The translations under genes and the position numbers were made by a program. 64,000 nt of DNA from a virus: positions 58,592-122,591 of the IMG/VR virus record IMGVR_UViG_3300025131_011243; one strand, given 5' to 3'. This document shows positions 1-64,000 of this stretch, one piece after another (position 1 is the stretch's first letter; every line of letters starts with the position of its first letter). The notes below the pieces were generated by a model. The model worked only from the letters and a program-made list of their open reading frames with translations, had not been told where the DNA came from and ran no database searches.

Positions 1-122
1 GCTACTTGGGCCTGTCCGAGACTGTCAAGCTGAGCCCAGTCACCCTCAGTAAAGTTGGGGTTCGTGGACGGATCAACGGGTACGCTGATCGGGATCACAT
101 GATGCAGTTCGATAAGAGCCAT
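1..122 (-). CDS. Partial CDS, unknown virion-region protein (5' end only)
   Basis: An ATG at 122 is preceded by a purine-rich ribosome binding site (GGAAAGAGA, about 3 nt spacing) and opens a frame running off the left edge. About 40 residues are visible, starting MALIELHHVIPISV. It follows the protease/scaffold-like gene by 18 bp on the same strand. In tailed phages the next gene after the prohead protease is often the major capsid protein or scaffold, but the visible residues are too few for me to recognise a family. Confidence 0.55.
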   Translation of the reverse strand, partial: MALIELHHVIPISVPVDPSTNPNFTEGDWAQLDSLGQAQV

Positions 123-140
123 AATTCTCTTTCCTTCGTT

Positions 141-3100
141 CTATTGGCGGTTATACGCCTGTTTCCATTGAGCGTCGTCGTCGGCTTGCGCCGCAGCCAC
201 ACGCTGTCCGAGCGTGAACAACTGCTGGAGTTGTGAGCTAAGCTCATTAGGCTTGGAAGCCTTATACAACTCGTCGCCAACTTCGCTACTAATTACAGGG
301 GCCTTACCTTCGATTCCCCTCGACGCCGTGTCGAATCCCTTTTGGCTTGCGAACAAAGACTTTTCATAGTCTTTGATCTGAGCAGGTTTGTAAGCCTGAA
401 GCTCTGCTACTTTTTGCTGAAGTTGTTCGGACTGGATAAGTCCAGCCTGAATCATTTTTCCAGCTACTCGATAAGCTTCATTCATACTTGCCTCGGATTC
501 CTGTGCATCGCTACTAGCGATGACGGTGCCTTTGTCTCTAGTTTGTTTCTCAGGGTCGATGTCATTTTCATCTTCATGCCCCAAGAGTTGGTTATCAGCC
601 GGAATTTCCGGATGATCTTCAGGAGAGTCAGGTTTATCGCCCATACTTTCCTGTTCATGTCCCATCATCGAAACATTACCTTCGCCCTTCACTCCTTCGA
701 GTGCTTCTTCGTCGCCGTCGCCTCTTGGCTTACGCTTCGAGCCTTCGGGGATACCGGCCAAGTCCTCATTTTTCTGGACTGGCTGAATATCTTCATCTTC
801 ATCAACGGGCTTAGGAGCTTCGAGTTTCTTATTTTGTGCCTCAAGGATTCTGTTTGCCAAAGCATTCATTCGATCCTTGGGGTTTCCAAATCCGTTCATT
901 GCGGCCAGTTCAGCTTCTTTCTGTAGATCTTCTTCGGATGCAGCCTGTGAAGTACCGGCTCCATCTTCGCCGCCTGTGTAGCGATCATCGCCGCCTGTGT
1001 ATCCCTGTTCCTCTTCATGTCCCATGGATGGGGAACCGACAGGAATTTCGGGCTGAGGCTTATCCTGAGGATTCAGGTCTGAAGGCTCTTGCCCGATAGT
1101 GGCGTTATCTCTTGGGACTTCAGGGTCGTTGGCCTTAGGAGGATCTTCATGCCCGATGGTTCCGGCATCTTCTCCGCCCGTATAAGGCTTAACTTCCTCT
1201 GAGTCTTGTACGTTTTCGTGTTGAATCTGAGTAACTTGAGCTTCTTTATTCTCGCCTTCGATTGCGGCGATGACATCTGAAAGATCCATATTAATCTTTC
1301 CTGTTTGTCCAAAATCTGATCGCATGTTCATGGCTTGAATAAACTCCTGTTCCTGTTCTTGTTCTTCTCCGAACAATCCCGTCTCTGCGGGACGTGCTTC
1401 TTCTTCCATCAAATCATCGTCGCCTTCTTTGAATTCATCGCCTACAGGAACTTCTGGGTTATCTTCTTCAATAACCTCATCTTCGATTCCTTCTTTTTCT
1501 CCAACAACGTCATCAATTACATCTTCAGCGGCATCTTCTACGACGCCATCTGGGTGATGATCTTCTGCTGCGATATCTTCAGGAGATTCGCCAAGAGCCT
1601 CATCGAGACCTCGGTCTACTTCTTCAGTTACGCCAGGTTCAGCCTTCTCAAGTTCTGTGATAAGGTCGATGACCTTTTGAGCAACACCTTCGCCTTCCAT
1701 CATTTCCACACCTTCGCCGCCGACTTCGTCGCCGCCGAATGGATCAACTTCATCATCCAGATCATCGATTCCGCCAACTTCGACTGGGATATCTTCAACT
1801 TCGTCAGTTTCCATCAATCCTGCGAGGTCATCGGCAAATTTATGAACTGGAGAAGCAAGAGCTTCCTTGAGGGAACCGCAACGAGAAACTGCTTCTCTGA
1901 TTGCGTAACCGCTGCGAACCTGATGCTCGACGCACTCTTCGTCGCCGTCTCGTTTGTCCTGCCAGATGCTGGCAAGCTTGACGGCCAATCCATCGGTATA
2001 AACGTCTGCGTTCTTCAACGAACTGCAAACGCAATCGTAAATTGGCTTACCTTCGCAAGGACCACTGAGGGCCAATGCATTTTCGCCAAAACGACGAGCT
2101 AGTTTTTCTCGGCAACTTTCGATTGGAAAAGTACCGGATACTGAGAATGCCTTCTTGTAATCGTCAACAACTGTACCAACCTTACTCGCCAGCTTGTTAA
2201 GGCCGGAGTTCTTGTCGGCTTTAACCTTCATGATGAGATCCGTCTTTTCACGGATGCTCATCTTATCGAAGTCAGCTTCAGCAACATTAAGGGCTTCTAG
2301 ACCCTTGAGCAGTTCTTTGCGTGCTCTGCTGCAAGACGGGCATTCATCGCCAGCGATCTTAGGAACCCAACGCCATTCGGCGTAGGCATTCTTAGGATTC
2401 TTGGCATCAACGGCATACTGAACCATATACTTGGTTCCGGTATCCATGCACATTCTCAAGCCATTTTCAAGCTTAATGGTGTTATTCTTACCTGTGGCAG
2501 GGCTAACGCTGCCAAGTTCGATTTCGCCTTCGGCCAATTTCTGAAGAGCTTCAGGAGTCAGACGAGTTGAGGCAGCGACCGGGATCTGAGGACCTTCGCC
2601 CTCTTCCGGAACCTCAAAGCCTTCGCCTTCGAATCCTTCAGCTTCTTCGGCACCCTTTTCATCAGAGGTAGTACCAGACCATTCCCAAACCTCGACATCG
2701 ATCTTGATCGTACCCTTCGAACCGCAGTTATTGCATTCGAACTTGCCGCTGATAACATCAACGTCTTCCGAACCGCAAACCGGGCAGATGGATCCAGGAG
2801 GCAGTGGGCTAAGGTCGCCTTCAAGACCTTCTTCGCCGCCCAATTCATCCGGAGTAGTGCTCAGGCTTTCGACAGGAGCAGCACCGGCATCAGGAGGCTG
2901 AGGTAGGGAAGCGCCAGCACCAGGTGCTTGTGCGGCTCCGCCTTGTCCACCCATTTCGCCGCCGAACATTTGAGCTTCTTTAGTTCGTTCTGCTCTTGCG
3001 GCGGTCTTGGTTTCGGCGTCGTCAGAAGCTACGGGCATTGCCCCACCGGCTCCGCCTCCGCCAGCGACTCCCGCACCCATCATGGGCTTGGGTTCGCCAA

Positions 3101-6100
3101 GAACATCATCAACAACATCATCGGCAGCGTCTTCGTCGCCAAGGTCGATGTCAGAGCAAGGGCCTTCGTCTTCGCCCATGAATTCAGGACCATCAACACC
3201 ATCGATAGCGAGCGAGCCTGCGGCTCCTTCGGGATCGATTTCGATAGTAATAACCTGAGCTTTCTTGTTACCAAGCTGAGCTTGTGCGAACTTGTTGCAT
3301 GCTTCGATGAACGGAGCCTTGTCGGCAGGATCAGCACCTACTTCTTTGATCGATGCGTAGATGCGAAATCGACCGTCAAGACCTGAGATAGCGTCGTCCA
3401 ACGCAGAAAACTTGTCAGTGATCGGTTCATCTTCATGAACTTCGCTGAGCTTAGTTTTGACAATTGTGTCAACTTCTTTCATGGCTTCCTTGGAACGAAG
3501 AACATGTGATACTGATTCGTAAACGTCTTCGACCTTAAGGCCATGCTGAGCGTTGTCGGCAACGGCGAAGATCATGGCATCGAGACTATCTGGAGTTTCG
3601 ACGCTCTTTGTAGCCATCTTACGGAAGTAAGAAACATTATTGGCTACGGCAATGCGGTCTTCGCCCTTATGAGGAAGTGCGTTAATCAAGGTTAAGTAAG
3701 CGGCCTTTTCTCGCATATCGTCGTTGTCCTGAATCTTGGAAGCGACTCTGGTCAACTCTGCGGGAGTTCGGTTGTACTTAGCGATTGCATCGGAGATAGC
3801 TCCGACAGCGACCTTAACAACGGCTTGAGCATATTCTCTTGAAGCCCAACGCTTGATGCCGTAATCCTGATTACGCAATTGATCTTCGGTAATCGTTTCA
3901 TAGGTTCCGACAAAGCGGTGGCTACTGAGCAGATCTTTAAGCTGAGCTTCGGTAATCCACTCTTCTTGATCTGTAGAAAGTTTAGAAGCAACGGCACGAG
4001 AAAAATCGTTCCATTGCTTTTCAGTGATGACATCTTGCATATCTTTCCAGCGAACAATGTAGCCTTCAGAGACTACGTCAAGCTGGTCTTCGGTAATCGT
4101 TTCATACGTACCTCGACGAGTTTGTGGACTTTCGCTGGTTGTGTCATTGACGGGTTCGTTATCTAGACCGAGTTGTTGATCACTCTCGGTAATACCTTCA
4201 TAGGTATCGCCTGTTCTTGGGTGAAGGTCTAGGTCATTGGCATCTCGTATTTGTTTTTCAGTAATAACTTCGCCTTGCGAAGCGTCGTCATCTGACGGAT
4301 TGCCAATAGATGCTGTTTTTTCCTGATCAGACATTGTTTCTGACTCCTTGGAATTCCTATTTTCTAATACTGTTTGGGCTGCCTTTTCGACATCCTGCCC
4401 AAACAGGCTTTGGATGTCCTCTGATAATTCAGAAAGGTGAGAGACCTTAAGGACCTCCTCACCTTTAGCTTCTGTTACATATGATCCGTCGAAGGTAACG
4501 GAATACCCGTTATCTCCAGAAACTGTTGTTGTTGACATATTCTTGTCTCTTAAGTTAGAAACAGTGTTACGGACCTCTTCGATCCTTCTTGTGACTTTCG
4601 ATGCTGCTTTTATAAATTCCTTCTTTGAATTCAGTAATTCGTTTGACAATTTCGGTTTAGTGATCGTACCGACCCCACCCAAGTCGCCCGTTTCTGACCC
4701 TGGCATAGATGTTGCCACAGGCTCAGGAGGTGCTTGCGGAGGTGCTTCAGGACCCGCTGGATCTATTAAAGCAGGACCTTCGGATTCGCTAACTACATCT
4801 GGAGAAGGTAGTTGTGAATAACCCATTTCGTTTAATTCGTCTACAAGATCTTGAACTTTCTCCATAGCTTCAACCAGGTCAGACACATACGCCATCGAGA
4901 TATGTTCTTTTTGAGACAACATAGAGCGAGTAACTTCTTCCATATTGGTCATTGCATTTTTTAATGCTTCAAGTTCATTAACTCCGGCCTCTTTTTCCAT
5001 AAGTTCAGAGTTTACTTTGACAAAACCCTCATCATTAACATTGGATGCCATCTTGACTACTTGAGCACTAAGTTCGGCAACCTTCTGCTGTACCGAAGGT
5101 TTATGAAGGATGCAATCAACCAAGCAATCATGACAAGCTGGATTAACAACGAACGAATCCTCAATGAACTTGAGTCCGAAGTTATGCTCAAATGCTTGTT
5201 GAGCCTGGTGAACCAGAGTTTTCTTATCGCCCTTTTCTGTTCCGCAAAGAGGGCAACTATCAGTTGGCTTATTGTTACTCTGGTGATATTCGCACTTGTA
5301 GTTACCGCTGAGTTTACGATTCTTCTTCTCTCGAATATGCGAGCAATAGTCTTCTGCTGTATGAGCATGGTTGTGGCATACTGAGCAGCAGCTATAATCC
5401 ACTGCGCAGTTGTGTACAGCAACTCCCTCAACGATAAACGAATTGTCCTCGGCCACTTCTAGGTTAAAAACTGGCTGATCATTGGCTATGGTTTCTATTG
5501 CTTTTACAGGCATCACCATAAAGTTATCAGCATGCCTAAACCATGACTGCCTATAATTGCCCTCCACCACTTTTTGGTCACATGTATATCCATTGAGCTT
5601 TTGAGACTCATTAGAACCTATGGATATGTGATATGATGTTCTGCGATTACTCGTTTCTTTTACATAAAGCGATGAATATATACCCAGTCTGGCAAGAACG
5701 AACCTTAATTGATGAGCCAGTTTTTCAGAACATGTCGATGCTGACAAATTGTCATATTGTTTCCCGATTCTCCAGTGGGTTATTCTCCTGCGGCACCCAT
5801 CTCCTGCAAAATATGCTCCCAACAAATGAGCTTGAACCTCTTTATCCCAATACAGAATAGAACCAGACAGTTCCTTGCCATAAGAATATTCTCCACAATT
5901 CATCATAAACCAAGCAGCAACATCTTTATCATGGAATTTGACTGTTATCGTATTTTTATTTGGTCTTTCGTAAATCTTGGCCGATTTTCCGGTATTAGAG
6001 AATTCCTCGTCCAGAAGATTCGATACTTCCTGTGCTAATGTTTTTTCTTCCAATCCGAATGTAAGTTCTACACCAGTCTTAGACCCTTTGTATTTAACAT

Positions 6101-7061
6101 AACTACCTTCGGCCAAGAAATACCCAATAAGGCGAGACTTGTTTACAGAAGCGTGTCGATGAGGAACAACCCTATTCGATACTGGAAAGCACAGCATATC
6201 GTCAGAAGTAAGATCTTCAGCCTTTTTCCACTCGAACTCAAAATCTGATTCTTTTTCTACTAATGCTGTAGCATATGATTCGGTCTGATACGCCCCACCT
6301 TTTTGACGTTTTTGAAATCTACCATACCCCTTAGGAACCTGAATGGGATCTTCAGTTACCCAGCATTTATCTTGTGTTTTTAAGGTCAAAAATGGATGTT
6401 CTTTTGTAACCTTGATATCAACAGGGTTGTTTTCGACACTTACTTTAAGTATGTCTTCATTCTCTTTGTCTAAGTGCCGTTGAACATTGATTACTTCTCG
6501 TATCTCTCCAGTATGGGAAATAACGAAATCACCAGCTTGCATTTCCGATATGGGGCGATAAGTTCCATCATTCATCAATACTCTCATATCGGGAGTAAAG
6601 CAGCCCATCGAAGAGCCATTGATATAGCCTTCTTCGATACCTCTGGCTAAGCGTGGATAGGCCAATTTGTCTATGCGGGATATAATGAAGATGCCATCTT
6701 TTTCAGTGTCATACCAAGCGTGAACGCATTCTCCCTTGGCTTTTTCGATGTCGTCATTCTGATGATTTGTGAACATCGGAACGCCGATAAATGTTTGATA
6801 AGACTTCTTCAATTCGGCAGTTGAAAAGAAGTCTCCATTATCATTGATTTCATTCGCCTTGATCGCAAAGATCTTGACGAACAGGTGATCTGGATGTTTT
6901 GCGATTGCCTCTTTAAGAGAGAACCCGCCCAGTTCTTGGTCCTTCTGGACGGAGGCAAACTTAACATTACTCATGTTGAAGATTTCCCAGCCTTCGGGTT
7001 TATTGAGAGCTTGGATATCTACTTTGGTATTTTCAGTTGTCGCCGTTTTATAAAAGGCCAT
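141..7061 (-). CDS. Prohead protease/scaffold-like giant protein with an intein
   Basis: A 2306-aa protein. Residues 60-153 plus the Cys/His-rich stretch after the intein (SMG|C then CSVCHNHA and a second CPLCG cluster) resemble the N-terminal part of prohead-protease-like proteins of large phages; this is recognition by eye. Residues 154-551 are an intein listed separately. After the ligated extein come low-complexity acidic regions, six copies of an 'ITExQ' repeat (about residues 930-1068), a zinc ribbon (CPVCG...CNNCG, about residue 1430) and a very acidic C-terminus with repeated 'GHE' motifs. Low complexity and position beside the portal fit an inner-capsid scaffold matured by proteolysis. 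The length is far beyond a normal protease, so scaffold and protease may be fused. Catalytic residues were not assigned. Confidence 0.6.
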   Translation of the reverse strand: MAFYKTATTENTKVDIQALNKPEGWEIFNMSNVKFASVQKDQELGGFSLKEAIAKHPDHLFVKIFAIKANEINDNGDFFSTAELKKSYQTFIGVPMFTNHQNDDIEKAKGECVHAWYDTEKDGIFIISRIDKLAYPRLARGIEEGYINGSSMGCFTPDMRVLMNDGTYRPISEMQAGDFVISHTGEIREVINVQRHLDKENEDILKVSVENNPVDIKVTKEHPFLTLKTQDKCWVTEDPIQVPKGYGRFQKRQKGGAYQTESYATALVEKESDFEFEWKKAEDLTSDDMLCFPVSNRVVPHRHASVNKSRLIGYFLAEGSYVKYKGSKTGVELTFGLEEKTLAQEVSNLLDEEFSNTGKSAKIYERPNKNTITVKFHDKDVAAWFMMNCGEYSYGKELSGSILYWDKEVQAHLLGAYFAGDGCRRRITHWRIGKQYDNLSASTCSEKLAHQLRFVLARLGIYSSLYVKETSNRRTSYHISIGSNESQKLNGYTCDQKVVEGNYRQSWFRHADNFMVMPVKAIETIANDQPVFNLEVAEDNSFIVEGVAVHNCAVDYSCCSVCHNHAHTAEDYCSHIREKKNRKLSGNYKCEYHQSNNKPTDSCPLCGTEKGDKKTLVHQAQQAFEHNFGLKFIEDSFVVNPACHDCLVDCILHKPSVQQKVAELSAQVVKMASNVNDEGFVKVNSELMEKEAGVNELEALKNAMTNMEEVTRSMLSQKEHISMAYVSDLVEAMEKVQDLVDELNEMGYSQLPSPDVVSESEGPALIDPAGPEAPPQAPPEPVATSMPGSETGDLGGVGTITKPKLSNELLNSKKEFIKAASKVTRRIEEVRNTVSNLRDKNMSTTTVSGDNGYSVTFDGSYVTEAKGEEVLKVSHLSELSEDIQSLFGQDVEKAAQTVLENRNSKESETMSDQEKTASIGNPSDDDASQGEVITEKQIRDANDLDLHPRTGDTYEGITESDQQLGLDNEPVNDTTSESPQTRRGTYETITEDQLDVVSEGYIVRWKDMQDVITEKQWNDFSRAVASKLSTDQEEWITEAQLKDLLSSHRFVGTYETITEDQLRNQDYGIKRWASREYAQAVVKVAVGAISDAIAKYNRTPAELTRVASKIQDNDDMREKAAYLTLINALPHKGEDRIAVANNVSYFRKMATKSVETPDSLDAMIFAVADNAQHGLKVEDVYESVSHVLRSKEAMKEVDTIVKTKLSEVHEDEPITDKFSALDDAISGLDGRFRIYASIKEVGADPADKAPFIEACNKFAQAQLGNKKAQVITIEIDPEGAAGSLAIDGVDGPEFMGEDEGPCSDIDLGDEDAADDVVDDVLGEPKPMMGAGVAGGGGAGGAMPVASDDAETKTAARAERTKEAQMFGGEMGGQGGAAQAPGAGASLPQPPDAGAAPVESLSTTPDELGGEEGLEGDLSPLPPGSICPVCGSEDVDVISGKFECNNCGSKGTIKIDVEVWEWSGTTSDEKGAEEAEGFEGEGFEVPEEGEGPQIPVAASTRLTPEALQKLAEGEIELGSVSPATGKNNTIKLENGLRMCMDTGTKYMVQYAVDAKNPKNAYAEWRWVPKIAGDECPSCSRARKELLKGLEALNVAEADFDKMSIREKTDLIMKVKADKNSGLNKLASKVGTVVDDYKKAFSVSGTFPIESCREKLARRFGENALALSGPCEGKPIYDCVCSSLKNADVYTDGLAVKLASIWQDKRDGDEECVEHQVRSGYAIREAVSRCGSLKEALASPVHKFADDLAGLMETDEVEDIPVEVGGIDDLDDEVDPFGGDEVGGEGVEMMEGEGVAQKVIDLITELEKAEPGVTEEVDRGLDEALGESPEDIAAEDHHPDGVVEDAAEDVIDDVVGEKEGIEDEVIEEDNPEVPVGDEFKEGDDDLMEEEARPAETGLFGEEQEQEQEFIQAMNMRSDFGQTGKINMDLSDVIAAIEGENKEAQVTQIQHENVQDSEEVKPYTGGEDAGTIGHEDPPKANDPEVPRDNATIGQEPSDLNPQDKPQPEIPVGSPSMGHEEEQGYTGGDDRYTGGEDGAGTSQAASEEDLQKEAELAAMNGFGNPKDRMNALANRILEAQNKKLEAPKPVDEDEDIQPVQKNEDLAGIPEGSKRKPRGDGDEEALEGVKGEGNVSMMGHEQESMGDKPDSPEDHPEIPADNQLLGHEDENDIDPEKQTRDKGTVIASSDAQESEASMNEAYRVAGKMIQAGLIQSEQLQQKVAELQAYKPAQIKDYEKSLFASQKGFDTASRGIEGKAPVISSEVGDELYKASKPNELSSQLQQLFTLGQRVAAAQADDDAQWKQAYNRQ
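3858..4275 (-). repeat. ITExQ protein repeats inside the scaffold-like gene
   Basis: The translation holds six spaced copies of a motif of the form (V/T/W)ITE-x-Q(I/L/W). Three have the longer form TYE-x-ITE. A related copy (TYEETTEASM) occurs in the 312-aa protein at 20972-21910. Acidic (I/L)xE motifs recall the (L/I)xE cleavage sites used by T4 prohead protease. Whether these are cleavage sites or binding motifs is inference. Confidence 0.6.
5409..6602 (-). other. Intein (398 aa) in the protease/scaffold-like protein
   Basis: Cys154 starts a splicing block (CFTPDMRVLMNDGTY...) and the domain ends at His550-Asn551, followed by Cys552 of the extein. The block B-like TKEHPFLTL is present. Two LAGLIDADG-type motifs (LIGYFLAEGSYV near residue 311 and LLGAYFAGDGC near residue 413) indicate a homing endonuclease. 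The insertion lies in the 'SSMG|CAVDYS' extein motif, next to conserved cysteines, which is typical of inteins targeting conserved sites. All canonical splice-junction residues are present, so it should be active. Confidence 0.93.
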
Positions 7062-7149
7062 ATGGTTTTCCTATTCCATGCGGTACGGATACATACTCTC
7101 CTAGAAGAATGTTCAACAATGCTTTTCAATTATCCTGCAAAGAGTTACA

Positions 7150-7566
7150 TCAACCACGAACGTGGCGAGGGATTTCAACGTTTTCTAAATCTGTGACTGA
7201 AAAATTGGGCTGCCCCTTGGGGAACGGGATGGCCCATTTAGTGGAAGCATGAGACAATGCCGCCGTCAACGTGCTGAAATATTCTCCATAGGGAGCGTAA
7301 ATTTCAACCTTCTTATCTTTAGGATACCGCTTAATACCAGCGAAAAATCTCTTTTTCAACTCTTTCGTACGAGCAGGGCCAACAACCACAAAATAATCAC
7401 CATCAGAAGTATAATCATGACCTTCCCAACGGCGATAAGCCCCTGGCAACTGCTTGTCAAAACGGTTCTTCAACTTGACTGAACGTTCGTGATAATACTC
7501 TTTCCAGTTAATACCACGGTCTTTAATGCGTCGAGGACCGGCCTGTTTAGACAAGTTGAAAACCAT
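7150..7566 (-). CDS. Hypothetical protein with N-terminal FNL tag
   Basis: A 138-aa basic protein with no family I recognise. It starts MVFNLSKQA, the same N-terminal signature as two other proteins in this morphogenesis block (starts MTFNLKKHA and MSQTFNLNQ). The body is rich in aromatic and basic residues (KEYYHERSVKLKNRF, EIYAPYGEYF) and looks like a compact folded domain. It lies between the portal and protease-like genes, with 8 bp to the portal stop, so it is probably a virion or assembly protein. The start at 7566 is supported by the shared N-terminal signature. Confidence 0.7.
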   Translation of the reverse strand: MVFNLSKQAGPRRIKDRGINWKEYYHERSVKLKNRFDKQLPGAYRRWEGHDYTSDGDYFVVVGPARTKELKKRFFAGIKRYPKDKKVEIYAPYGEYFSTLTAALSHASTKWAIPFPKGQPNFSVTDLENVEIPRHVRG

Positions 7567-7574
7567 ATCAGTTC

Positions 7575-9848
7575 CTATTCAGTATCAAAAAATACAACTT
7601 CGCCTAAACCATCTGGCATAGGCAGATAAGTAATGTTCAATCTATTCATGTCAATTTCCTCGAAAAAGTCTTCCGTCGATGAAACCTTGATGAACGGATT
7701 GTCAGATTCTGCCGCCTTGCGATATCTTTGCTTATGCTCTTCAGCCGCTTCGACGACATTCTCATAGACAATGTCCTGAATCATGTTTGCCTTATCCGTA
7801 ATTGCATCTTCTCTGAACCTTAAGATACGCCATCCTGCCCCAGCTAACTTGTTGTCCCTCTCATCATCTCTTTGCTTCATCTCTGCATTCTCATGCCACA
7901 TCTGTCCGTCAGCTTCAACACCAACGCCAACTTGAGGATAAGCAAAGTCAATAAGGAATGGCTGCTGTTCTCCCGGAAGAGCTACCTTGTATTGGGCAAA
8001 CAACCCGTAAGGTATGGGTGAAGACTGAAGCATCTTCATCATCTTTCGTTCCAATGATGTTAACTTAACAAGCTGAACTTGCGGAGACTGTTGCTCGTCT
8101 CCGGGCGCAGTACCTTTGCCTCTCTTGGAGATAAACGGAGGCTGACCACCAGCGGCTGCTCCCATGCCTCCGCCCATTCCTCCACCTGGGGCTCCGCCCA
8201 TGCCCATGTCGCCACCGGGGGCTCCGCCCATGCCCCCCATACCCATGTCTCCGCCCATGGCTCCCATATCTCCCGGAGGAGGGCCTCCGAAGCCGCTCAT
8301 GCCTCCCATGCCTCCGCCCATGCCCATATCGCCCATACCACCTTGGCCCATAAGCCCGGCAGCACCTTGAACGACTTGTTCTTCTCTTATTCGCTGAATT
8401 TCTGTGTCGTAATCAAGATTCATTTCCTCAAGAATAGACTGAGCACTAACCATGCCCTTGTCATATCCCTGCATCATGATCTGAACCTTGTTGCTGTTGT
8501 CTCGAAGGTTGAGGTCATTCCATTTGATGGTTGGATACAGGAAGACGGGTCTTCCCATCATGTTGGATTCTTCTTCATCAATGAAACCTTGCATCATAGC
8601 AATAGGCAAAAACAGATGTTTATGTACCCATTCCGCCAATTGATCTCGCCATGAATCCAAACGACTGATCAAGATTTCAACACCAACTGCTGCACTATTG
8701 TATCCAGGTGCTTCGCCGTTCAGAATTGCTTGGTTAAGCATCAAACCGTCGAGTATCTCTTTGCCGATTTGTTCCAGTTCAGTCGTGATGTTATGAATCT
8801 TGCCCGTTGCTCCGTACCATTCATAATCAAATGCATGGTGAGTAACAAGCGTTAAGTTCGGATCATTAGCAATCGTTGCCAATTGGTTCTGGATGTCAGC
8901 AATATCATCATCGGTTGCTGGACGATCTTTTTCACCAACCTTAACGACACGAATAGGCAGGATCATTCTTTCAGCCACGATCCAATTCGCCGTCATTAGT
9001 TTTGTTTTATAGGCAAGAATCGTAAACAAACGACGAAGAATAGAAGTTCCAAACGTACCATATGGACTTGCGTTAAGTCTTATATGACTAACGCTACGAT
9101 TAGACAATTGGATCGGATGACCCATCTGAATCAAGTCAATGATATGAGGTGGAATCTTTTCGAAAACTTCGGCTGGCCAACGTCTACTAATAACTGACTT
9201 CAGTTCTTCGTCGGGAACCAAACTGATTGTCGGATCGTTGCCAAGAACTGCGCCTTGAGCATCGATGTAATCAGGGTTGAGAATTACGACTCGATTGAAT
9301 GTGCCATCTGGATGGTTGCATTGGTCGTTAGTATCAGTATCGATGCCGCCGCCATGACATTTTGGACATGTGATTTCCAAGAATGGAAATACATCTCCAA
9401 GCAAAAAGTATTCATGAGCGATGTATCTAAGAATCTGCGACAGGTTAATGTCTTTGACGAATTGTTCGTAATATTTGAGGATGCGTCGGTTTTTACATTC
9501 AAGAGTGAACCCATTGAGTGGGAACTGGGCGTAGAAATCTACGCCTGCTGCAACTTTTGGTTCGTTCTCATAATAAAACCTTGCCCATTGATAAATTTCA
9601 CGACGCTTGGATGCAATTTGCCAGTTCTGGGGAGTATGCAGCGGCGAGAAAAACATTGGCTGCGTCATGATGACGTTCGACCCTGCTCCTAAAAGCTGAG
9701 CCGTCTTACTGAATGTATGTGAAATGGCGGTACTTTTGCCGAAAGAGCTACCGCTACCATCTGAGGAAGGAACGATACCTCCAGAGGCTATAGCCTTCAA
9801 ACGTCGGATCTGTTCCGACCCATCTCCACTTGTGAAGCGCAATACCAT
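7575..9848 (-). CDS. Portal protein with C-terminal DUF559-like nuclease domain
   Basis: A 757-aa protein. Residues 1-480 look like a portal: an amphipathic region about fuelling the ring, a Cys/His insertion (CPKCHGGG...CNHP), and motifs such as GILDGLMLNQAIL-type packing and IMMQGYDKGMVSAQSIL near the end, as in T4-like portals of large phages. Residues about 500-580 are a Gly/Met/Pro-rich linker. Residues about 590-700 match the DUF559/Vsr-like endonuclease fold: FLIDFAYP (D634), VGVEADGQMWH (E645, D647), then a D..R...L...GW.ILRFRE ending. A nuclease domain on a portal is unusual. It could act on DNA at the packaging vertex or be a structural relic. The portal assignment also rests on its position five to six genes from the terminase. 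Confidence 0.8.
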   Translation of the reverse strand: MVLRFTSGDGSEQIRRLKAIASGGIVPSSDGSGSSFGKSTAISHTFSKTAQLLGAGSNVIMTQPMFFSPLHTPQNWQIASKRREIYQWARFYYENEPKVAAGVDFYAQFPLNGFTLECKNRRILKYYEQFVKDINLSQILRYIAHEYFLLGDVFPFLEITCPKCHGGGIDTDTNDQCNHPDGTFNRVVILNPDYIDAQGAVLGNDPTISLVPDEELKSVISRRWPAEVFEKIPPHIIDLIQMGHPIQLSNRSVSHIRLNASPYGTFGTSILRRLFTILAYKTKLMTANWIVAERMILPIRVVKVGEKDRPATDDDIADIQNQLATIANDPNLTLVTHHAFDYEWYGATGKIHNITTELEQIGKEILDGLMLNQAILNGEAPGYNSAAVGVEILISRLDSWRDQLAEWVHKHLFLPIAMMQGFIDEEESNMMGRPVFLYPTIKWNDLNLRDNSNKVQIMMQGYDKGMVSAQSILEEMNLDYDTEIQRIREEQVVQGAAGLMGQGGMGDMGMGGGMGGMSGFGGPPPGDMGAMGGDMGMGGMGGAPGGDMGMGGAPGGGMGGGMGAAAGGQPPFISKRGKGTAPGDEQQSPQVQLVKLTSLERKMMKMLQSSPIPYGLFAQYKVALPGEQQPFLIDFAYPQVGVGVEADGQMWHENAEMKQRDDERDNKLAGAGWRILRFREDAITDKANMIQDIVYENVVEAAEEHKQRYRKAAESDNPFIKVSSTEDFFEEIDMNRLNITYLPMPDGLGEVVFFDTE

Positions 9849-9866
9849 AAGTCAATCAATCTCCTA

Positions 9867-10439
9867 TTAACCATCAATGGCAAGTGCTTCGGCTGCATCT
9901 TTGGTTTCATCGTCTTGACGCCCACCATGAATGGGATCCCATGTCCTATCTATATCTCGACTTATTTGGGTATCTTCCCTTGATTGGGGGCGTGCGTTTT
10001 TCAAATCCTGTTCTTCACTTTCAACTTCAGGATTCACTTTAGGAATTGCATCCAACTGATCTTCAGCCAATGGATTCTTCTTTTTCCTCTTTGCTTCAAT
10101 AAACCGTTTAGTTTTGGCGTCATACAATTCGCCAGAAGCAGCGACGGGAGCGTTTTTGCGTACAAACAGATCCTTAGGCACATAGCGATTCGTCGCCTGA
10201 CCTGGAGCATTCGGTTGATTGGGATGTATCTTGCCTGGTTCTAGCGTCTCATCTCCCCTGATAGGCATGCCACACTGACATACTGATCCGGGGTTTTTGT
10301 CGTCTAGATTAGAACCGCAATGAGGACATGTGCGAACAGCGGAAGAAATATCTTCGCCTCCGAAGAGGTCTTTTTTAGGACGCCCACCGATAGCGTTGTC
10401 TTCTCCGCCTTGATTAAGGTAAGCTTCTTTTAGCTTACT
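9867..10439 (-). CDS. Zinc-ribbon protein without a start codon (likely -1 frameshift product)
   Basis: The frame is open from 10439 to 9867 (190 codons). It encodes a well-formed zinc ribbon CPHCGSNLDD...CQCG just before the first ATG (10268), so initiating at that ATG would remove the ribbon. No ATG, GTG or TTG lies in frame between the upstream TGA and the ribbon. The frame joins the upstream 446-aa gene in the -1 frame exactly at an A10 run. The most economical reading is a C-terminal extension of that gene made by -1 ribosomal or transcriptional slippage. A single-base assembly error in the run is the alternative. The rest is hydrophilic and carries a motif (WDPIHG) also seen as WDPHHR in the 342-aa protein. 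Confidence 0.65.
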   Translation of the reverse strand, partial: SKLKEAYLNQGGEDNAIGGRPKKDLFGGEDISSAVRTCPHCGSNLDDKNPGSVCQCGMPIRGDETLEPGKIHPNQPNAPGQATNRYVPKDLFVRKNAPVAASGELYDAKTKRFIEAKRKKKNPLAEDQLDAIPKVNPEVESEEQDLKNARPQSREDTQISRDIDRTWDPIHGGRQDDETKDAAEALAIDG

Positions 10440-11770
10440 TTTTTTTTTGACCCTTGAGCCTCTTTCCAGTTGAACGGTTCCCCGCTGGTTTGAGGACCAT
10501 AGCCTCGCTCATCCTTTTCTCTCATGTCTTCGAGACGAGCTTCAGTTGAGGCGTATTCGGCCAAATAGGGCCTGCGACGTTGCCCAGGCTTGAGTTGAAT
10601 ATTATTAGTTTCAGGTATGTTCTTATCAGTTTCGAAACGTTTCTGAATGTATCCGCCAACCCATTCGCCGCTTTTATTACGATATGGGCGGCTATACTTA
10701 TCCATGATCGTGGAACGCCAGATGTTTTCCCAGTCAATGTTCCAGACATCATCAACAACAAGACCAAAGCCTTTGTTACGTTCAATGATATGCCAATCGG
10801 AAACAGGCTGACGAAGGAACGGATCGATCTTAGTCTGACCTGGTCCCCATAGGAAAGCGTTGTCCAAAGTCTTATGTTGAGCGGTCTTGCTCAAGTTGAA
10901 CGACTTAGGCGAATCCGGCTTATGCTTGTTCACCATGTCTTGAGCAATTTTCTTAATTGTGTCGTTTGGTGTTTGCATGGTTACTTTCTCTCGCATTTCA
11001 AAAGTGTCTCTATCGTTAGGTTGCTGTACTTTCAATGATTCTGCCAAGGCGTAGTCATACACTGCTTGGGCGATACGCATTCTATCTTCTGAAGATTCTG
11101 GATCCGACGCCCAATATTTATCCAACAACGTACCCAGTACATCGGTCTTATTATGTGTCTCACCTTCCATTTCGACGATTTCTTCTGGTCCGATTGGATC
11201 AAGCAAAGCATTTTTCGCATCTTCCGGATCTTGGCTTTTCCCTTCAAGCCAATCTCTAAGCTCGCTGGAATCATTAAACGCTACCGGCTCTTCTTGTATA
11301 AACTGGTCTTGTGCTAGTCCCTTTTCTGATTGCAATCCTTGCATTTCTATCTCATCTCCACCACCATAGTAGGGATCTACTTCATGAGCCTGCTTCAGGT
11401 TGAATGACTTTCTTGATGCCGTTGCCGCTGGCTGCATAGGTTGTATTGGAACTATTTGTTCCACATCTCCTTGTTGAATATTTTGAGCATTCACAAACTG
11501 CTGTACTGCCTGCACGATAAACTGCTCATACTTAACCGGATTCGTCGTCACTCCTGGAGGAGCACTGTCCAAAAGTTCTCTAATATTTTCAACTATGTTT
11601 TGTACATCTGATGGTGTTATCGTCGCCTGCATTTGGGACCCAAGGGTCCTAACTTTTTCAGCAATATACTTGGGATCGAACGGGCCTGTAGCCGGTGTCT
11701 GCCCTGGCATTGTTGCAGGGTTTACATTCGAAGGAGCTACATATCCAGTTTTCGTCCCATAGGTTTTCAT
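10430..11770 (-). CDS. Hypothetical modular virion protein with two internal FNL tags
   Basis: A 446-aa protein that looks like three joined modules. Residues 1-115 form a helical Gln-rich part (TPSDVQNIVENIRELL). The second module opens with SFNLKQAHE (about residue 121), and the third opens with SFNLSKTAQ (about residue 292). FNL plus a basic/Ala stretch is otherwise seen at the very N-terminus of neighbouring proteins, so this gene may be a fusion of once-separate genes or a precursor cut at those points. Its start overlaps the stop of the 265-aa gene (ATGA). Its 3' end holds the A10 run leading into the zinc-ribbon frame. No family recognised. Confidence 0.75.
   Translation of the reverse strand: MKTYGTKTGYVAPSNVNPATMPGQTPATGPFDPKYIAEKVRTLGSQMQATITPSDVQNIVENIRELLDSAPPGVTTNPVKYEQFIVQAVQQFVNAQNIQQGDVEQIVPIQPMQPAATASRKSFNLKQAHEVDPYYGGGDEIEMQGLQSEKGLAQDQFIQEEPVAFNDSSELRDWLEGKSQDPEDAKNALLDPIGPEEIVEMEGETHNKTDVLGTLLDKYWASDPESSEDRMRIAQAVYDYALAESLKVQQPNDRDTFEMREKVTMQTPNDTIKKIAQDMVNKHKPDSPKSFNLSKTAQHKTLDNAFLWGPGQTKIDPFLRQPVSDWHIIERNKGFGLVVDDVWNIDWENIWRSTIMDKYSRPYRNKSGEWVGGYIQKRFETDKNIPETNNIQLKPGQRRRPYLAEYASTEARLEDMREKDERGYGPQTSGEPFNWKEAQGSKKKVS
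10439..10448 (-). promoter_or_regulatory. A10 slippery run, candidate -1 frameshift site
   Basis: On the coding strand the 446-aa gene ends GGG TCA followed by nine more As, then GTA AGC TAA. Shifting back one base within the A run enters the open zinc-ribbon frame. A AAA AAA is a classic slippery heptamer. I did not identify a convincing stimulatory stem-loop or upstream SD-like enhancer. Confidence 0.55.
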
Positions 11771-12564
11771 TTATCCTCCTGTCCAACGAGTCCGTCGAAC
11801 AGTTGACTAGTCATACCTTTTGTCGTTACAGGACCGCTTGCCATTCTGTCCTTTTTACCACGCTGTTCTCGTCTCGCATCAACCGCAAGTTCTCCTTCAG
11901 TCTTTTCTGGAACTTCGTTAAAGTCCATGTTGCCAGCCAATACATCAAATACGCTGATCTGAGATGGGCCGGTTCTACGACTTTCCTTACCAAGAGCAGG
12001 ACTGGCGGGAGCGATGCTGGATGGATTGCGAACATCAGTCGAAGCTTCAATTTCGCTGATTTCGTTTTGCTCTTTCACCTTTGCTTCTGCCCTGCGATCC
12101 TCAATCTTCCTCTTGCTGTCTTCGACCTGTTCTTTACTGGTTGGCTGTTCGGCCAGACGCTGTAGTTGTCCAGAGTCCCAGATCGAGTTGCCAAGACCGA
12201 CGCCCATCTCTCTTTTGGTTTCGCCATAGTGAGAGACGTTGCCGTCGTTGATTCTGCCAATGCTAGAAGCTTGAGACATGGCATTTTGATGACCGGAGCT
12301 TTGATCGAAACGATGAGGTCTTTGCGATTCCGCATCGGTTTCAGGACTGGCCTTCTTATCAGGAGCGGGAACTTCATTATCCAGGAATGGAATCATATTC
12401 TCCATAGCTGCTTTATGAGGATTTCCCGTCCTCTGAGGAACAAGGTCAATCTTTTCAGGTGGTCGGGCGTTATATTTCTCGTCGATGGATTTCACCTCTT
12501 CGGCGAGTTTTTCGTAATCGGCTTCTAGGAATCCGATCTTTTTCTCTCCAGATGTTCTATGCAT
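11767..12564 (-). CDS. Hypothetical hydrophilic structural protein
   Basis: A 265-aa, highly charged, low-hydrophobicity protein with coiled-coil-like segments (EADYEKLAEEVKSIDEKY; SKEQVEDSKRKIEDRRAEAKVKEQ) and disordered Pro/Gln/Ser stretches. It shares short overlaps with both neighbours (8 bp with the upstream gene, ATGA with the downstream one), so the three are translationally coupled. Composition and place in the terminase-to-portal block suggest a scaffold or internal virion component. No domain recognised. Confidence 0.7.
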   Translation of the reverse strand: MHRTSGEKKIGFLEADYEKLAEEVKSIDEKYNARPPEKIDLVPQRTGNPHKAAMENMIPFLDNEVPAPDKKASPETDAESQRPHRFDQSSGHQNAMSQASSIGRINDGNVSHYGETKREMGVGLGNSIWDSGQLQRLAEQPTSKEQVEDSKRKIEDRRAEAKVKEQNEISEIEASTDVRNPSSIAPASPALGKESRRTGPSQISVFDVLAGNMDFNEVPEKTEGELAVDARREQRGKKDRMASGPVTTKGMTSQLFDGLVGQEDK

Positions 12565-13222
12565 GTTTTTCTCCCAGCGATTTGAGTATTTTGATGATCA
12601 TTTGGCTCTTATTCTCCTTGATCATCTCTTTGAAGGAAGCGGCTTCAAGCTTTAGGCTGTTGTCGCTACCCTTTGGGGTGCCATATACCTCATCGAGCAC
12701 ATCTTGCTGAACAAGCTGTTCCTCATCTTGAGGATTCGATGATGTGAAGTCGAGTTCCACCTCTTTATTAGATCGACGGAATTTGAGAAAGTGCATTCCT
12801 GCGGTTGACTCAATGCCTTTAACTAGCCCTTTGAGTTTACTTTTAGGAATGGATTCTCCCGTATTTCCCATAGAGTCGGGAATCTTAACCTTGATGGTAG
12901 ATTCCCCGTCTGCCGATCCTTCTTCAGTTACAAATTGAGACTTGAATTCATGAAGACGTCTTGGTTCAAATCCCATCTGAGTAAGAAAGTCAAACACGAC
13001 CTTAGTAATATTGACATCTCCCGGCTCTTCAGCTTCTTCCTCACGTAACTCATGATCAACCTCATTACTGAGTTGATCTAGTTCAACAGCATCGGTATCC
13101 TCGGCAACACCAACCCCGCCTTCGCCATCGTAGGGGACAGCTTCCTGCTGGGGTTGAACCATAGGATCGTTGAATTGCTGAGCGAACACCGAACGCAGTT
13201 TACCGCTGGGGACGATAGCCAT
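12557..13222 (-). CDS. Hypothetical virion-region protein
   Basis: A 221-aa protein. The N-terminal 70 residues are acidic and disordered. The C-terminal part (about 70-221) looks folded, with alternating hydrophobic segments (ITKVVFDFLTQMGFEPRRL; GMHFLKFRRSNKEVELDF) and an amphipathic helical end (MIIKILKSLGEKHA). It overlaps the next gene start by 8 bp. No family recognised; probably part of the capsid or assembly operon. Confidence 0.7.
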   Translation of the reverse strand: MAIVPSGKLRSVFAQQFNDPMVQPQQEAVPYDGEGGVGVAEDTDAVELDQLSNEVDHELREEEAEEPGDVNITKVVFDFLTQMGFEPRRLHEFKSQFVTEEGSADGESTIKVKIPDSMGNTGESIPKSKLKGLVKGIESTAGMHFLKFRRSNKEVELDFTSSNPQDEEQLVQQDVLDEVYGTPKGSDNSLKLEAASFKEMIKENKSQMIIKILKSLGEKHA

Positions 13223-13249
13223 AGTTTATCTCCGAAAGACGTAGGACAA

Positions 13250-13924
13250 TTATTTGTCTTGCAACATTGCGTCTACGTAAGCATCAGGATACAGTTGACC
13301 CCAATACGTTCGAAGTCTGGTCTCCTCCTCATCGGTAAGGTTGGCGATCTTCTTGAAGCGTCCTGAGGACAGCTTCTTCTGATCATCAGCCTCTTCATCG
13401 ATGCAATCAGTACCAGGGCCTTGGACTAGCTTTTCTTCAGCCTTGGACTGACCGTTGTCCGGACCTTCTTCGTCTTCCTTCGAATCGGCTTCCTTGACTT
13501 CAGCTTCTGCTTCGGCTTCACAAGGCTTGCAAGCCTTGCCGCACTCCTTGCAGTTGCCGTTGCCGTCTTCTTTTGCGTCATCGCAGGTGCAGCCAGAAGC
13601 TTCTTCGTCTTCGTCATCGTCTTTCTTCTCTTCGTCATCTTTTTTACCGAAGAGTTCTGCCTGATTGCCGCCGAAGTTTTCGACGCCAGCAGCTTCCTTT
13701 TCCTTATGGGGCTTAGGTGTAGACTCGCCCTCTTGGTGGAGGGGCTCTACATCAAGCTGACCACTGGAATCGGCCTCATCATCTTCAGCGGCTTGCTTAG
13801 GATGGTCATTGGCCTGAGCGGTTTTGACTTCTTGCTTCGGTTGGGTAAGCTTTTCAACGTAATCGTTGAATGAAATACCCTTTCCAACGTGGATCGAGTT
13901 CGTAACGAACTTGGGTAGCGACAT
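13250..13924 (-). CDS. Hypothetical acidic protein with a cysteine cluster
   Basis: A 224-aa protein with a folded-looking N-terminus (MSLPKFVTNSIHVGKGISF), a strongly acidic Lys/Glu/Asp middle, and a Cys-rich insertion (CTCDD...CKECGKACKPC, about residues 112-136) that could bind a metal. The C-terminal 50 residues (FKKIANLTDEEETRLRTYW) look helical. Probably a virion or scaffold component; function unknown. Confidence 0.65.
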   Translation of the reverse strand: MSLPKFVTNSIHVGKGISFNDYVEKLTQPKQEVKTAQANDHPKQAAEDDEADSSGQLDVEPLHQEGESTPKPHKEKEAAGVENFGGNQAELFGKKDDEEKKDDDEDEEASGCTCDDAKEDGNGNCKECGKACKPCEAEAEAEVKEADSKEDEEGPDNGQSKAEEKLVQGPGTDCIDEEADDQKKLSSGRFKKIANLTDEEETRLRTYWGQLYPDAYVDAMLQDK

Positions 13925-13982
13925 ATCTCTTTCTCCTATTGAAAGAAAAGAACTTTACATAAGTTCTGTTTATTTATGGAGT

Positions 13983-15842
13983 CTATACCGAAACTCCTTT
14001 GACTTTTTTAAGGAATTTTGCAGCAGAAACCTTTTTACGAAGATCCTGAGTGCTTGCTACAACCTCTTGATCGGAAAATTGGGTTCGATATCTTTTGCCG
14101 GTTTCCTCTTCGGCTGGAGCACCCTGCATCATCCCTAATATTTGATCTTTTAACGTAAGCAAAATAGGGCCACACAACCCCTTCTTTGCGGGATCTGAGC
14201 AAAAATCTTGTAACACTTTAACAAAACTTCCTCCAAACTGTTTGGGATTTCTCACCAGTTCCCTAGTCATTAATTTTTCAATACCTTCATTAGGGCTCTT
14301 CTTATCTTCCTCGACAACTTGCTGTTGCTCAGCATCAGGATTCCCGTCATTATCGTCATCTACGTCAGTGGCGTTAGGAACTCCATCTCCGTCTGGGTCT
14401 GCTTGAGGATCGGTAGCCGGATCTGCCGCCTGCGGACCAGCAGCCTGAATACCAAGTCCCTGCTTAAGAATAAGTGACGCTTCCGGGTCTTGCATCAACA
14501 TTTTTACTCTCTTGTAAACCAGATCTAAGAATTGCTTCTTAGTAGTGTTGTCAAGACCTGGAGTATTAAAAAGACCGTTAAGATCAATAGCCGCTGTCTT
14601 GGTGTAATGTGTATTGAAACTTGCAGTTGCAGGTACTGATAGTTTTTGCACAAATTGGTTTTTGATAGCTTCGGGTTGAGCATTGATAAAAGCAACCAAA
14701 GTTCCGGCATCAGCTTGATTAATCTGTGCCATTTCTGACTGACCGAGTCCACCACTTGCAGGACCTTTTTGTTTCTCCTGATCCCCCTCTCCCTGAGGAG
14801 CACCTTCTGGAGCAGCCTGAGGAGCTTGCGACTCTTCCTGTTGTATTTGAGGTAAAGCAGAACTGATTGAAGTTACGAGTTGATTCAAGATTTTCTTTCG
14901 AAGATTTCCGCTTCCTATTTGATTTGTAACTTGGGTATTAGATGCCTGTTGCATAACGCCGGAAACTTGATTAAAAAGTTTCTTTGCACCTTCACTTGCT
15001 CCCAAAAAACCACTACTGTTTGCAGAAGCATATAAATCAGTAAATTCTGTTTGAAGATCCTGCATCGTTTTGTTAAATGTTGCAGCAAGTGTATGATTCA
15101 ATGTCTGATCAACTTGACCATTAGCACCAACTAACTGGTCGTATTCAGAAAGACGTTGCTGCAAAACAGACACAGTATTCTGGAGACGATTTGCTATGTA
15201 TCCTTTTTTGCCTCTGACCTTATTGGCCATATCTTTGACGCCGCCCCAAAAACCCTTATCTCTTCCAGTCTGAGCTTCATGAACAAGATGATTAGCGATA
15301 TCAACTGCCTTCGCACTCATCTGTTCTTGACCAGCTTCTTTAAGGCTTTCAGCAACATGCATCATGCGATCTGCATTATCGATCAAAGCGACGGAATATC
15401 GTTCCATGCCCTCTTGTAAAGATTCGTGTACCGCATTTTCAAAAGGCATGCCCGCATCAACGTTCTTAGCAACTGCATATCTAAACACCTGCTCTTCATG
15501 ATCAACCATCTCTTTGTTTTCAGCAGTCTTGACAAAAGAGTTCTCGTCCGCATACTTGTTCCATGCGGCATCATCGTTGTTGATAGCTTCCGTATATTCT
15601 GCTTGGCATTCCCACCAAATGTCATGCACAGGTCGCTTGGGTTCACTCGCCCGTTTCTGACGATAACAATTCTGCCAGCATCGGCTGTTGCGAATCCAAT
15701 ATCCTTGAGCACCAACGTATTGGGCCTTCTTAACCCAAAGTGTTCTCTCGGCGACCTTGTCTACATTAGCCGCAAGCTTGGAAAGAGAAGCTCCCTCCAT
15801 CTCGTTGGCTAGTTGCGACAATTCTTGAATAACATTTTCCAT
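13983..15842 (-). CDS. Hypothetical helical protein with Ca-binding-like DxDxDG loop
   Basis: A 619-aa protein. I chose the ATG at 15842 rather than one 39 bp upstream because AGGGGA sits about 6 nt before it and the upstream gene ends at 15856. The N-terminal half is mostly helical (repeated Ala/Gln/Leu helices) with conserved-looking Trp/Cys residues near the start (GYWIRNSRCWQNCYR). Around residues 480-510 is a thrombospondin-type-3-like acidic loop (DPDGDGVPNATDVDDDNDG) of the kind that binds calcium. The C-terminus is small and basic. Likely a large structural or tail-associated protein; no family assigned. Confidence 0.7.
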   Translation of the reverse strand: MENVIQELSQLANEMEGASLSKLAANVDKVAERTLWVKKAQYVGAQGYWIRNSRCWQNCYRQKRASEPKRPVHDIWWECQAEYTEAINNDDAAWNKYADENSFVKTAENKEMVDHEEQVFRYAVAKNVDAGMPFENAVHESLQEGMERYSVALIDNADRMMHVAESLKEAGQEQMSAKAVDIANHLVHEAQTGRDKGFWGGVKDMANKVRGKKGYIANRLQNTVSVLQQRLSEYDQLVGANGQVDQTLNHTLAATFNKTMQDLQTEFTDLYASANSSGFLGASEGAKKLFNQVSGVMQQASNTQVTNQIGSGNLRKKILNQLVTSISSALPQIQQEESQAPQAAPEGAPQGEGDQEKQKGPASGGLGQSEMAQINQADAGTLVAFINAQPEAIKNQFVQKLSVPATASFNTHYTKTAAIDLNGLFNTPGLDNTTKKQFLDLVYKRVKMLMQDPEASLILKQGLGIQAAGPQAADPATDPQADPDGDGVPNATDVDDDNDGNPDAEQQQVVEEDKKSPNEGIEKLMTRELVRNPKQFGGSFVKVLQDFCSDPAKKGLCGPILLTLKDQILGMMQGAPAEEETGKRYRTQFSDQEVVASTQDLRKKVSAAKFLKKVKGVSV

Positions 15843-15855
15843 TACGGTTCCCCTG

Positions 15856-16425
15856 TCATTTGACGGCAAACTTAGGTTCAAACCTGTCGCCCATAAACAT
15901 GTGGTACATTATGTTCGGGACGATGAAGGCTCTAATATCTCCTACCGTTCTATCAAACGTAACCAAAATCTGGTTACCTGTCGTTTTTGCAAAAAACTCT
16001 CCATGCGGTTCTACTTCTCTTTCTACCGTCACTCCACCCTTCGTTTGGTAGTAGATCCTGACGGCTTCCTGATTCTGTTCTGCCCAAGCAATTGCTTCGG
16101 CAGAGTTTTCAAAATCTGGATAGTCTTTATCAGCTTCTGGTACGTCGGCTTCCGGGTCATGTGCCGGAACGGGTTCTTCGATGGGTGGCGTCTCTATCGT
16201 TGCTTCTGGAACTTCTTGTATATCCGGGAGTTCTTCTTCTCCCAAATTGTCTTCTAACACTTCGTCAAATTGGTCTTTACGAAAAATGGGTAGTTTTTCG
16301 TTCAACCAGTTGAAAAAACGAGACGATTTGTCTTTAAGCCAATCCTTTATCTGGGATTGCTTCTCCAAACGGCTCGCTAATCTAGCGACATCTCCTACAT
16401 ATCCGTGCGTATAAAACGTCCTCAT
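15856..16425 (-). CDS. Hypothetical protein with WYL-like C-terminal domain
   Basis: A 189-aa protein. Residues 1-60 are basic and helical, 65-105 are acidic and Pro-rich, and 115-189 resemble a WYL-type SH3-like fold: VRIYYQTKGGVTVEREVEPHG, then a strand pair ending in IRAFIVPNI. WYL domains sense nucleic acid or nucleotide ligands in bacterial and phage regulators, but no HTH is visible here. The stop lies 13 bp before the next start, in one operon with the structural genes. The WYL call is tentative. Confidence 0.55.
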   Translation of the reverse strand: MRTFYTHGYVGDVARLASRLEKQSQIKDWLKDKSSRFFNWLNEKLPIFRKDQFDEVLEDNLGEEELPDIQEVPEATIETPPIEEPVPAHDPEADVPEADKDYPDFENSAEAIAWAEQNQEAVRIYYQTKGGVTVEREVEPHGEFFAKTTGNQILVTFDRTVGDIRAFIVPNIMYHMFMGDRFEPKFAVK

Positions 16426-16463
16426 CTAACTCTATCACCCTTAAGCTTATAGGAAACGTATCG

Positions 16464-16838
16464 CTATTCCTTCTTTTTGAAGTTCAAAGTGCCTTTCTTA
16501 TTCTCCTTATTTACTTCTCCCAACTCGACCGCATCGCCTGCTTTTATGCCATGACGTTCAAAGAATCCTTGATTGGCTTCAATCGCAGCATGACAGGGAT
16601 GGTCGCTGGATACAGTTCTTTTGTCGAATCGATCTATCTTGGATATCTTCTGGATCTTCCCGCTTTCGCCGATAAAGGCGATATCCAAGGGGATATAAGT
16701 GTTCATTCCCCAGAAGTTAAGGACCTGAGCGCCGCCGAATACGAACAGCATACCCTCATCGTTTGCCAACGATTGACGGTACATTAAACCCCTCTCTTGG
16801 CTTGACGGAGTGTTCGCTATTTCGACCTTCAATTTCAT
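16464..16838 (-). CDS. DUF192-family protein
   Basis: A 124-aa protein matching DUF192: a leading strand (VEIANTPSSQERGLMYRQSL), DEGMLFVFGG, then FWGMNTYIPLDIAFIGESGKI and a final strand with the AGDAVELG turn. The central 'GLM.R..L' and 'NTxIPLDI' motifs are characteristic. The family is common in bacteria and usually carries an export signal, absent here, so a cytoplasmic or virion form is likely. The start at 16838 overlaps the upstream stop by 4 bp (ATGA). Function of the family is unknown. Confidence 0.85.
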   Translation of the reverse strand: MKLKVEIANTPSSQERGLMYRQSLANDEGMLFVFGGAQVLNFWGMNTYIPLDIAFIGESGKIQKISKIDRFDKRTVSSDHPCHAAIEANQGFFERHGIKAGDAVELGEVNKENKKGTLNFKKKE

Positions 16839-17230
16839 CCTGCCACCTCATGTCGAAAACCTTTTCTACTCATGTTGTAAGTAAGATCTTCTAGTTCGTC
16901 TTCCGGAACGATGAAATACATTGCTGCATCAGAGCTTCTAACATCGTCTAAAACCGCTCTCGTATTGTTGTAGTTCTGATACTCTTCGAACCATTGATTG
17001 ATTTCATTCATATTGCTTTTCGGTACGGTTTTTACTTCGTACAGGTCTTCGACTGTTGGCATCATGCGATAGTTGCGAGTATAGGGATCAAACATGTACT
17101 TCATTTTTATCTGACCACCTCTGAATCGCCACATGCGTTTGATTTCAGAATCGTAATATGACAGGTCTCTCTCTACACGTTCCTTAACTCTATTGTTAGA
17201 CGAATCCACATGGACTACAACATCTATCAT
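16835..17230 (-). CDS. Hypothetical protein
   Basis: A 131-aa protein. The ATG at 17230 is preferred over one 18 bp upstream: it has a GGGGG stretch at SD distance and overlaps the upstream stop (ATGA). It begins IDVVVHVDSSNNRVKERVERDLSYYDSEIKRMW, has a Tyr/Met/Arg-rich centre and an acidic helix near the end. No family recognised. It is translationally coupled to both neighbours. Confidence 0.65.
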   Translation of the reverse strand: MIDVVVHVDSSNNRVKERVERDLSYYDSEIKRMWRFRGGQIKMKYMFDPYTRNYRMMPTVEDLYEVKTVPKSNMNEINQWFEEYQNYNNTRAVLDDVRSSDAAMYFIVPEDELEDLTYNMSRKGFRHEVAG

Positions 17231-17661
17231 TTGAATTGCCCCCACCAAAGATCTTCAGTTTTTTGAGCGATCTTTGCCTTTTTGACGGTCTTGATCTTGG
17301 TGTTAGCCAACGCCTGTTGGAAGTTGACTTCAACCTGGATCTTGTCTAAAGAAGAAGAGTCGTCACCTAAGATCATAACTTTGATGACATCAGTTCCCTT
17401 CTTGGTTATTTCAATACGATCACCAATAGCCCGAACAAGATCCGCTTTCTCCAATGACTCAACATCGGATGCGGAGACTGTTACAGGACGACGATACGAC
17501 TTTTCGCTAATGCGATTGTTTTCATCTCTCCATATGGAAAATAGCTTGCGAGCAGTTGACTGGGGTACGGTTTCTTTCTGATGTATTTGAAACATGACGC
17601 CAGGCATTTGCGGCAAAAGATAATCGATCAATGATTGTGCATGTTTTTTCATAGGACGCAT
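17227..17661 (-). CDS. Hypothetical protein with winged-helix-like segment
   Basis: A 144-aa basic protein. Residues 60-100 (VSASDVESLEKADLVRAIGDRIEITKKGTDVIKVMIL) have the spacing of a winged-helix recognition helix plus wing ('Lv....g.i.lT.kG...i'). The C-terminus is Lys-rich and ends WWGQFK. It could be a DNA-binding regulator or a virion DNA-contacting protein. Its start lies 3 bp after the stop of the displaced gene-end copy left by the HNH insertion. Confidence 0.6.
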   Translation of the reverse strand: MRPMKKHAQSLIDYLLPQMPGVMFQIHQKETVPQSTARKLFSIWRDENNRISEKSYRRPVTVSASDVESLEKADLVRAIGDRIEITKKGTDVIKVMILGDDSSSLDKIQVEVNFQQALANTKIKTVKKAKIAQKTEDLWWGQFK

Positions 17662-17663
17662 AG

Positions 17664-17779
17664 TTAATTCCCCGTAAGCAATTTTCTTTCTGCGTATGGA
17701 GATTCGTTTCCTCTGTCATACCAACTAAACGACTCGTTCCTTAACTCTCTCCAATAATGGCATTCGCCATTAACCGTCA
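17664..17779 (-). pseudogene. Displaced 3' end copy of the 259-aa gene
   Basis: The last ~30 codons here read HYWRELRNESFSWYDRGNE...KLLTGN-stop, nearly identical to the true C-terminus of the gene at 18572-19351 (HYWRELRNEPFSWYDRASE...KLLTGN-stop). The DNA copies are roughly 80% identical over about 110 bp. This copy has no upstream gene body because the HNH gene separates it. It is best explained as the original gene end, displaced when the endonuclease gene arrived with its own copy of the 3' coding end. Confidence 0.85.
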
Positions 17780-18471
17780 TCGAACTCCATATCATTGTCT
17801 TTACTTCTATCTTCGTGCAACCAATTCCTGTCCATTTCCCATCCGTCAATATGCTTTTCTAAATAATGCAGATGTTTATGGCAATTACCACACAGCACAA
17901 CACACTTATTGATTTCTCTTAGAATAGCCGTCCAACCATAACCTTGATTTACAGAATTTGCTATCCCGAACTTCTTCTGAGATGGATCAATATGATGAAA
18001 TTCCAAGCAGAACCATCTTATTTCTCCACACTTTTGACAACAGGCAGACTTCTTATATTCGATGATTTGCATCCTCTTTTGCTTCTTCCTGAACCTGTCC
18101 TTCTCGTTAACTTTACTGCGATTATTCTTTCTGTATCTTTTGCTTGTTTCTGCTTCACGCTTTTTGTTGCGTTTTTTGTGGTTCCTGCTATAGTACCTTT
18201 TGTTGGTCAGCCTACTGCGACGGCGTTTTTCCTTTTCCACGCATTCTTCTTGGCTACAACATTGTGCTTTATATAGTTTGCTAAAAGCATGCTTGGCACC
18301 GCAATGTCTACAAGTACATCTTTGATCGTATCTATCTTGCTGCTTCTTGTGTTGGTCGGCTTTTCTCCATAACTTAAAACAGTCATCACTACAGTAAATC
18401 CTGTGCTTATGACTACTTATAAACTCTTTCTTACAATACTTACACTCCCTGTGTCCATCCTTAACAGACAT
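17770..18471 (-). CDS. HNH homing endonuclease (free-standing) with zinc fingers
   Basis: A 233-aa basic protein. Start at 18471 chosen for its GGAGGG site 8 nt upstream. It has an N-terminal zinc finger (CKYCKKEF...CSDDC), a second Cys cluster (CRHCG...CCSQEEC), a Lys/Arg-rich linker, then an HNH core: CQKCGE, LEFHHIDP, and INKCVVLCGNCHKHLH. This is the layout of mobile HNH endonucleases of phages. It sits exactly between two copies of the 3' end of the neighbouring gene, and its own stop lies within the homologous block. That supports insertion by homing rather than vertical descent. Confidence 0.9.
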   Translation of the reverse strand: MSVKDGHRECKYCKKEFISSHKHRIYCSDDCFKLWRKADQHKKQQDRYDQRCTCRHCGAKHAFSKLYKAQCCSQEECVEKEKRRRSRLTNKRYYSRNHKKRNKKREAETSKRYRKNNRSKVNEKDRFRKKQKRMQIIEYKKSACCQKCGEIRWFCLEFHHIDPSQKKFGIANSVNQGYGWTAILREINKCVVLCGNCHKHLHYLEKHIDGWEMDRNWLHEDRSKDNDMEFDDG

Positions 18472-18571
18472 AAAACAACCCTCCAAATATAGATTACACA
18501 CAATCTAATTCGAAGGGCATCCGAAAAACACCTCTTTATTTTAAGCATAATTTTTGAACTATTTTGGATAA

Positions 18572-18688
18572 TCAATTTCCCGTAAGTAACTTTCTTTCTG
18601 CATACGGGGACTCTGAAGCCCTGTCATACCAACTAAATGGCTCATTCCTTAACTCTCTCCAATAATGCCCTTCACCTGTCCTTCCGTC
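18572..18688 (-). repeat. Functional copy of the duplicated 3' gene end
   Basis: This is the intact partner of the copy at 17664-17779. Both encode the same HYWRELRNE...ERKLLTGN ending and both finish with the same stop context. Homology starts around the 'NDG' codons and runs to the stop. It is the upstream boundary of the HNH insertion. Confidence 0.85.
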
Positions 18689-19351
18689 ATTGTTATAGTT
18701 CTCAAGACCTCTTCGATACCTACGTTGACGACGAATGTCTCTGTCTCTACCTCTTACTTCTTCATCGATAGACGACCATGGAAATGTTCTTTCCAACAAA
18801 GGCAAATCAAGGTTAGCCCAAGGGCCGGAAATCCCCCTAGCCATTTTTATGTTCATGCGATCAATAAGACGAGGACCAAGACTTGCGAATCTCAAAAGCT
18901 TGATAACATATTGAAGGCGACAGATGGATCTAAAAATCCAGTCGATAGATATCTTGTAATTAGGAACAGAATGAATAGTGTAATTTGGGTAAACCGATAT
19001 GTCTTGATTCAATGCGTCTTGTACAAGATTGGTTAGAACCGAATCGTCAAGATCTTCAAACATCCTGCTCATTTTGGCAAGATCTTTCAGAGCGCACACA
19101 AACATGGTGGTTGAGCCAGCGTCTGAGACGTTGTCTCCCCGATCTTGGAGAACCTCAGACATCTCGCCCCATAGTTCTCCGAACAGTTTTTTCCTGATTG
19201 TAATTTGCCCTTGGATTTGCTTAGCAGCGGGAATGACGGGCGCAGTCTCTAACTGACCATCCTTGTTTTTGAATTGACAAGTCTTGGAATCAATCAGGCG
19301 AATGCCATAGAAAGCAAGTTCTTTCTTTAGGGTATCCCAAACTTCAGCCAT
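18572..19351 (-). CDS. Hypothetical conserved morphogenesis protein (target of HNH insertion)
   Basis: A 259-aa protein. The N-terminal half has mixed alpha/beta character (ELAFYGIRLIDSKTCQFKNKDG). The middle is helical (SVLTNLVQDALNQDI; SIDWIFRSICRLQYVIKLLRFASLG), and the end is Arg-rich (RGRDRDIRRQRRYRRG) before the duplicated SWYDR tail. Homing endonucleases normally target conserved sequence, so the C-terminus is probably important. The start overlaps the upstream stop by one base. No family assigned; possibly a neck or head-completion protein. Confidence 0.75.
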   Translation of the reverse strand: MAEVWDTLKKELAFYGIRLIDSKTCQFKNKDGQLETAPVIPAAKQIQGQITIRKKLFGELWGEMSEVLQDRGDNVSDAGSTTMFVCALKDLAKMSRMFEDLDDSVLTNLVQDALNQDISVYPNYTIHSVPNYKISIDWIFRSICRLQYVIKLLRFASLGPRLIDRMNIKMARGISGPWANLDLPLLERTFPWSSIDEEVRGRDRDIRRQRRYRRGLENYNNDGRTGEGHYWRELRNEPFSWYDRASESPYAERKLLTGN

Positions 19352-20379
19352 TATTCAATTTCGCTGTTGTTCTTGGCGAGACGAGAGTGCTGAGATAATC
19401 TTTCTGCATCCTGCTCGTGGTCAACAAACGAAATAGCATCAGGGTCGGCAAGCCCGGTATCGATCATATCGATTGGACCAGACTCGTTCGGTAACTCTAC
19501 TAAAACTTCACCGCCATCAGCGGTAGGAGCAGGTCGTCTTCGCCCAACAGGCGATAATCCTTTCGCCTTTGGTTTCGATTTTTCAGAAGCTGCTACCTTT
19601 GTTGTTTTCTTAAAGACTTTTTTTTTGACTGGTCCTGATTTCTTCTTCTTAGCCTTTGGACCGGGCTTTTTCTTGGGTCCAGGCTTCTTGCCCGACTTCT
19701 TCCTTCGTGATTTGATTGTCTTCTTCGGACTCTCTTCTTCGGGTTCTTCGGTAAAATCGATATCACCTACCTTGATACCCTCAACTGAAGATTTGACGAA
19801 TCCTTCATCTTGACGATTTGTTTGCTGCCCCGTAGCTTCCATGCTCTCGTCAATATCCAGATTCTTTCTGTGATGGGGATCCCATGACTGCATCGTGGTC
19901 TCCAGATCTTTCTCATCAGATTCAACCGGCTCTACATTCTTGACGTTTGTCTTTTTCTTACCTTCTTTGGGGGCGGGGGCCTCTTCAGCTTCTACTTCCG
20001 CCTCTTCAACCTGAGGAACGCCTTCGGCGTCATAGACAACGACCAAGTTCCGTTCGATAGCTTGCTGAAGATGGTCGTCATGAAGCAAGTCTGAAGTGAT
20101 GTATCCTGACGAGCCTGTAGTGATGTTAAGTCCGACACTACCAATAGAGATGGGACCTCCGCTGGTATTGCTTACTCTGTGAACGATCTTGGATGGGGGC
20201 TTAACTTCCGGAGCTTTGCCTACGAGTTTCAAAAGGCCCTTCTTGATAGCCATTTGGACATCGTCTGTATAAAACTCTTCATCGCTAACATCAACCTCTG
20301 TCTTGGCGACAAGATTGCGAGGAATAGAGGGGAGCATAAGCTCTCCCTTGAAGGATTCCGGTACTCTAAGTTTAGGCAT
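19351..20379 (-). CDS. Hypothetical protein with Lys-rich histone-like tail
   Basis: A 342-aa protein. The N-terminal 110 residues look folded and may hold two similar 'qAIxxgLLxlV / qAIErnLVVVY' units. An acidic stretch follows, then a strongly basic region (about residues 220-280) with repeated KKKPGPK / KKKSGPVKKK blocks resembling H1-tail or AT-hook-like DNA-condensing sequence. The C-terminus is acidic. The basic block suggests contact with packaged DNA. A WDPHHR motif is shared with the zinc-ribbon frame at 9867-10439. Confidence 0.65.
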   Translation of the reverse strand: MPKLRVPESFKGELMLPSIPRNLVAKTEVDVSDEEFYTDDVQMAIKKGLLKLVGKAPEVKPPSKIVHRVSNTSGGPISIGSVGLNITTGSSGYITSDLLHDDHLQQAIERNLVVVYDAEGVPQVEEAEVEAEEAPAPKEGKKKTNVKNVEPVESDEKDLETTMQSWDPHHRKNLDIDESMEATGQQTNRQDEGFVKSSVEGIKVGDIDFTEEPEEESPKKTIKSRRKKSGKKPGPKKKPGPKAKKKKSGPVKKKVFKKTTKVAASEKSKPKAKGLSPVGRRRPAPTADGGEVLVELPNESGPIDMIDTGLADPDAISFVDHEQDAERLSQHSRLAKNNSEIE

Positions 20380-20392
20380 GGTATTTTACCCT

Positions 20393-20968
20393 CTAAAGTT
20401 GACTTTGGACTCTGCCAAATATATCGACAGATTTACCCCGATTTCGCCTGTGAACTCTGCTGGCCGCAGATTGCTCACTAAGGTCGCCTCGGGGGCTCAC
20501 TCCTCGGTCCAAGTCTCTTTGAGGATTTTGGTCATTAGCATCAGCCAACCAATTGCTGTCAATTCCTTCTTCTGAAACATTTTGATCGCCTTCATATTCT
20601 CTGAATATTTCTCTTTTATTCTTCTGCTGCTCTTTTCTATTATCCAAATCTGTTTCTGTTCCGTAAAAGTCTCCACCTACAACAGAGTCATCACGATCTT
20701 TAGGGCCAAATGCACTCTCTCCCATACCCCCTTCATCGCCTGGTCTGACTCGATGGAGATTCTTCTCCTTATACGGGTCAGTACGGTTGGGGCTATCGGG
20801 ATCATCTATCGTAGGAGTAAGAGTTCCTCGATAGGATATTTTCATGATTGAGCCACCGCATAGAGAGCAGCCTTTGGATGCTAATCTGAAGTTGGTTTCA
20901 CGACCACAATGATCACAAATGAATGCAACCTGATTATCGAATTGATTCAGATTGAATGTTTGCGACAA
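20393..20968 (-). CDS. Hypothetical zinc-ribbon protein with FNL tag
   Basis: A 191-aa protein starting MSQTFNLNQ, then a clear zinc ribbon (CDHCGRE...CSLCGG, residues about 18-38). The remainder is charged, Asp/Arg/Gln-rich and probably disordered. The stop of the 312-aa gene's frame lies 4 bp upstream of this start. Together with the other zinc-ribbon and FNL proteins in the block it is probably a virion component. Confidence 0.65.
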   Translation of the reverse strand: MSQTFNLNQFDNQVAFICDHCGRETNFRLASKGCSLCGGSIMKISYRGTLTPTIDDPDSPNRTDPYKEKNLHRVRPGDEGGMGESAFGPKDRDDSVVGGDFYGTETDLDNRKEQQKNKREIFREYEGDQNVSEEGIDSNWLADANDQNPQRDLDRGVSPRGDLSEQSAASRVHRRNRGKSVDIFGRVQSQL

Positions 20969-20971
20969 TTG

Positions 20972-21910
20972 TTATTCTCCAGGCATTGAGAACTCAAGTT
21001 CATCGATAGGAATAACTGCCGATGGAGTCATTGGGCCAGCTATTGCTGACTTAGCCTCTTCGTCTTCGTCTACATCTTCCTCATCAGCCTCTTCTTGCTC
21101 TGCTCCATCTCTCATCTCTGCCATTGCATCTTCGAATGATTCGTTTCTGCCTAATTCTTCCAGATCATCCGGCTCATCGGCTATAAAATCTTCTTCTCCC
21201 CAATGGGCGAAGATCTTCTTTTTTCCATCTTCAATTTCAGCCAAAATCTTGATCTCTTGTTCGTTTAGCTCTCTACCGGCGTTAGCAGCTACGGCATAAA
21301 CATGGAAGATCATGGCGTCTGCATCCTTCAAAGATGCCATAACCATCTCAGGGATTTTGTCCTTTTTATTCTGGGCCTTCTCGTTGTCCGCTCTGTCTAC
21401 AGAAACAGGATAAGTCTTATCTAGCCCCTTCATGCGGCTAGGATGGTTATGCAACTGACTACCTTGCTCGGGCACATTTTTGGGCACTCTCGTTCTCTTC
21501 TCATCAAGCTGTTGTCCAACAGAATTACTCTGAAGAGGAGTCTTGTCCTGATCTCCCTTTTGGGCTTTACGGAAAGCTTTAAGCTTTTCTTGGAAGAAAG
21601 CTTCGGCCAAGATATCTAGCGGCTTAGCGTCCACATCCCAGTATTTACTCAAACGCCTTTCGTTATAGCCCTTTTTAGCACTATTCATAGACGCTTCGGT
21701 TGTCTCTTCGTATGTACCGGTTCGAGCTTCTTCAAGCTGACCTTGGTACAGAACGGTATTGTCTTTGTTCTTCCGATTCTTACTCAACATCCAGTCGATG
21801 TTGCCAGGATCGGTTTCTGTATGCCATCCCCTGTCATCCCGATTGTCTATGAGATTGTTCTCTGGAGACTTAGGGGTATCTTCGGCATGTTTCTTTAGGT
21901 TAAAGGTCAT
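20972..21910 (-). CDS. Hypothetical protein with FNL tag and ITE-like repeat
   Basis: A 312-aa protein starting MTFNLKKHAED. It carries TYEETTEASMN, related to the TYE-x-ITE repeats of the 2306-aa protein. A helical core lies around residues 190-250 (EMVMASLKDADAMIFHVYAVAANAGRELNEQEIK), and the tail is very acidic. It follows the terminase gene by 30 bp. Shared signatures link it to the protease/scaffold system; it may be a cleaved internal head protein. Confidence 0.65.
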   Translation of the reverse strand: MTFNLKKHAEDTPKSPENNLIDNRDDRGWHTETDPGNIDWMLSKNRKNKDNTVLYQGQLEEARTGTYEETTEASMNSAKKGYNERRLSKYWDVDAKPLDILAEAFFQEKLKAFRKAQKGDQDKTPLQSNSVGQQLDEKRTRVPKNVPEQGSQLHNHPSRMKGLDKTYPVSVDRADNEKAQNKKDKIPEMVMASLKDADAMIFHVYAVAANAGRELNEQEIKILAEIEDGKKKIFAHWGEEDFIADEPDDLEELGRNESFEDAMAEMRDGAEQEEADEEDVDEDEEAKSAIAGPMTPSAVIPIDELEFSMPGE

Positions 21911-21940
21911 AGTTAAAGGCTCCCTTATGATTAGCTCTTA

Positions 21941-23881
21941 TTATCTTTGGCTAGGAGGATACAAATTCCTTCTTTCCATCATACGAGTTACTTGTTTTGC
22001 TCCGCCCACAGCTACGCCAGATCCTATCTGCCACATCTGGTTTCCGCTGCTAGGGACGACGCCAGTTTCCACTATCCTGCCATGAGGTAAACTATGAACA
22101 GCACTGGCAATAGTATTCCAAACGGCCCCAGCCAAGGCATCGCACAAGTCATCGGTTGTTACGCCATCTTTGTTCTGAGGCGGATAGACCTTGAATCCTG
22201 TTGAGTCATACTTGCGTTGCAGATGAAGCATTTCGTTTCTCAACTGCTCACAGGCCCTGTCCGTCCGTGGAATATGAAGACGACCGGAGTTAATCATGTG
22301 TTCCAGTTCTTTATAGATCGTCATCTTGTATTTTCTGGTATACTTCATTTCCTTGGCTCTGAGTCCTGCCTTCCTCATTTTCTGAATACTGGCAGCAGAG
22401 TTCATTTGGTCATAGGTTACTAAACCAAGATAGAACCTTCTCTTCAAACCTATTACATAGTCATCTATCTCTTCAATAGATATTGGCGTGTCATCATCTG
22501 GTTGCCAAAACTTAACATGATCAACAATAACAACAGGCTCAGCCTTTTTAGTTTCCGGATTGATTGCGTTCTCTCTATGTGTAATAACCAGTGCATAATT
22601 ATTGCTTGATGTAGCGGGGTCAAGGTGAGCAAAATATATCTTACCTGGTTCTCCGATTGTCCTGTTGTTAAGTTCTGGAAACTTGAAGCAAGATTCAACC
22701 GAGTCTCTATCAAAACAACTTTCACCGGCAGTACCTGAAAACATGGCTCCAAATTCCATCTGGAACTCTTCGTCATTCATTTCTGAATTAGCTTCTAACA
22801 GCGAGTATTTTGTTTGTTGAGTATTAACGTCCCAAGTAGGAAGGCGACACATCAATCTATGCTTGATGTTATGAGCGTTCTCATACATATCCCAGAAAAC
22901 ACCTTCCTTACCTCTGGGGGATGAGATGGATAGAATCTTACTGTCGAATATTCGGTTTATCTTTTGATTGCCTTCGTCGTCTAAAATCGGATTTCCGTCT
23001 TCGTCGAACGCATCAAAGTTACGTCCATACGTATTCAAAGAAGGGGTCAAGGCTGAAAGGATACGCTCACCCGATGACGAGCTTCCGGTACTCTTGTAAG
23101 ACGCAACTTCATCAAGAATAAGAACAAAAACACCCTTACCCAACAAGCCGTCAGAGTTACTGTTACCGACTTCGATAACAACTGACCCCTTCTTGGGTGG
23201 CAGCCTTTGTTCATTCATCTGTTTGTTGAATTCTACATCGGAAGGAGTTAGTAGATAAATAGCTCCTTCTTCAACACCTTCGGGGCCTATCTTGTCTTTG
23301 AAGTAAGGACTGAGCATTAGCTTATCACGAATTTCCTGGAAAGCGATACGAGCCTGATGCCTGGCTGAGGCTACCGTTAGGATACTAATTGGCATACCAG
23401 AAGCGATGTTATACAAAGCGTAAGGGTCTCCGCCCTCGCATTCCAACAGACGCATTGCTTCGTATAGAGCGACAATAGAAATCAGGAAGTCTTTCCCGCT
23501 ACGACGCCCCCAACACAAGACAAGCTCTCTAAAGATATCTTCGGAGTTGTATTTCCCCAGGATATCTCCGTTCTCTACCCATTCGTTTTCCTTTGCTTGA
23601 AATAGACCCAAACGTTCGCACATTTCTATCTCTTCAGGATTCAGTTTTAGGGTCTCGTTACCCATCGATCCTCTGTAGAAAACCTTGAGGATCATTTTTT
23701 GGACAGGATAAAGCAAAACAGGACTTGGTCGATGCGGCAAACCTAAATAAAACGGATCTTCCACAAATGCAATGATATCAGGTATATAGCCTCCGCCTTC
23801 GCCTGAAGTAATCTCATTTTTCAGGTCAGAAAGCAATGAGTTAACAGATTCTATTTCAGCAGACTTCTTCTTGCGGGCCAT
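21941..23881 (-). CDS. terL: Terminase large subunit
   Basis: A 646-aa packaging motor ATPase/nuclease. Walker A is GRRSGKD (residues 125-131), Walker B is VLILDEVA (253-260), and the coupling motif SISSPRG lies near 318-323. The RNase H-like nuclease starts at HLDPA (D421) and ends with a DDLCDALA acidic motif near the C-terminus. The order and spacing are those of phage large terminases. Acidic residues of the nuclease appear intact. It drives DNA into the prohead through the portal encoded at 7575-9848. No small terminase was recognised in the window. Confidence 0.95.
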   Translation of the reverse strand: MARKKKSAEIESVNSLLSDLKNEITSGEGGGYIPDIIAFVEDPFYLGLPHRPSPVLLYPVQKMILKVFYRGSMGNETLKLNPEEIEMCERLGLFQAKENEWVENGDILGKYNSEDIFRELVLCWGRRSGKDFLISIVALYEAMRLLECEGGDPYALYNIASGMPISILTVASARHQARIAFQEIRDKLMLSPYFKDKIGPEGVEEGAIYLLTPSDVEFNKQMNEQRLPPKKGSVVIEVGNSNSDGLLGKGVFVLILDEVASYKSTGSSSSGERILSALTPSLNTYGRNFDAFDEDGNPILDDEGNQKINRIFDSKILSISSPRGKEGVFWDMYENAHNIKHRLMCRLPTWDVNTQQTKYSLLEANSEMNDEEFQMEFGAMFSGTAGESCFDRDSVESCFKFPELNNRTIGEPGKIYFAHLDPATSSNNYALVITHRENAINPETKKAEPVVIVDHVKFWQPDDDTPISIEEIDDYVIGLKRRFYLGLVTYDQMNSAASIQKMRKAGLRAKEMKYTRKYKMTIYKELEHMINSGRLHIPRTDRACEQLRNEMLHLQRKYDSTGFKVYPPQNKDGVTTDDLCDALAGAVWNTIASAVHSLPHGRIVETGVVPSSGNQMWQIGSGVAVGGAKQVTRMMERRNLYPPSQR

Positions 23882-23939
23882 AAAACAGTCCTTGTCAAAA
23901 CTTTCGTTACAACATATGTGTTCAACAAAAGTTAGAGAA

Positions 23940-24305
23940 CTACTCTATATTTCCAGCATTAATTTCGTATCCTGCCGTCGCAGACAAGGTAGCGAACGTT
24001 TGTGGGACCAATATATTGTTGTCTGAAAGAAAGGCATTCACATCACCATAATGATGAACAACATGAACTTGAAGAGCCTCAATTAGGCTTAACACCGTTT
24101 GGGCTTGAACGTATTCTCTTGTTATGGTCTGGCCCAATTTCTCAAGCCCTCGATCAAGATTGGTTCTTTCGATATCGGTCGCAGTCAAACTGGACGTAGC
24201 GATAGTATTACGCATGGCGGTTACTCGACCACCTGCACTGACTGAAGCATCTTCTGCCTCTGCTATCGATGAAACGATCACGCTATATTCGCTGGGACTA
24301 ATCAT
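23940..24305 (-). CDS. Hypothetical protein next to terminase
   Basis: A 121-aa, Ser/Thr/Ala-rich protein with helical N-terminal and central segments (AEAEDASVSAGGRVTAMRNTIATS; LEKLGQTITREYVQAQTVLSLIEALQVHVV). It overlaps the end of the 588-aa gene by 4 bp (ATGA), so the two are coupled. Possibly a small tail or head-tail connector subunit. Family not recognised. Confidence 0.65.
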   Translation of the reverse strand: MISPSEYSVIVSSIAEAEDASVSAGGRVTAMRNTIATSSLTATDIERTNLDRGLEKLGQTITREYVQAQTVLSLIEALQVHVVHHYGDVNAFLSDNNILVPQTFATLSATAGYEINAGNIE

Positions 24306-26068
24306 GTATACACAATATCGCTTAATGAGGTATAGTCATACCAAATCCCGCTCGCATCTCTTTGACGATAACGAACATAATATTCTTGACCCCTTACTAG
24401 ATACTCATCATCCTGACTTATGTATCTTACTCTTTTGCCAACAAAACCAGACTGCACCCCACCTGCTGGCATGTCGATAAACTCGTCGTCGTCTTCCTCT
24501 ACCATCCACCCTTCTTGCGACGAAAGGTTATTTACAGTGACAGTAATATCCGAAAAGTCCGATTCGGTGGAAATATCAATCTGGAAATGGTAGTTCGTAA
24601 ACGCAACTGCTTCGTCCGTGATCGTAAACTCAAAATCCCAGAACCCTTCGTCCAAGACATTAGCAGATGAGATGTTGGAAAAAGCTTCATTCAGATTTTT
24701 CAGCAGAACGCTAACTTTGAATTCACGATCTGTCAAATATTCATCCAACGTCTTAAATAGACTTGTGATACTTTCTGTCTTGAAGAAATTGACAGGGAAT
24801 CTGAAAAAAGCCCCAGCAAATGGGTTGAACAATGCAGTTATTCTTTCCGAATTATTGTGACCAATCAAATCATTGACTCTTGACATCATATCAACTGCCG
24901 TGGCAACATCTGTTGAAGAAACAACCGTATTCCTCACATTTGATATGGCATCAGATCTTACATTCATATATGCTACAGAACGTGCAAAGTCTCCAGATAT
25001 CAACCTCCACATTTCGTCTTCGCCTATCTTTGTTTCATCTTCAGCAACTGCATCAGGTTTTGGGAAGTCGAACGTTACCAACGGATCCCCGAAGAACGCT
25101 AGTGTCCAATCAACGTGAGGAACGCTGAATATATACGCCTCGCCAATTGTCGCTCCTCTTCGCAAAGCTTCAAAGAAAGGTTTAGGTCTAAGAAACCCGT
25201 CTATCGTTGGATCAGACATAGCTCCAGCCAACCCACTGTATCCGGCAGATATAGCCAACGGAACCCATCGTCCTTCTGTTGTGGATCTAACCAAACCGGC
25301 AGCGTCATAATCTGCATTATAGAAAAACGCACGCTTCGTATTGGTTACCCTAAAGAACGAAGAAGTAGTTCTGTCAGTAAACCACGACCACACAAACGAA
25401 TCTCCCTCAACCGAAGGAAGGACGGAATCAAAGTATGGATCTATAAATTGGGTTGTAAAGACATCAAGATTAAGACTGCCAAGAGTTGAGTTTAGGAATC
25501 CCACCAGATCATCAGTATATCTATCCGCATCAGGCCCTGCTCGATCAGAGTATGGATCAATGTAGAATTTTCCGTTGACGATAACCTGTTTAGAAAGTTT
25601 ATCTCCTTGATTCATCATGTTGACTACGGCGGCACTATTGGGGCCATCCATTCTTGCTGTAATCAAGCCAAAGTCAGCATCATCTCCGTCGTATCTGGCG
25701 AAGATCTGTCGGTTATACAAATAGTTTTCTGTTTTCTTGGAGAACGTGTGGTTAATTCTAGAGATTCGAGAGGAAGCAGATATGATGTCTGTCCCCTCCA
25801 TAAACCCGCCAGGTACGGTGAAACCCAGAATAATAACCCAAATAGTTCTGTTTGAAAGCGGGGCAGTAGCTAGAGCGGTCTTCAGAGGCGTCAGAACTTG
25901 GGTATTAAATTCATCCTCATCGTTCAGTATATCTACATCAGAACAAGGGACGCCTACTAGCTGCTCGTCAGCTAAGCCATGAATTGTTTGGTATCTATTG
26001 GCAATATCCAGACTAGCACCATCGCCAGACCGGTAAACAAAGACTACATTTTCACTTGATAACGCCAT
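24302..26068 (-). CDS. TIGR03790-like (peptidase C25-related fold) protein with FN3-like C-terminus
   Basis: A 588-aa protein. Residues 1-340 resemble the bacterial TIGR03790 family: VVFVYRSGDGASLDIANRY near the start, EFNTQVLTPLKTAL, LITARMDGPN, DRAG...RYTDDL, then GATIGEAYIFSVPHVDWTLAFFGDPLV. That family is related to the gingipain/caspase-like fold, but I cannot identify a catalytic Cys/His pair here. Residues about 470-588 look like a fibronectin-III-type beta domain (FEFTITDEAVAFTNYHFQIDIS...YYVRYRQRDASG). This combination suggests a tail or baseplate protein that contacts or processes a surface target. The start codon lies inside a 9-bp hairpin. Confidence 0.6.
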   Translation of the reverse strand: MALSSENVVFVYRSGDGASLDIANRYQTIHGLADEQLVGVPCSDVDILNDEDEFNTQVLTPLKTALATAPLSNRTIWVIILGFTVPGGFMEGTDIISASSRISRINHTFSKKTENYLYNRQIFARYDGDDADFGLITARMDGPNSAAVVNMMNQGDKLSKQVIVNGKFYIDPYSDRAGPDADRYTDDLVGFLNSTLGSLNLDVFTTQFIDPYFDSVLPSVEGDSFVWSWFTDRTTSSFFRVTNTKRAFFYNADYDAAGLVRSTTEGRWVPLAISAGYSGLAGAMSDPTIDGFLRPKPFFEALRRGATIGEAYIFSVPHVDWTLAFFGDPLVTFDFPKPDAVAEDETKIGEDEMWRLISGDFARSVAYMNVRSDAISNVRNTVVSSTDVATAVDMMSRVNDLIGHNNSERITALFNPFAGAFFRFPVNFFKTESITSLFKTLDEYLTDREFKVSVLLKNLNEAFSNISSANVLDEGFWDFEFTITDEAVAFTNYHFQIDISTESDFSDITVTVNNLSSQEGWMVEEDDDEFIDMPAGGVQSGFVGKRVRYISQDDEYLVRGQEYYVRYRQRDASGIWYDYTSLSDIVYT

Positions 26069-26095
26069 CCCTTTACATTATCGTCAGATGGCGTT
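26061..26095 (-). promoter_or_regulatory. Hairpin enclosing the start of the TIGR03790-like gene
   Basis: On the coding strand AACGCCATC pairs perfectly with GATGGCGTT. The latter holds the ATG GCG start, and the 17-nt loop holds the AAAGGG ribosome binding site. The hairpin could hide the start until translation or a factor opens it. Read on the plus strand it also looks like a terminator because a T run follows, which is the competing explanation. Confidence 0.5.
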
Positions 26096-26111
26096 TTTAC
26101 CTTCCCGAAAG

Positions 26112-26615
26112 TCAGGTTCCGGTAGATCCCAAACCAGCCTCGCCTCGCTGGGAATCTTCCAGTTCACTAACAACCATGATATTGAAATGCTCGGTTTTCC
26201 TCATAAGGATTTGACCGCACCTGTCGCCAGATTTGTATAAATCATACTTGAACTTCATCCATGAACAATCGACATCAGTAAGATACTTGTCGGGCATGAA
26301 TCCCAAAAAGTCTATTAGCTGGTATCGAAAAAGGATATCGCCCCTATATCCTTCGTCAACCAATCCTATGGAATTGCACAGCAACAAATCCTTCTTGGAA
26401 TTGCTTGACCTTGGCATGATTTCAGTATGGTATCCAGGTGGCGGCTCTATTGCCCACCCAGTGCTATACTCTATGTAAAGAAGTTTTCCATTTACAAATT
26501 TGAACTTACCATCATCGATAGCATACATATCGTACGCTGCATCTTCTCCGGGATGTCCTTGGGTTGGTGCAATCGCTCTTCCATCAAGCATCTTCATCTT
26601 CAAAACAGGCTTCAT
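26112..26615 (-). CDS. dut: dUTPase
   Basis: A 167-aa trimeric-type dUTP pyrophosphatase. Motifs in order: GEDAAYDMYA (motif 1), PRSSNSKKD (motif 2), NSIGLVDEGYRGDI (motif 3, with the sugar-recognising Asp), GDRCGQILM (motif 4), and RGEAGLGSTGT (motif 5). All five are present, so it should hydrolyse dUTP to dUMP and supply thymidylate synthesis while limiting uracil in DNA. It sits directly downstream of ribonucleotide reductase on the same strand, a normal phage nucleotide-metabolism pairing. There is a ~20-residue insertion between motifs 3 and 4. Confidence 0.93.
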   Translation of the reverse strand: MKPVLKMKMLDGRAIAPTQGHPGEDAAYDMYAIDDGKFKFVNGKLLYIEYSTGWAIEPPPGYHTEIMPRSSNSKKDLLLCNSIGLVDEGYRGDILFRYQLIDFLGFMPDKYLTDVDCSWMKFKYDLYKSGDRCGQILMRKTEHFNIMVVSELEDSQRGEAGLGSTGT

Positions 26616-26636
26616 CTTTCTCTCCTTCGAATTGTA

Positions 26637-29600
26637 TTAGAGACATTTGCTCCAGCCGCAGGATTTACAAGTAGAGCAACCTTGGTTTCTTTCTAAAGCT
26701 CCACCGCAAGTTGGACATTCCTCTCCCGTCACCGAAGTTCCATCTTCAACGTACTTTTTCAAAACTCTTGCCAAAGCTTTGGCTGGCGACTGAAGGTCAC
26801 CTCTTGTCTTCTCAAGTTGATGGACAACAAACGCCACGTCAGCACCGTGCCTAAGGCTTGTCGATATCATCCTTGTCAGCGATTCTTCTTCTTCAGTACA
26901 GAATTCGCCTACGTTTTCTACTTCAACTTCGGTATCATGGTCACGGAATATACCTCGATACTTACCTCTACCTACTCTAGACATCTTTCCTTGAAGAATG
27001 GCGTTCCTTTTATGGAACCCGTTCTTACCAATAAAGATTTCGTATGGATCGGAACCAAGTAATCCGACAACGATCAAATACAATTGTCCGGTCACTCTGG
27101 TAAAATGAAGTTCTGCGTCAAGATCTTCAGGTCGTTTGGGAGCAACAGTCTTCGTAATGTGGTTTCCATTTCTTTCGTCTTCTTTTTTGTCTTCAACCAA
27201 CACGCCAGTACGACAATTCTTACGATACACAGTAATGCCTTTGCATCCTTGTTTCCATGCAGTCTCATAAATCTCGGCTACTTGTTCAACCTCAACGTCT
27301 TCGGGAAGATTGATCGTACTACTAATGGAATGATCAACATGTCTAGTAGCGGTTGCTTGCAGATGGACCCTTTGTTTCCAATTTATATCTTCGGCGCAAT
27401 GCCCAAACCATGGGGATTCTTCTACATTGTCTTTGCCGGTGACTTCCATCCATTTCTGTATTTGCGGATGGTAAACCGTAAACTCTTCCCAACAATCTCC
27501 GTTAGGATCAGTGAAGTCAACTCTCACGTTTTCATCATTGGGGTTGATCTTCTTGCGCCTCTTGTATCCGATCATGAACAGAGGCTCAATGCCAGAAGTT
27601 GTTCTTGTAAGAATACTAACGCTTCCTGCCGGGGCGGTTGTTAGGATAGCGATATTGCGACGACCGTATCGCTTCATATCTTCGTACAGTTTGGGATCTT
27701 CGTCCTTAATTCGGCGAAGGAAAGGATTGCTCTTTTCAAACTCATGGTCCCAGATTGGGAAAGGTCCCAACTCTTTAGCCATATCAACAGAACTTCTATA
27801 GCACCCTAGTTTCAAAGTGCGATAAATTTCGTCTACGACTTCAATACACTTCTTGCTACCATAGGCATATCCCATAGCCGCAATTGTATCGCCAAGCCCA
27901 GTAATGCCTGTTCCCGTTCTTCGTCCCTGCTCGCACTTCGTACGTATGCCTTCCCATAATTCCAGTTCTCTCTGTCTGACATGAGCAGGTTCAGGATCGT
28001 TTTTGATCTTGGATATGATGCTGTTAACTTTCTCCAATTCGAGATCAACCATATCGTCCATAAGACGTTGGATAATCTGAGCATGTTTGGAAAATAACTC
28101 AAAATCAAAGTAAGCTTTTCTTGTAAACGGATGAACAACATAGTTCAACAGGTTAAACAACATCAAACGACAAGAGTCATTGGCACACAATGTTAATTCG
28201 CTGCACGGATTTGTGCTGATTGTCATGAAACCAAAATCAGCGTAACAATCGGCTGGGGACTCTCGCAGGATATTGTCCCAGAACAATAAACCTGGCTCAG
28301 CCATAGCGTGAGCGTTTTCAACAATCTTCATCCAAACTTCTTTTGCATTTACTTTCTGAACGATGGTTGGTTTTTCTGCATCGATTGGCCATCTCTGTTC
28401 ATATTCTTGGTCATTTTCAACAGCTTTCAAAAACTCGTCCGACAAACGTACTGAGATATTAGCTCCCGTTACTCTTTGAAGGTCTTTCTTAACATTTGCA
28501 AAATCCAGAATTTCAGGATGATGCACAGATAGAGTCACCATCAAAGCGCCACGACGACCCGCTTGCCCAACTTCACGTATGGAGTTGGAATACCTTTCCA
28601 AGAAGGGGATAATGCCTGTCGAGGTTCTGGCTGCGTTGCGAGTAGCTGAGCCACTGGGGCGTAAATGAGAGATGTCCATCCCGGTTCCACCACGACGCTT
28701 GGATATTTGTACAAGATGCTCGTCTGCTCTTGCAATATCTCCATAGCTGTCTAAAGGAGAGTCAACAACGTAGCAGTTCAGGCTGACAAGGCCCTCTACA
28801 GGGTATGAATGATGGTTCTCTACCCCAATAGTGTATACATATTTAGGAGAAGATGTATTTAGAGTCTTAGAATCTATGCGAACAAACTTCCGTCCTCCTA
28901 TGTCTTTTACATGCCATTCTACCTCTTCTTTCTCGGATAGCGAATGTATCCTGTTGTCGTCGTAATGTTTTAGACTAGAAGATATAAAACTAGAGCATTT
29001 TGGGAAATCCAGACGAGCATAATAATTCTTCGCCAACTCAACATTAACACTTCTAGTTATGCCAATTGGTATATTGAAACTACGAAGAAGATGGTAGAAA
29101 GATTCAACCAATCCATGATTAGAAAGAACCACTCTCAAATCGCCATCTTTTGTTATAGTCCCATCAGAGTCTATCAAGCCTTGTGTAAGTGCGAGTACGA
29201 GTTCCTTGCTCCAGGTGAACATAGTATCATATATTTTTTTACCTTCCGATTTTCTTCCGAACAATTTTTCAAAAGCCATACCGATTAACGTGGAATGATA
29301 GACTATTTGCACGGTCCCATCTATGTGCTCGTTGTTATTGACATCCGGTTTAATGCCGAATATCTTTTCACCATACGTTGTTACATAGTCGATGATTTCT
29401 TTTTCATCTGATCCAAATGTAAAAGTTATACCTCTCACTTTGGGTTCTGTAGTATGTTTTCTATTTCGCAGACCCTTAGCACCGTAATTATCAAAAACGC
29501 AACCGTCGCCATACCAGAGGCCGACAAAATAAGCAAAATGTTCATCTACTGTCCAAACAGACTTTACCGCTTGATGGGATCTTGTTAACAATTTCGTAGT

Positions 29601-30449
29601 TTGTTTAGTTCGATATTGAGTGGCAAGTTGAATAGACGAATCGTCTCTACTAACTGTATAAATATGCTCTCCCCTTTGGTGCATATCTTCTGGAAAAAGT
29701 TCATTCAGATCAATACTGGGGGTTTCGTTATCCCAGTCAGAGTCATGATCGGGTATGGCGATATAATCACCTTCTCGGAGATATTCAACAGAATTCCACT
29801 GAGGTTCTTCTTCCCATTTTTCTTGTTCACTGGATAGGGATAGGAATTTATGATTATCCGTAACTGTTACGTTAGGAGTACGAAAGCATTTCAAATCAAA
29901 CATACGCCTGTTTCCGAGCAAGTTCTTATGCACTTGGGAAACCAACTCAAATGTACCATTGTGAGTAACAACCCTATCCCCCACACATACACCTTCTATG
30001 TTCTTAACACCATTGTCAGTCAAAACTCTCGTTCCTGGAGAAAAGCAATTGGATAGGGTAATAAATTGATGATTATTCCCAATCCCATACATCGGACTGC
30101 CTTGGGGAACGACGTATTTGAAATGATCTAGATAGTTGAATATATCTTGAGCGGAAAGGGGTTCTTTGAACTTACCGGCCTCGATACGGGCGAATTCGTT
30201 GGCCAGACGCCAATGCATCTGATCGGGAGTTTCTTCTAGAAGATTCTTTTCATTGTCTCTGAGAGCGTACTTGTCAAGGAATACTTTTGCGGCTAAATCG
30301 TCGCCGTCAAAGTAGTCCGTGCATTTCTCTAATGATTGATCGTAGTCGTAAAATACGGATTCGGAAACTGGTTTCTCGCCATTATCTTCCTGTTCTTTGG
30401 TTTTCTCTATCGTTACTGATTCAGGGGGCATCCCTTTCTCCTCTCCCAA
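26637..30449 (-). CDS. nrdJ: Adenosylcobalamin-dependent (class II) ribonucleotide reductase with intein
   Basis: A 1270-aa precursor; about 846 aa after intein removal. Extein features: an N-terminal domain with QMHWRLANEFARIE, the substrate-site region TLSN|CYVVDS, a RGGTGMD motif, NPCSEL (active-site Cys), PAGSVSILTRTTSGIEPLF, and a C-terminal zinc-ribbon-like tail ending CKSCGWSKCL that carries the redox cysteines. This set is typical of vitamin-B12-dependent NrdJ. It reduces ribonucleotides without oxygen or a radical-generating subunit, which suits varying oxygen, but needs host cobalamin. The gene is followed by dUTPase. Confidence 0.92.
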   Translation of the reverse strand: MGEEKGMPPESVTIEKTKEQEDNGEKPVSESVFYDYDQSLEKCTDYFDGDDLAAKVFLDKYALRDNEKNLLEETPDQMHWRLANEFARIEAGKFKEPLSAQDIFNYLDHFKYVVPQGSPMYGIGNNHQFITLSNCFSPGTRVLTDNGVKNIEGVCVGDRVVTHNGTFELVSQVHKNLLGNRRMFDLKCFRTPNVTVTDNHKFLSLSSEQEKWEEEPQWNSVEYLREGDYIAIPDHDSDWDNETPSIDLNELFPEDMHQRGEHIYTVSRDDSSIQLATQYRTKQTTKLLTRSHQAVKSVWTVDEHFAYFVGLWYGDGCVFDNYGAKGLRNRKHTTEPKVRGITFTFGSDEKEIIDYVTTYGEKIFGIKPDVNNNEHIDGTVQIVYHSTLIGMAFEKLFGRKSEGKKIYDTMFTWSKELVLALTQGLIDSDGTITKDGDLRVVLSNHGLVESFYHLLRSFNIPIGITRSVNVELAKNYYARLDFPKCSSFISSSLKHYDDNRIHSLSEKEEVEWHVKDIGGRKFVRIDSKTLNTSSPKYVYTIGVENHHSYPVEGLVSLNCYVVDSPLDSYGDIARADEHLVQISKRRGGTGMDISHLRPSGSATRNAARTSTGIIPFLERYSNSIREVGQAGRRGALMVTLSVHHPEILDFANVKKDLQRVTGANISVRLSDEFLKAVENDQEYEQRWPIDAEKPTIVQKVNAKEVWMKIVENAHAMAEPGLLFWDNILRESPADCYADFGFMTISTNPCSELTLCANDSCRLMLFNLLNYVVHPFTRKAYFDFELFSKHAQIIQRLMDDMVDLELEKVNSIISKIKNDPEPAHVRQRELELWEGIRTKCEQGRRTGTGITGLGDTIAAMGYAYGSKKCIEVVDEIYRTLKLGCYRSSVDMAKELGPFPIWDHEFEKSNPFLRRIKDEDPKLYEDMKRYGRRNIAILTTAPAGSVSILTRTTSGIEPLFMIGYKRRKKINPNDENVRVDFTDPNGDCWEEFTVYHPQIQKWMEVTGKDNVEESPWFGHCAEDINWKQRVHLQATATRHVDHSISSTINLPEDVEVEQVAEIYETAWKQGCKGITVYRKNCRTGVLVEDKKEDERNGNHITKTVAPKRPEDLDAELHFTRVTGQLYLIVVGLLGSDPYEIFIGKNGFHKRNAILQGKMSRVGRGKYRGIFRDHDTEVEVENVGEFCTEEEESLTRMISTSLRHGADVAFVVHQLEKTRGDLQSPAKALARVLKKYVEDGTSVTGEECPTCGGALERNQGCSTCKSCGWSKCL
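28776..30047 (-). other. Intein (424 aa) in NrdJ
   Basis: It spans residues Cys135-Asn558 of the precursor. It starts CFSPGTRVLTDNG, has a TDNHKFLSL block-B-like motif and two LAGLIDADG-type motifs (YFVGLWYGDGC near residue 307, LTQGLIDSDGT near residue 422), and ends SYPVEGLVSLN before Cys559. The penultimate residue is Leu rather than the usual His, so the Asn cyclisation step may be slower or assisted by other residues. The insertion splits the conserved LSNCYV substrate-binding motif. Confidence 0.92.
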
Positions 30450-30611
30450 TGAATTGCCTAAAGACTATCGGTTAAGCTTACTCACATTACTTAGGCAATC
30501 ACATCTTCCTCCTGCCTTAAATCGGGAAAACATTTCTTGTCTTGTAAGATGTTGGTCAGCATCAATTTCGCATCAATTCCGCATAAGAATATTCTTGCCA
30601 ATCCGAAGCGA
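30450..30611. other. Intergenic region upstream of nrdJ with hairpin and FliA-like box
   Basis: 162 bp without a convincing gene. On the nrdJ coding strand it holds an 8-bp inverted repeat (TTGCCTAA...TTAGGCAA, 27-nt loop). Inside the loop is AACCGATAGT, which also occurs upstream of the sigma factor gene and resembles the FliA -10 (GCCGATAA). A GGAGAGGAG run precedes the nrdJ start. It is a plausible control region. A 22-codon ORF here is too short to call. Confidence 0.4.
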
Positions 30612-31304
30612 TTACTTGCTTCTGTTGACAATTTTCTTATGCAACATCGCACGAGGATAGGCTTTCTCGCCTCCTATTTCGTCCAATGCTTCTTCTAAAG
30701 TATAACAATCATCGAACACTTTGCTGGGAGAGCAATTGATGATTTTCTTTTCTTCTGAGAACGTCTTGATCCATTTTAGTCCCTTGCCGCAATTTCTTAA
30801 GGTGTGTGGGTAGTGGAAATGATTTACGCCATAGAAGTCGGTTTTACCTTCTCTGTAACAACAATCCATGCCTACCAAAACGATGGGATTGCAACCCATT
30901 TTGTAAGCTAGTTGAAAGGCCAGAGGCCCGGTTGACCCCCGGCCATGCAAAACGGCTGGATGAGTAGGAATCTTATAGTCGCCAACTGTTAATCTATAAT
31001 GATAGAAACGACCTTGGGTCTCTGCGTTTTCACGACAAAACTTAATAGCTTTGGTTCGTACGATATGTTTTTTCTCAGTAATCCAAGTCTGTATATCCTG
31101 CCACATGAGTATGGTAGGATCTATTCGCATAAAAGCCCGGTTCATCCCTATAGTAAAATGGTCCCCCAAAAGACTGACATCAACGTCGTCTAATGAGGGA
31201 CCATTCCCGATCAAAAAGCATGGCACGTCGGTGAAAACGCCATTCCAACGTTTTGCACCCCAGTGATTCCCATACTTGTATGCTCTAACCCTTTTCTTGA
31301 TCAT
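30612..31304 (-). CDS. DUF115/sialyltransferase-like Rossmann protein
   Basis: A 230-aa protein. I prefer the ATG at 31304 over an upstream TTG at 31331; the former lies 7 bp after the preceding stop. FLIGNGPSLDDVDVSLLGDHFTIGMNRAF is the nucleotide-binding start seen in DUF115 (Maf-like) and CST-I-type sialyltransferase relatives. Later motifs include GRGSTGPLAFQLAYKMGC and IVLVGMDCCY. Such proteins handle activated sugars or pterin-type pyrophosphates, so this may modify a glycan or a base-like metabolite. It clusters loosely with the glycosyltransferases at 60-64 kb by function only. Confidence 0.7.
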   Translation of the reverse strand: MIKKRVRAYKYGNHWGAKRWNGVFTDVPCFLIGNGPSLDDVDVSLLGDHFTIGMNRAFMRIDPTILMWQDIQTWITEKKHIVRTKAIKFCRENAETQGRFYHYRLTVGDYKIPTHPAVLHGRGSTGPLAFQLAYKMGCNPIVLVGMDCCYREGKTDFYGVNHFHYPHTLRNCGKGLKWIKTFSEEKKIINCSPSKVFDDCYTLEEALDEIGGEKAYPRAMLHKKIVNRSK

Positions 31305-31311
31305 CAGCGAG

Positions 31312-31923
31312 TTATCCAGCCGCCAACGCAAGCTGCATACCTCGCATCAACTTAACGTCGCTGTCTCTCAAGAATTTCATCCACTCGTCAGGCATACTTC
31401 TCAACCTTCGAGCAAACAAAGGACTCCAAGAAGGCTTGAAAGGCTTACGAATAAGCTTCAATCCCATCTCTTCGGGAGTTTTATCTCCCTTTGCGTGGTT
31501 TAGACGTTTACTGGTCCAAACAACGTTCTGCCAGTCGTTTCCTCCGCCCCTGGACGTTGGGACGACATGGTCAACAGAACCATCTCTAATAGGAAAGATG
31601 TCTCCCGTATACTGGCATACACGGTCTCGCAAGTAGACGTTCCTCTTCGAGTACTGAATCTCGTAGATAGGAATGTCTCGGTAATTGATAGCCATGGCCA
31701 CCTTAGGAGCCCTGGCCTTCCTGTCTCTGGTCAGACGAATGAAGGTTTTATCTCCGACCGGAAGAGTTTCCCATGTCTCCCAATCGTAGGTAGTGTAATT
31801 ATCCTCATCAACGAATTGCATAGTGCCGATGAAAACTTTGGTAATTACGTCTTCAACGTTCATGACAGTTACAGGTGTGAAGTTTCTGTTCAGAATCAAT
31901 ACCGGATCTTGCAATACAGACAT
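31312..31923 (-). CDS. HNH endonuclease (McrA-like, non-mobile type)
   Basis: A 203-aa protein. The N-terminal VLILNRNFTPVTVMNVEDVITKVF is typical of a bacterial HNH family with a 'VL.LN..f.Pv.v' opening. The nuclease core is CQYTGD...GSVDHVVPTSRGGGNDWQNVVWTSKRLNHAKGDKTPEE, with DHVVP and the N..H...K pattern. It forms a tight operon with the macro-domain and DUF115-like genes. It could take part in DNA packaging, recombination or exclusion of competitors. It has no flanking duplication and does not look like a recent insert. Confidence 0.88.
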   Translation of the reverse strand: MSVLQDPVLILNRNFTPVTVMNVEDVITKVFIGTMQFVDEDNYTTYDWETWETLPVGDKTFIRLTRDRKARAPKVAMAINYRDIPIYEIQYSKRNVYLRDRVCQYTGDIFPIRDGSVDHVVPTSRGGGNDWQNVVWTSKRLNHAKGDKTPEEMGLKLIRKPFKPSWSPLFARRLRSMPDEWMKFLRDSDVKLMRGMQLALAAG

Positions 31924-31951
31924 TTTACTACTCCATTTCTCAAGGTTCCCC

Positions 31952-32467
31952 TTACAAATATTTGTTCCATTCGCTAATCATCCTTGGATTGATGTCAACG
32001 AACCTGATGTCAATTAGATGGGTGTAGTTTTTAGCTATCCCCATCATTATCCTTGCTACCGAACTTGCCTCTAATCCTCCGATGCCAGTCCCCAACCCAG
32101 GAAAAGCAATACTTTCCATCTCATCTTTAATCGCTTGGTTCAACACTTTTCGCATTGCCTTGTCTACAATATCAAGACTGGTAAAGCCTCCGGGGTATTT
32201 CATCGTTACCGCATGGTACACCCTTTTTACCCCTCGTCTTTTTAGCCGATGAGGTTCAGTCGAGTAACAGTCTCCTGGTTCGAACGGCTTACCATGAACA
32301 TCTACCTTGCCTTTTGCTTCTCTGCGAAAATTCTGCCCTCCTGCTTCGGCTATCGCTCCTGCCGCACCGGCTCCCATTATACCAACCCCATTCGCTGGAC
32401 TGACTAAAGCGTCGGTCTTGGGTTTGGTAATATTTGCTTTATCGCCTTCAACGATTTTAATCGCCAT
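31952..32467 (-). CDS. Macro domain protein (ADP-ribose binding)
   Basis: A 171-aa macro domain. The start at 32467 is chosen for a GGGAGA site 6-7 nt upstream; a longer frame would run into the sigma gene. Core motifs: DALVSPANGVGIMGAGAAGAIAEAGG (phosphate/ribose loop), GDCYSTEP, and FPGLGTGIGGL. Macro domains bind or hydrolyse ADP-ribose derivatives. Beside NAD-synthesis genes across the divergent promoter, it may reverse ADP-ribosylation or clear NAD-derived signals made by host defences. That role is inference. Confidence 0.9.
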   Translation of the reverse strand: MAIKIVEGDKANITKPKTDALVSPANGVGIMGAGAAGAIAEAGGQNFRREAKGKVDVHGKPFEPGDCYSTEPHRLKRRGVKRVYHAVTMKYPGGFTSLDIVDKAMRKVLNQAIKDEMESIAFPGLGTGIGGLEASSVARIMMGIAKNYTHLIDIRFVDINPRMISEWNKYL

Positions 32468-32510
32468 GCCGGTCTCCCAATTGTTTATAGGATATCGAGA
32501 GAAAAGGCAC

Positions 32511-33356
32511 TTAATACGGCTGTTCTGCGCCTGTCTGGTCTTCAAAGATGCGCATAACATCCGTCCCGAAATAATCGGGGTTGCGCTCTATCTTATTTCG
32601 CAACCTTGAAAGGATATCTTTGTGCATCTGACTAACCCTCGACTCTGAGAGATTTACCTTATCAGCTACCTGACCCATTGTCAGGGATTCATAATAGTAA
32701 TAGTAAACGATTTTTTGTTCAACCCTAGAAAAGCTTTTTCCCATTAATTTTGAGAAAAATTCTCGCCTCATCAGACCATTTCCGGGCATTTCCGTATGAG
32801 TGTCCTTGAGCATATCGTTGTAATCCGAATGTCCCTCCCCCATACCCTCGCTCCCAGCTTCCTGAGAATGATTGTTGGAATGATCAAGACTAGCGACATA
32901 AACAGAAGAAAACTTCTTCAAACTATGATTGAGATTCTTATCCTCGATCCCCATCTTTCTAAGAACTTCGATGTCGGATACAAACTCTCCACTTTCCGTT
33001 TGCATATGCTGCTTGGTTCTTTCGAACACGGATATATTCATTCTAACCGTACGAGGAACGATATCCTCCCGCCTCAATCCATCGATCATGGCACCTTTGA
33101 TTCTAGGACGGGCATAGATTTCGAACTTGACGTTGCGATCAGGGTCGTAGCCATCGATGGCATTGTATAGACCGTCTACTCCGAATGAAGCCAGTTCAGT
33201 AGGATGGACTTTCCATCTCATTTTGGCCGCAAGTTTACCAGCTATCTTCTGGACATAGTTAAAGTAAAAGTCAACCAATTGCTGTTTGACTTTATCGTTC
33301 CTGGTCTCAAAATGCTGATCCCATAGCTGTTCAATTGAAACTTCAGTTTTCACCAT
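32511..33356 (-). CDS. FliA/WhiG-type RNA polymerase sigma factor
   Basis: A 281-aa sigma factor. Start at 33356 has a GGGAGAG site 4 nt upstream. Region 2 reads LASFGVDGLYNAIDGYDPDRNVKFEIYARPRIKGAMIDGLRRED, very like FliA/WhiG. Region 3 follows, and region 4 is an HTH (ESLTMGQVADKVNLSESRVSQMHKDILSRLR). It should redirect host RNA polymerase to phage promoters. A FliA-like promoter (GCCGATAA with upstream TAAA) sits in front of the abnormal tRNA array at 48.6 kb, and AACCGATAGT boxes lie upstream of this gene and nrdJ, making these candidate targets. Confidence 0.93.
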   Translation of the reverse strand: MVKTEVSIEQLWDQHFETRNDKVKQQLVDFYFNYVQKIAGKLAAKMRWKVHPTELASFGVDGLYNAIDGYDPDRNVKFEIYARPRIKGAMIDGLRREDIVPRTVRMNISVFERTKQHMQTESGEFVSDIEVLRKMGIEDKNLNHSLKKFSSVYVASLDHSNNHSQEAGSEGMGEGHSDYNDMLKDTHTEMPGNGLMRREFFSKLMGKSFSRVEQKIVYYYYYESLTMGQVADKVNLSESRVSQMHKDILSRLRNKIERNPDYFGTDVMRIFEDQTGAEQPY

Positions 33357-33398
33357 TGTCTCTCCCTTCCATCCACACACACTAGCACCGATATAAAC

Positions 33399-33428
33399 AC
33401 TATCGGTTTTATGGGCGAAATATGTCAA
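33399..33428 (-). promoter_or_regulatory. Leftward promoter for the sigma factor operon
   Basis: TTGACA (33428-33423) with an 18-nt spacer and GATAGT (33404-33399) gives a sigma-70-like promoter 43 bp upstream of the sigma start. The overlapping sequence ACCGATAG matches 6 of 8 positions of the FliA -10, so autoregulation is possible but no matching -35 is present. Confidence 0.6.
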
Positions 33429-33452
33429 GGTTTTTAGTTGAAAAAAAATAGC

Positions 33453-33481
33453 TTGGCATCCTCTCCCATTTCTGGTATACT
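33453..33481 (+). promoter_or_regulatory. Rightward sigma-70 promoter for pncB-nadE
   Basis: TTGGCA (33453-33458), a 17-nt spacer and TATACT (33476-33481) form a near-consensus promoter 92 bp upstream of pncB. It is divergent from the sigma factor promoter, so the NAD genes probably use unmodified host polymerase and are expressed early. Confidence 0.75.
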
Positions 33482-33573
33482 CCCGTTGGATACATGGAGT
33501 TCGCCAGCCATTAATTTAGTCCCAAATGGCAGGATTCCTTTGATAAACTTAGGTTTTTTCAGGAGTTGCGACT

Positions 33574-34776
33574 ATGGCGATCATCCAGAGCATCATTGAT
33601 GACGACCTGTATAAACTGTCGATGCAGGCGGCTATCATGGCCCTTTACCCCAGAAACAAGGTTCGGTACAGGCTGTTCCTTAGAGACGACGTAGAATTCC
33701 CGGATGGGTTCGCAGCAGCACTCAGAGAAGAAGTCAACGCCATTGCGAAACTCGCATTGACTGATGATGAGAAACATTTCCTTTCTTTGTCATGTCCGTA
33801 TTTTCCGCCGCCGTACCTTGACTTCCTTCATGGGTACAGGCACGATCCCAACGAAGTCAAGATTTCCCAGAGCGATGGAAAACTCTCGGTAGAAATCGAA
33901 GGCTACTGGTATCGAACGGTTCTTTGGGAAGTTAAGCTCATGGCTTTGATCAGCGAGTTGTATTTTGATCTCATTGGCGGCGACATCAAAATGACAAGGA
34001 ATTGCATTGACGGACCCGGCTTCTGGAAAGAACGTGCCGAAGACAAAGGTACGATCATTTACGACAACCAACTTCGTACCGCCGAGTTCGGTTCCCGCCG
34101 ACGACGCTCATTCCGATGCCAAGACATTGTTGTCGAGAATCTCAAAAAGATGTCTGGAGAATACTTGATCGGGACATCCAATGTTTATCTCGCAATGAAG
34201 CATGGGTTGAAAGCCATTGGAACGCAGGCTCATGAATGGTACATGTTCCATGCCGCTAAGTACGGCGTCCTCATGGCTAACTCAATGGGCATGGGGAAAT
34301 GGGTAGACTTCTACCACGGAAGCTTGGGCATCGCTCTGCCCGATACATTCACGACTCAAGAATTCTTGCGAGTCTTTGATGGGTTCTACGCCAAGCTGTT
34401 CGATGGGACTCGACAGGATTCCGGAGATCCATATGGATACGGCGAGACTATGGTGAAACACTACGAAGGTTTGGGTATCGATCCCATTACCAAATCTGTC
34501 GTTTTCAGCGATGGCCTGACCCTTACTGAAGCGATTCAGATCAAAAACGTTTTCCACGATCAGGTCAAAGATTCCTACGGTATCGGAACCCATTTTTCCA
34601 ATGACGTTGGCGTCGTTCCTTTGAACATGGTGATCAAAATGGTTGGCATACATACCAATGGAGTCTGGGTTCCGACTTGCAAACTCAGCGATACCCCAGG
34701 CAAGCATACTGGTGACGAAGACACGATCAAACTCTACAAAGAAGAGATCCGGAGGATGAATGGTGTCGCCACATGA
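33574..34776 (+). CDS. pncB: Nicotinate phosphoribosyltransferase
   Basis: A 400-aa enzyme converting nicotinate and PRPP to nicotinate mononucleotide, the first committed step of Preiss-Handler NAD salvage. It matches the E. coli-type PncB layout: FGSRRRR, GTQAHEW with the phosphorylated His near residue 220, LGIALPDTFTT, RQDSGDP, VVFSDGL, YGIGTHFSND, and the closing CKLSDTPGKH. Length equals that of the bacterial enzyme. An SD-like AGGAG lies upstream of 33574, and the stop overlaps nadE by 4 bp (ATGA), so the two are made in concert. Confidence 0.95.
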   Translation: MAIIQSIIDDDLYKLSMQAAIMALYPRNKVRYRLFLRDDVEFPDGFAAALREEVNAIAKLALTDDEKHFLSLSCPYFPPPYLDFLHGYRHDPNEVKISQSDGKLSVEIEGYWYRTVLWEVKLMALISELYFDLIGGDIKMTRNCIDGPGFWKERAEDKGTIIYDNQLRTAEFGSRRRRSFRCQDIVVENLKKMSGEYLIGTSNVYLAMKHGLKAIGTQAHEWYMFHAAKYGVLMANSMGMGKWVDFYHGSLGIALPDTFTTQEFLRVFDGFYAKLFDGTRQDSGDPYGYGETMVKHYEGLGIDPITKSVVFSDGLTLTEAIQIKNVFHDQVKDSYGIGTHFSNDVGVVPLNMVIKMVGIHTNGVWVPTCKLSDTPGKHTGDEDTIKLYKEEIRRMNGVAT

Positions 34777-36821
34777 AAATTGCCCTCATTCAGCTTGATG
34801 TCAAAGCTGGAGATCCTGCTCGCAACGTAAAGCGGATGATCAAGTATATCGATAAAGCCAAAGCAGGCGGCGTCGATATAGTTGCCTTCCCTGAACTTTG
34901 CATAGGCGGATATCTCGTAGGCGATATGTTCAAACACCCATCGTTCTGCCAAGACTTAATGAGCTACAACGAAGATATCCTCAAGGCATCCGAAGGTATC
35001 GGAGTCATTTGGGGAAACGTCTACATGGACGAAACCAAACGGGGAGAAGACGGCCAACCCATGCTTTTCAATGCCGCCTTCTTCGCCATGGATGGCAAGT
35101 ACGTTCCGATGGTTGGCGGATGCGACTTCCTTCCCGGCATCATGTACATCAAGACGCTTCTTCCTAATTATCGGTTCTTCGATGACAAGCGGTACTTCAC
35201 CAGTTCACTGACATACGCAAGACATGTAGGATGTAAACTTCCTTCGCTGATTAAACCTTTCTTGTTTGAAGCTCCATCTCAAAAGGGATTGGGACTCAAG
35301 CCATATCGAATCGGCTTACAGTTGTGCGAAGACCTTTGGTGCGCCGACTATCAAGAAAGAAGAGAGTCCATCAACCCTGCTGGCATATTAACCAAACAAG
35401 GCGTTGACCTTATCATCAATCTATCTGCCTCTCCTTGGACCATGGGCAAGAATGAAGCCAGGGATCGGCGGATCGCATTCATTGCTAAGGAATGCGGCGA
35501 TGAATTTGTACCCTACTACTATGTTAACGCAACTGGCGCACAGAACAACGGCAAGAACATCGTGACATTTGACGGAGGATCAACCGTCTATGGAAAAGAT
35601 GGAAAGCCACGATGCCTCGCATCTGCTAACTTTGAAGAGAGTGACCACACCTATGTTCATGGATGTTTGATCGAGAACTCAAAAAGACTCGACATCATCA
35701 ATACGCTTCCCGCTGTTCCAAGGGACAGCGACGAAACTTCGATTGAACAAAAGAAAAACGCTATCGTTCGAGGACTTCGTCACGTTCGCCATATGATGAG
35801 GTCCCCAAGCAATCCCAATGCGGTCCTCGGTATCAGCGGAGGTATCGACTCTGCCCTTGTTGCCTGCTTGCTTGTTGAAGCTTTTGGCAAAGATAAAGTC
35901 ATCGGCGTTAATATGCCGACTGTCAATAGTTCTGAAGAAACCAAAAACGTATTCAATACGTTGGTTGATAATCTGGGCATAGAACATGCGATCATTCCTA
36001 TTAACGAAGTTGTCAAACATGTAAATCTCGCCCTGCGCATTACAGTGAATTCCAGGATTACTCGTCATCAAAAAGATGGAGAGATCATTCCTCCCATTGT
36101 TCAAGAAAACATCCAAGCCAAGATCCGTTCGACAGACATCCTTTCTAATCTCACCCAATCGATTGGAGAGGACAGAAAACAACCCACGATCTTCACCTGT
36201 AACGGCAACAAGGTTGAGATCGCTTTGGGTTACGCTACTCTGTACGGAGACTGGGGTGGAGCGGTGGCCCCTATCGGAGATCTGACCAAAGCTGAAGTCT
36301 ACCAAATGGCTCGTCTGTATCAAGCTATACCTCATCAACTTCTTCCGGATGATATTTACAAATTCGGCAAGGGAAAGATTCAACCCAGCGCAGAATTACA
36401 ACCCCTGGCAAACAAACAAGTTGATCCCATTAAAGTAGGCTATCATTGTGCTATCATCAGAGAATTGACCAACTATACGATCTCAACGCCTGAGAATCTG
36501 GTTGAATGGTGGCTGGACGGAACGTTGCATGAAAAGCTGGATATCCCCATCGAGTTGATGAGGCTCCACATGGTTGATGATCCAGTCGTCTTTATTGAAG
36601 ATCTACAATGGTTAATGAAAAGAATCAATGGAGCGGTATACAAGAGAGTTCAAAGCCCTCCGATTATCATTACAAGCAAGACGGCTTATGGATATGATCG
36701 CCGGGAATCTATTCCTCTGGGAGTCCCGGTGACTCGCCGTTTTAAACAAGATCTGGTCCCAACTCTGATGGACTGGCCTCGCCGTTATCAGGAAGGTAAA
36801 GCTGAGGATCAGAATCAATAG
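34773..36821 (+). CDS. nadE: Glutamine-dependent NAD synthetase
   Basis: A 682-aa two-domain enzyme that amidates nicotinate adenine dinucleotide to NAD. The N-terminal nitrilase-like glutaminase has its triad: Glu41 (FPELCIGGY), Lys near 127 (KTLLPNY) and Cys near 185 (LQLCEDLW). The synthetase domain carries the PP-loop LGISGGIDSALVA near residues 351-362 and a long C-terminus. All catalytic residues are present. The final 80 bp overlap a convergent membrane-protein gene. The missing middle enzyme NadD is not in this window and could come from the host. Confidence 0.95.
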   Translation: MKIALIQLDVKAGDPARNVKRMIKYIDKAKAGGVDIVAFPELCIGGYLVGDMFKHPSFCQDLMSYNEDILKASEGIGVIWGNVYMDETKRGEDGQPMLFNAAFFAMDGKYVPMVGGCDFLPGIMYIKTLLPNYRFFDDKRYFTSSLTYARHVGCKLPSLIKPFLFEAPSQKGLGLKPYRIGLQLCEDLWCADYQERRESINPAGILTKQGVDLIINLSASPWTMGKNEARDRRIAFIAKECGDEFVPYYYVNATGAQNNGKNIVTFDGGSTVYGKDGKPRCLASANFEESDHTYVHGCLIENSKRLDIINTLPAVPRDSDETSIEQKKNAIVRGLRHVRHMMRSPSNPNAVLGISGGIDSALVACLLVEAFGKDKVIGVNMPTVNSSEETKNVFNTLVDNLGIEHAIIPINEVVKHVNLALRITVNSRITRHQKDGEIIPPIVQENIQAKIRSTDILSNLTQSIGEDRKQPTIFTCNGNKVEIALGYATLYGDWGGAVAPIGDLTKAEVYQMARLYQAIPHQLLPDDIYKFGKGKIQPSAELQPLANKQVDPIKVGYHCAIIRELTNYTISTPENLVEWWLDGTLHEKLDIPIELMRLHMVDDPVVFIEDLQWLMKRINGAVYKRVQSPPIIITSKTAYGYDRRESIPLGVPVTRRFKQDLVPTLMDWPRRYQEGKAEDQNQ

Positions 36822-37125
36822 CGTTGAGAAACTCAACTATTGTCCAAGTGACTCCTAAAACAGCAAATCCGGATATGGGCCACAAGAAATAGAAGCCCGA
36901 ACAGGCATATAGGATAGAATCGACTATCAGAGCCGCCCAGAATGAGGAACAGACCGTACAATCCAGCATTCTGGGCAATTTCCAATGAAGCTTATGAAGG
37001 GCTATTTTAAGCCTTAGTTTTATAGGTCGAATAGGCCATTCAGAGCCCTTCTCAGCGATTGCTATAGCTAACCCATAAGATGCCATCATGGATATGATGA
37101 AATAGATTAGGAGCGATCCTAGCAT
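36742..37125 (-). CDS. Small membrane protein (DUF1360-like)
   Basis: A 127-aa protein with an N-terminal transmembrane helix (LLIYFIISMMASYGLAIAIA), a cytoplasmic basic loop, a C-x2-C motif (DCTVCSSFW) and a further hydrophobic hairpin (ILYACSGFYFLWPISGFAVLGVTW). This resembles phage and Bacillus DUF1360 proteins. It overlaps the nadE 3' end by 80 bp on the opposite strand. It is spaced 2 bp from the 103-aa gene upstream. Role unknown; possibly envelope-directed. Confidence 0.7.
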   Translation of the reverse strand: MLGSLLIYFIISMMASYGLAIAIAEKGSEWPIRPIKLRLKIALHKLHWKLPRMLDCTVCSSFWAALIVDSILYACSGFYFLWPISGFAVLGVTWTIVEFLNAIDSDPQLYLPDNGEASPSELGPDLV

Positions 37126-37127
37126 GG

Positions 37128-37439
37128 TTACAGCCCCTTCTCCTTAAGCCTCTTCTGTACAACCTCCCATTTAGAGGGCTTTTTCTTATCTTCTTTCCTC
37201 TGAGACGACAATTTCTGGTATCGATGCATGGCGAGCATCAATCTAGTAGCGTCTTCTCCTGTCCCGCCATTTTCAAAAGGAAATAACTCAAACCACCCCC
37301 AAGATTCCAAAAACTTGTACAACTCAAGTTCGTCTTTATCCAACCTATGAGCGGGAGAAGAAGCCGCCAGGCACATGCGATGGTACACGCCTTCTGCCCA
37401 GTCTTTGACGATGTTTTTTAGTTTATCTTTCTTTGCCAT
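37128..37439 (-). CDS. Hypothetical basic helical protein
   Basis: A 103-aa Lys-rich protein with predicted helices (LKNIVKDWAEGVYHRMCLAA; DELELYKFLESWGWFELFPF) and a basic end (KKKPSKWEVVQKRLKEKGL). No family recognised. It is cotranscribed with the membrane protein and faces the lysis-type hydrolase divergently across a 75-bp gap. Confidence 0.6.
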   Translation of the reverse strand: MAKKDKLKNIVKDWAEGVYHRMCLAASSPAHRLDKDELELYKFLESWGWFELFPFENGGTGEDATRLMLAMHRYQKLSSQRKEDKKKPSKWEVVQKRLKEKGL

Positions 37440-37514
37440 GTCTACACCTAACTTTATCGGAGTTCAAGCGTCAAAAACTAAAGGATAAAAACGTTCACAA
37501 TCGAAAGTACAGGT

Positions 37515-38219
37515 ATGAATTGGTATAAACAGGCTAGTTTCGACGAATTCGTGCAAGCTCTTAAATTCTTAGGGATTGCGGTTCCTGCAACGCTTTTAAT
37601 GGTTGTTCTTACCCAAAGTTTTGGAGGCAAAGAAGAAGCTATACAAGCTATCCAAAAAGATCCACAAGCCGCTGCCCAAGTAGTCCAACAAGAAATGCAA
37701 CAAAATCCCCCCACCCAAATCGAACAAAAACTGATTCAGCCTGAACCTAAGCCACAGCCAGAACCTAAAAAAAAGATCTCTGAAGATGAGAACTTTGTAG
37801 CCAGAGTAATCTTTTCTGAAGCTGCCGGAACTAGCAAAAAAGAAAGAGAACTAGTTGCCGCCAGTATGATCAACAGAATGAACCACCCAGGATTCGGTAG
37901 AGGAAAACTCTCTTCCATGAGAGATGTAGCTGAACAACCCAAAGCTTACTCAGCCATTAATGGCAACAAGCTGTGGTATAGATCTGAACATCCAGAACAA
38001 TTCGAGTATCAACCAGAAATTGATGCTTGGGAACACTCTTTACAACTCGCTACCGGAGGAGCTAGACCTTTGAATGGTCCTTCTGGTAATCCCATTGTAT
38101 ATTACCATGACGAAAGAGTCGATAAGCCTAGTAGTTGGGACAACAGTTGGTGGAATGCGAACTTGGAAATAGAAACGGATCAGTTCAAATTCTACAGTGT
38201 AACTCCTAATAGGAATTGA
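37515..38219 (+). CDS. Cell wall hydrolase, SleB (Hydrolase_2) family, membrane anchored
   Basis: A 234-aa protein. Residues 1-36 hold an N-terminal hydrophobic anchor (FLGIAVPATLLMVVLTQSF); 37-85 form a Gln/Pro/Lys-rich linker. Residues 92-225 are the SleB/CwlJ-like domain: VARVIFSEAAGTSKKERELVAASMINRM, AYSAINGNKLW, IVYYHDERV. The family cleaves peptidoglycan in spore cortex or cell wall. As the only envelope-degrading enzyme here it is a candidate endolysin with signal-arrest-like export, or a virion lysin. It is one of only four plus-strand genes. Confidence 0.85.
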   Translation: MNWYKQASFDEFVQALKFLGIAVPATLLMVVLTQSFGGKEEAIQAIQKDPQAAAQVVQQEMQQNPPTQIEQKLIQPEPKPQPEPKKKISEDENFVARVIFSEAAGTSKKERELVAASMINRMNHPGFGRGKLSSMRDVAEQPKAYSAINGNKLWYRSEHPEQFEYQPEIDAWEHSLQLATGGARPLNGPSGNPIVYYHDERVDKPSSWDNSWWNANLEIETDQFKFYSVTPNRN

Positions 38220-38226
38220 ATTCAAC

Positions 38227-38478
38227 ATGCCATGTGGATGTCGTCGCAAAAGCATAAAACAAAAAAACAAAACCATCAAAGCCAAAAAGCAAGAGGTGGA
38301 GTTTGAGACCCTGAAGCAACGCTTCAACGCCTGCAATGCTTGCAAATATGCGACAGACAAACATTACAAAGTAAAGACACTAACCAGGCGAAGCAAATGT
38401 AGAAAAACAGGTGAATTGATTTCCGTCAAAGCCAAAAAGAGGAAGCAGTCCTGTCCAATAAACAAGTGGCCTAAGTAA
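38227..38478 (+). CDS. Small Cys/Lys-rich protein
   Basis: An 83-aa basic protein starting MPCGCRRKS with a second cysteine group (CNACKYATDKHYK ... SKCRKTG ... QSCPINKWP). The spacing suggests a zinc-binding fold of the small phage type. It follows the cell wall hydrolase by 7 bp on the plus strand and probably shares its transcript. Function unknown. Confidence 0.7.
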   Translation: MPCGCRRKSIKQKNKTIKAKKQEVEFETLKQRFNACNACKYATDKHYKVKTLTRRSKCRKTGELISVKAKKRKQSCPINKWPK

Positions 38479-38538
38479 CTCGTTGCCAAATAGATTTCTT
38501 TTCAGACGTCGAGGTATGGCTCTGGGGACGGCGTGAAC

Positions 38539-39174
38539 TTAACTGTTTCTTTTTTGACCATTCTCCCCACTTTGTTCATTTCTACTCTCCAAATCGAGAT
38601 GAGGCTCTCTTGCGATTATGTTTCCGACATCCACAATAGCCCCCAAAGATGTTGTTATTGTTCCGTTCTTATCACATTTTTCGTATTTTGCGTTCAGAAC
38701 CTTTCCAGAACAATCGATAATAGGGGACCAATCCCCATCAACCTTTAGCATGTAGTCCGCAAGTCTTTTTACTTCTACATCAACAGAGTATTTTATTCTT
38801 TTGGCCTTATCGAAGACTCTAATAGCCACTCCGGTCTTTATCTTGACATTAGCTTCTCTGATCTTTGCTAATACGTCGTATAGATTCTTGACCCCAAACG
38901 CCTCTATGCCATCTTTTGCCAAAAATGCAAAACCTATATCATCTCCAGGCACCAAGTACTCCATAGACGACAAGGCACTTTCAGGTTTTCCAAAGCTGTC
39001 GTTGTCCCAGTATTTTACATTTTCTACTACATGTTTTATAAAAGATATGCTGGTGAGATCAAGGCAGATACTTTCCTTGTATCCTATGCGGATCATGTGG
39101 CTTTCCATTTTCGCCACACCATGATGATGAGAAGTTTTTGGAGGATTAGATGGATCAAAAACGTATAATGCCAT
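38539..39174 (-). CDS. Hypothetical protein
   Basis: A 211-aa protein with alternating hydrophobic and charged segments (SICLDLTSISFIKHVVENVKYW; GIEAFGVKNLYDVLAKIREANVKIKTGVAIRVFDKAKR) suggesting an alpha/beta fold, and a charged Gln/Asn-rich C-terminus. It is the last gene of a four-gene operon (54-aa, PanD, ACP-like, this one) with 2 bp to the ACP-like gene. No family recognised. Confidence 0.65.
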   Translation of the reverse strand: MALYVFDPSNPPKTSHHHGVAKMESHMIRIGYKESICLDLTSISFIKHVVENVKYWDNDSFGKPESALSSMEYLVPGDDIGFAFLAKDGIEAFGVKNLYDVLAKIREANVKIKTGVAIRVFDKAKRIKYSVDVEVKRLADYMLKVDGDWSPIIDCSGKVLNAKYEKCDKNGTITTSLGAIVDVGNIIAREPHLDLESRNEQSGENGQKRNS

Positions 39175-39176
39175 AT

Positions 39177-39596
39177 TTACAGATCCAAGAAATTGAATCG
39201 GCTCATTTCTTCTGGTTCCTCTTCCTTTTCAGGAAGAGATTTGTTAGAGCCTTTTTTGCGAGGTGATTTTTTACGAGGCGTTTTAGCTCCAGCCTTTCCG
39301 GCTGCCTTCTTTTTCTTTTTCGTTATCTTTTTCACGCTCTGATCTTTAGCTTCCGAATAGATAAGTCCAACGAGAGACCCAACCGTCGTCGAGTTCGCCC
39401 CGCAAAACATAAGTATGTCGTTATCGCTCTCTTCCAGAGTAACGCCTATCTGATCTTCTAGTTTCATAATTAATTCAAGCACGTTTACGTCGTCAATCAA
39501 CTCTGCAACCTTCATATCAACGTCTGGCATGATACCAGAATAGTCTCGTATACAAAGCTTGATGATTTGCTCGATTTGCCTATAGAGTGGATTCAT
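39177..39596 (-). CDS. Acyl-carrier-protein-like protein lacking the pantetheine serine
   Basis: A 139-aa protein. Residues 1-85 follow the ACP fold: helix 1, then LIDDVNVLELIMKLEDQIGVTL aligned with the ACP DSL..VELVMALEEEF segment, and TTVGSLVGLI as the last helix. The Ser that carries phosphopantetheine is Asp36 here. Residues 90-139 are a basic tail (KKKKKAAGKAGAKTPRKKSPRKKG) ending EEMSRFNFLDL. It overlaps PanD by one base, so a link to pantothenate/CoA is tempting, but without the Ser it is more likely a binding or structural relative. The ACP call rests on pattern only. Confidence 0.55.
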   Translation of the reverse strand: MNPLYRQIEQIIKLCIRDYSGIMPDVDMKVAELIDDVNVLELIMKLEDQIGVTLEESDNDILMFCGANSTTVGSLVGLIYSEAKDQSVKKITKKKKKAAGKAGAKTPRKKSPRKKGSNKSLPEKEEEPEEMSRFNFLDL

Positions 39597-39946
39597 TATT
39601 CCTCACCTATCTCGTTCCCGTCTTCCAGCACAACGATTGTAGGATCTGTATTTCCTGCTTCTTTCCATGGAACCAAAGCGAATGCCATGATGATAACATG
39701 CTGACCGATCTCAACCTTTTGAGCGGCAGCACCATTGATGAAGATTGCGGTTTGGTCGCCCTCCGGTATGACGTAAGTTTCAAACCTTTCACCGGTTTCT
39801 ATGACTGCTACAAGAACTTTTTGATATGGTAGAATGTGGGAAGCATCCAGTATGGCTTGTCCTATACCTATGCTTCCTTCATAGTACGGAAATATTCCGG
39901 AGACCTCTGCTCCATGAATTTTGCTCTTGAGCATCTCTACTTGCAT
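39596..39946 (-). CDS. panD: Aspartate 1-decarboxylase
   Basis: A 116-aa enzyme making beta-alanine for pantothenate and CoA. Numbering matches E. coli PanD: Lys9 and His11, self-cleavage site Gly24-Ser25 (YYEGSIGI) giving the pyruvoyl group, and Arg54, Thr57 and Tyr58 (GERFETYVI). NGAAA follows at 71-75, then VEIGQHVIIMAFALV. All known catalytic residues are present, so it should self-process and be active. It sits between a 54-aa gene and the ACP-like gene in one operon. PanD in a phage is rare in my experience. Confidence 0.9.
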   Translation of the reverse strand: MQVEMLKSKIHGAEVSGIFPYYEGSIGIGQAILDASHILPYQKVLVAVIETGERFETYVIPEGDQTAIFINGAAAQKVEIGQHVIIMAFALVPWKEAGNTDPTIVVLEDGNEIGEE

Positions 39947-39979
39947 GGCTATATCCTTACGGCTTGCCAGCTTCTTCGT

Positions 39980-40144
39980 CTATATTTGACACTTTTCTGC
40001 TACGACATCCTGTTCTTCTTCAGACATGTCGCCCCAACAATCGTCCATGCGATCTCTTATTTCATCGCCAGAGGGATCGTCGTCCGATTTGTTGTCCAAC
40101 AACTTGAAAAGTCGTATGTATTCTTTTTGATTATCATTCATCAT
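39980..40144 (-). CDS. Small acidic phage protein (54 aa)
   Basis: ATG at 40144 has an AAGGGA site 4-5 nt upstream and a clear stop at 39982-39980. The protein starts MMNDNQKEYIRLFKLL and continues with a 'DDPSGDEIRDRMDDCWGDMSEEE' -like acidic helical pattern that I recognise as common among small phage proteins of unknown role. It leads the PanD operon, 33 bp before panD. Confidence 0.7.
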   Translation of the reverse strand: MMNDNQKEYIRLFKLLDNKSDDDPSGDEIRDRMDDCWGDMSEEEQDVVAEKCQI

Positions 40145-40164
40145 AAATTCCCTTAGTTTTAAAG

Positions 40165-40255
40165 CGGAGACGCTGGGATTCGAACCCAGGAAGGAGCAAT
40201 TCAGCCCCTTAATTGATTAGCAGTCAATCGCCTTCAACCACTCGGCCACATCTCC
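40165..40255 (-). tRNA. tRNA-Ser(GCU)
   Basis: A 91-nt class II tRNA. Acceptor GGAGATG pairs with CGTCTCC and the discriminator is G. Anticodon stem ATTGA/TCAAT holds loop CTGCTAA, so the anticodon is GCT. Long variable arm and TTCGAAT T-loop present. First of the serine cluster. Confidence 0.95.
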
Positions 40256-40304
40256 TAATTTACCTATCGTCATGAAATGAATTTTACCAGACATGTAAAC
40301 ACAA

Positions 40305-40395
40305 AGGAAGGTAAGGGAATCGAACCCTCGGACCCCATTTCTAGGACCACTGGTTTTCCAAACCAGCACGACTAACCAACATCCGTCTACCTTCC
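40305..40395 (-). tRNA. tRNA-Ser(GGA)
   Basis: A 91-nt class II tRNA. Acceptor GGAAGGT/ACCTTCC; anticodon stem CTGGT/ACCAG with loop TTGGAAA, anticodon GGA; long variable arm; T-loop TTCGATT. The discriminator is T instead of the usual G of serine tRNAs, which may reduce charging by SerRS. Confidence 0.93.
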
Positions 40396-40403
40396 AAGTA
40401 GAA

Positions 40404-40497
40404 AGGAAGGTAAGGGGATCGAACCCTTGTAACCCCTTGTTCAGGGGTTAACTGGTTTTCGAAACCAGCGCAACAAACCAACATTTGCCTACCTTCC
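40404..40497 (-). tRNA. tRNA-Ser(CGA)
   Basis: A 94-nt class II tRNA nearly identical in acceptor and anticodon stems to the GGA tRNA. Loop TTCGAAA gives anticodon CGA; variable arm is longer (TTAACCCCTGAACAAGGGGTTA). The discriminator is again T. The similarity suggests tandem duplication followed by anticodon change. Confidence 0.93.
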
Positions 40498-40515
40498 AAG
40501 TTTTTCCAAACAAGA

Positions 40516-40572
40516 GGAGAGTATGGGATTCGTTACGGTTGCTTCGTTTTCCGAAGCTGTTCATAACTCTCC
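40516..40572. ncRNA. 57-nt tRNA-like hairpin RNA or tRNA remnant without D-arm
   Basis: A perfect 7-bp terminal helix (GGAGAGT/ACTCTCC) encloses a 5-bp hairpin with a 7-nt loop (GCTTC..GAAGC) and a sequence resembling half of a T-arm (CGAATCCC). There is no D-arm and no paired T-stem. Read on the plus strand the loop is GTTTTCC, with T at position 33 and TTT as anticodon; on the minus strand the loop is GGAAAAC. It lies between serine tRNAs and could be a decayed tRNA or a small structured RNA. Confidence 0.5.
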
Positions 40573-40576
40573 TAAG

Positions 40577-40663
40577 CGGAAGGGACAGGAATCGAACCTG
40601 CATCACGCTTCTAACGTGAAACCGTTTTCAAGACGGCTTAGCCCGCCAATAGCAAGCCCTTCC
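40577..40663 (-). tRNA. tRNA-Ser(UGA)
   Basis: An 87-nt class II tRNA. Acceptor GGAAGGG/CCCTTCC, discriminator G; anticodon stem GCCGT/ACGGT with loop CTTGAAA, anticodon TGA; variable arm hairpin TTCACG/CGTGAT; T-arm GCAGG TTCGATT CCTGT. With GCU, GGA and CGA this completes the set for all six serine codons. Confidence 0.94.
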
Positions 40664-40748
40664 TAAATATCTGTCGGGAATCCACGCTACTTGAGACCAT
40701 CTGCCCTTTTTTCAAAAAGCATTGTTTGTAGTAAATTTCCTTGGCCAC

Positions 40749-41075
40749 CTACTGCCCCCATCTCATTGCCAACATTCCTGCTACTACCAAACCCAAACCT
40801 GTCCATTGCCATCCGCTGAACTTGTCTCCCGCTCCCAAATAAAGCATAGTCAACGGAAAGACAAGAAAGATTATACTATCAAAAAGAAGCCCGTCAAACA
40901 ACTGCCTCTTTGAAATAATAGATATCAACACCCACCATTGACCTAAGGCTCCCCAAAGGAAAGCCGTCCATGCCCAGAGATGTCCGCCGTCCTGATTCAG
41001 CCTAAAGGTGAAGTAGTAGTAGACGGAATACCAAACAGCTATGCATGGGACCCACCATAAATAATGATACCACAT
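40749..41075 (-). CDS. Small multi-pass membrane protein
   Basis: A 108-aa, Trp-rich protein with four hydrophobic segments (VPCIAVWYSVYYYFTF; TAFLWGALGQWWVLISII; LLFDSIIFLVFPLTMLYL; WTGLGLVVAGMLAMRW). Topology and ending resemble small multidrug-resistance or DMT-type transporters, but length and sequence do not settle it. It lies alone inside the serine tRNA cluster. Function unknown. Confidence 0.6.
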   Translation of the reverse strand: MWYHYLWWVPCIAVWYSVYYYFTFRLNQDGGHLWAWTAFLWGALGQWWVLISIISKRQLFDGLLFDSIIFLVFPLTMLYLGAGDKFSGWQWTGLGLVVAGMLAMRWGQ

Positions 41076-41112
41076 TTTGTTTCATCTCCGCCTCCTGTCG
41101 CTGCTTCAAAAA

Positions 41113-41156
41113 GGAAGGTAAGGGAATCAAACCCTTGGACCCCATTTCTAGGACCA
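41113..41156 (-). pseudogene. 3' fragment of tRNA-Ser(GGA)
   Basis: 44 nt identical at 42 positions to the 3' third of the tRNA-Ser(GGA) gene (40306-40349): variable arm, T-arm and acceptor strand. The T-loop is changed (TTTGATT). No D or anticodon arm precedes it. It is a partial duplication or recombination scar about 8 nt before the plus-strand A/T gap, in the same orientation as the tRNAs. Confidence 0.85.
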
Positions 41157-41176
41157 TTCGCTTCCTGTTATTTAAG

Positions 41177-41268
41177 CGGATAGGGAGGGATTCGAACCCT
41201 CAGATCATCAAAGACGACCCCCTGATTAGCAATCAGGTGTCCCGCACCAGTGGGAATCCAGCCTATCC
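41177..41268 (-). tRNA. tRNA-Ser(GCU), second copy
   Basis: A 92-nt class II tRNA. Acceptor GGATAGG/CCTATCC, discriminator G; anticodon stem CCTGA/TCAGG with loop TTGCTAA, anticodon GCT; variable arm hairpin GGTCGTC/GATGATC; canonical T-arm. Its sequence differs widely from the first GCU tRNA, so it is an independent acquisition. Confidence 0.93.
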
Positions 41269-41329
41269 AAATTTACTTTAGTAAAAACTCCATCTTTTAT
41301 CATTTTACCTTCATCACTACCTTCCGTTA

Positions 41330-41344
41330 TGGCCCGAAGGGCCA
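41330..41344. terminator. Hairpin TGGCCC-GAA-GGGCCA downstream of the vWA gene
   Basis: A 6-bp GC-rich perfect hairpin with a 3-nt loop. On the plus strand it is followed by CTTTTTG, as in an intrinsic terminator. On the minus strand, where the vWA gene ends 17 bp away, no T run follows. It may act mainly on rightward or antisense transcripts. Confidence 0.4.
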
Positions 41345-41360
41345 CTTTTTGTTTATTCAA

Positions 41361-42158
41361 TTACTTGTCGTCATCTTCCTTTTTATTATCAACTACCGCC
41401 TTAAGTTTGTCAAGTGTTGCTTGAGCAACATCTTGGTCATCGTCCTGATCGTCGTCAAGCAGATGGTCGATCTTCGATGCCGCAATATCTGCTCCGGCAT
41501 CATACAGGGCAGCTTTCGTACCGACATATGACCCTCTGGACATGGATATATCGGCGAATGCCCGCCGAGTACCGACCTGATCCCCCTTATAGGCCATGGT
41601 ATTGCCTTGCGGGATATTCAGTCGATCAGCCGTAACAACAACATCGTGATTCGCCCCGATATAAGTAAACGTCCAGGTTCCATCCTGTTGCAGGTGCTTG
41701 AGAAGATCCGCAACCTGATTGCCATTGTACTCTCTCGAAGCATTTTCTTCGCCATCTGTCAGGATAGTAACCATCACTTCAACGTTGATTTTCTCGTCCT
41801 GAAGTTCTTCGTCGATCTCTGCTTTCAGACGATTACAGCTTTGCCCAATGGCATCGTAAAGAGCCGTCGTACTTTCGGGAGCATACTGTTCAGCGGTCAA
41901 TGGTTCGATGACATCGACGCCTTCTTTCCAGTGGATTGATTCGACCGAACTGTTGAAAGTTATCAGGCAATAACGATGCTCTTGATTCGGGTTCTCTCTT
42001 TGCAGTTTCTGGATGGTTGTGACATTTTCGTTAAAGCCATTGACTGTTGGCTTTATTACTGAACTCATCGAAGCACTACGATCTAATATGATCAGATGAT
42101 AGAACTTGATGGGGATGTTCTTGTCTCGCCCACCGACATCTAGGTTAGGGTTGGGCAT
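41361..42158 (-). CDS. von Willebrand factor A domain protein
   Basis: A 265-aa soluble vWA protein. The MIDAS motif DRSAS (residues 26-30, in HLIILDRSASM) is followed by the distal TLTDGEENA-type strand (VTILTDGEENASREY) and ESTTALYDAIG, giving DxSxS...T...D. The fold spans residues 18-195. The C-terminus is acidic (LLDDDQDDDQD). It is one of three vWA proteins in the window. Such proteins act as metal-dependent protein-binding adaptors. It is not tightly linked to the TROVE gene but lies in the same arm. Confidence 0.88.
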   Translation of the reverse strand: MPNPNLDVGGRDKNIPIKFYHLIILDRSASMSSVIKPTVNGFNENVTTIQKLQRENPNQEHRYCLITFNSSVESIHWKEGVDVIEPLTAEQYAPESTTALYDAIGQSCNRLKAEIDEELQDEKINVEVMVTILTDGEENASREYNGNQVADLLKHLQQDGTWTFTYIGANHDVVVTADRLNIPQGNTMAYKGDQVGTRRAFADISMSRGSYVGTKAALYDAGADIAASKIDHLLDDDQDDDQDVAQATLDKLKAVVDNKKEDDDK

Positions 42159-42216
42159 AATTTGGTTCCTTTCTTATGGTAATTGTAAACTAAACACAAA
42201 CACTGAACCAAAAGAC

Positions 42217-48592: not shown

Positions 48593-48620
48593 TTATCGGC
48601 TTTTTCTTGAAATTCCTTTA
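48593..48620 (-). promoter_or_regulatory. FliA-type promoter for the abnormal tRNA array/Ubl/TROVE transcript
   Basis: GCCGATAA (48600-48593) is a perfect FliA -10 and TAAA (48620-48617) sits 16 nt upstream (consensus 15). It lies between the end of the 102-aa gene (48637) and the permuted tRNA-Leu. The phage encodes a FliA-like sigma factor, so this is its best candidate target in the window. Confidence 0.7.
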
Positions 48621-48636
48621 ATGAATTCCGCAAAGC

Positions 48637-48945
48637 TCAGTTTTTCTTACCTCTCGCAGCTTCAGAGGGCATCTTACCATATCTTTTATGGCTGTCAACC
48701 CCTAAATCATCGTCGTCAAAATCATCTCCGTCATCCCAAACTTCTCCGTTCTCATCTTTGTAACGCTCGTCTTTCATCCAAGTTATCACAACAGGATCTT
48801 CGCCTCGATAAAACTTTTCCTGATGCTGCCCGTCATGATCCTGGGGGAGAGGACATCGGACGGTAGCAACCCCATCGCCAAAGTCGTCTCCGATATAAAG
48901 GTGAGCATTACATTCGCCTTCAACATCTTCTGGTTTTCCAAACAT
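48637..48945 (-). CDS. Hypothetical acidic protein
   Basis: A 102-aa protein with a Cys pair (CNAHLYIGDDFGDGVATVRCPLP), His/Asp patches (HDGQHQEKF) and a run of Asp (DDGDDFDDDDLG) before a basic end. It may bind a metal. It lies between tRNA-Leu(UAA) and the FliA-type promoter. No family recognised. Confidence 0.6.
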   Translation of the reverse strand: MFGKPEDVEGECNAHLYIGDDFGDGVATVRCPLPQDHDGQHQEKFYRGEDPVVITWMKDERYKDENGEVWDDGDDFDDDDLGVDSHKRYGKMPSEAARGKKN

Positions 48946-48964
48946 TCGTTTCTCCTAAGTTAAG

Positions 48965-49046
48965 TGCGGAAGGAGGGACTTGAACCCTCAAGCCTTACGG
49001 CACTGGATTTTAAATCCAGCGTGTTTGCCAATTTCACCACTCCCGC
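48965..49046 (-). tRNA. tRNA-Leu(UAA)
   Basis: An 82-nt ordinary class II tRNA: acceptor GCGGGAG/CTTCCGC (one G-T), discriminator A, anticodon stem CTGGA/TCCAG with loop TTTAAAA (TAA), long variable arm, T-loop TTCAAGT. It shares its anticodon with the permuted tRNA-Leu 450 bp away. Confidence 0.94.
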
Positions 49047-49047
49047 T

Positions 49048-49518
49048 CTATTCATTCCAATCGCTGTCGATCATATCGTAAGGATCGAAACCCATTCTTT
49101 TCAACTTGTTCCAAAAGCGAATGTTATCTCGTTCTCTTTGTTCCTGTTTCTCCTCTTCCTTTCTAGCCCATTCTTCTCGATGCAATTTAATCTCTTCCAG
49201 CCTTGCCCTGCGACATTGGCTACACATGTTCCATAGGTATCTGCATCGCACATGAGGGTCAAGCTTCCGTCTTGCATGTTCGGTAAACTTGCTGCTATCC
49301 TTTTTGTTTGCCGTTTTCTTTACCTTGTACTGAGTCTTGCGATGCTTCTTCCAAGACCTTACGATGGTCGTTGAAACGTCGTCCCATGCGTCAGGCAACA
49401 TTCGGGGAGTCCTTTTCCCTCGAATCCTGTAACGCATTTCAGCATCTTCCATGTCCTCCAAGGACCCGTAGTAGCCACGACGTTCATTGGTCGTTGCGGG
49501 GGATCTGAAGTAACCCAT
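49048..49518 (-). CDS. Hypothetical basic protein
   Basis: A 156-aa protein rich in Arg/Lys/Glu. It has a Tyr/Arg-rich start (MGYFRSPATTNERRGYYGS), a Cys triplet (CRYLWNMCSQCRR) and a long charged helix (IKLHREEWARKEEEKQEQRERDNIRFWNKLKRMGF). It may bind nucleic acid. Its stop is 2 bp from the tRNA-Leu(UAA) 5' end. No family recognised. Confidence 0.6.
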   Translation of the reverse strand: MGYFRSPATTNERRGYYGSLEDMEDAEMRYRIRGKRTPRMLPDAWDDVSTTIVRSWKKHRKTQYKVKKTANKKDSSKFTEHARRKLDPHVRCRYLWNMCSQCRRARLEEIKLHREEWARKEEEKQEQRERDNIRFWNKLKRMGFDPYDMIDSDWNE

Positions 49519-49597
49519 TTTCGTATCTCCTATGCAAAGTTAAACACTTCACATAGGAGATACCGGCTTTGTCCTTTTCATATCTGTATCCTTTCAA

Positions 49598-49683
49598 TAC
49601 GGGCGAGAGGGGTCGAACCTCCATAGGATTTTACTCCCGCCAGATCCTAAGTCTGGTGCGTCTGCCAGTTCCGCCACGCCCGC
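49598..49683 (-). tRNA. tRNA-Leu(UAG)
   Basis: An 86-nt class II tRNA: acceptor GCGGGCG/CGCCCGT, discriminator A, anticodon stem CCAGA/TCTGG with loop CTTAGGA (TAG), long variable arm, T-loop TTCGACC. Ordinary structure; reads CUA. Confidence 0.94.
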
Positions 49684-49692
49684 TCTTTCAAA

Positions 49693-49778
49693 TACGGATA
49701 AGAGGAGTCGAACCTCCATGGGATTTTACTCCCGCTAGATTCTGAGTCTAGTGCGTCTGCCTATTCCGCCACATCCGC
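49693..49778 (-). tRNA. tRNA-Leu(CAG)
   Basis: An 86-nt class II tRNA closely similar to the neighbouring UAG tRNA: acceptor GCGGATG/TATCCGT, discriminator A, anticodon stem CTAGA/TCTAG with loop CTCAGAA (CAG). Tandem duplication with anticodon change is likely. The 5' end overlaps the HNH gene end by about 18 nt. Confidence 0.94.
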
Positions 49779-50270
49779 TCTTAAGTCATTTTTGTTCTTG
49801 TTCCTTCCTCCATATGTAGGAGTTTGACTATGACAATTTGGACATAGTAATCTAAGATTCCTTATGCGATTGTCTGTCCTGTCTCCGTTCTCGTGGTCCA
49901 AATGCATTGAAAGAGGTTCTCCATTCCACTCTGTTCCCATTCCGCATTTAGAACATTTTTCTTCCAGTTTGCCACATTCGATTAACCTTTTCTTAAGGTG
50001 GCAATTGTTGTATACGACTCCCTTTTTTAGGAGATCCCTTAACTCTCTCTTACTAGGTGGGCTCCATGTTTTATCAAGCTTTCTTCTAGATGCCTGCCCT
50101 AAAAAATGACTCGTATCTATCTTGAAGTTTTCAATCTTGCCCTTCAAGTGAGAATGATTCCCCCCTGAAGGAGCAAGCCCTATCTTCTCCAAAACCTGGC
50201 TAATGGAGAAAGAAGTAGCTACTGCCTCCTCCAGATCTTGGATAGAATACCTTTTCGACGTATGCTTCAT
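49761..50270 (-). CDS. HNH endonuclease in the tRNA-Leu cluster
   Basis: A 169-aa protein. An N-terminal helical part (IQDLEEAVATSFSISQVLEKIGLAPSGGNHSHLKGKI) resembles a DNA-binding motif of phage HNH enzymes. The core has CSKCGMG, LSMHLDHENGDRTDNRIRNLRLLCPNCHSQ (HNH with zinc cysteines), and YGGRNKNK. The stop lies inside the tRNA-Leu(CAG) gene, so the enzyme may be a mobile element targeting tRNA genes. A GGAGG site precedes the start. Confidence 0.9.
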   Translation of the reverse strand: MKHTSKRYSIQDLEEAVATSFSISQVLEKIGLAPSGGNHSHLKGKIENFKIDTSHFLGQASRRKLDKTWSPPSKRELRDLLKKGVVYNNCHLKKRLIECGKLEEKCSKCGMGTEWNGEPLSMHLDHENGDRTDNRIRNLRLLCPNCHSQTPTYGGRNKNKNDLRADVAE

Positions 50271-50364
50271 ATTGCACCTCCACTATTAGGTACAATATCT
50301 TATAGTAAACCTCCTTCACAATTTACCAATGAGGTTTGCCAGTTTCCGTCACCTGGGCTTTATT

Positions 50365-50538
50365 TTACCATGTTTGCCTCACGGATGCATCCTTTTTCTT
50401 GCCAAATTCTTTTTCTTCTGTCGAATTCAAAGGGATTCTATGATCCCGCAGGATGTCAAAGAGATTTCGTTTACCTTGCCGGTCTTCGGCTCTCTTACGG
50501 TCATAGTCGTCTCCTTCGTCGTTTGCTTGAGTTTTCAT
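50365..50538 (-). CDS. Small charged protein (57 aa)
   Basis: ATG at 50538 has an AAAGGAG site 7 nt upstream. The protein starts MKTQANDEGDDYDRKRAEDRQ and is highly charged with no hydrophobic core. It begins 18 bp after the 3' end of the Asp-like tRNA. A longer frame would extend into that tRNA and is not credible. Function unknown. Confidence 0.55.
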   Translation of the reverse strand: MKTQANDEGDDYDRKRAEDRQGKRNLFDILRDHRIPLNSTEEKEFGKKKDASVRQTW

Positions 50539-50555
50539 AGCAGTTCTCCTTTTAA

Positions 50556-50640
50556 TGCACCGGGTTGGATTCGAACCAACGTAGACTTTCGCCAACAGTT
50601 TGACAGACTGCTGCAACTCTCCAACTTTGCCGCACGCTCT
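50556..50640 (-). tRNA. tRNA-Asp(GUC)-like gene with unresolved 5' acceptor
   Basis: T-arm GTTGG TTCGAAT CCAAC, acceptor CCGGTGC and discriminator A are clear. Anticodon stem GCAGT/ACTGT holds loop CTGTCAA (GTC), and D-arm CGGC/GTTG has GG in the loop. The expected 5' strand GCACCGG is absent next to the D-arm; instead GAGAGCG is found. It may be interrupted like the tRNAs at 48 kb or decayed. I could not place the missing strand within 100 nt on either side. Confidence 0.55.
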
Positions 50641-50697
50641 CAGTTATTACAGCCTACCGGGCTCACCACCTGCCCAACTCGCCTATTAAGTTTCAAA

Positions 50698-50780
50698 TAC
50701 CCCTGACAGGAGTCGAACCTGTACGCCTTAATCGGCAGTAGGTTTTGAACCTACCGTGTCTGCCGTTCCACCACAGGGGC
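50698..50780 (-). tRNA. tRNA-Leu(CAA)
   Basis: An 83-nt class II tRNA: acceptor GCCCCTG/CAGGGGT (one G-T), discriminator A, anticodon stem GTAGG/CCTAC with loop TTCAAAA (CAA), long variable arm, T-loop TTCGACT. Confidence 0.94.
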
Positions 50781-50791
50781 TCTGTTTCAAA

Positions 50792-50875
50792 AGGCCGCTG
50801 AGGGATTCGAACCCTCGATGGCTTAACGCCAGCGGATTTGCAATCCGCTCCCTTTGTCCGCTCGGGCAAACGGCC
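50792..50875 (-). tRNA. Class II tRNA with Cys anticodon (GCA)
   Basis: An 84-nt tRNA with acceptor GGCCGTT/AGCGGCC, anticodon stem GCGGA/TCCGC and loop TTGCAAA (GCA). The discriminator is T, the identity base of tRNA-Cys. Unlike ordinary tRNA-Cys it has a long variable arm (TGGCGTTAAGCCA), and its D-arm (CCCGAGCGGACAAAGGG) looks like that of tRNA-Tyr/Leu/Ser. It may derive from tRNA-Tyr by anticodon change. Confidence 0.88.
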
Positions 50876-51080
50876 ATACAGTATTCAGTTTTTGGTCGTA
50901 AGTATATGTTAGAGCGTACAGCATAAGCTGTCGCTCAAAATATACCATAGAGAGGTGCTAAGCAAGAAGCCAGAATGTTCGATTCTCTTAGTCATAACAG
51001 AAGTATCCTATCATACCATCGTCACATTTCAAGCCTTTTCTGAAGAATCCTGCAATAATTTTCGGCATAAAAAGGCCCCT
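50876..51080. other. Leader region of the 49-51 kb tRNA transcript
   Basis: 205 bp without a gene. On the minus strand it contains an imperfect hairpin (GAGCGACAGC/GCTGTACGCTC around 50912-50937) and TATATT preceded 15 nt upstream by TTGCTT, a weak promoter candidate. Nothing else was recognised. Confidence 0.4.
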
Positions 51081-51875
51081 CTAGTTAGTAAATCCGCCGC
51101 CAGTTGCAACCTGACTGAACGATTGCGAACCTTGGCTCGCCTGAACAGCAGACTGCGAAAAGACTTGGCATGCCTTTCTGATCGAAGAAGGATCACTTTT
51201 GGGAGTAAGAATCCATTCGTCACGGACTCCCATCTCGCCAAAAACCTGTTTGAAGTCAACCGATCCGTCGTCAACTCCCATCGCTGCGATGATATGGTTC
51301 TCGCTTTGCAGCATATCATCAACAATCGCCTTGACTTTCTTAGCCGTCATGACGTACGAATGTTGGTCTGCGCCATCGCTGATGATCAAGCTGATCGAGC
51401 GAGCGAAAACGCCGTTGTCCTTGAACTCTTGAGACTTGGCCAAGATCGTTGCGAGAAACGCAGCCGTTTGATCGTACAAGGGAGTACCTTGATTCGGATC
51501 ATAGTTGATGGTCGTCAGTTCCGAGACTGCATCGATCAGTCCGAACGGATTGATAATCTCGCCGTTGAGCAATTGAGTGAAGGCCAAGATATTATCCCGC
51601 TGCTTCGAATCCCTCAACGCTTGAATGACGAGATTATGTCCGTCCCGAACAGCTTGAGTATTGCCTTGGACAAATCGAATCGAACCACTATCGTCAGGCA
51701 TAATGCCTAAGAGGACAACTTCGCTCGCTTCGATATCGTCAACATCGACACCCATTGCTTCCTGAATCTGTTCGCCAACATCGAGGATTTCGATGGACTC
51801 CGCTCCCTCGGCAGACAGATCTCCTTGATCTTGGGCCGATTCGAAAAGCGTACCAATCGTAGCTGAAGTACTCAT
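51081..51875 (-). CDS. vWA-like protein of a TerY-P-type set
   Basis: A 264-aa protein; the ATG at 51875 follows an AAGGAG site and the preceding gene's stop at 51904. A vWA-type core reads VLLGIMPDDSGSIRF (degenerate MIDAS DDSGS), a central helix region, GTPLYDQTAAFLATIL and SLIISDGADQHSY. The C-terminus is Ser/Gln/Gly-rich. It lies with a kinase and a PP2C phosphatase in the same operon, the arrangement described for TerY-P triads. Likely a metal-dependent adaptor regulated by phosphorylation. Confidence 0.78.
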   Translation of the reverse strand: MSTSATIGTLFESAQDQGDLSAEGAESIEILDVGEQIQEAMGVDVDDIEASEVVLLGIMPDDSGSIRFVQGNTQAVRDGHNLVIQALRDSKQRDNILAFTQLLNGEIINPFGLIDAVSELTTINYDPNQGTPLYDQTAAFLATILAKSQEFKDNGVFARSISLIISDGADQHSYVMTAKKVKAIVDDMLQSENHIIAAMGVDDGSVDFKQVFGEMGVRDEWILTPKSDPSSIRKACQVFSQSAVQASQGSQSFSQVATGGGFTN

Positions 51876-51903
51876 TTTTGCAGACTCCTTTTCGATTCTT
51901 TGA

Positions 51904-52971
51904 TTAATCGATATCGACGCCGGGCCAATCAACGATGGGAGTGGTAGATTTAACGACATGCATCCCTGCGTTGACAAAACGTTCGAACGCTTCATCGGCC
52001 TGCGGAGTTGCATCGTAGATCGGAGGATCTCCCGGATACTGTCCAGGGATCACAACCGGCGACGTACAATCTTCAAGCAGATAGATCTTCTTCACCAACG
52101 ACGGGTCCTGTTGATTGATCTCATCCAGCAGATCGTTGATAAACCATGCGAAGCAGTGACTCTTGGCTTCTCCCAACCCGATGATGATATCGTGGTCGAG
52201 AATAAGCTTGAGGAATCCAACCTTCTTCTGGGCGATGGATGTCCCATCCTGATCAGCCAAAACATCAGGCTGAATCGGAGAGTAATTCTCCGTCAGCGGA
52301 TTCCCGCCCTTGATCTGAGTCTTGCGTTCATTGTGTCGGGCGACGGTATGGAAGAAGATCGCTTCATGGAGCAGGGGAATCAACGCATGTTCCAACCCGC
52401 CGAGAATGGCATGATAGGGCCATGGCGTCAATGCATATCGACGGTAAGCCGATGATCCCGTATTGAGGGTTTTCGAGTAATGCCTCAGATACGTTTCGAG
52501 ATACATATAGTTGCCGCCCTTGATGGTATGGGCAACGGCTGGATTGACTTTCCATTTGCCGCTTTGAATGTCAGCGTCCTCGATGGGAAGTCCCGGCGTA
52601 GGATGGTTGCCGTCATCATCAACGAGAAAGATTTGATGGAAGATCTGGATGACAGTATGCGTATCCATCGTCGGAGCAATGGATGTAATCAGGTGCATGT
52701 TTTCATAGATGAACTTACATGCTCTGACGCAGTCGTCATACGCACCGGCAACCGGAAGACCGCCCTGAGGATGGGCGAAGGTCAACTGAACGTCAATAGG
52801 AATGACGCAGATTTTGGTTTTGTCGATAGCGGCAGACTTGATGCCATGTTGTTTGGCCCAATCTTCCGCTTGCGGAGCCAGGTTTTCGTAGTCAACGAAC
52901 CAGAGATCGCCAACTCGACTTTCATCGAAATGGGCGGGAATCGGGAGCGTTGAAGCGGCTACTGAAGACAT
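51904..52971 (-). CDS. Nicotinamidase/isochorismatase-superfamily cysteine hydrolase
   Basis: A 355-aa protein, longer than PncA (about 200). Catalytic triad candidates: Asp60 (VIPIDVQLTF), Lys221 (QIKGGNPLTENYS) and Cys273 (GEAKSHCFAW). Metal-site-like MDTHTVIQIFH (103-111) matches the nicotinamidase DxH..H pattern, and WPYHAILGG matches the WPxHC loop. Insertions lie between these. It would convert nicotinamide to nicotinate, the substrate of the phage PncB. Alternatively it acts on another amide, since it is embedded in the kinase/PP2C/vWA operon. Confidence 0.75.
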   Translation of the reverse strand: MSSVAASTLPIPAHFDESRVGDLWFVDYENLAPQAEDWAKQHGIKSAAIDKTKICVIPIDVQLTFAHPQGGLPVAGAYDDCVRACKFIYENMHLITSIAPTMDTHTVIQIFHQIFLVDDDGNHPTPGLPIEDADIQSGKWKVNPAVAHTIKGGNYMYLETYLRHYSKTLNTGSSAYRRYALTPWPYHAILGGLEHALIPLLHEAIFFHTVARHNERKTQIKGGNPLTENYSPIQPDVLADQDGTSIAQKKVGFLKLILDHDIIIGLGEAKSHCFAWFINDLLDEINQQDPSLVKKIYLLEDCTSPVVIPGQYPGDPPIYDATPQADEAFERFVNAGMHVVKSTTPIVDWPGVDID

Positions 52972-52983
52972 TTGCTAACCTCC

Positions 52984-54804
52984 TTAGGTAATTGTGAGAA
53001 GCCTTATGGCTTTGTTATCTACTGCGTAGATCCCTTCTTTTGCCAGGAACAGGTGGCTGCTCGAATCCACAAAAGGCTCCGTATCAGGGTAGTCCTTTGT
53101 TTCAGCGATCATACTACCATGTAATTCGATGCGTTTCAACCCCTCATCTGTCGATGAGAAGAATAATTTTCCAGCCGCCGTTTTTCCCCTGATATTCTCC
53201 AGCCAAGCGACATGCTCGTTGCTATCGTCAATACTAGCTAAAACCTCGCCTTTTTCGCTGATTACGACGCAATGAGAGACGACGTTTGCCCCCTCTTTTG
53301 ACTTATATAGGAACCAGCAAATTTCATCTGCAAAATAGCAAGTTGAGTCCAAAAGCTGACCCCGAAACGGCGGCAGCTTGACTCTATCGTTGATTCCCTT
53401 GCTTGAAGTCCTGAAAGTGAAAGCTACCGACATTTCGCCAGCCCGATAGAATCCGAAACCGAACTTTTTCCCTGCCCAGAACAAAGTTTGACCAGACAAT
53501 ACGTCACCAATTCGTTCAATTCCCTCAACTCCGGAAACAGTTACTCGCTTCGTTAAGAATCCGTTGTTCAACCAGAACAAGTCTTTGCCGTTTGAATCAA
53601 AGACAGGAAGAACACCTCTATAACTATCAACCGTCAATTGATCAACAACTTGTCCGTCTTCCAAACAAAGAGCTTTTCCGCTCTTCCCAAAGAGAGATTG
53701 CTTACCATGAATGCGATACCGAACTTGAGGGTCAAGCTTGCTCCGATGAACAACCTTGTTCTCTTCTCTTCTATAAGCTCCATCTTCATGATACAAATAC
53801 TTCAACTTACCGCTTTGAAGGGCAGCAAACAAAATTACTCCGCTCGTTTCAAACATACGATCCGCCTTTACCGAACCTTTAATGGTAACGGTCTGAACGA
53901 TTCTACCAGAAGGAGGCTTCTGATATGAGTACGGAGACTGAAGAAGGATGGCAGGGAAAGCACCACGTTTGTCCTTGACAAAAACGTCATGAAAATGACT
54001 TCTCAACGAATCGGAGAGTTCATTCATCTTTCTGGCAGGCTTGGGATACTTAACGTCCGGATGAAAAACGCTAATACGATGCAAAGGTCTGTTGCCATGA
54101 GCAACCTTATGGGAACCTTTTTTGGGAATATATACTCCATCATACGGTCGAGTATACAGCAGACATTCAAACAACATAATGTTAAATGCATACCAGTCCG
54201 AATCCTCATTGTGAGGCTTGGTCAATTCAACTCGATCCGAATGACATACCAAAGGATCAACAAAGTTAGCAGTAAACATGGGACATAAATACTTACCATA
54301 TTGCCAACTGTCTGCATCGATAAAGTAAGCATCGGTCCCAACAATAAGACAATTCATGTCGTTGTTGTCGCCAATCACAGCGACCTTATGTATACCGCTC
54401 AAGGTTTCATGTATATTTTGGAAGATCGATGCGACCTGTTCGTCGTCCGCACCAGAACTTCTGAAGCTTTTTTCCGAATACCTGAATAAAAGGTCTGCCC
54501 CTGGAATCAGCTTCATTACATATCCGACAATCTGATTCTTGCTGTTTCTAACAAGACTCTCCGGAGAAACAACCTTGGCAGGAACCTGTTTGGGAAAGGC
54601 TGCAAGTTTTGTCTGATGAGCCTTAAGGCGAGCCGTTGCTGCTGACTGTTCGTGAGGTAAACCGGCATAGTCTTGGTGCTTAGGCCCTTTGAAAATTTTA
54701 ACAGCCTTGCCGCCATATTCGTAGACATCAGCCTCTCCGCCTTTTCCAATGGATTTAGACGGATCGAGTCTGACTTTTTTGTTATCAATATAAACGTCAG
54801 CCAT
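52984..54804 (-). CDS. Protein kinase-like protein (TerY-P type)
   Basis: A 606-aa protein. Residues 15-280 are a kinase fold: G-loop IGKGGEADVYEYGGKAVKIF (Lys36), catalytic-loop-like IGDNNDMNCLIVG near residue 145, metal site FIDADSWQYG in place of DFG, and EDSDWYAFNIMLFECL as the F-helix. The Asp in GDNNDMN and Asn following support activity. The C-terminal half is beta-rich (repeated blade-like segments such as GKLFFSSTDEGLKRIELHG) and may be a sensor propeller. It overlaps the PP2C gene by 8 bp. Confidence 0.83.
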   Translation of the reverse strand: MADVYIDNKKVRLDPSKSIGKGGEADVYEYGGKAVKIFKGPKHQDYAGLPHEQSAATARLKAHQTKLAAFPKQVPAKVVSPESLVRNSKNQIVGYVMKLIPGADLLFRYSEKSFRSSGADDEQVASIFQNIHETLSGIHKVAVIGDNNDMNCLIVGTDAYFIDADSWQYGKYLCPMFTANFVDPLVCHSDRVELTKPHNEDSDWYAFNIMLFECLLYTRPYDGVYIPKKGSHKVAHGNRPLHRISVFHPDVKYPKPARKMNELSDSLRSHFHDVFVKDKRGAFPAILLQSPYSYQKPPSGRIVQTVTIKGSVKADRMFETSGVILFAALQSGKLKYLYHEDGAYRREENKVVHRSKLDPQVRYRIHGKQSLFGKSGKALCLEDGQVVDQLTVDSYRGVLPVFDSNGKDLFWLNNGFLTKRVTVSGVEGIERIGDVLSGQTLFWAGKKFGFGFYRAGEMSVAFTFRTSSKGINDRVKLPPFRGQLLDSTCYFADEICWFLYKSKEGANVVSHCVVISEKGEVLASIDDSNEHVAWLENIRGKTAAGKLFFSSTDEGLKRIELHGSMIAETKDYPDTEPFVDSSSHLFLAKEGIYAVDNKAIRLLTIT

Positions 54805-55582
54805 CGGTCTCCTCTTCCGGTTTGCGACGAATCACAACCAACCCTACGTCATCATGCATAAAACCAGGTTCGCCGTTGTAGTCTCTTGCGATCAGATGGA
54901 AACGACGACGAAGCATATCTTGGTTGTTGAAATATTTGTCTTCTGTCCAAATTTGAGACAAACTTCCGAACTGTTTTTGTTGACCGGGGACATTTTTGTC
55001 AGGCTCAAAGTAACTCAAGCCGTCTGTACTAATGACCAAAGACTGTAAGGCATCCGTGGGAATACAGGCTCTTTGAACGAACTGGTATTTCCCGTCCTCT
55101 TCGGGAAAGATGTGAGAATAAACCATATAAGGAGGCGCATTGCCGGGAAAAGGCCCGATTTCGGACATTTCTCCATTGACGCCAAAAAAACCATCTCCTA
55201 TGGAAAATACATAAGAGTTTCCTGGCATAACAACTGCGACAATAGTTGTACACAGAAAATTCCCATCCAACAGATGAGTCTCATCTCCTCTCATGTTTTT
55301 GACGATTGCTTTTACTGCTTTCAGCGCATTAATACGGACATCGTCCATTGCACAATCAACATTAAAATTGTAAGACAAATATAATCCGACATCTTGGGCG
55401 ACTATCCTAGAAATGATTTGAGCCCCAATTTCTGAATGATCGCTACTCCCGCATCCGTCGCAGACGACAGCGACAATCGTTGAACCGTCGTTGGTTACGC
55501 ATACGGCGTCTTGATTATTGCGGCCAGCATTGAGGTGATCTTTACCACAAACGGACGCCGAAGCGACTTGGAATTCATCCAT
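54797..55582 (-). CDS. PP2C-family protein phosphatase
   Basis: A 261-aa phosphatase. Start at 55582 is chosen for AGGA 6 nt upstream; an in-frame Met 54 bp earlier lacks a site. Motifs: GRNNQDAV, VAVVCDGCGSSDHSEIGA (metal-binding Asp-Gly), TTIVAVV, YVFSIGDGFFG, VISTDGLSYF and HDDVGLVVI. All metal-ligand Asp residues appear present. It would reverse phosphorylation by the adjacent kinase, with the vWA protein as a likely partner. The RNase P RNA terminator lies ~60 bp upstream. Confidence 0.9.
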   Translation of the reverse strand: MDEFQVASASVCGKDHLNAGRNNQDAVCVTNDGSTIVAVVCDGCGSSDHSEIGAQIISRIVAQDVGLYLSYNFNVDCAMDDVRINALKAVKAIVKNMRGDETHLLDGNFLCTTIVAVVMPGNSYVFSIGDGFFGVNGEMSEIGPFPGNAPPYMVYSHIFPEEDGKYQFVQRACIPTDALQSLVISTDGLSYFEPDKNVPGQQKQFGSLSQIWTEDKYFNNQDMLRRRFHLIARDYNGEPGFMHDDVGLVVIRRKPEEETDG

Positions 55583-55640
55583 CGTTATCCTATCTATAAA
55601 GCCCTCGCATTGTACAATATTTGGATTGAAATTCAAGGGA

Positions 55641-55666
55641 AAAGAAAAGGCGGCATTTCTGCCGCC
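55641..55666 (-). terminator. Intrinsic terminator of the RNase P RNA
   Basis: GGCGGCA-GAAA-TGCCGCC followed by TTTTCTTTT on the minus strand, starting 6 nt after the end of the RNase P RNA P1 helix. Confidence 0.92.
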
Positions 55667-55672
55667 GATAAA

Positions 55673-55874
55673 GACGTTTGGCTCCGTAAGCAGGATTCTG
55701 TTCTATGTCGTCATTTCTCTATTGGCCCTCTACCCGCCATCATAGTCATGCTCACCAACTCCGGCTGCTTGAGGTTGCTATCTCTGTGGTCCAAGCGGCG
55801 TTAGCCTCCCACATTAGAGCACTATAGTCCTGACTTTCCTCTGCGAATTGCAGCGACGACTCGAACCAAACGTC
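55673..55874 (-). ncRNA. rnpB: RNase P RNA (compact, phage-encoded)
   Basis: About 202 nt. The ends pair as a 9-bp P1 (GACGTTTGG/CCAAACGTC). Conserved blocks in order: GAGGAAAGTC (CRI), GGAGGCTAACGCC (cf. GCCAGGTAACGCC in E. coli), ACCACAGAGATAGCAACC (cf. CAACAGAGAGCAAACCGC), GGTGAGC, GGGCCAATAGAG (cf. GGCCAAATAG), and ATAGAACAGAATCCTGCTTACGG (cf. GACAGAACCCGGCTTATCGG). These fix it as bacterial type A-like RNase P RNA with shortened peripheral helices (E. coli is 377 nt). It should cleave tRNA 5' leaders, possibly including the linker of the permuted tRNA-Leu. A terminator follows. Confidence 0.93.
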
Positions 55875-56196
55875 AAATACCCTTTAGAGCTTGCACAATT
55901 TTACCAACTTCTTTGCCCCATTCTGTCCGCTTATTGCCTATGGCCAATATAGTCTTGGAAAACTCGGAAGCTGGAGCGTCTTCTATCTTACCCAATTCTA
56001 TTCTTCGAAGCAAGATCCTCATATCCTTGGACAATTCTTCGCCTCTCCTTTTCATTCCATCGAAATCATGGGACACAAAAATTACCAAAGAAGCATCGTC
56101 CGAAGAATCGTACAAGGATTCAATCTCGTTCAAAATCCTATGTATTTCTAATTGGCTTTCTCTGATAGTTGATTCCACCACATTGATGGGTATCAT
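55873..56196 (-). CDS. Hypothetical helical protein
   Basis: A 107-aa, mostly helical protein (IRESQLEIHRILNEIESLYDSSDD; GMKRRGEELSKDMRILLRRIELG; TEWGKEVGKIVQALKGI). It overlaps the 142-aa gene by 4 bp. Its stop overlaps the 5' end of the RNase P RNA by 2 nt, so the RNA may be transcribed as part of this operon. No family recognised. Confidence 0.65.
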   Translation of the reverse strand: MIPINVVESTIRESQLEIHRILNEIESLYDSSDDASLVIFVSHDFDGMKRRGEELSKDMRILLRRIELGKIEDAPASEFSKTILAIGNKRTEWGKEVGKIVQALKGI

Positions 56197-56621
56197 TTTT
56201 TCAACCCTTTCTCAGCCAAATATTCATCAACTCTGTTTTTTACCCTTTGTGCTGGAGTGGAAGTTTCAACTACATACAGAGCTTCTGTCTTTAGTTCCTC
56301 GCCCCATTGCTGAACCAAATCTGTGGCCCTGTCCCTGTAATCGTTGTCGGTGATGCTCTTGCCTACTGGAGACGAAAAGAATTCAATTGCTTTATTGATA
56401 TCTGTTTCGCTCAAATGGTTCGCCGCTAAAACTACCAAGCGATTGAACAAAACATCTTCCCCATATTTGTCTTGAAGTTTCTTCCTATCTTCTTCACTAA
56501 CCTCGGGAGCCGATCTCCAAAGATCGGCAAAAATACGATCTACCAATTCTCTGGTGATAACATTGCTTCCCATCAACTTCAACAACTGCATGGTTCGGCT
56601 AAGATATTGCGCTTCAGTCAT
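56193..56621 (-). CDS. Hypothetical DUF2059-like protein
   Basis: A 142-aa helical protein. LVVLAANHLSETDINKAIEFFSSPVGKSITD resembles DUF2059, whose members have 'ls..Ei.ai..Fy.sp.Gk'. No signal peptide is visible, unlike most DUF2059 proteins. It overlaps both neighbours by 4 bp. Function unknown. Confidence 0.6.
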   Translation of the reverse strand: MTEAQYLSRTMQLLKLMGSNVITRELVDRIFADLWRSAPEVSEEDRKKLQDKYGEDVLFNRLVVLAANHLSETDINKAIEFFSSPVGKSITDNDYRDRATDLVQQWGEELKTEALYVVETSTPAQRVKNRVDEYLAEKGLKK

Positions 56622-57010
56622 GGCTGAACAATGCCTCCCGTTTTCTGAGTCTCTTCCATAAGGTTGTCAAGAACCTTGAGGTCATGCTCTGTTGCGGTCG
56701 TAATCCCTCCGCCCTGCTGTTTTGTCTGTTCTTGAACTTCCGCTTCCGCCTGTTGCCAAGCTGCGTTGAACTTATCAAATGCTTCGTTGATATTCAGGGC
56801 ATCAGCGATGACAAACTTGATACTAACAACACCTTGTCCGGTATCGACAGGTCCTATGCCTATAAAAATAGGCTCGTCCCCAGCTACAGGAACGTCCTCT
56901 CCGTCCGGAATATCTACTTCGAATTCGCCCTCCTTGGTCCACATTTCAATCCTGTGAAAACTGTCGGATTGAAATATGCTCCTACGACGAAAAGGAAGAT
57001 TGAACTTCAT
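56618..57010 (-). CDS. Hypothetical protein
   Basis: A 130-aa protein starting MKFNLPFRRRSIF. A beta-rich middle (EFEVDIPDGEDVPVAGDEPIFIGIGPV; GVVSIKFVIADALNI) is followed by a Gln/Glu helix (AAWQQAEAEVQEQTKQQ). It heads a three-gene operon that ends at the RNase P RNA. The FNL start may be chance here, since the following residues differ from the virion set. Confidence 0.6.
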   Translation of the reverse strand: MKFNLPFRRRSIFQSDSFHRIEMWTKEGEFEVDIPDGEDVPVAGDEPIFIGIGPVDTGQGVVSIKFVIADALNINEAFDKFNAAWQQAEAEVQEQTKQQGGGITTATEHDLKVLDNLMEETQKTGGIVQP

Positions 57011-57279
57011 AAAACACCTTTCATTTGAGTTATTGACTTTGGATATTGTACTCTAATGGCAATCACAAAGGTGGGGCTGGACGGTACATCGCAGAAAAGA
57101 AGTAAAAAACGAGAATGAGTCTTGCGTCTTAATCGTTAACTATTGAGCCATTGAATCTTGAATTCTGACCTTCTAGATCACGATCAGGTACGTTGGTCAT
57201 TCAAATGACCTAACATTTGTTTTCGCAGTTCACCTCTAGTCAACTTCTCCGCCCAACCCCATCAACAGATCAGTCGAGA
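57011..57279. other. Intergenic region with perfect palindrome and short tandem repeats
   Basis: 269 bp with no gene. It holds a 16-bp perfect palindrome (GGTCATTC..., around 57197-57212: GGTCATT-CA-AATGACC), a possible operator. Near 57271-57297 a GATCAGTCGA-type unit repeats 2-3 times, running into the end of the 152-aa gene. No clear promoter was identified. Confidence 0.4.
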
Positions 57280-57738
57280 TCAGTCGAGATCAGGAATATC
57301 GATTGTCGTATTGTGATTGAAAGTGTCGAGTTCCGACTGGATGGTATCAATCTGTGTTTCCAGTCTGGCAGCATTCTGGTCCGCTTCTTGCCTACGGACT
57401 TCGGCCTCATAGACCGGAGCATCGCCAGAACCGTAATAGCTAGACGCCGAAGTTCCATGATTCGTGTTGATCCCATTCCAGAAATCTACTTCAGTCTTTG
57501 ATTCTGAAAGTCTGAAGATTTTGCCTACAATGGGGGCGTTAGCCTGAGCCACAGCAACCTTAAGATCGATCAGATGATTTACGAGAGCCTCTCGCCTTTG
57601 GACAAGGGCTCGGATATCCTCTTCTCGCTCTTCTCCCTGAACGGCAGAGTTTGAACTTTGAACCTTGTCGTTGACCTTCGCAATCCATCCGGCAACTCTT
57701 TTCTTGTAAGACAGTGCTTTTGCTAGTGTTAGTTTCAC
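57280..57738 (-). CDS. DIP1984/septicolysin-like family protein
   Basis: A 152-aa protein: MKLTLAKALSYKKRVAGWIAKVNDKVQSSNSAVQGEE, then LVQRREALVNHLIDLKVAVAQANAP and a C-terminal coiled coil (QEADQNAARLETQIDTIQSELDTFN). This order matches the bacterial DIP1984 family of unknown function. No catalytic site is known. The last codons are duplicated just past the stop. Confidence 0.65.
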   Translation of the reverse strand: MKLTLAKALSYKKRVAGWIAKVNDKVQSSNSAVQGEEREEDIRALVQRREALVNHLIDLKVAVAQANAPIVGKIFRLSESKTEVDFWNGINTNHGTSASSYYGSGDAPVYEAEVRRQEADQNAARLETQIDTIQSELDTFNHNTTIDIPDLD

Positions 57739-57749
57739 CTTGCAATCTC

Positions 57750-58355
57750 CTAGTATTCTTCGCTTAACAGGACTCTCTTAACTTCAACGCCCGAATAGCC
57801 CATTATATCCAACTGGGCTTTCACTTTTTTGTTTCTTACCCAAACCCGTCCAGCTTTCATAAGATCGAGTTCAGGAACGACGCATTGAACGGTTCCAGGA
57901 TTCTGGCGAGCCTTTCTCAACCATCGGCTTTTTGACCATGAAGGCTTTAATACCAATCTGCGCTCATAGTCAGATACATTATAGTCGTTATGCCCAGAGT
58001 TCAAAACAATATGCCAATAATCATAGTCGCTAAACATAAGGGTCGGAATCTGATCTTCCTCAAACGAGAACATGATGTAATTAGGAAACTCTCCCTTTTT
58101 ACAATATATGCTCTTGCCGTCCTTGCAGCCTATCCATCTTCTCCATTGATTCTGGTAACCAGTCATACCATGAGCATGCACGTTGTTGCCTACCGTCATG
58201 TATAGCGGAACAAAACCAGCGGCATCGCCCATCCATCGGTAAGCAGGTTCAAAATACTCATCAAATTCATCTTTATACGGACCATAAGAGGGGCGCAGAA
58301 TGCGAGCCTCAACTCCACGCATATCCGTACAATGATGGAAAATGAACTTCTTCAT
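57750..58355 (-). CDS. Hypothetical protein
   Basis: A 201-aa protein rich in Trp/Tyr/His (MKKFIFHHCTDMRGVEARILRPSYG; PAYRWMGDAAGFVPLYMTVGNNVHAHG; YDYWHIVLNSGHNDYNVSDYERRL). The aromatic-rich pattern with conserved-looking His and Asp suggests an enzyme or ligand-binding fold. I do not recognise the family. It is 11 bp upstream of the DIP1984-like gene. Confidence 0.6.
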   Translation of the reverse strand: MKKFIFHHCTDMRGVEARILRPSYGPYKDEFDEYFEPAYRWMGDAAGFVPLYMTVGNNVHAHGMTGYQNQWRRWIGCKDGKSIYCKKGEFPNYIMFSFEEDQIPTLMFSDYDYWHIVLNSGHNDYNVSDYERRLVLKPSWSKSRWLRKARQNPGTVQCVVPELDLMKAGRVWVRNKKVKAQLDIMGYSGVEVKRVLLSEEY

Positions 58356-58371
58356 CCGTGAACTTTAGCAA

Positions 58372-58869
58372 CTACTTCGCTCGTTGAATCATCTGCTGCT
58401 GTTCTAAATACAACTCTGATCTTTCCCTTGTCCAAGGCTCAGTTTTAACGGGCTTATCTCTGGCGTCTACCCTTGGTCTTGCCTCTGGTCTTGCCTCTGG
58501 TCTTGCTGTTTCTTCTTTTGGCGGCTCTGGCTTTTCAGGAAGAGGGGCAGGCTCTTCTGCAACAGGCTCTTCCGTCTCTTCAGGATTGTCCCATGGAACA
58601 GAAGAAATGTCAAAAGGTTTCGTTGCGACTTGGGGATACAGTCTGGGTAACACAAAATCCTTGAAGTCCCCCTGATTCTCCTTCATAGCTCCAACTGTAA
58701 TACTTAAATTACGAACAAGCTCGTCTAGGGCTCCAACCGTACCTGCCAAAGCGTTGTTCTCAGCTTTAAGGTCAGAAATTTGAGCTTGTTGAGAAAAACT
58801 CCACGCTCCCCAAGCGATGATGATTGCCCCAAGAGCGGTATTCACGATATAAGGCTTGAGACCAGACAT
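58372..58869 (-). CDS. Membrane-anchored Pro/Glu-rich protein
   Basis: A 165-aa protein with one N-terminal transmembrane helix (IVNTALGAIIIAWGAWSF), a coiled coil (QISDLKAENNALAGTVGALDELVRNL), and a long Pro/Glu/Arg linker with tandem 'ARPE' repeats. A charged helical end follows. This topology fits an inner-membrane spanin or other periplasm-spanning lysis protein, but no partner was identified. Confidence 0.55.
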   Translation of the reverse strand: MSGLKPYIVNTALGAIIIAWGAWSFSQQAQISDLKAENNALAGTVGALDELVRNLSITVGAMKENQGDFKDFVLPRLYPQVATKPFDISSVPWDNPEETEEPVAEEPAPLPEKPEPPKEETARPEARPEARPRVDARDKPVKTEPWTRERSELYLEQQQMIQRAK

Positions 58870-58903
58870 AAGTTGTTATTCTAACATTTGACCTGCATAC
58901 CCT

Positions 58904-59158
58904 TTATGCCACCGATCTGCTGAAGATGCGATCTACCTTCTTCCTCTTCTTCATAATATTTCCTGTTCGCTTTTTGTACTCTAATTCGCAATACGAATCT
59001 AGCATCTTTTCTACTTCTGGTTCCAAGTTGATGTTGCCACAAGAGCGGCATGTGAATACTTCTGAATTGATCCGAATTTCTATGTCGCCAACTTGTTTTG
59101 CTATTGCATGTATTCCTCTAGACTGACTTGTCTCTCGGTCGCAATGAATACAGTGCAT
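58904..59158 (-). CDS. YgiT/MqsA-type zinc finger protein
   Basis: An 84-aa protein with CIHCDRE ... FTCRSCGNINLEPE, the N-terminal zinc finger of MqsA/YgiT antitoxins. The HTH half of MqsA is absent; the end is basic (KKRTGNIMKKRKK). It may be a degenerate antitoxin, a DNA-binding adaptor or part of a split pair with the XRE gene 700 bp upstream. No toxin was recognised beside it. Confidence 0.6.
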   Translation of the reverse strand: MHCIHCDRETSQSRGIHAIAKQVGDIEIRINSEVFTCRSCGNINLEPEVEKMLDSYCELEYKKRTGNIMKKRKKVDRIFSRSVA

Positions 59159-59175
59159 TCATATCCCCTTACCCA

Positions 59176-59826
59176 TTACCAATGAAGTTCTGGAATTTCT
59201 AATAGACGATCATGGACTTCACCTCTAGTGTCAGCCAAACAAACGAACCTCGTACCATCGATTTCCTCGTCCATCTTGACATGGAAATGACCAAAGATCC
59301 AAATGTCAGGCTTGTGAATCTCGAACATGCTTTGTAGAGCATTTTCTGTCCTACTAGAAAACTCCCCCTTCCCTATGGGGGTAGCCAGTCTTAGAACTGT
59401 GGCCTTAGCTACAGTAGGGCATTCGTGAGAAACGACGATCTGAGGTTTTGTATCGGCGTACTGAACCATTACGTCTTCAAATAACTTCTGATAAGAAAGC
59501 TCTTCATCCTCCCACCAATCTATACCAATTGTTCTATTGTCAACATCGATAGAATAACCGCCACCAACCCAGAAGGCGTCCATACCTGGATGATAACCGA
59601 AGTCACCCAAATGGCTTGGATGAATCTGACATAATTCTGGGTTGTCGTGGTTACCTCTGATGAAACGATGGTCTTCAGAGTTTTCAACTAAAAGTAGATC
59701 TCGTTCTCGGAATATACCCATATCTCCGACTTGCCACGATTGGTCCAAACCAACAACACCCGAAGTAATGACCATGTTGTTGATCATCCATCTTCGGGTA
59801 GGGAATTCTCCATGAACGTCTCCCAT
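59176..59826 (-). CDS. Calcineurin-like metallophosphoesterase
   Basis: A 216-aa phosphoesterase: GDVHGE (metal ligands), WQVGDMG, IRGNHDNPE, VSHECPT, and FGHFHVKM, the full set of metallophosphoesterase motifs. The first motif begins right at the ATG, so the usual leading beta strand is missing. The codons upstream (ITIWF, ending at the preceding stop) would supply it if translation began at an ATT, suggesting an unannotated start. Substrate unknown; phage members often act on nucleotides or phosphoproteins. Confidence 0.85.
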   Translation of the reverse strand: MGDVHGEFPTRRWMINNMVITSGVVGLDQSWQVGDMGIFRERDLLLVENSEDHRFIRGNHDNPELCQIHPSHLGDFGYHPGMDAFWVGGGYSIDVDNRTIGIDWWEDEELSYQKLFEDVMVQYADTKPQIVVSHECPTVAKATVLRLATPIGKGEFSSRTENALQSMFEIHKPDIWIFGHFHVKMDEEIDGTRFVCLADTRGEVHDRLLEIPELHW

Positions 59827-59848
59827 AAACCAGATAGTAATGCTCCAA

Positions 59849-60163
59849 TCATTGCTTGCTATTTACAAGCACTTCAATTTCAAACTCCAATGCAGTCGTA
59901 ACCTTTACCAATGAGGCTAACGATCTACCGTCATATGTTTTGCTTTCCATCCTAGCAATAACAGCTTGAGATACCCCGGACAGTTTAGCTAGTTGCTGTT
60001 GTGTTAGTTCTGACTTAACTCTTGCCCTATGTATCTTGGATGACAAATCGGAAACGATCTGTGCTATTTCCTTTTTCGCTATTTCAGCCGGTGACGACCC
60101 CCACTTACTTATGAAGTCATCTCGACGCTGACGTACTATTTCGTTCTTGCCTTTGACGGCCAT
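59849..60163 (-). CDS. XRE-family HTH regulator
   Basis: A 104-aa protein with the HTH LTQQQLAKLSGVSQAVIARMESKTYDGRSLASLVKVTTAL. The N-terminal 45 residues are helical and basic. It resembles HigA-type antitoxin or phage repressor-like proteins, but no toxin gene overlaps it. It probably controls local promoters, including the phosphoesterase just downstream. Confidence 0.85.
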   Translation of the reverse strand: MAVKGKNEIVRQRRDDFISKWGSSPAEIAKKEIAQIVSDLSSKIHRARVKSELTQQQLAKLSGVSQAVIARMESKTYDGRSLASLVKVTTALEFEIEVLVNSKQ

Positions 60164-60226
60164 AAACGCAATCCTTATTCAGGTTGAATCGATTATACCA
60201 TATGACGCAATAAAGTCAATATGGGC

Positions 60227-60763
60227 TTAATCGCTTCGTTTACTGTACAGACCGACGCCAGATCGATGACTAAATGAATCCAAACAATCGTAGTTGTCTT
60301 CCAAGTATCCTCTTGCCTTTTTGTAACCGCCTATCCGGCCTCGGCGATCATGATCATGAAGCATAACCAATGCCTCTGGGTTCATGAATTGTTCGGCAAA
60401 CAAAATCGCTTCGTAACGGAAGACTCCACTTCGATCTTTTGGCCCAAAGCCAGTACTCCCATCGACCAATACAAAATCATACTTATACAATCGGGTAAAA
60501 TCAGCCCATCGATCAGTATGAATTTCGACTTGGGGAAGAAAATGGTTAACCTGATCAATACAGGATTGAAAATTCTCTATGGATACATAGGACTCAGGCT
60601 CAACAGAACTCCATACGGCCCAGGTCGTAACTCCGCACCCGAATTCTAAAACAGAATGCACCCGTTCCTTATATGGCTGAAGAATATTATACATCCAGTC
60701 CAACTCTTCGCCTGTAGGGGCTAAAGCAGACGGTTTAAAATCTTTGGGCAATGAAAAACTCAT
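60227..60763 (-). CDS. SAM-dependent methyltransferase-like protein
   Basis: A 178-aa Rossmann protein: SVLEFGCGVTTWAVW (SAM motif I), VSIENFQSCIDQV (motif II with acidic end), YDFVLVDGSTGFGPKDR (motif IV-like) and MLHDHDRRGRIGGY. The gene overlaps the glycosyltransferase-like gene by 4 bp and is the last of four sugar/methyl-transfer genes. Similar proteins act on glycans or small molecules. The methyl acceptor is unknown. Confidence 0.75.
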   Translation of the reverse strand: MSFSLPKDFKPSALAPTGEELDWMYNILQPYKERVHSVLEFGCGVTTWAVWSSVEPESYVSIENFQSCIDQVNHFLPQVEIHTDRWADFTRLYKYDFVLVDGSTGFGPKDRSGVFRYEAILFAEQFMNPEALVMLHDHDRRGRIGGYKKARGYLEDNYDCLDSFSHRSGVGLYSKRSD

Positions 60764-61665
60764 AACTCCCTCACCATATTCAGAAGCATTTTAGACATAC
60801 CTACAGGAGAGAAATACTTTTCGTAAACATCCATCGACGCCTCATGATAAGGGACAGGATCTATATCCCTTAGTTTCTCTAGATCCTCTGGCTTCGATAA
60901 AAGTACGTAGTGTTTTCCTGCCTCAAAGGGAAAGTCATAAGTAGGCTGATAATTCAAAGCCATTGGCATCCCGCATGAAGAGTATTCACATTCTCTTCTG
61001 TTTTTGCCGTCATGATTTCTTTGACGACCTTTGAGAGAAAGACCCCATTTGGTTCTTTTAAGCTTATGTATATACTCCTCCATCGGGAACCTAGCCAAAT
61101 AGTTTTCGAACGAAAAGAATCCTTTGTGCTTTACACAATAGTCTACCCACGGCTGTCTGCCAAATCTGTTGTTCTTTCCCGTAAGTATCGTGACATACTT
61201 ATGACGACCGTTCTTCCACTGAAATGGTTCTAGGGGAAAAAGGGCATTTGGCATAACCGTCCAAGACTTAACGGGTATCCCCAATGTGTCTGAAATAGTA
61301 CTCCACGTTTTATTCTTATACCATTGGATCTTGATTAGAAGGTCTACCCCAGATAAAGGCCCGTCTTCTTTCATCTTTTTCTTGTCCAAAGGACGTATTT
61401 GACCTTTCTTGTGAAAGTATCCCAACGCATAGAACCTGGTAGTCGGATGGAACGTGTCCCAAGTGTCGATGCCTATTGTTTTACCTTCGACCTCTATCAG
61501 GTTCCAATTCTGCTGACGGGCTCCAGGTTTTTGAGAATAGACCTCTGGCAAGTCTTTGTCCTGAACATCAAACAAACCACTATCACCCAGCAATCGGATA
61601 ATTGTCCGATTCCAACCAGCTAGAGATTTGTGTTCTTTCTGAACGTAAAGGGGGATCTTGCTCAT
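60760..61665 (-). CDS. Glycosyltransferase-like protein (GT-B type)
   Basis: A 301-aa protein. The C-terminal part (KWGLSLKGRQRNHDGKNRRECEYSSCGMPMALNY and VLLSKPEDLEKLRDID) resembles the donor-binding half of GT-B glycosyltransferases of the spore-maturation type. The N-terminal half holds a GIDTWDTFHPTTRFYALG segment. It overlaps neighbours by 4 bp on each side. It probably adds sugars to a phage structural protein, DNA base or host surface glycan. Confidence 0.65.
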   Translation of the reverse strand: MSKIPLYVQKEHKSLAGWNRTIIRLLGDSGLFDVQDKDLPEVYSQKPGARQQNWNLIEVEGKTIGIDTWDTFHPTTRFYALGYFHKKGQIRPLDKKKMKEDGPLSGVDLLIKIQWYKNKTWSTISDTLGIPVKSWTVMPNALFPLEPFQWKNGRHKYVTILTGKNNRFGRQPWVDYCVKHKGFFSFENYLARFPMEEYIHKLKRTKWGLSLKGRQRNHDGKNRRECEYSSCGMPMALNYQPTYDFPFEAGKHYVLLSKPEDLEKLRDIDPVPYHEASMDVYEKYFSPVGMSKMLLNMVREL

Positions 61666-63134
61666 AACATAGAGAACTGTTCAAAATTACTCAGTACCAT
61701 TGTCTCGGTAGGATAAACATCGCACCTGAATACATACTTGAATTCATCGACGACTTGTTCATAATGGTATCGGAAAGAGTGTTTTTCCTCCGAATCGTGA
61801 CATACTATAAACTTGGCAACATCTTTGATCTTACGAATTAAAGGAACTCTTGCTGCTGGAGGCTCTGCATCTACTAAAGCAACATCCCAGAACAAACCTT
61901 CTTTCCATTGGTCAAAATCGAACTCTTCCCATTTGTTAAAATAGATTAGCTTATGATGGTCATTGGCAAAACCTTCGAACAGCTTGAAATACTCCTTGCC
62001 TTTTTCGGGACTTTTGGGATTGCTCTCTATAGTCAGGAGTTGCCTGTTCAATGGAACGCAAAGGCTATGAAGCATGGGAGTGCTATAGTGTCCGCATCCC
62101 AACTCAAGGACGTTGCCCTTAGTCTGGGCGAAAGCAGACAAAAGCACGGGCAAATGAGTACCAGTTGACTTCATGGCATTGATTTTGGGCTTCTTTAGTG
62201 ACTGGGGGCCACTGTCTGTCTTGACTTCTTGTCTGGCTTTTTGTCTCTCTTCTCTATTGGCTTTGGCGACAGAACGACCAATGTAGTTTACCAATACTGT
62301 GGGATCTCCGCCAATAACAGGTTCTGATTCTTCTGGTTTTGGCTGGACTTTAGGAGTAAAGCTGTCTGGATCAACAATCATTTCATATTCGGGTAGTTCT
62401 TTAAGAGCAGCTACAATATTCGCCGTTCTATTCCCTTGCACCCACCCGAATTTCTTGAACTTAGGTCGTCTATATAACGATCCCAGTCTTTTGGCACAAT
62501 AAAACAGATAAGTATCTTGCGACGGAACGGGCAGCTTATACTGATCATCGATTTTGGCAGGACTAGTTACGTTTTTTGTCCATTCCGTATTGCCGAAATA
62601 TATGAACGAGATAATACGACTATGCTTGACCTTGTTGGACTTAGGGTCGTAAGGAATATTCAAAGGTTTTGAATCAGAGAACATGGGAACAGAATCCGCC
62701 CATGCATCCATCTTTTCAATAGCATTGTTCGGCTTGGTATATCCCCAAGGACTGCTAATAAAGGCTGGATTATCTTCAAACCATTCATCAAAGATCCATT
62801 GGTCACTATTGGTTGCGAAGACATCTGTATCTATCTTCAAATACCAAGGCGTCTTAACTCTTTCCCCCGGAATAACCGTCAACGCAGTGAGCATATTTTC
62901 ACGCTGAGTGTCGTACAACCCTTCTGGGGGATCCCAGAAATGAATCTGAAAATCGTCTCGATTGCGAAGCATCTTAAAGACAGGATGAGTAATCTTAATT
63001 TGCTTGGCATCGCAGATGGCAAGAACAGGACATGTCGCCAGTTCTGGTTTGAAATGAGCCCAACTAGGATAGGTTACCACCAACTGGTCCGCATGAGCTT
63101 CGTCCAAACCTAATACCATTGTAAAATCGATCAT
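61662..63134 (-). CDS. Fused GT-A glycosyltransferase and methyltransferase-like protein
   Basis: A 490-aa protein. Residues 1-260 are GT-A-like with a DxD motif in WYLKIDTDVFATNSDQW. Residues about 300-490 are a Rossmann domain: GNVLELGCGHYSTPML, LTIESNPKSPEKG, and WDVALVDAEPPAARVPL with FIVCHDSEE. The second half resembles the separate 178-aa gene at 60227, so that gene and this domain may share ancestry. Domain order suggests coupled sugar transfer and methylation. Confidence 0.72.
   Translation of the reverse strand: MIDFTMVLGLDEAHADQLVVTYPSWAHFKPELATCPVLAICDAKQIKITHPVFKMLRNRDDFQIHFWDPPEGLYDTQRENMLTALTVIPGERVKTPWYLKIDTDVFATNSDQWIFDEWFEDNPAFISSPWGYTKPNNAIEKMDAWADSVPMFSDSKPLNIPYDPKSNKVKHSRIISFIYFGNTEWTKNVTSPAKIDDQYKLPVPSQDTYLFYCAKRLGSLYRRPKFKKFGWVQGNRTANIVAALKELPEYEMIVDPDSFTPKVQPKPEESEPVIGGDPTVLVNYIGRSVAKANREERQKARQEVKTDSGPQSLKKPKINAMKSTGTHLPVLLSAFAQTKGNVLELGCGHYSTPMLHSLCVPLNRQLLTIESNPKSPEKGKEYFKLFEGFANDHHKLIYFNKWEEFDFDQWKEGLFWDVALVDAEPPAARVPLIRKIKDVAKFIVCHDSEEKHSFRYHYEQVVDEFKYVFRCDVYPTETMVLSNFEQFSML

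Positions 63135-64000: not shown

What the first reader, a model, noticed from the sequence alone, without database searches (positions are those of the whole stretch)
33574..52971. Near-complete Preiss-Handler NAD pathway split across the phage genome
A nicotinamidase-like hydrolase (51904-52971), PncB and NadE are all present with catalytic residues; only NadD is missing. Phages restoring NAD after NAD-depleting defences (NARP1 and NARP2) have been described with Nampt-based routes. This would be a deamidating route instead. A macro domain protein and SpoT-like hydrolase nearby fit a wider counter-defence against nucleotide signals.
Basis: partly seen in the sequence, partly recalled or inferred. 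Interest (0 to 1): 0.82.

Follow-up and report, generated by a model that had tools for sequence, protein, structure and literature searches.

The report
Phage nicotinamidase with kinase-phosphatase operon
This large phage carries its own enzymes for turning nicotinamide back into the cell's key cofactor NAD, and the first of them, a very divergent nicotinamidase, belongs to a so far unremarked phage operon that also encodes a protein kinase, a matching phosphatase and a VWA adaptor protein.

Summary
PncB (33574-34776) and glutamine-dependent NadE (34773-36821) are clear. The 355-aa protein (51904-52971, minus) has no Pfam or NCBIfam match alone, but a profile of its relatives hits solved nicotinamidases (Pnc1, E 2e-18). 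Its AlphaFold model (pLDDT 92) matches nicotinamidases first. The D-K-C triad, the metal ligands D/H/H and two pocket aromatics are invariant in 34 relatives. NadD is absent from this 122.6-kb record, which is a fragment; relatives encode NadD in the same operon. Nine distinct phages have a one-strand locus with nicotinamidase, PRTase, NadD and NadE.

The nicotinamidase sits in a tight PP2C / Ser-Thr kinase / nicotinamidase / VWA operon. Of 80 phage loci chosen by the kinase, 74 carry the nicotinamidase; of 54 nicotinamidase clusters, 45-47 carry each partner, all on one strand. PncB and NadE lie within 10 kb far more often than chance. NrtR and NADAR recur nearby.

Deamidating NAD synthesis in jumbo phages is already published (Li et al. 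2024, from memory), so the pathway is not new. The divergent nicotinamidase family and its near-constant phospho-signalling partners appear to be. Relief from NADase defences is plausible but untested.

The parts
51904..52971 (-). Divergent nicotinamidase (355 aa): D60-K221-C273 triad, D103/H105/H187 (and H112) metal site, F65 and W184 pocket, N-terminal extension (1-50) and an insert between H112 and W184
52984..54804 (-). Ser/Thr protein kinase (606 aa); kinase domain about 1-290, C-terminal all-beta part modelled at low confidence; its stop codon abuts the nicotinamidase's Shine-Dalgarno
   Evidence: no Pfam hit alone; G22-G23, K36, D146-N148-N151, D163 conserved in 15 relatives; Foldseek top hits are kinases; start overlaps PP2C stop
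54797..55636 (-). PP2C-type protein phosphatase
   Evidence: PF13672 1.1e-19
51081..51875 (-). VWA-domain protein, MIDAS residues intact (DDSGS, T, DG), conserved Ser-containing C-terminal tail; Shine-Dalgarno upstream of ATG at 51875
   Evidence: family alignment, Shine-Dalgarno; Pfam alone gives nothing
33574..34776 (+). PncB, nicotinate phosphoribosyltransferase
34773..36821 (+). NadE, glutamine-dependent NAD synthetase, ATGA overlap with pncB
31952..32560 (-). Macro-domain protein; membership in this pathway not shown
   Evidence: PF01661 7.7e-21
42217..42747 (-). SpoT/MESH1-like HD hydrolase by motif only; membership in this pathway not shown
   Evidence: no Pfam match

Best explanation
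The phage encodes a nicotinamide-salvage route to NAD: nicotinamide to nicotinate by the divergent metal-dependent nicotinamidase (51904-52971), nicotinate to NaMN by PncB, NaMN to NaAD by NadD (from the host, or from the unseen part of this genome), and NaAD to NAD by NadE. NADase defences release nicotinamide, so the route would refill NAD during infection; it would equally serve the phage's general NAD demand. The nicotinamidase step is under the control of, or physically tied to, a reversible phosphorylation module: kinase, PP2C and a VWA adaptor whose conserved Ser-containing tail is a candidate substrate. Shown: genes, predicted folds, catalytic and metal residues, operon and co-occurrence. 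Inferred: enzymatic activity, direction of use, phosphorylation target, counter-defence benefit.
For: Family profile against PDB: top hits are nicotinamidases. Model pLDDT 92.2; the top 15 chains by VIA are nicotinamidases (Z 18.8-22.3), other isochorismatase-superfamily members follow at 18.4 and below. D60, F65, D103, H105, W184, H187, K221, C273 invariant in 34 diverse members, aligned to Pnc1 D8/F13/D51/H53/W91/H94/K122/C167. Genomic linkage: PncB within 10 kb in 11 of 20 records (1.9 expected), NadE in 14 of 26 (2.3 expected), P<5e-5 by within-record permutation. Nine distinct phages with nicotinamidase, PRTase, NadD, NadE, VWA, PP2C and kinase in one one-strand locus; NadD identity by NCBIfam for the loci tested. 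NrtR beside nicotinamidase-PncB-NadE in Andreprevotia lacus (L185) and a Variovorax plasmid (L005). Near-constant triad: 74 of 80 kinase-selected loci hold the nicotinamidase; 45-47 of 54 clusters hold each partner on the same strand.
Against: No activity data. Alone, the window protein has no database hit. It has Ala where most relatives have Cys after H187, and the D103-H112 spacing is one residue longer than in canonical PncA (from memory). In this record PncB-NadE and the nicotinamidase are about 17 kb apart on opposite strands, and NadD is not seen. In 34 of 54 clusters neither PncB nor NadE lies within the stretch examined (up to 10 kb each side), so those would lean on more distant or host genes. 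Nothing directly links the kinase to NAD enzymes beyond gene order.
Confidence: 0.72

Rival explanations
1. The hydrolase is an isochorismatase-superfamily enzyme of another substrate (for example a modified-base or signal-molecule amide) that belongs to a kinase/PP2C/VWA conflict module; PncB and NadE are only frequent fellow passengers in large phages.
For: The triad is a more constant partner (45-47 of 54) than PncB or NadE (15-16 of 54). The family has a long insert and fails the PncA equivalog cut-off.
Against: Nicotinamidase-type metal ligands and pocket aromatics are invariant. Fold ranking puts nicotinamidases above other superfamily members. Within-record clustering with PncB and NadE, NrtR next to it, and nicotinamidase-PncB-NadE runs in cultured bacteria without the triad (L138, L143, L185).
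Confidence: 0.15
2. The route exists only to feed the phage's own large NAD demand (NAD-dependent ligases, sirtuins, ADP-ribosyltransferases, replication of a big genome), with no role against defence.
For: Jumbo-phage NAD genes are also read this way (PMC13282480). The window also holds PanD and an RNR, i.e. general cofactor and nucleotide supply.
Against: NADAR and Nudix genes recur beside the module in relatives, which PMC9503650 ties to ADP-ribose conflict; not decisive.
Confidence: 0.4
3. The four-gene minus-strand module is a TerY-P-like stress or defence system of the phage against competitors, and the hydrolase's removal of nicotinamide is its signal step.
For: VWA + PP2C + Ser/Thr kinase is the composition of the TerY-P triad (PMC4978471). 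74 of 80 kinase loci include the hydrolase.
Against: None of the DNA-processing or secretion partners of TerY-P were seen recurring beside it. No strong PADLOC match. TerY orthology was not tested. Does not explain NadD, NadE and PncB inside the same one-strand run.
Confidence: 0.2

Closest known systems
Jumbo-phage Preiss-Handler/salvage NAD synthesis (Li et al. 2024, Microbiome, PMC11662467; not held, content from memory)
   Same: PncB/NadD/NadE-type deamidating synthesis in large phages
   Different: As far as I recall, no divergent nicotinamidase family and no kinase/PP2C/VWA partners are described there; could not be checked
NARP1 (Adps + Namat) and NARP2 (Nampt + Nmnat)
   Same: Phage-encoded NAD rebuilding from nicotinamide after NADase action
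   Different: Here nicotinamide is first deamidated and four steps are used; no adenylyltransferase in this record and the PRTase is NAPRTase, not Nampt
Cellular nicotinamidases Pnc1/PncA
   Same: Fold, triad, metal ligands, pocket aromatics
   Different: Long insert between H112 and W184, N-terminal extension, below the PncA model cut-off
TerY-P triad (VWA, Ser/Thr kinase, PP2C; PMC4978471)
   Same: The same three kinds of protein in one operon
   Different: Hydrolase and NAD-synthesis genes in the operon; no WxG, FtsK or McrB-type partners noticed; orthology not tested
ADP-ribosylglycohydrolase neighbourhoods with NrtR-like Nudix regulators and vWA (PMC9503650)
   Same: NrtR-type regulator and VWA near NAD/ADPr enzymes
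   Different: No PP2C and no protein kinase mentioned there; no nicotinamidase

Membership tests
Nicotinamidase (PncA/Pnc1) | Isochorismatase-like fold closest to nicotinamidases | tested here: met
   pLDDT 92.2; 9u8m Z 22.3, Pnc1 22.1, 3r2j 21.6, 2wt9 21.5
Nicotinamidase (PncA/Pnc1) | Asp-Lys-Cys catalytic triad | tested here: met
   D60, K221, C273 invariant in 34 members; aligned to Pnc1 D8/K122/C167
Nicotinamidase (PncA/Pnc1) | Metal site D-x-H plus His, not general in the superfamily | tested here: met
   D103, H105, H187 invariant, H112 at least 90%
Nicotinamidase (PncA/Pnc1) | Reaches NCBI's PncA equivalog cut-off (a practical test, not a biochemical definition) | tested here: not met
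   window protein no hit; relatives 22.8-50.1 bits against 174; of the 14 control genomes only one exceeds that cut-off, so it is a narrow model
Nicotinamidase (PncA/Pnc1) | Hydrolyses nicotinamide | not testable with these tools
   needs an enzyme assay
Preiss-Handler pathway | PncB | tested here: met
   TIGR01514 397.5 bits over 269.6
Preiss-Handler pathway | NadE | tested here: met
   TIGR00552 102 bits over 63.65
Preiss-Handler pathway | NadD | tested here: inconclusive
   no PF01467 in the 122.6-kb record, but the record may be a fragment; present in relatives' operons
NARP2 | Nampt plus NMN adenylyltransferase | tested here: inconclusive
   the PRTase is NAPRTase; no adenylyltransferase in this fragment
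NARP1 | Adps and Namat | not tested
   no Adps or Namat profile was searched
TerY-P triad | VWA, PP2C and Ser/Thr kinase in one operon | tested here: met
TerY-P triad | VWA orthologous to TerY | not tested
   no TerY profile compared

The most novel reading that the evidence does not exclude
Large phages run a nicotinamide-responsive, phosphorylation-controlled NAD-restoration operon: the VWA protein joins the divergent nicotinamidase to a kinase/PP2C switch that turns deamidating NAD synthesis on when NADase defences release nicotinamide.
Probability: 0.3. Interest if true: 0.8.

Novelty: new variant of a known kind. Interest (0 to 1): 0.62.

Why it matters
It adds the first step (nicotinamide to nicotinate) to phage NAD rebuilding with an enzyme that standard annotation cannot see, so the number of phages able to reuse nicotinamide is probably undercounted. 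It also gives a phage protein kinase/phosphatase pair a concrete metabolic context: a constant partner gene and, in some phages, a full NAD pathway on the same strand. That makes the question of what phage kinase/PP2C/VWA modules do directly testable.

Tried and rejected
Single-sequence searches of the 355-aa protein in Pfam, NCBIfam and PHROGs, and of IMG/VR with a single sequence, gave nothing useful; the family alignment solved this. Many PF01467 hits in relatives were CoaD rather than NadD and were removed (L101, L104, L108, L110). Long 'PNCB' hits of about 495 aa were suspected to be Nampt: the one from Bacillus sp. (L138) is a true NAPRTase, while those of L024, L077 and L160 are divergent, below every cut-off, and are called only 'PRTase' here. 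PADLOC gave no strong match. A check for loss of canonical PncA in bacteria carrying this family was inconclusive, because the model is too narrow. An RNR-selected control (PF04095 1 of 16 records, PF02540 1 of 16 and weak) is small and of shorter genomes, so the within-record permutation is the main control. The kinase's C-terminal half could not be identified (low pLDDT). Li et al. 2024 and the original NrtR paper are not in the library.

Full report
Observation. The window is bases 58,592-122,591 of a 122,591-bp virus record. PncB and NadE are unambiguous by curated models and are translationally coupled by an ATGA overlap. The 355-aa minus-strand protein has no relevant match in Pfam, NCBIfam or PHROGs on its own.

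Identity of the 355-aa protein. Translated searches found four relatives in phage records, three of them huge phages of 462-595 kb. A five-sequence profile already finds yeast nicotinamidase Pnc1 (4e-12) and other nicotinamidases in the PDB. That alignment retrieved 134 relatives in IMG/VR, 80 kept. With 34 members the PDB profile search returns Pnc1 at 2e-18, with further nicotinamidases as the next hits. The AlphaFold model has pLDDT 92.2. In the structural comparison ranks 1-15 are nicotinamidases (Z 18.8-22.3); biuret hydrolase, RutB, maleamate amidase and carbamoylsarcosine amidase come lower. D60, F65, D103, H105, W184, H187, K221 and C273 are invariant in all 34; in the alignment to Pnc1 they fall on D8, F13, D51, H53, W91, H94, K122 and C167 (the roles of those Pnc1 residues are from general knowledge). 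The metal ligands are what separate nicotinamidases from most of the superfamily. Differences: an N-terminal extension, a long insert between H112 and W184, one extra residue between the metal His residues (relative to PncA, from memory), and Ala188 where most relatives have Cys.

On the minus strand the order is PP2C (55636-54797), kinase (54804-52984), nicotinamidase (52971-51904), VWA (51875-51081). The kinase start overlaps the PP2C stop (ATGGCTGA), the nicotinamidase has AAGGAGG at the kinase stop, and the VWA start has AAAGGAG. The kinase keeps its glycine loop, lysine, D-x-N-x-x-N loop and metal-binding Asp. The VWA keeps its MIDAS residues and has a conserved Ser-containing tail. The same four genes occur in three of the four phage records that first came up, LR745208, LR756500 and MT837596.

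How constant is it? Among 54 clusters of the nicotinamidase at 70% identity, VWA is present in 47, PP2C in 45 and kinase in 46, every one on the same strand. Reciprocally, 80 phage loci were chosen by the kinase alone: 74 have the nicotinamidase, 76 VWA, 77 PP2C. At least some of the six without it are cut off: the records behind L292 and L320 do hold a nicotinamidase further away (L029, L044).

Link to NAD synthesis. In 43 larger records PF04095 is found in 24, NAD synthase in 26 and a PF01467 nucleotidylyltransferase in 27; some of the latter are CoaD, others NadD. Within records, PncB lies within 10 kb of the nicotinamidase in 11 of 20 cases (1.9 expected) and NadE in 14 of 26 (2.3 expected); none of 20,000 random placements reached this. 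Nine distinct phages have nicotinamidase, a NAPRTase-type PRTase, NadD and NadE together with VWA, PP2C and kinase on one strand in one locus. In L020 the order is nicotinamidase-VWA-PncB-NadE-PP2C-NadD-kinase, with NadE/PP2C and PP2C/NadD ends overlapping. Cultured bacteria and a plasmid carry the family in plain salvage runs: nicotinamidase-PncB-NadE in Bacillus sp. V5-8f (L138), Peribacillus glennii (L143), Andreprevotia lacus (L185) and a Variovorax plasmid (L005), the last two with an NrtR-like gene beside it. NrtR, recognised by its NUDIX plus NrtR winged-helix domains, and NADAR recur near the module in other phages. In the window itself the two halves are about 17 kb apart and on opposite strands, so 'split' is right for this phage.

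Mechanism. The likeliest reading is nicotinamide to nicotinate (this enzyme), NaMN (PncB), NaAD (host NadD, or a phage NadD outside the fragment), NAD (NadE). It would reuse the nicotinamide that NADase defences release. The chemistry follows from the families; activity, timing and benefit are not shown. What the kinase/PP2C/VWA part does is open. Gene order says it acts with the nicotinamidase, most simply by switching or scaffolding it.

Comparison and novelty. NARP1 uses Adps and Namat (PMC12774641). Phage NadV/NadM/NadR routes are described in PMC9503650 and PMC7824862, which do not mention PncA or NadE by these names. Atu_ph07 has a nicotinate phosphoribosyltransferase and an annotated NAD synthetase, and a gut phage table lists a nicotinamidase (PMC10607447), so single parts are known. 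Li et al. 2024 (title seen in the reference lists of PMC13282480, PMC13037316 and PMC12931631; content from memory) reported complete Preiss-Handler or salvage sets in gut jumbo phages. The pathway is therefore a known kind. I found no report of the divergent nicotinamidase family or of its link to a kinase/PP2C/VWA module, within an open-access library only.

Verdict.

Noticed in passing
26637-30449 (-): Ribonucleotide reductase large subunit (1270 aa) interrupted by a Hint/LAGLIDADG intein.
   Followed up: no
39596-39946 (-): Aspartate decarboxylase PanD (PF02261 4.4e-33); CoaD occurs in some related phages, hinting at CoA as well as NAD supply.
   Followed up: no
43835-44901 (-): ThiF/E1-like protein beside an ORF with a JAB-like H-x-H motif (WIHTHPS...STTD): possible phage ubiquitin-like module.
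   Followed up: no
40164-50875: Eleven tRNA genes: five Ser, five Leu, one Cys. A strongly biased set within the region between PncB-NadE and the kinase operon.
   Followed up: no
41361-42158 (-): Second VWA protein about 9 kb from the first (PF00092 weak).
   Followed up: partly
7575-9848 (-): Portal-like protein (weak PF06074) with a C-terminal DUF559/MTES_1575 nuclease-like domain.
   Followed up: no
L008:7480-8976, L004:2255-3706, L010:3-368: A DUF2828 TROVE/VWA-like protein precedes the nicotinamidase in some phages.
   Followed up: partly
L062:15807-17385 and L020:15872-17249: NadD coded between PP2C and kinase with overlapping ends, i.e. a NAD enzyme inside the phospho-signalling pair.
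   Followed up: yes

What the first reader, a model, noticed from the sequence alone, without database searches (positions are those of the whole stretch)
51081..55582. TerY-P-like kinase, PP2C, vWA set with an embedded nicotinamidase-like enzyme
Kinase, PP2C phosphatase and vWA protein form the TerY-P triad described for Ter stress systems (Anantharaman 2012). Here the hydrolase is inserted between the kinase and vWA genes and all overlap or lie close. A phosphorylation switch linked to NAD metabolism or to the neighbouring RNA system is suggested.
Basis: partly seen in the sequence, partly recalled or inferred. Interest (0 to 1): 0.72.

Follow-up and report, generated by a model that had tools for sequence, protein, structure and literature searches.

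The report
Kinase-controlled NAD salvage in huge phages
A phage carries four linked genes (a protein kinase, its opposing phosphatase, a vWA adaptor and a predicted nicotinamide-recycling enzyme) that recur together in dozens of large viruses and in some bacteria next to the rest of the NAD+ recycling pathway, suggesting that viruses run NAD+ recycling under a phosphorylation switch.

Summary
PP2C (54797-55582), kinase (52984-54804), nicotinamidase-like hydrolase (51904-52971) and vWA (start corrected, 51081-51875) form one minus-strand operon in a genuine phage contig, and the catalytic or metal-binding residues of all four are kept. The hydrolase is not a chance insertion. All four genes sit on one strand in 61 of 69 non-redundant viral loci found by the hydrolase, and in a subset of bacteria (cyanobacteria, Parcubacteria, Peribacteria, Oligoflexia). 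Two orders occur: PP2C>KIN>HYD>VWA (window, bacteria) and HYD>VWA>PP2C>KIN (most phages). The NAD reading is strongly supported. The window also encodes NAPRTase and NadE. Of 29 records of at least 150 kb with the hydrolase, 25 carry NadE and/or NAPRTase, 17 of 29 NadE genes lie within 10 kb of it (2.8 expected), and none of 50 carries NAMPT. A Parcubacteria locus carries the whole pathway, and cyanobacterial loci carry NrtR and DraG beside the set. So this is most likely a phospho-regulated nicotinamidase cassette feeding nicotinate-route NAD+ salvage. The switch itself (candidate phosphoacceptor: a conserved Ser-rich vWA tail) is inferred. No Ter or RNA-repair link was found. I found no description of it in the papers searched.

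The parts
54797..55582 (-). PP2C-family Ser/Thr phosphatase (start ATG 55582; ORF extends to TTG 55636)
   Evidence: PF13672 1.1e-19; metal aspartates D60, D148, D205, D262, D263 (numbered in the 55636 ORF) kept in 78-79 of 79 relatives, one gap; start by alignment to relatives
52984..54804 (-). Ser/Thr protein kinase, 606 aa; ATG overlaps the PP2C stop by 8 nt
   Evidence: family profile matches solved Ser/Thr kinases; K36, D146, D163 68/68, N151 67/68; 38-49% identical to the bacterial module kinases
52987..53955 (-). C-terminal domain of the kinase, about 320 aa, conserved in the family, fold unassigned; the zinc ribbon that precedes it in bacterial relatives is missing here
   Evidence: alignment A11; only the zinc-ribbon stretch of relatives matches the PDB; no structure could be predicted
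51904..52971 (-). Nicotinamidase-like amidohydrolase (PncA type), 355 aa, with long N-terminal extension; 12 nt after the kinase stop, RBS TAAGGAGGT
   Evidence: profile hit to nicotinamidases 2h0r 4.3e-12, 29iv, 2wt9, 1ilw, 3pl1; D60, D103, H105, W184, H187, K221, C273 kept in 153/153; 50-56% identical to bacterial relatives
51081..51875 (-). vWA protein with intact MIDAS and a Ser-rich C-terminal tail; start corrected to 51875 (RBS AAAGGAGT), 28 nt after the hydrolase stop
   Evidence: MIDAS residues D107, S111, T177, D213 in 83/83 relatives (numbered in the 52013 ORF); start and RBS
51084..51158 (-). Last 25 codons of the vWA gene: conserved Ser-rich tail, candidate phosphoacceptor (inferred)
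   Evidence: Ser 26% in the last 25 residues against 8% in the body, higher in 83/83 members; 1.6% of body 25-mers reach their own tail's Ser count
33574..34776 (+). Nicotinate phosphoribosyltransferase (PncB/NAPRTase) of the same phage
   Evidence: PF04095 2.1e-52, PF17767 9.8e-32
34773..36821 (+). Glutamine-dependent NAD+ synthetase (NadE), 4-nt overlap with PncB
   Evidence: PF02540 1.8e-35, CN_hydrolase 4.6e-9; phrog_36784 NAD synthetase 1.1e-53; TIGR00552 102 bits, above its cut-off 63.65
31952..32560 (-). Macro-domain protein (ADP-ribose related), near the PncB-NadE pair; association only
   Evidence: PF01661 7.7e-21

Best explanation
The four genes are a conserved cassette that adds a reversible protein-phosphorylation switch to nicotinamide salvage. 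The hydrolase turns nicotinamide (released whenever NAD+ is cleaved, for example by host NADase immune effectors or NAD+-consuming enzymes) into nicotinate. The phage's NAPRTase and NadE, with an adenylyltransferase (NadD) of the host or of an unsequenced part of the genome, rebuild NAD+ by the Preiss-Handler route. The kinase phosphorylates and the PP2C dephosphorylates a shared target, most likely the vWA protein on its conserved Ser-rich tail and possibly the hydrolase. The vWA, through its metal site, binds the hydrolase (the two are adjacent in most loci) and turns salvage on or off. Shown by sequence: the gene set, its conservation, intact active sites, and clustering with NAD+ salvage genes. 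Inferred: the nicotinamidase reaction itself, the phosphorylation target, the sign of the switch, and the signal read by the kinase's C-terminal domain.
For: Four-gene linkage: 61/69 non-redundant viral loci and 11 bacterial ones, all same-strand; kinase-first scans recover it in 67/77 viral loci, and in 9 of 10 cyanobacterial loci the kinase adjoins the hydrolase (one of these, L337, appears to be the L088 locus again). Hydrolase: all six Pnc1 catalytic and zinc residues align and are invariant or nearly so in 153 members. NAD+ link: PncB and NadE in the window; NadE in 28/50 and NAPRTase in 26/50 hydrolase records, 25/29 records of at least 150 kb (window not counted) with either, 17/29 NadE within 10 kb against 2.8 expected, 24/29 same strand; adenylyltransferase-type genes in 29/50; NAMPT in 0/50 though the model detects it in KVP40. 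Parcubacteria L164: PP2C-KIN-HYD-VWA followed by NadD-NAD kinase, Nudix, PncB, Prs and NadE. NrtR and DraG each lie beside the full set in 9/15 bacterial loci against 1/65 loci without it. Ser-rich vWA tail in 83/83.
Against: No biochemistry. NadD was not found in the 122-kb record (a fragment). The window's PncB-NadE pair is 15-19 kb away on the other strand. Several large hydrolase records (L005, L019, L048, L066) carry neither NadE nor NAPRTase. In most bacteria retrieved the hydrolase occurs without the triad (62 of 80 genome loci), and most such genomes searched lack a strong full-length match to this kinase family, so the enzyme does not need the switch. Nothing shows which protein is phosphorylated.
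Confidence: 0.7

Rival explanations
1. The hydrolase removes nicotinamide not to rebuild NAD+ but to relieve product inhibition of NAD+-consuming enzymes (sirtuin, ADP-ribosylation or NADase systems), as yeast Pnc1 does for Sir2; the triad then controls an ADP-ribose/NAD+-consuming programme.
For: DraG ADP-ribosylglycohydrolase between PP2C and kinase in cyanobacteria; macro domain in the window; NADAR, macro and Tpt1/KptA genes near some viral sets.
Against: NAPRTase and NadE, which use the product nicotinate, are the most frequent neighbours and cluster with the set; NAMPT is absent.
Confidence: 0.12
2. The set is a TerY-P-type conflict module (defence or superinfection exclusion) and the hydrolase is its effector, acting on an amide other than nicotinamide.
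For: Kinase-PP2C-vWA triads are reported in Ter and CoCoNuT systems, and TerY-P-like modules with an OB-fold kinase as stand-alone defence (PMC11090510); the hydrolase is only about 30% identical between viral and cellular groups.
Against: No TerD in 50 of 51 records; no PADLOC hit beyond weak kinase and phosphatase similarity; nicotinamidase-specific metal and catalytic residues invariant.
Confidence: 0.12
3. The set belongs to the neighbouring RNA system (Ro/TROVE-like protein, tRNA genes).
For: A TROVE-like DUF2828 gene lies next to the hydrolase in L001, L005 and L007; the window has a Ro-like vWA protein and tRNA genes nearby.
Against: Only 3 viral loci; the window's Ro-like protein finds no match in the other loci.
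Confidence: 0.03

Closest known systems
TerY-P triad (Anantharaman et al. 2012, as described in PMC11090510)
   Same: Adjacent kinase, PP2C phosphatase and vWA protein; bacterial and a few viral kinases of this set carry the zinc ribbon after the kinase domain.
   Different: Constant fourth partner is a nicotinamidase-like enzyme; window and most phage kinases lack the zinc ribbon and all have an extra C-terminal domain of about 300 aa; no Ter genes; context is NAD+ salvage.
Phage NAD+ salvage with NadV (NAMPT), NadM, NadR (PMC9503650, PMC7824862)
   Same: Phage-encoded rebuilding of NAD+ from nicotinamide, proposed to counter host NAD+ depletion.
   Different: Uses nicotinamidase, NAPRTase and NadE instead of NAMPT; NAMPT absent in 50 records; adds a kinase/phosphatase/vWA set. 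Nicotinamidase is not mentioned in PMC9503650.
NARP1 (phage Adps and Namat, PMC12774641)
   Same: Phage answer to NAD+ depletion that reuses nicotinamide.
   Different: NARP1 restores NAD+ from the products of depletion through ADP-ribose and nicotinamide; here the nicotinate route is predicted. Adps and Namat were not searched for.
PncA/Pnc1 nicotinamidases (PDB 2h0r, 1ilw, 3pl1)
   Same: Same catalytic Asp-Lys-Cys and metal Asp-His-His residues.
   Different: Longer, with extra segments; genetically tied to a kinase/PP2C/vWA set.
NrtR regulon (Nudix-type repressor of NAD+ genes)
   Same: NrtR lies divergently beside the set in cyanobacteria, so the bacterial version is probably under NrtR control.
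   Different: Phage copies use other neighbours; no phosphorylation set in the NrtR regulon was met in the papers searched.

Membership tests
TerY-P triad | Adjacent Ser/Thr kinase, PP2C and vWA genes | tested here: met
TerY-P triad | Kinase fused at its C-terminus to a zinc ribbon | tested here: not met
   Window kinase lacks the CxxC/CPxC cysteines; present in the bacterial relatives and, complete or partial, in viral L005, L007, L009, L020, L050
TerY-P triad | vWA with MIDAS metal site | tested here: met
   DxSxS, T177, D213; no TerY-specific Pfam domain was hit
TerY-P triad | Occurrence with Ter genes | tested here: not met
   TerD in 1 of 51 records, not in the window's record; reported TerY-P sets also occur outside Ter loci
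Nicotinamidase (PncA) | Catalytic Asp, Lys, Cys | tested here: met
   D60, K221, C273 align with Pnc1 D8, K122, C167; 153/153
Nicotinamidase (PncA) | Metal ligands Asp-x-His and His of WPxH | tested here: met
   D103, H105, H187 align with Pnc1 D51, H53, H94
Nicotinamidase (PncA) | Amidase activity on nicotinamide | not testable with these tools
   needs an enzyme assay
Preiss-Handler NAD+ salvage | PncA, PncB, NadD and NadE encoded together | tested here: inconclusive
   Window record has PncA-like, PncB, NadE but no NadD in 122 kb; all of NadE, NAPRTase and an adenylyltransferase-type gene in 20 of 29 large hydrolase records; complete in L164
NadV-type phage NAD+ salvage | NAMPT (NadV) | tested here: not met
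   0 of 50 related records (the window's own record was not in that search); positive control KVP40 8.1e-41
NARP1 | Adps and Namat genes | not tested
   no search made for either

The most novel reading that the evidence does not exclude
Huge phages and some bacteria share an undescribed signalling system in which a kinase with a dedicated sensor domain reads NAD+ state (or host NADase attack) and, through phosphorylation of the vWA tail and dephosphorylation by PP2C, gates a nicotinamidase: a virus-encoded, phosphorylation-controlled metabolic pathway.
Probability: 0.45. Interest if true: 0.85.

Novelty: new variant of a known kind. Interest (0 to 1): 0.7.

Why it matters
NAD+ depletion is a common way for bacteria to abort phage infection, and phages answer by rebuilding NAD+. 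Known phage answers are sets of enzymes. Here the entry enzyme of the nicotinate route travels with a complete kinase/phosphatase/vWA set in many distantly related large phages and in bacteria, with NrtR and ADP-ribosylglycohydrolase beside the bacterial copies. If right, it gives TerY-P-like triads a defined metabolic client, shows a second route of phage NAD+ salvage that occurs without NAMPT, and makes the role of vWA/PP2C/kinase sets testable with a simple enzyme assay.

Tried and rejected
Single-sequence scans of viral contigs with the hydrolase or kinase found nothing; tblastn in the phage collection gave the first four relatives and the alignment that opened the rest. Pkinase at E 0.001 finds nothing in the record, so the kinase rests on its family. 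Ter link tested and rejected. RNA-system link weighed and rejected. The control for NadE frequency is small: 14 large dCMP-deaminase records, one of which (G056) also holds a hydrolase relative; NadE in 2 of the other 13 (Fisher p 0.012); the positional test within records is the stronger one. Records are fragments, some related, and one near-identical pair (L056/L083) is in the positional set. Anantharaman 2012 is not held in the library, so its text was not checked.

Full report
What is there. The window is the last 64,000 bases of a 122,591-base IMG/VR virus record. It is a real phage: terminase large subunit (21941-23881, 6e-22), portal (7575-9848, 2e-49) and a head-maturation-protease-like protein. 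On the minus strand four genes follow each other: PP2C 54797-55582, kinase 52984-54804, hydrolase 51904-52971 and vWA 51081-51875. PP2C and kinase overlap by 8 nt, then come gaps of 12 and 28 nt. The vWA start was moved from 52013 to 51875, where a good ribosome site (AAAGGAGT) precedes an ATG and relatives begin.

Are the proteins what they seem? PP2C is clear (PF13672 1.1e-19). The kinase alone scores only 0.05 against Pkinase, but the family profile finds solved Ser/Thr kinases and the ATP lysine, catalytic Asp and metal Asp are invariant in 68 relatives. The hydrolase alone hits nothing in Pfam; its profile finds solved nicotinamidases (2h0r 4.3e-12), and the printed alignment puts D60, D103, H105, H187, K221 and C273 on yeast Pnc1 D8, D51, H53, H94, K122 and C167 (the Pnc1 roles are from general knowledge). 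All six are invariant in 153 sequences. The vWA keeps its MIDAS residues in 83 of 83, with S or T at position 109.

Is the set conserved? tblastn in GenBank phages found the hydrolase and the kinase in the same four records and no others; all four hold HYD, VWA, PP2C and KIN in line. A profile scan of IMG/VR and of bacterial genomes followed by profile searches of the loci gave 69 non-redundant viral loci, 61 with all four genes, and 66 bacterial ones, 11 with all four. All 72 four-gene loci are same-strand. Orders: HYD>VWA>PP2C>KIN in 56 viral loci, PP2C>KIN>HYD>VWA in 4 viral and 11 bacterial loci, one other. The window has the second order. Searching from the kinase gave the same answer: 67 of 77 viral loci with all four, most others apparently cut by the flank; in 292 cyanobacterial genomes 11 have the kinase, and of the 10 loci read (one apparently the same as L088) nine have the hydrolase beside it. 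So the hydrolase is a constant partner, not an insertion. In a hydrolase tree the window falls in a group (SH-aLRT 100) whose other 29 members are all cellular.

What does it go with? Clustering neighbours of the 72 loci brought up NadE, NAPRTase, Nudix, NadD/NadM-type, NADAR, macro, Tpt1 and DraG genes. The window's phage encodes NAPRTase (33574-34776) and NadE (34773-36821) as an overlapping pair. Over 50 hydrolase records NadE is in 28 and NAPRTase in 26. Counting the window too, 17 of 29 NadE genes lie within 10 kb of the hydrolase (2.8 expected if placed at random) and 14 of 27 NAPRTase genes (2.5 expected); 24 and 25 are on its strand. Of 29 records of at least 150 kb, window not included, 25 have one or both, and 20 have NadE, NAPRTase and an adenylyltransferase-type gene. 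In 13 control phage records without the hydrolase, NadE is in 2. NAMPT, reported in 33% of jumbo phages (PMC9503650), is in none of the 50, while the same model finds it in KVP40 and in one control. Parcubacteria locus L164 reads PP2C, KIN, HYD, VWA, NadD-NAD kinase, Nudix, PncB, deoxyribosyltransferase-like, Prs, NadE. In cyanobacteria NrtR (PF21906 2e-28) is divergent beside PP2C and DraG lies between PP2C and KIN: each in 9 of 15 genome loci with the set and 1 of 65 without, confirmed in newly fetched loci.

How it may work. The hydrolase makes nicotinate for the phage's own NAPRTase and NadE. The kinase and PP2C form a reversible switch. The vWA protein ends in a Ser-rich tail (consensus near SKSISSQSQALGTGGPSQSLTF in phages), 26% Ser against 8% in the body, richer in all 83 members; it is the likeliest phosphoacceptor, and the vWA gene is usually next to the hydrolase (median gap 38.5 nt). 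These last steps are inference.

TerY-P or not. The triad composition and, in bacteria, the kinase-zinc ribbon architecture match the description of TerY-P in PMC11090510. The window's kinase has lost the ribbon, Ter genes are absent, and a C-terminal domain of about 300 aa is added whose fold could not be assigned (structure tool unavailable). It works like a TerY-P relative; it is not filed as a member.

Novelty. In the papers searched no text was seen that joins a nicotinamidase with such a triad, and the survey of viral NAD+ systems (PMC9503650) does not mention nicotinamidase. Absence from this open-licence library is not proof of novelty.

Noticed in passing
window 40164-41268, 47777-50875: Eleven tRNA genes, of which five are Ser and five Leu (plus one Cys): almost only the long-variable-arm tRNAs.
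   Followed up: no
window 45897-47441 (-): Ro60/TROVE-like protein with a C-terminal vWA domain by eye, without any Pfam hit, beside the tRNA cluster.
   Followed up: partly
window 43835-44901 (-): ThiF/E1-like enzyme next to a JAB-type peptidase, a possible ubiquitin-like conjugation pair.
   Followed up: no
window 26637-30449 and 141-7061 (-): Intein with LAGLIDADG domain in the ribonucleotide reductase large subunit and in a 2306-aa head-maturation-protease-like protein.
   Followed up: no
window 7575-9848 (-): Portal protein with a DUF559 endonuclease-like segment near its C-terminus (residues 630-696).
   Followed up: no
L164 7513-8913: Fusion of a nicotinate-nucleotide adenylyltransferase with an NAD kinase domain in a Parcubacteria genome.
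   Followed up: partly
IMG/VR record of L209 (G056), 213872-214789: Hydrolase relative with one in-frame TAA: a recoded stop, an error or a decayed gene.
   Followed up: no
L085-L164 (about 62 loci): A long nicotinamidase family of about 345 aa without the triad is widespread in cyanobacteria and deltaproteobacteria.
   Followed up: partly
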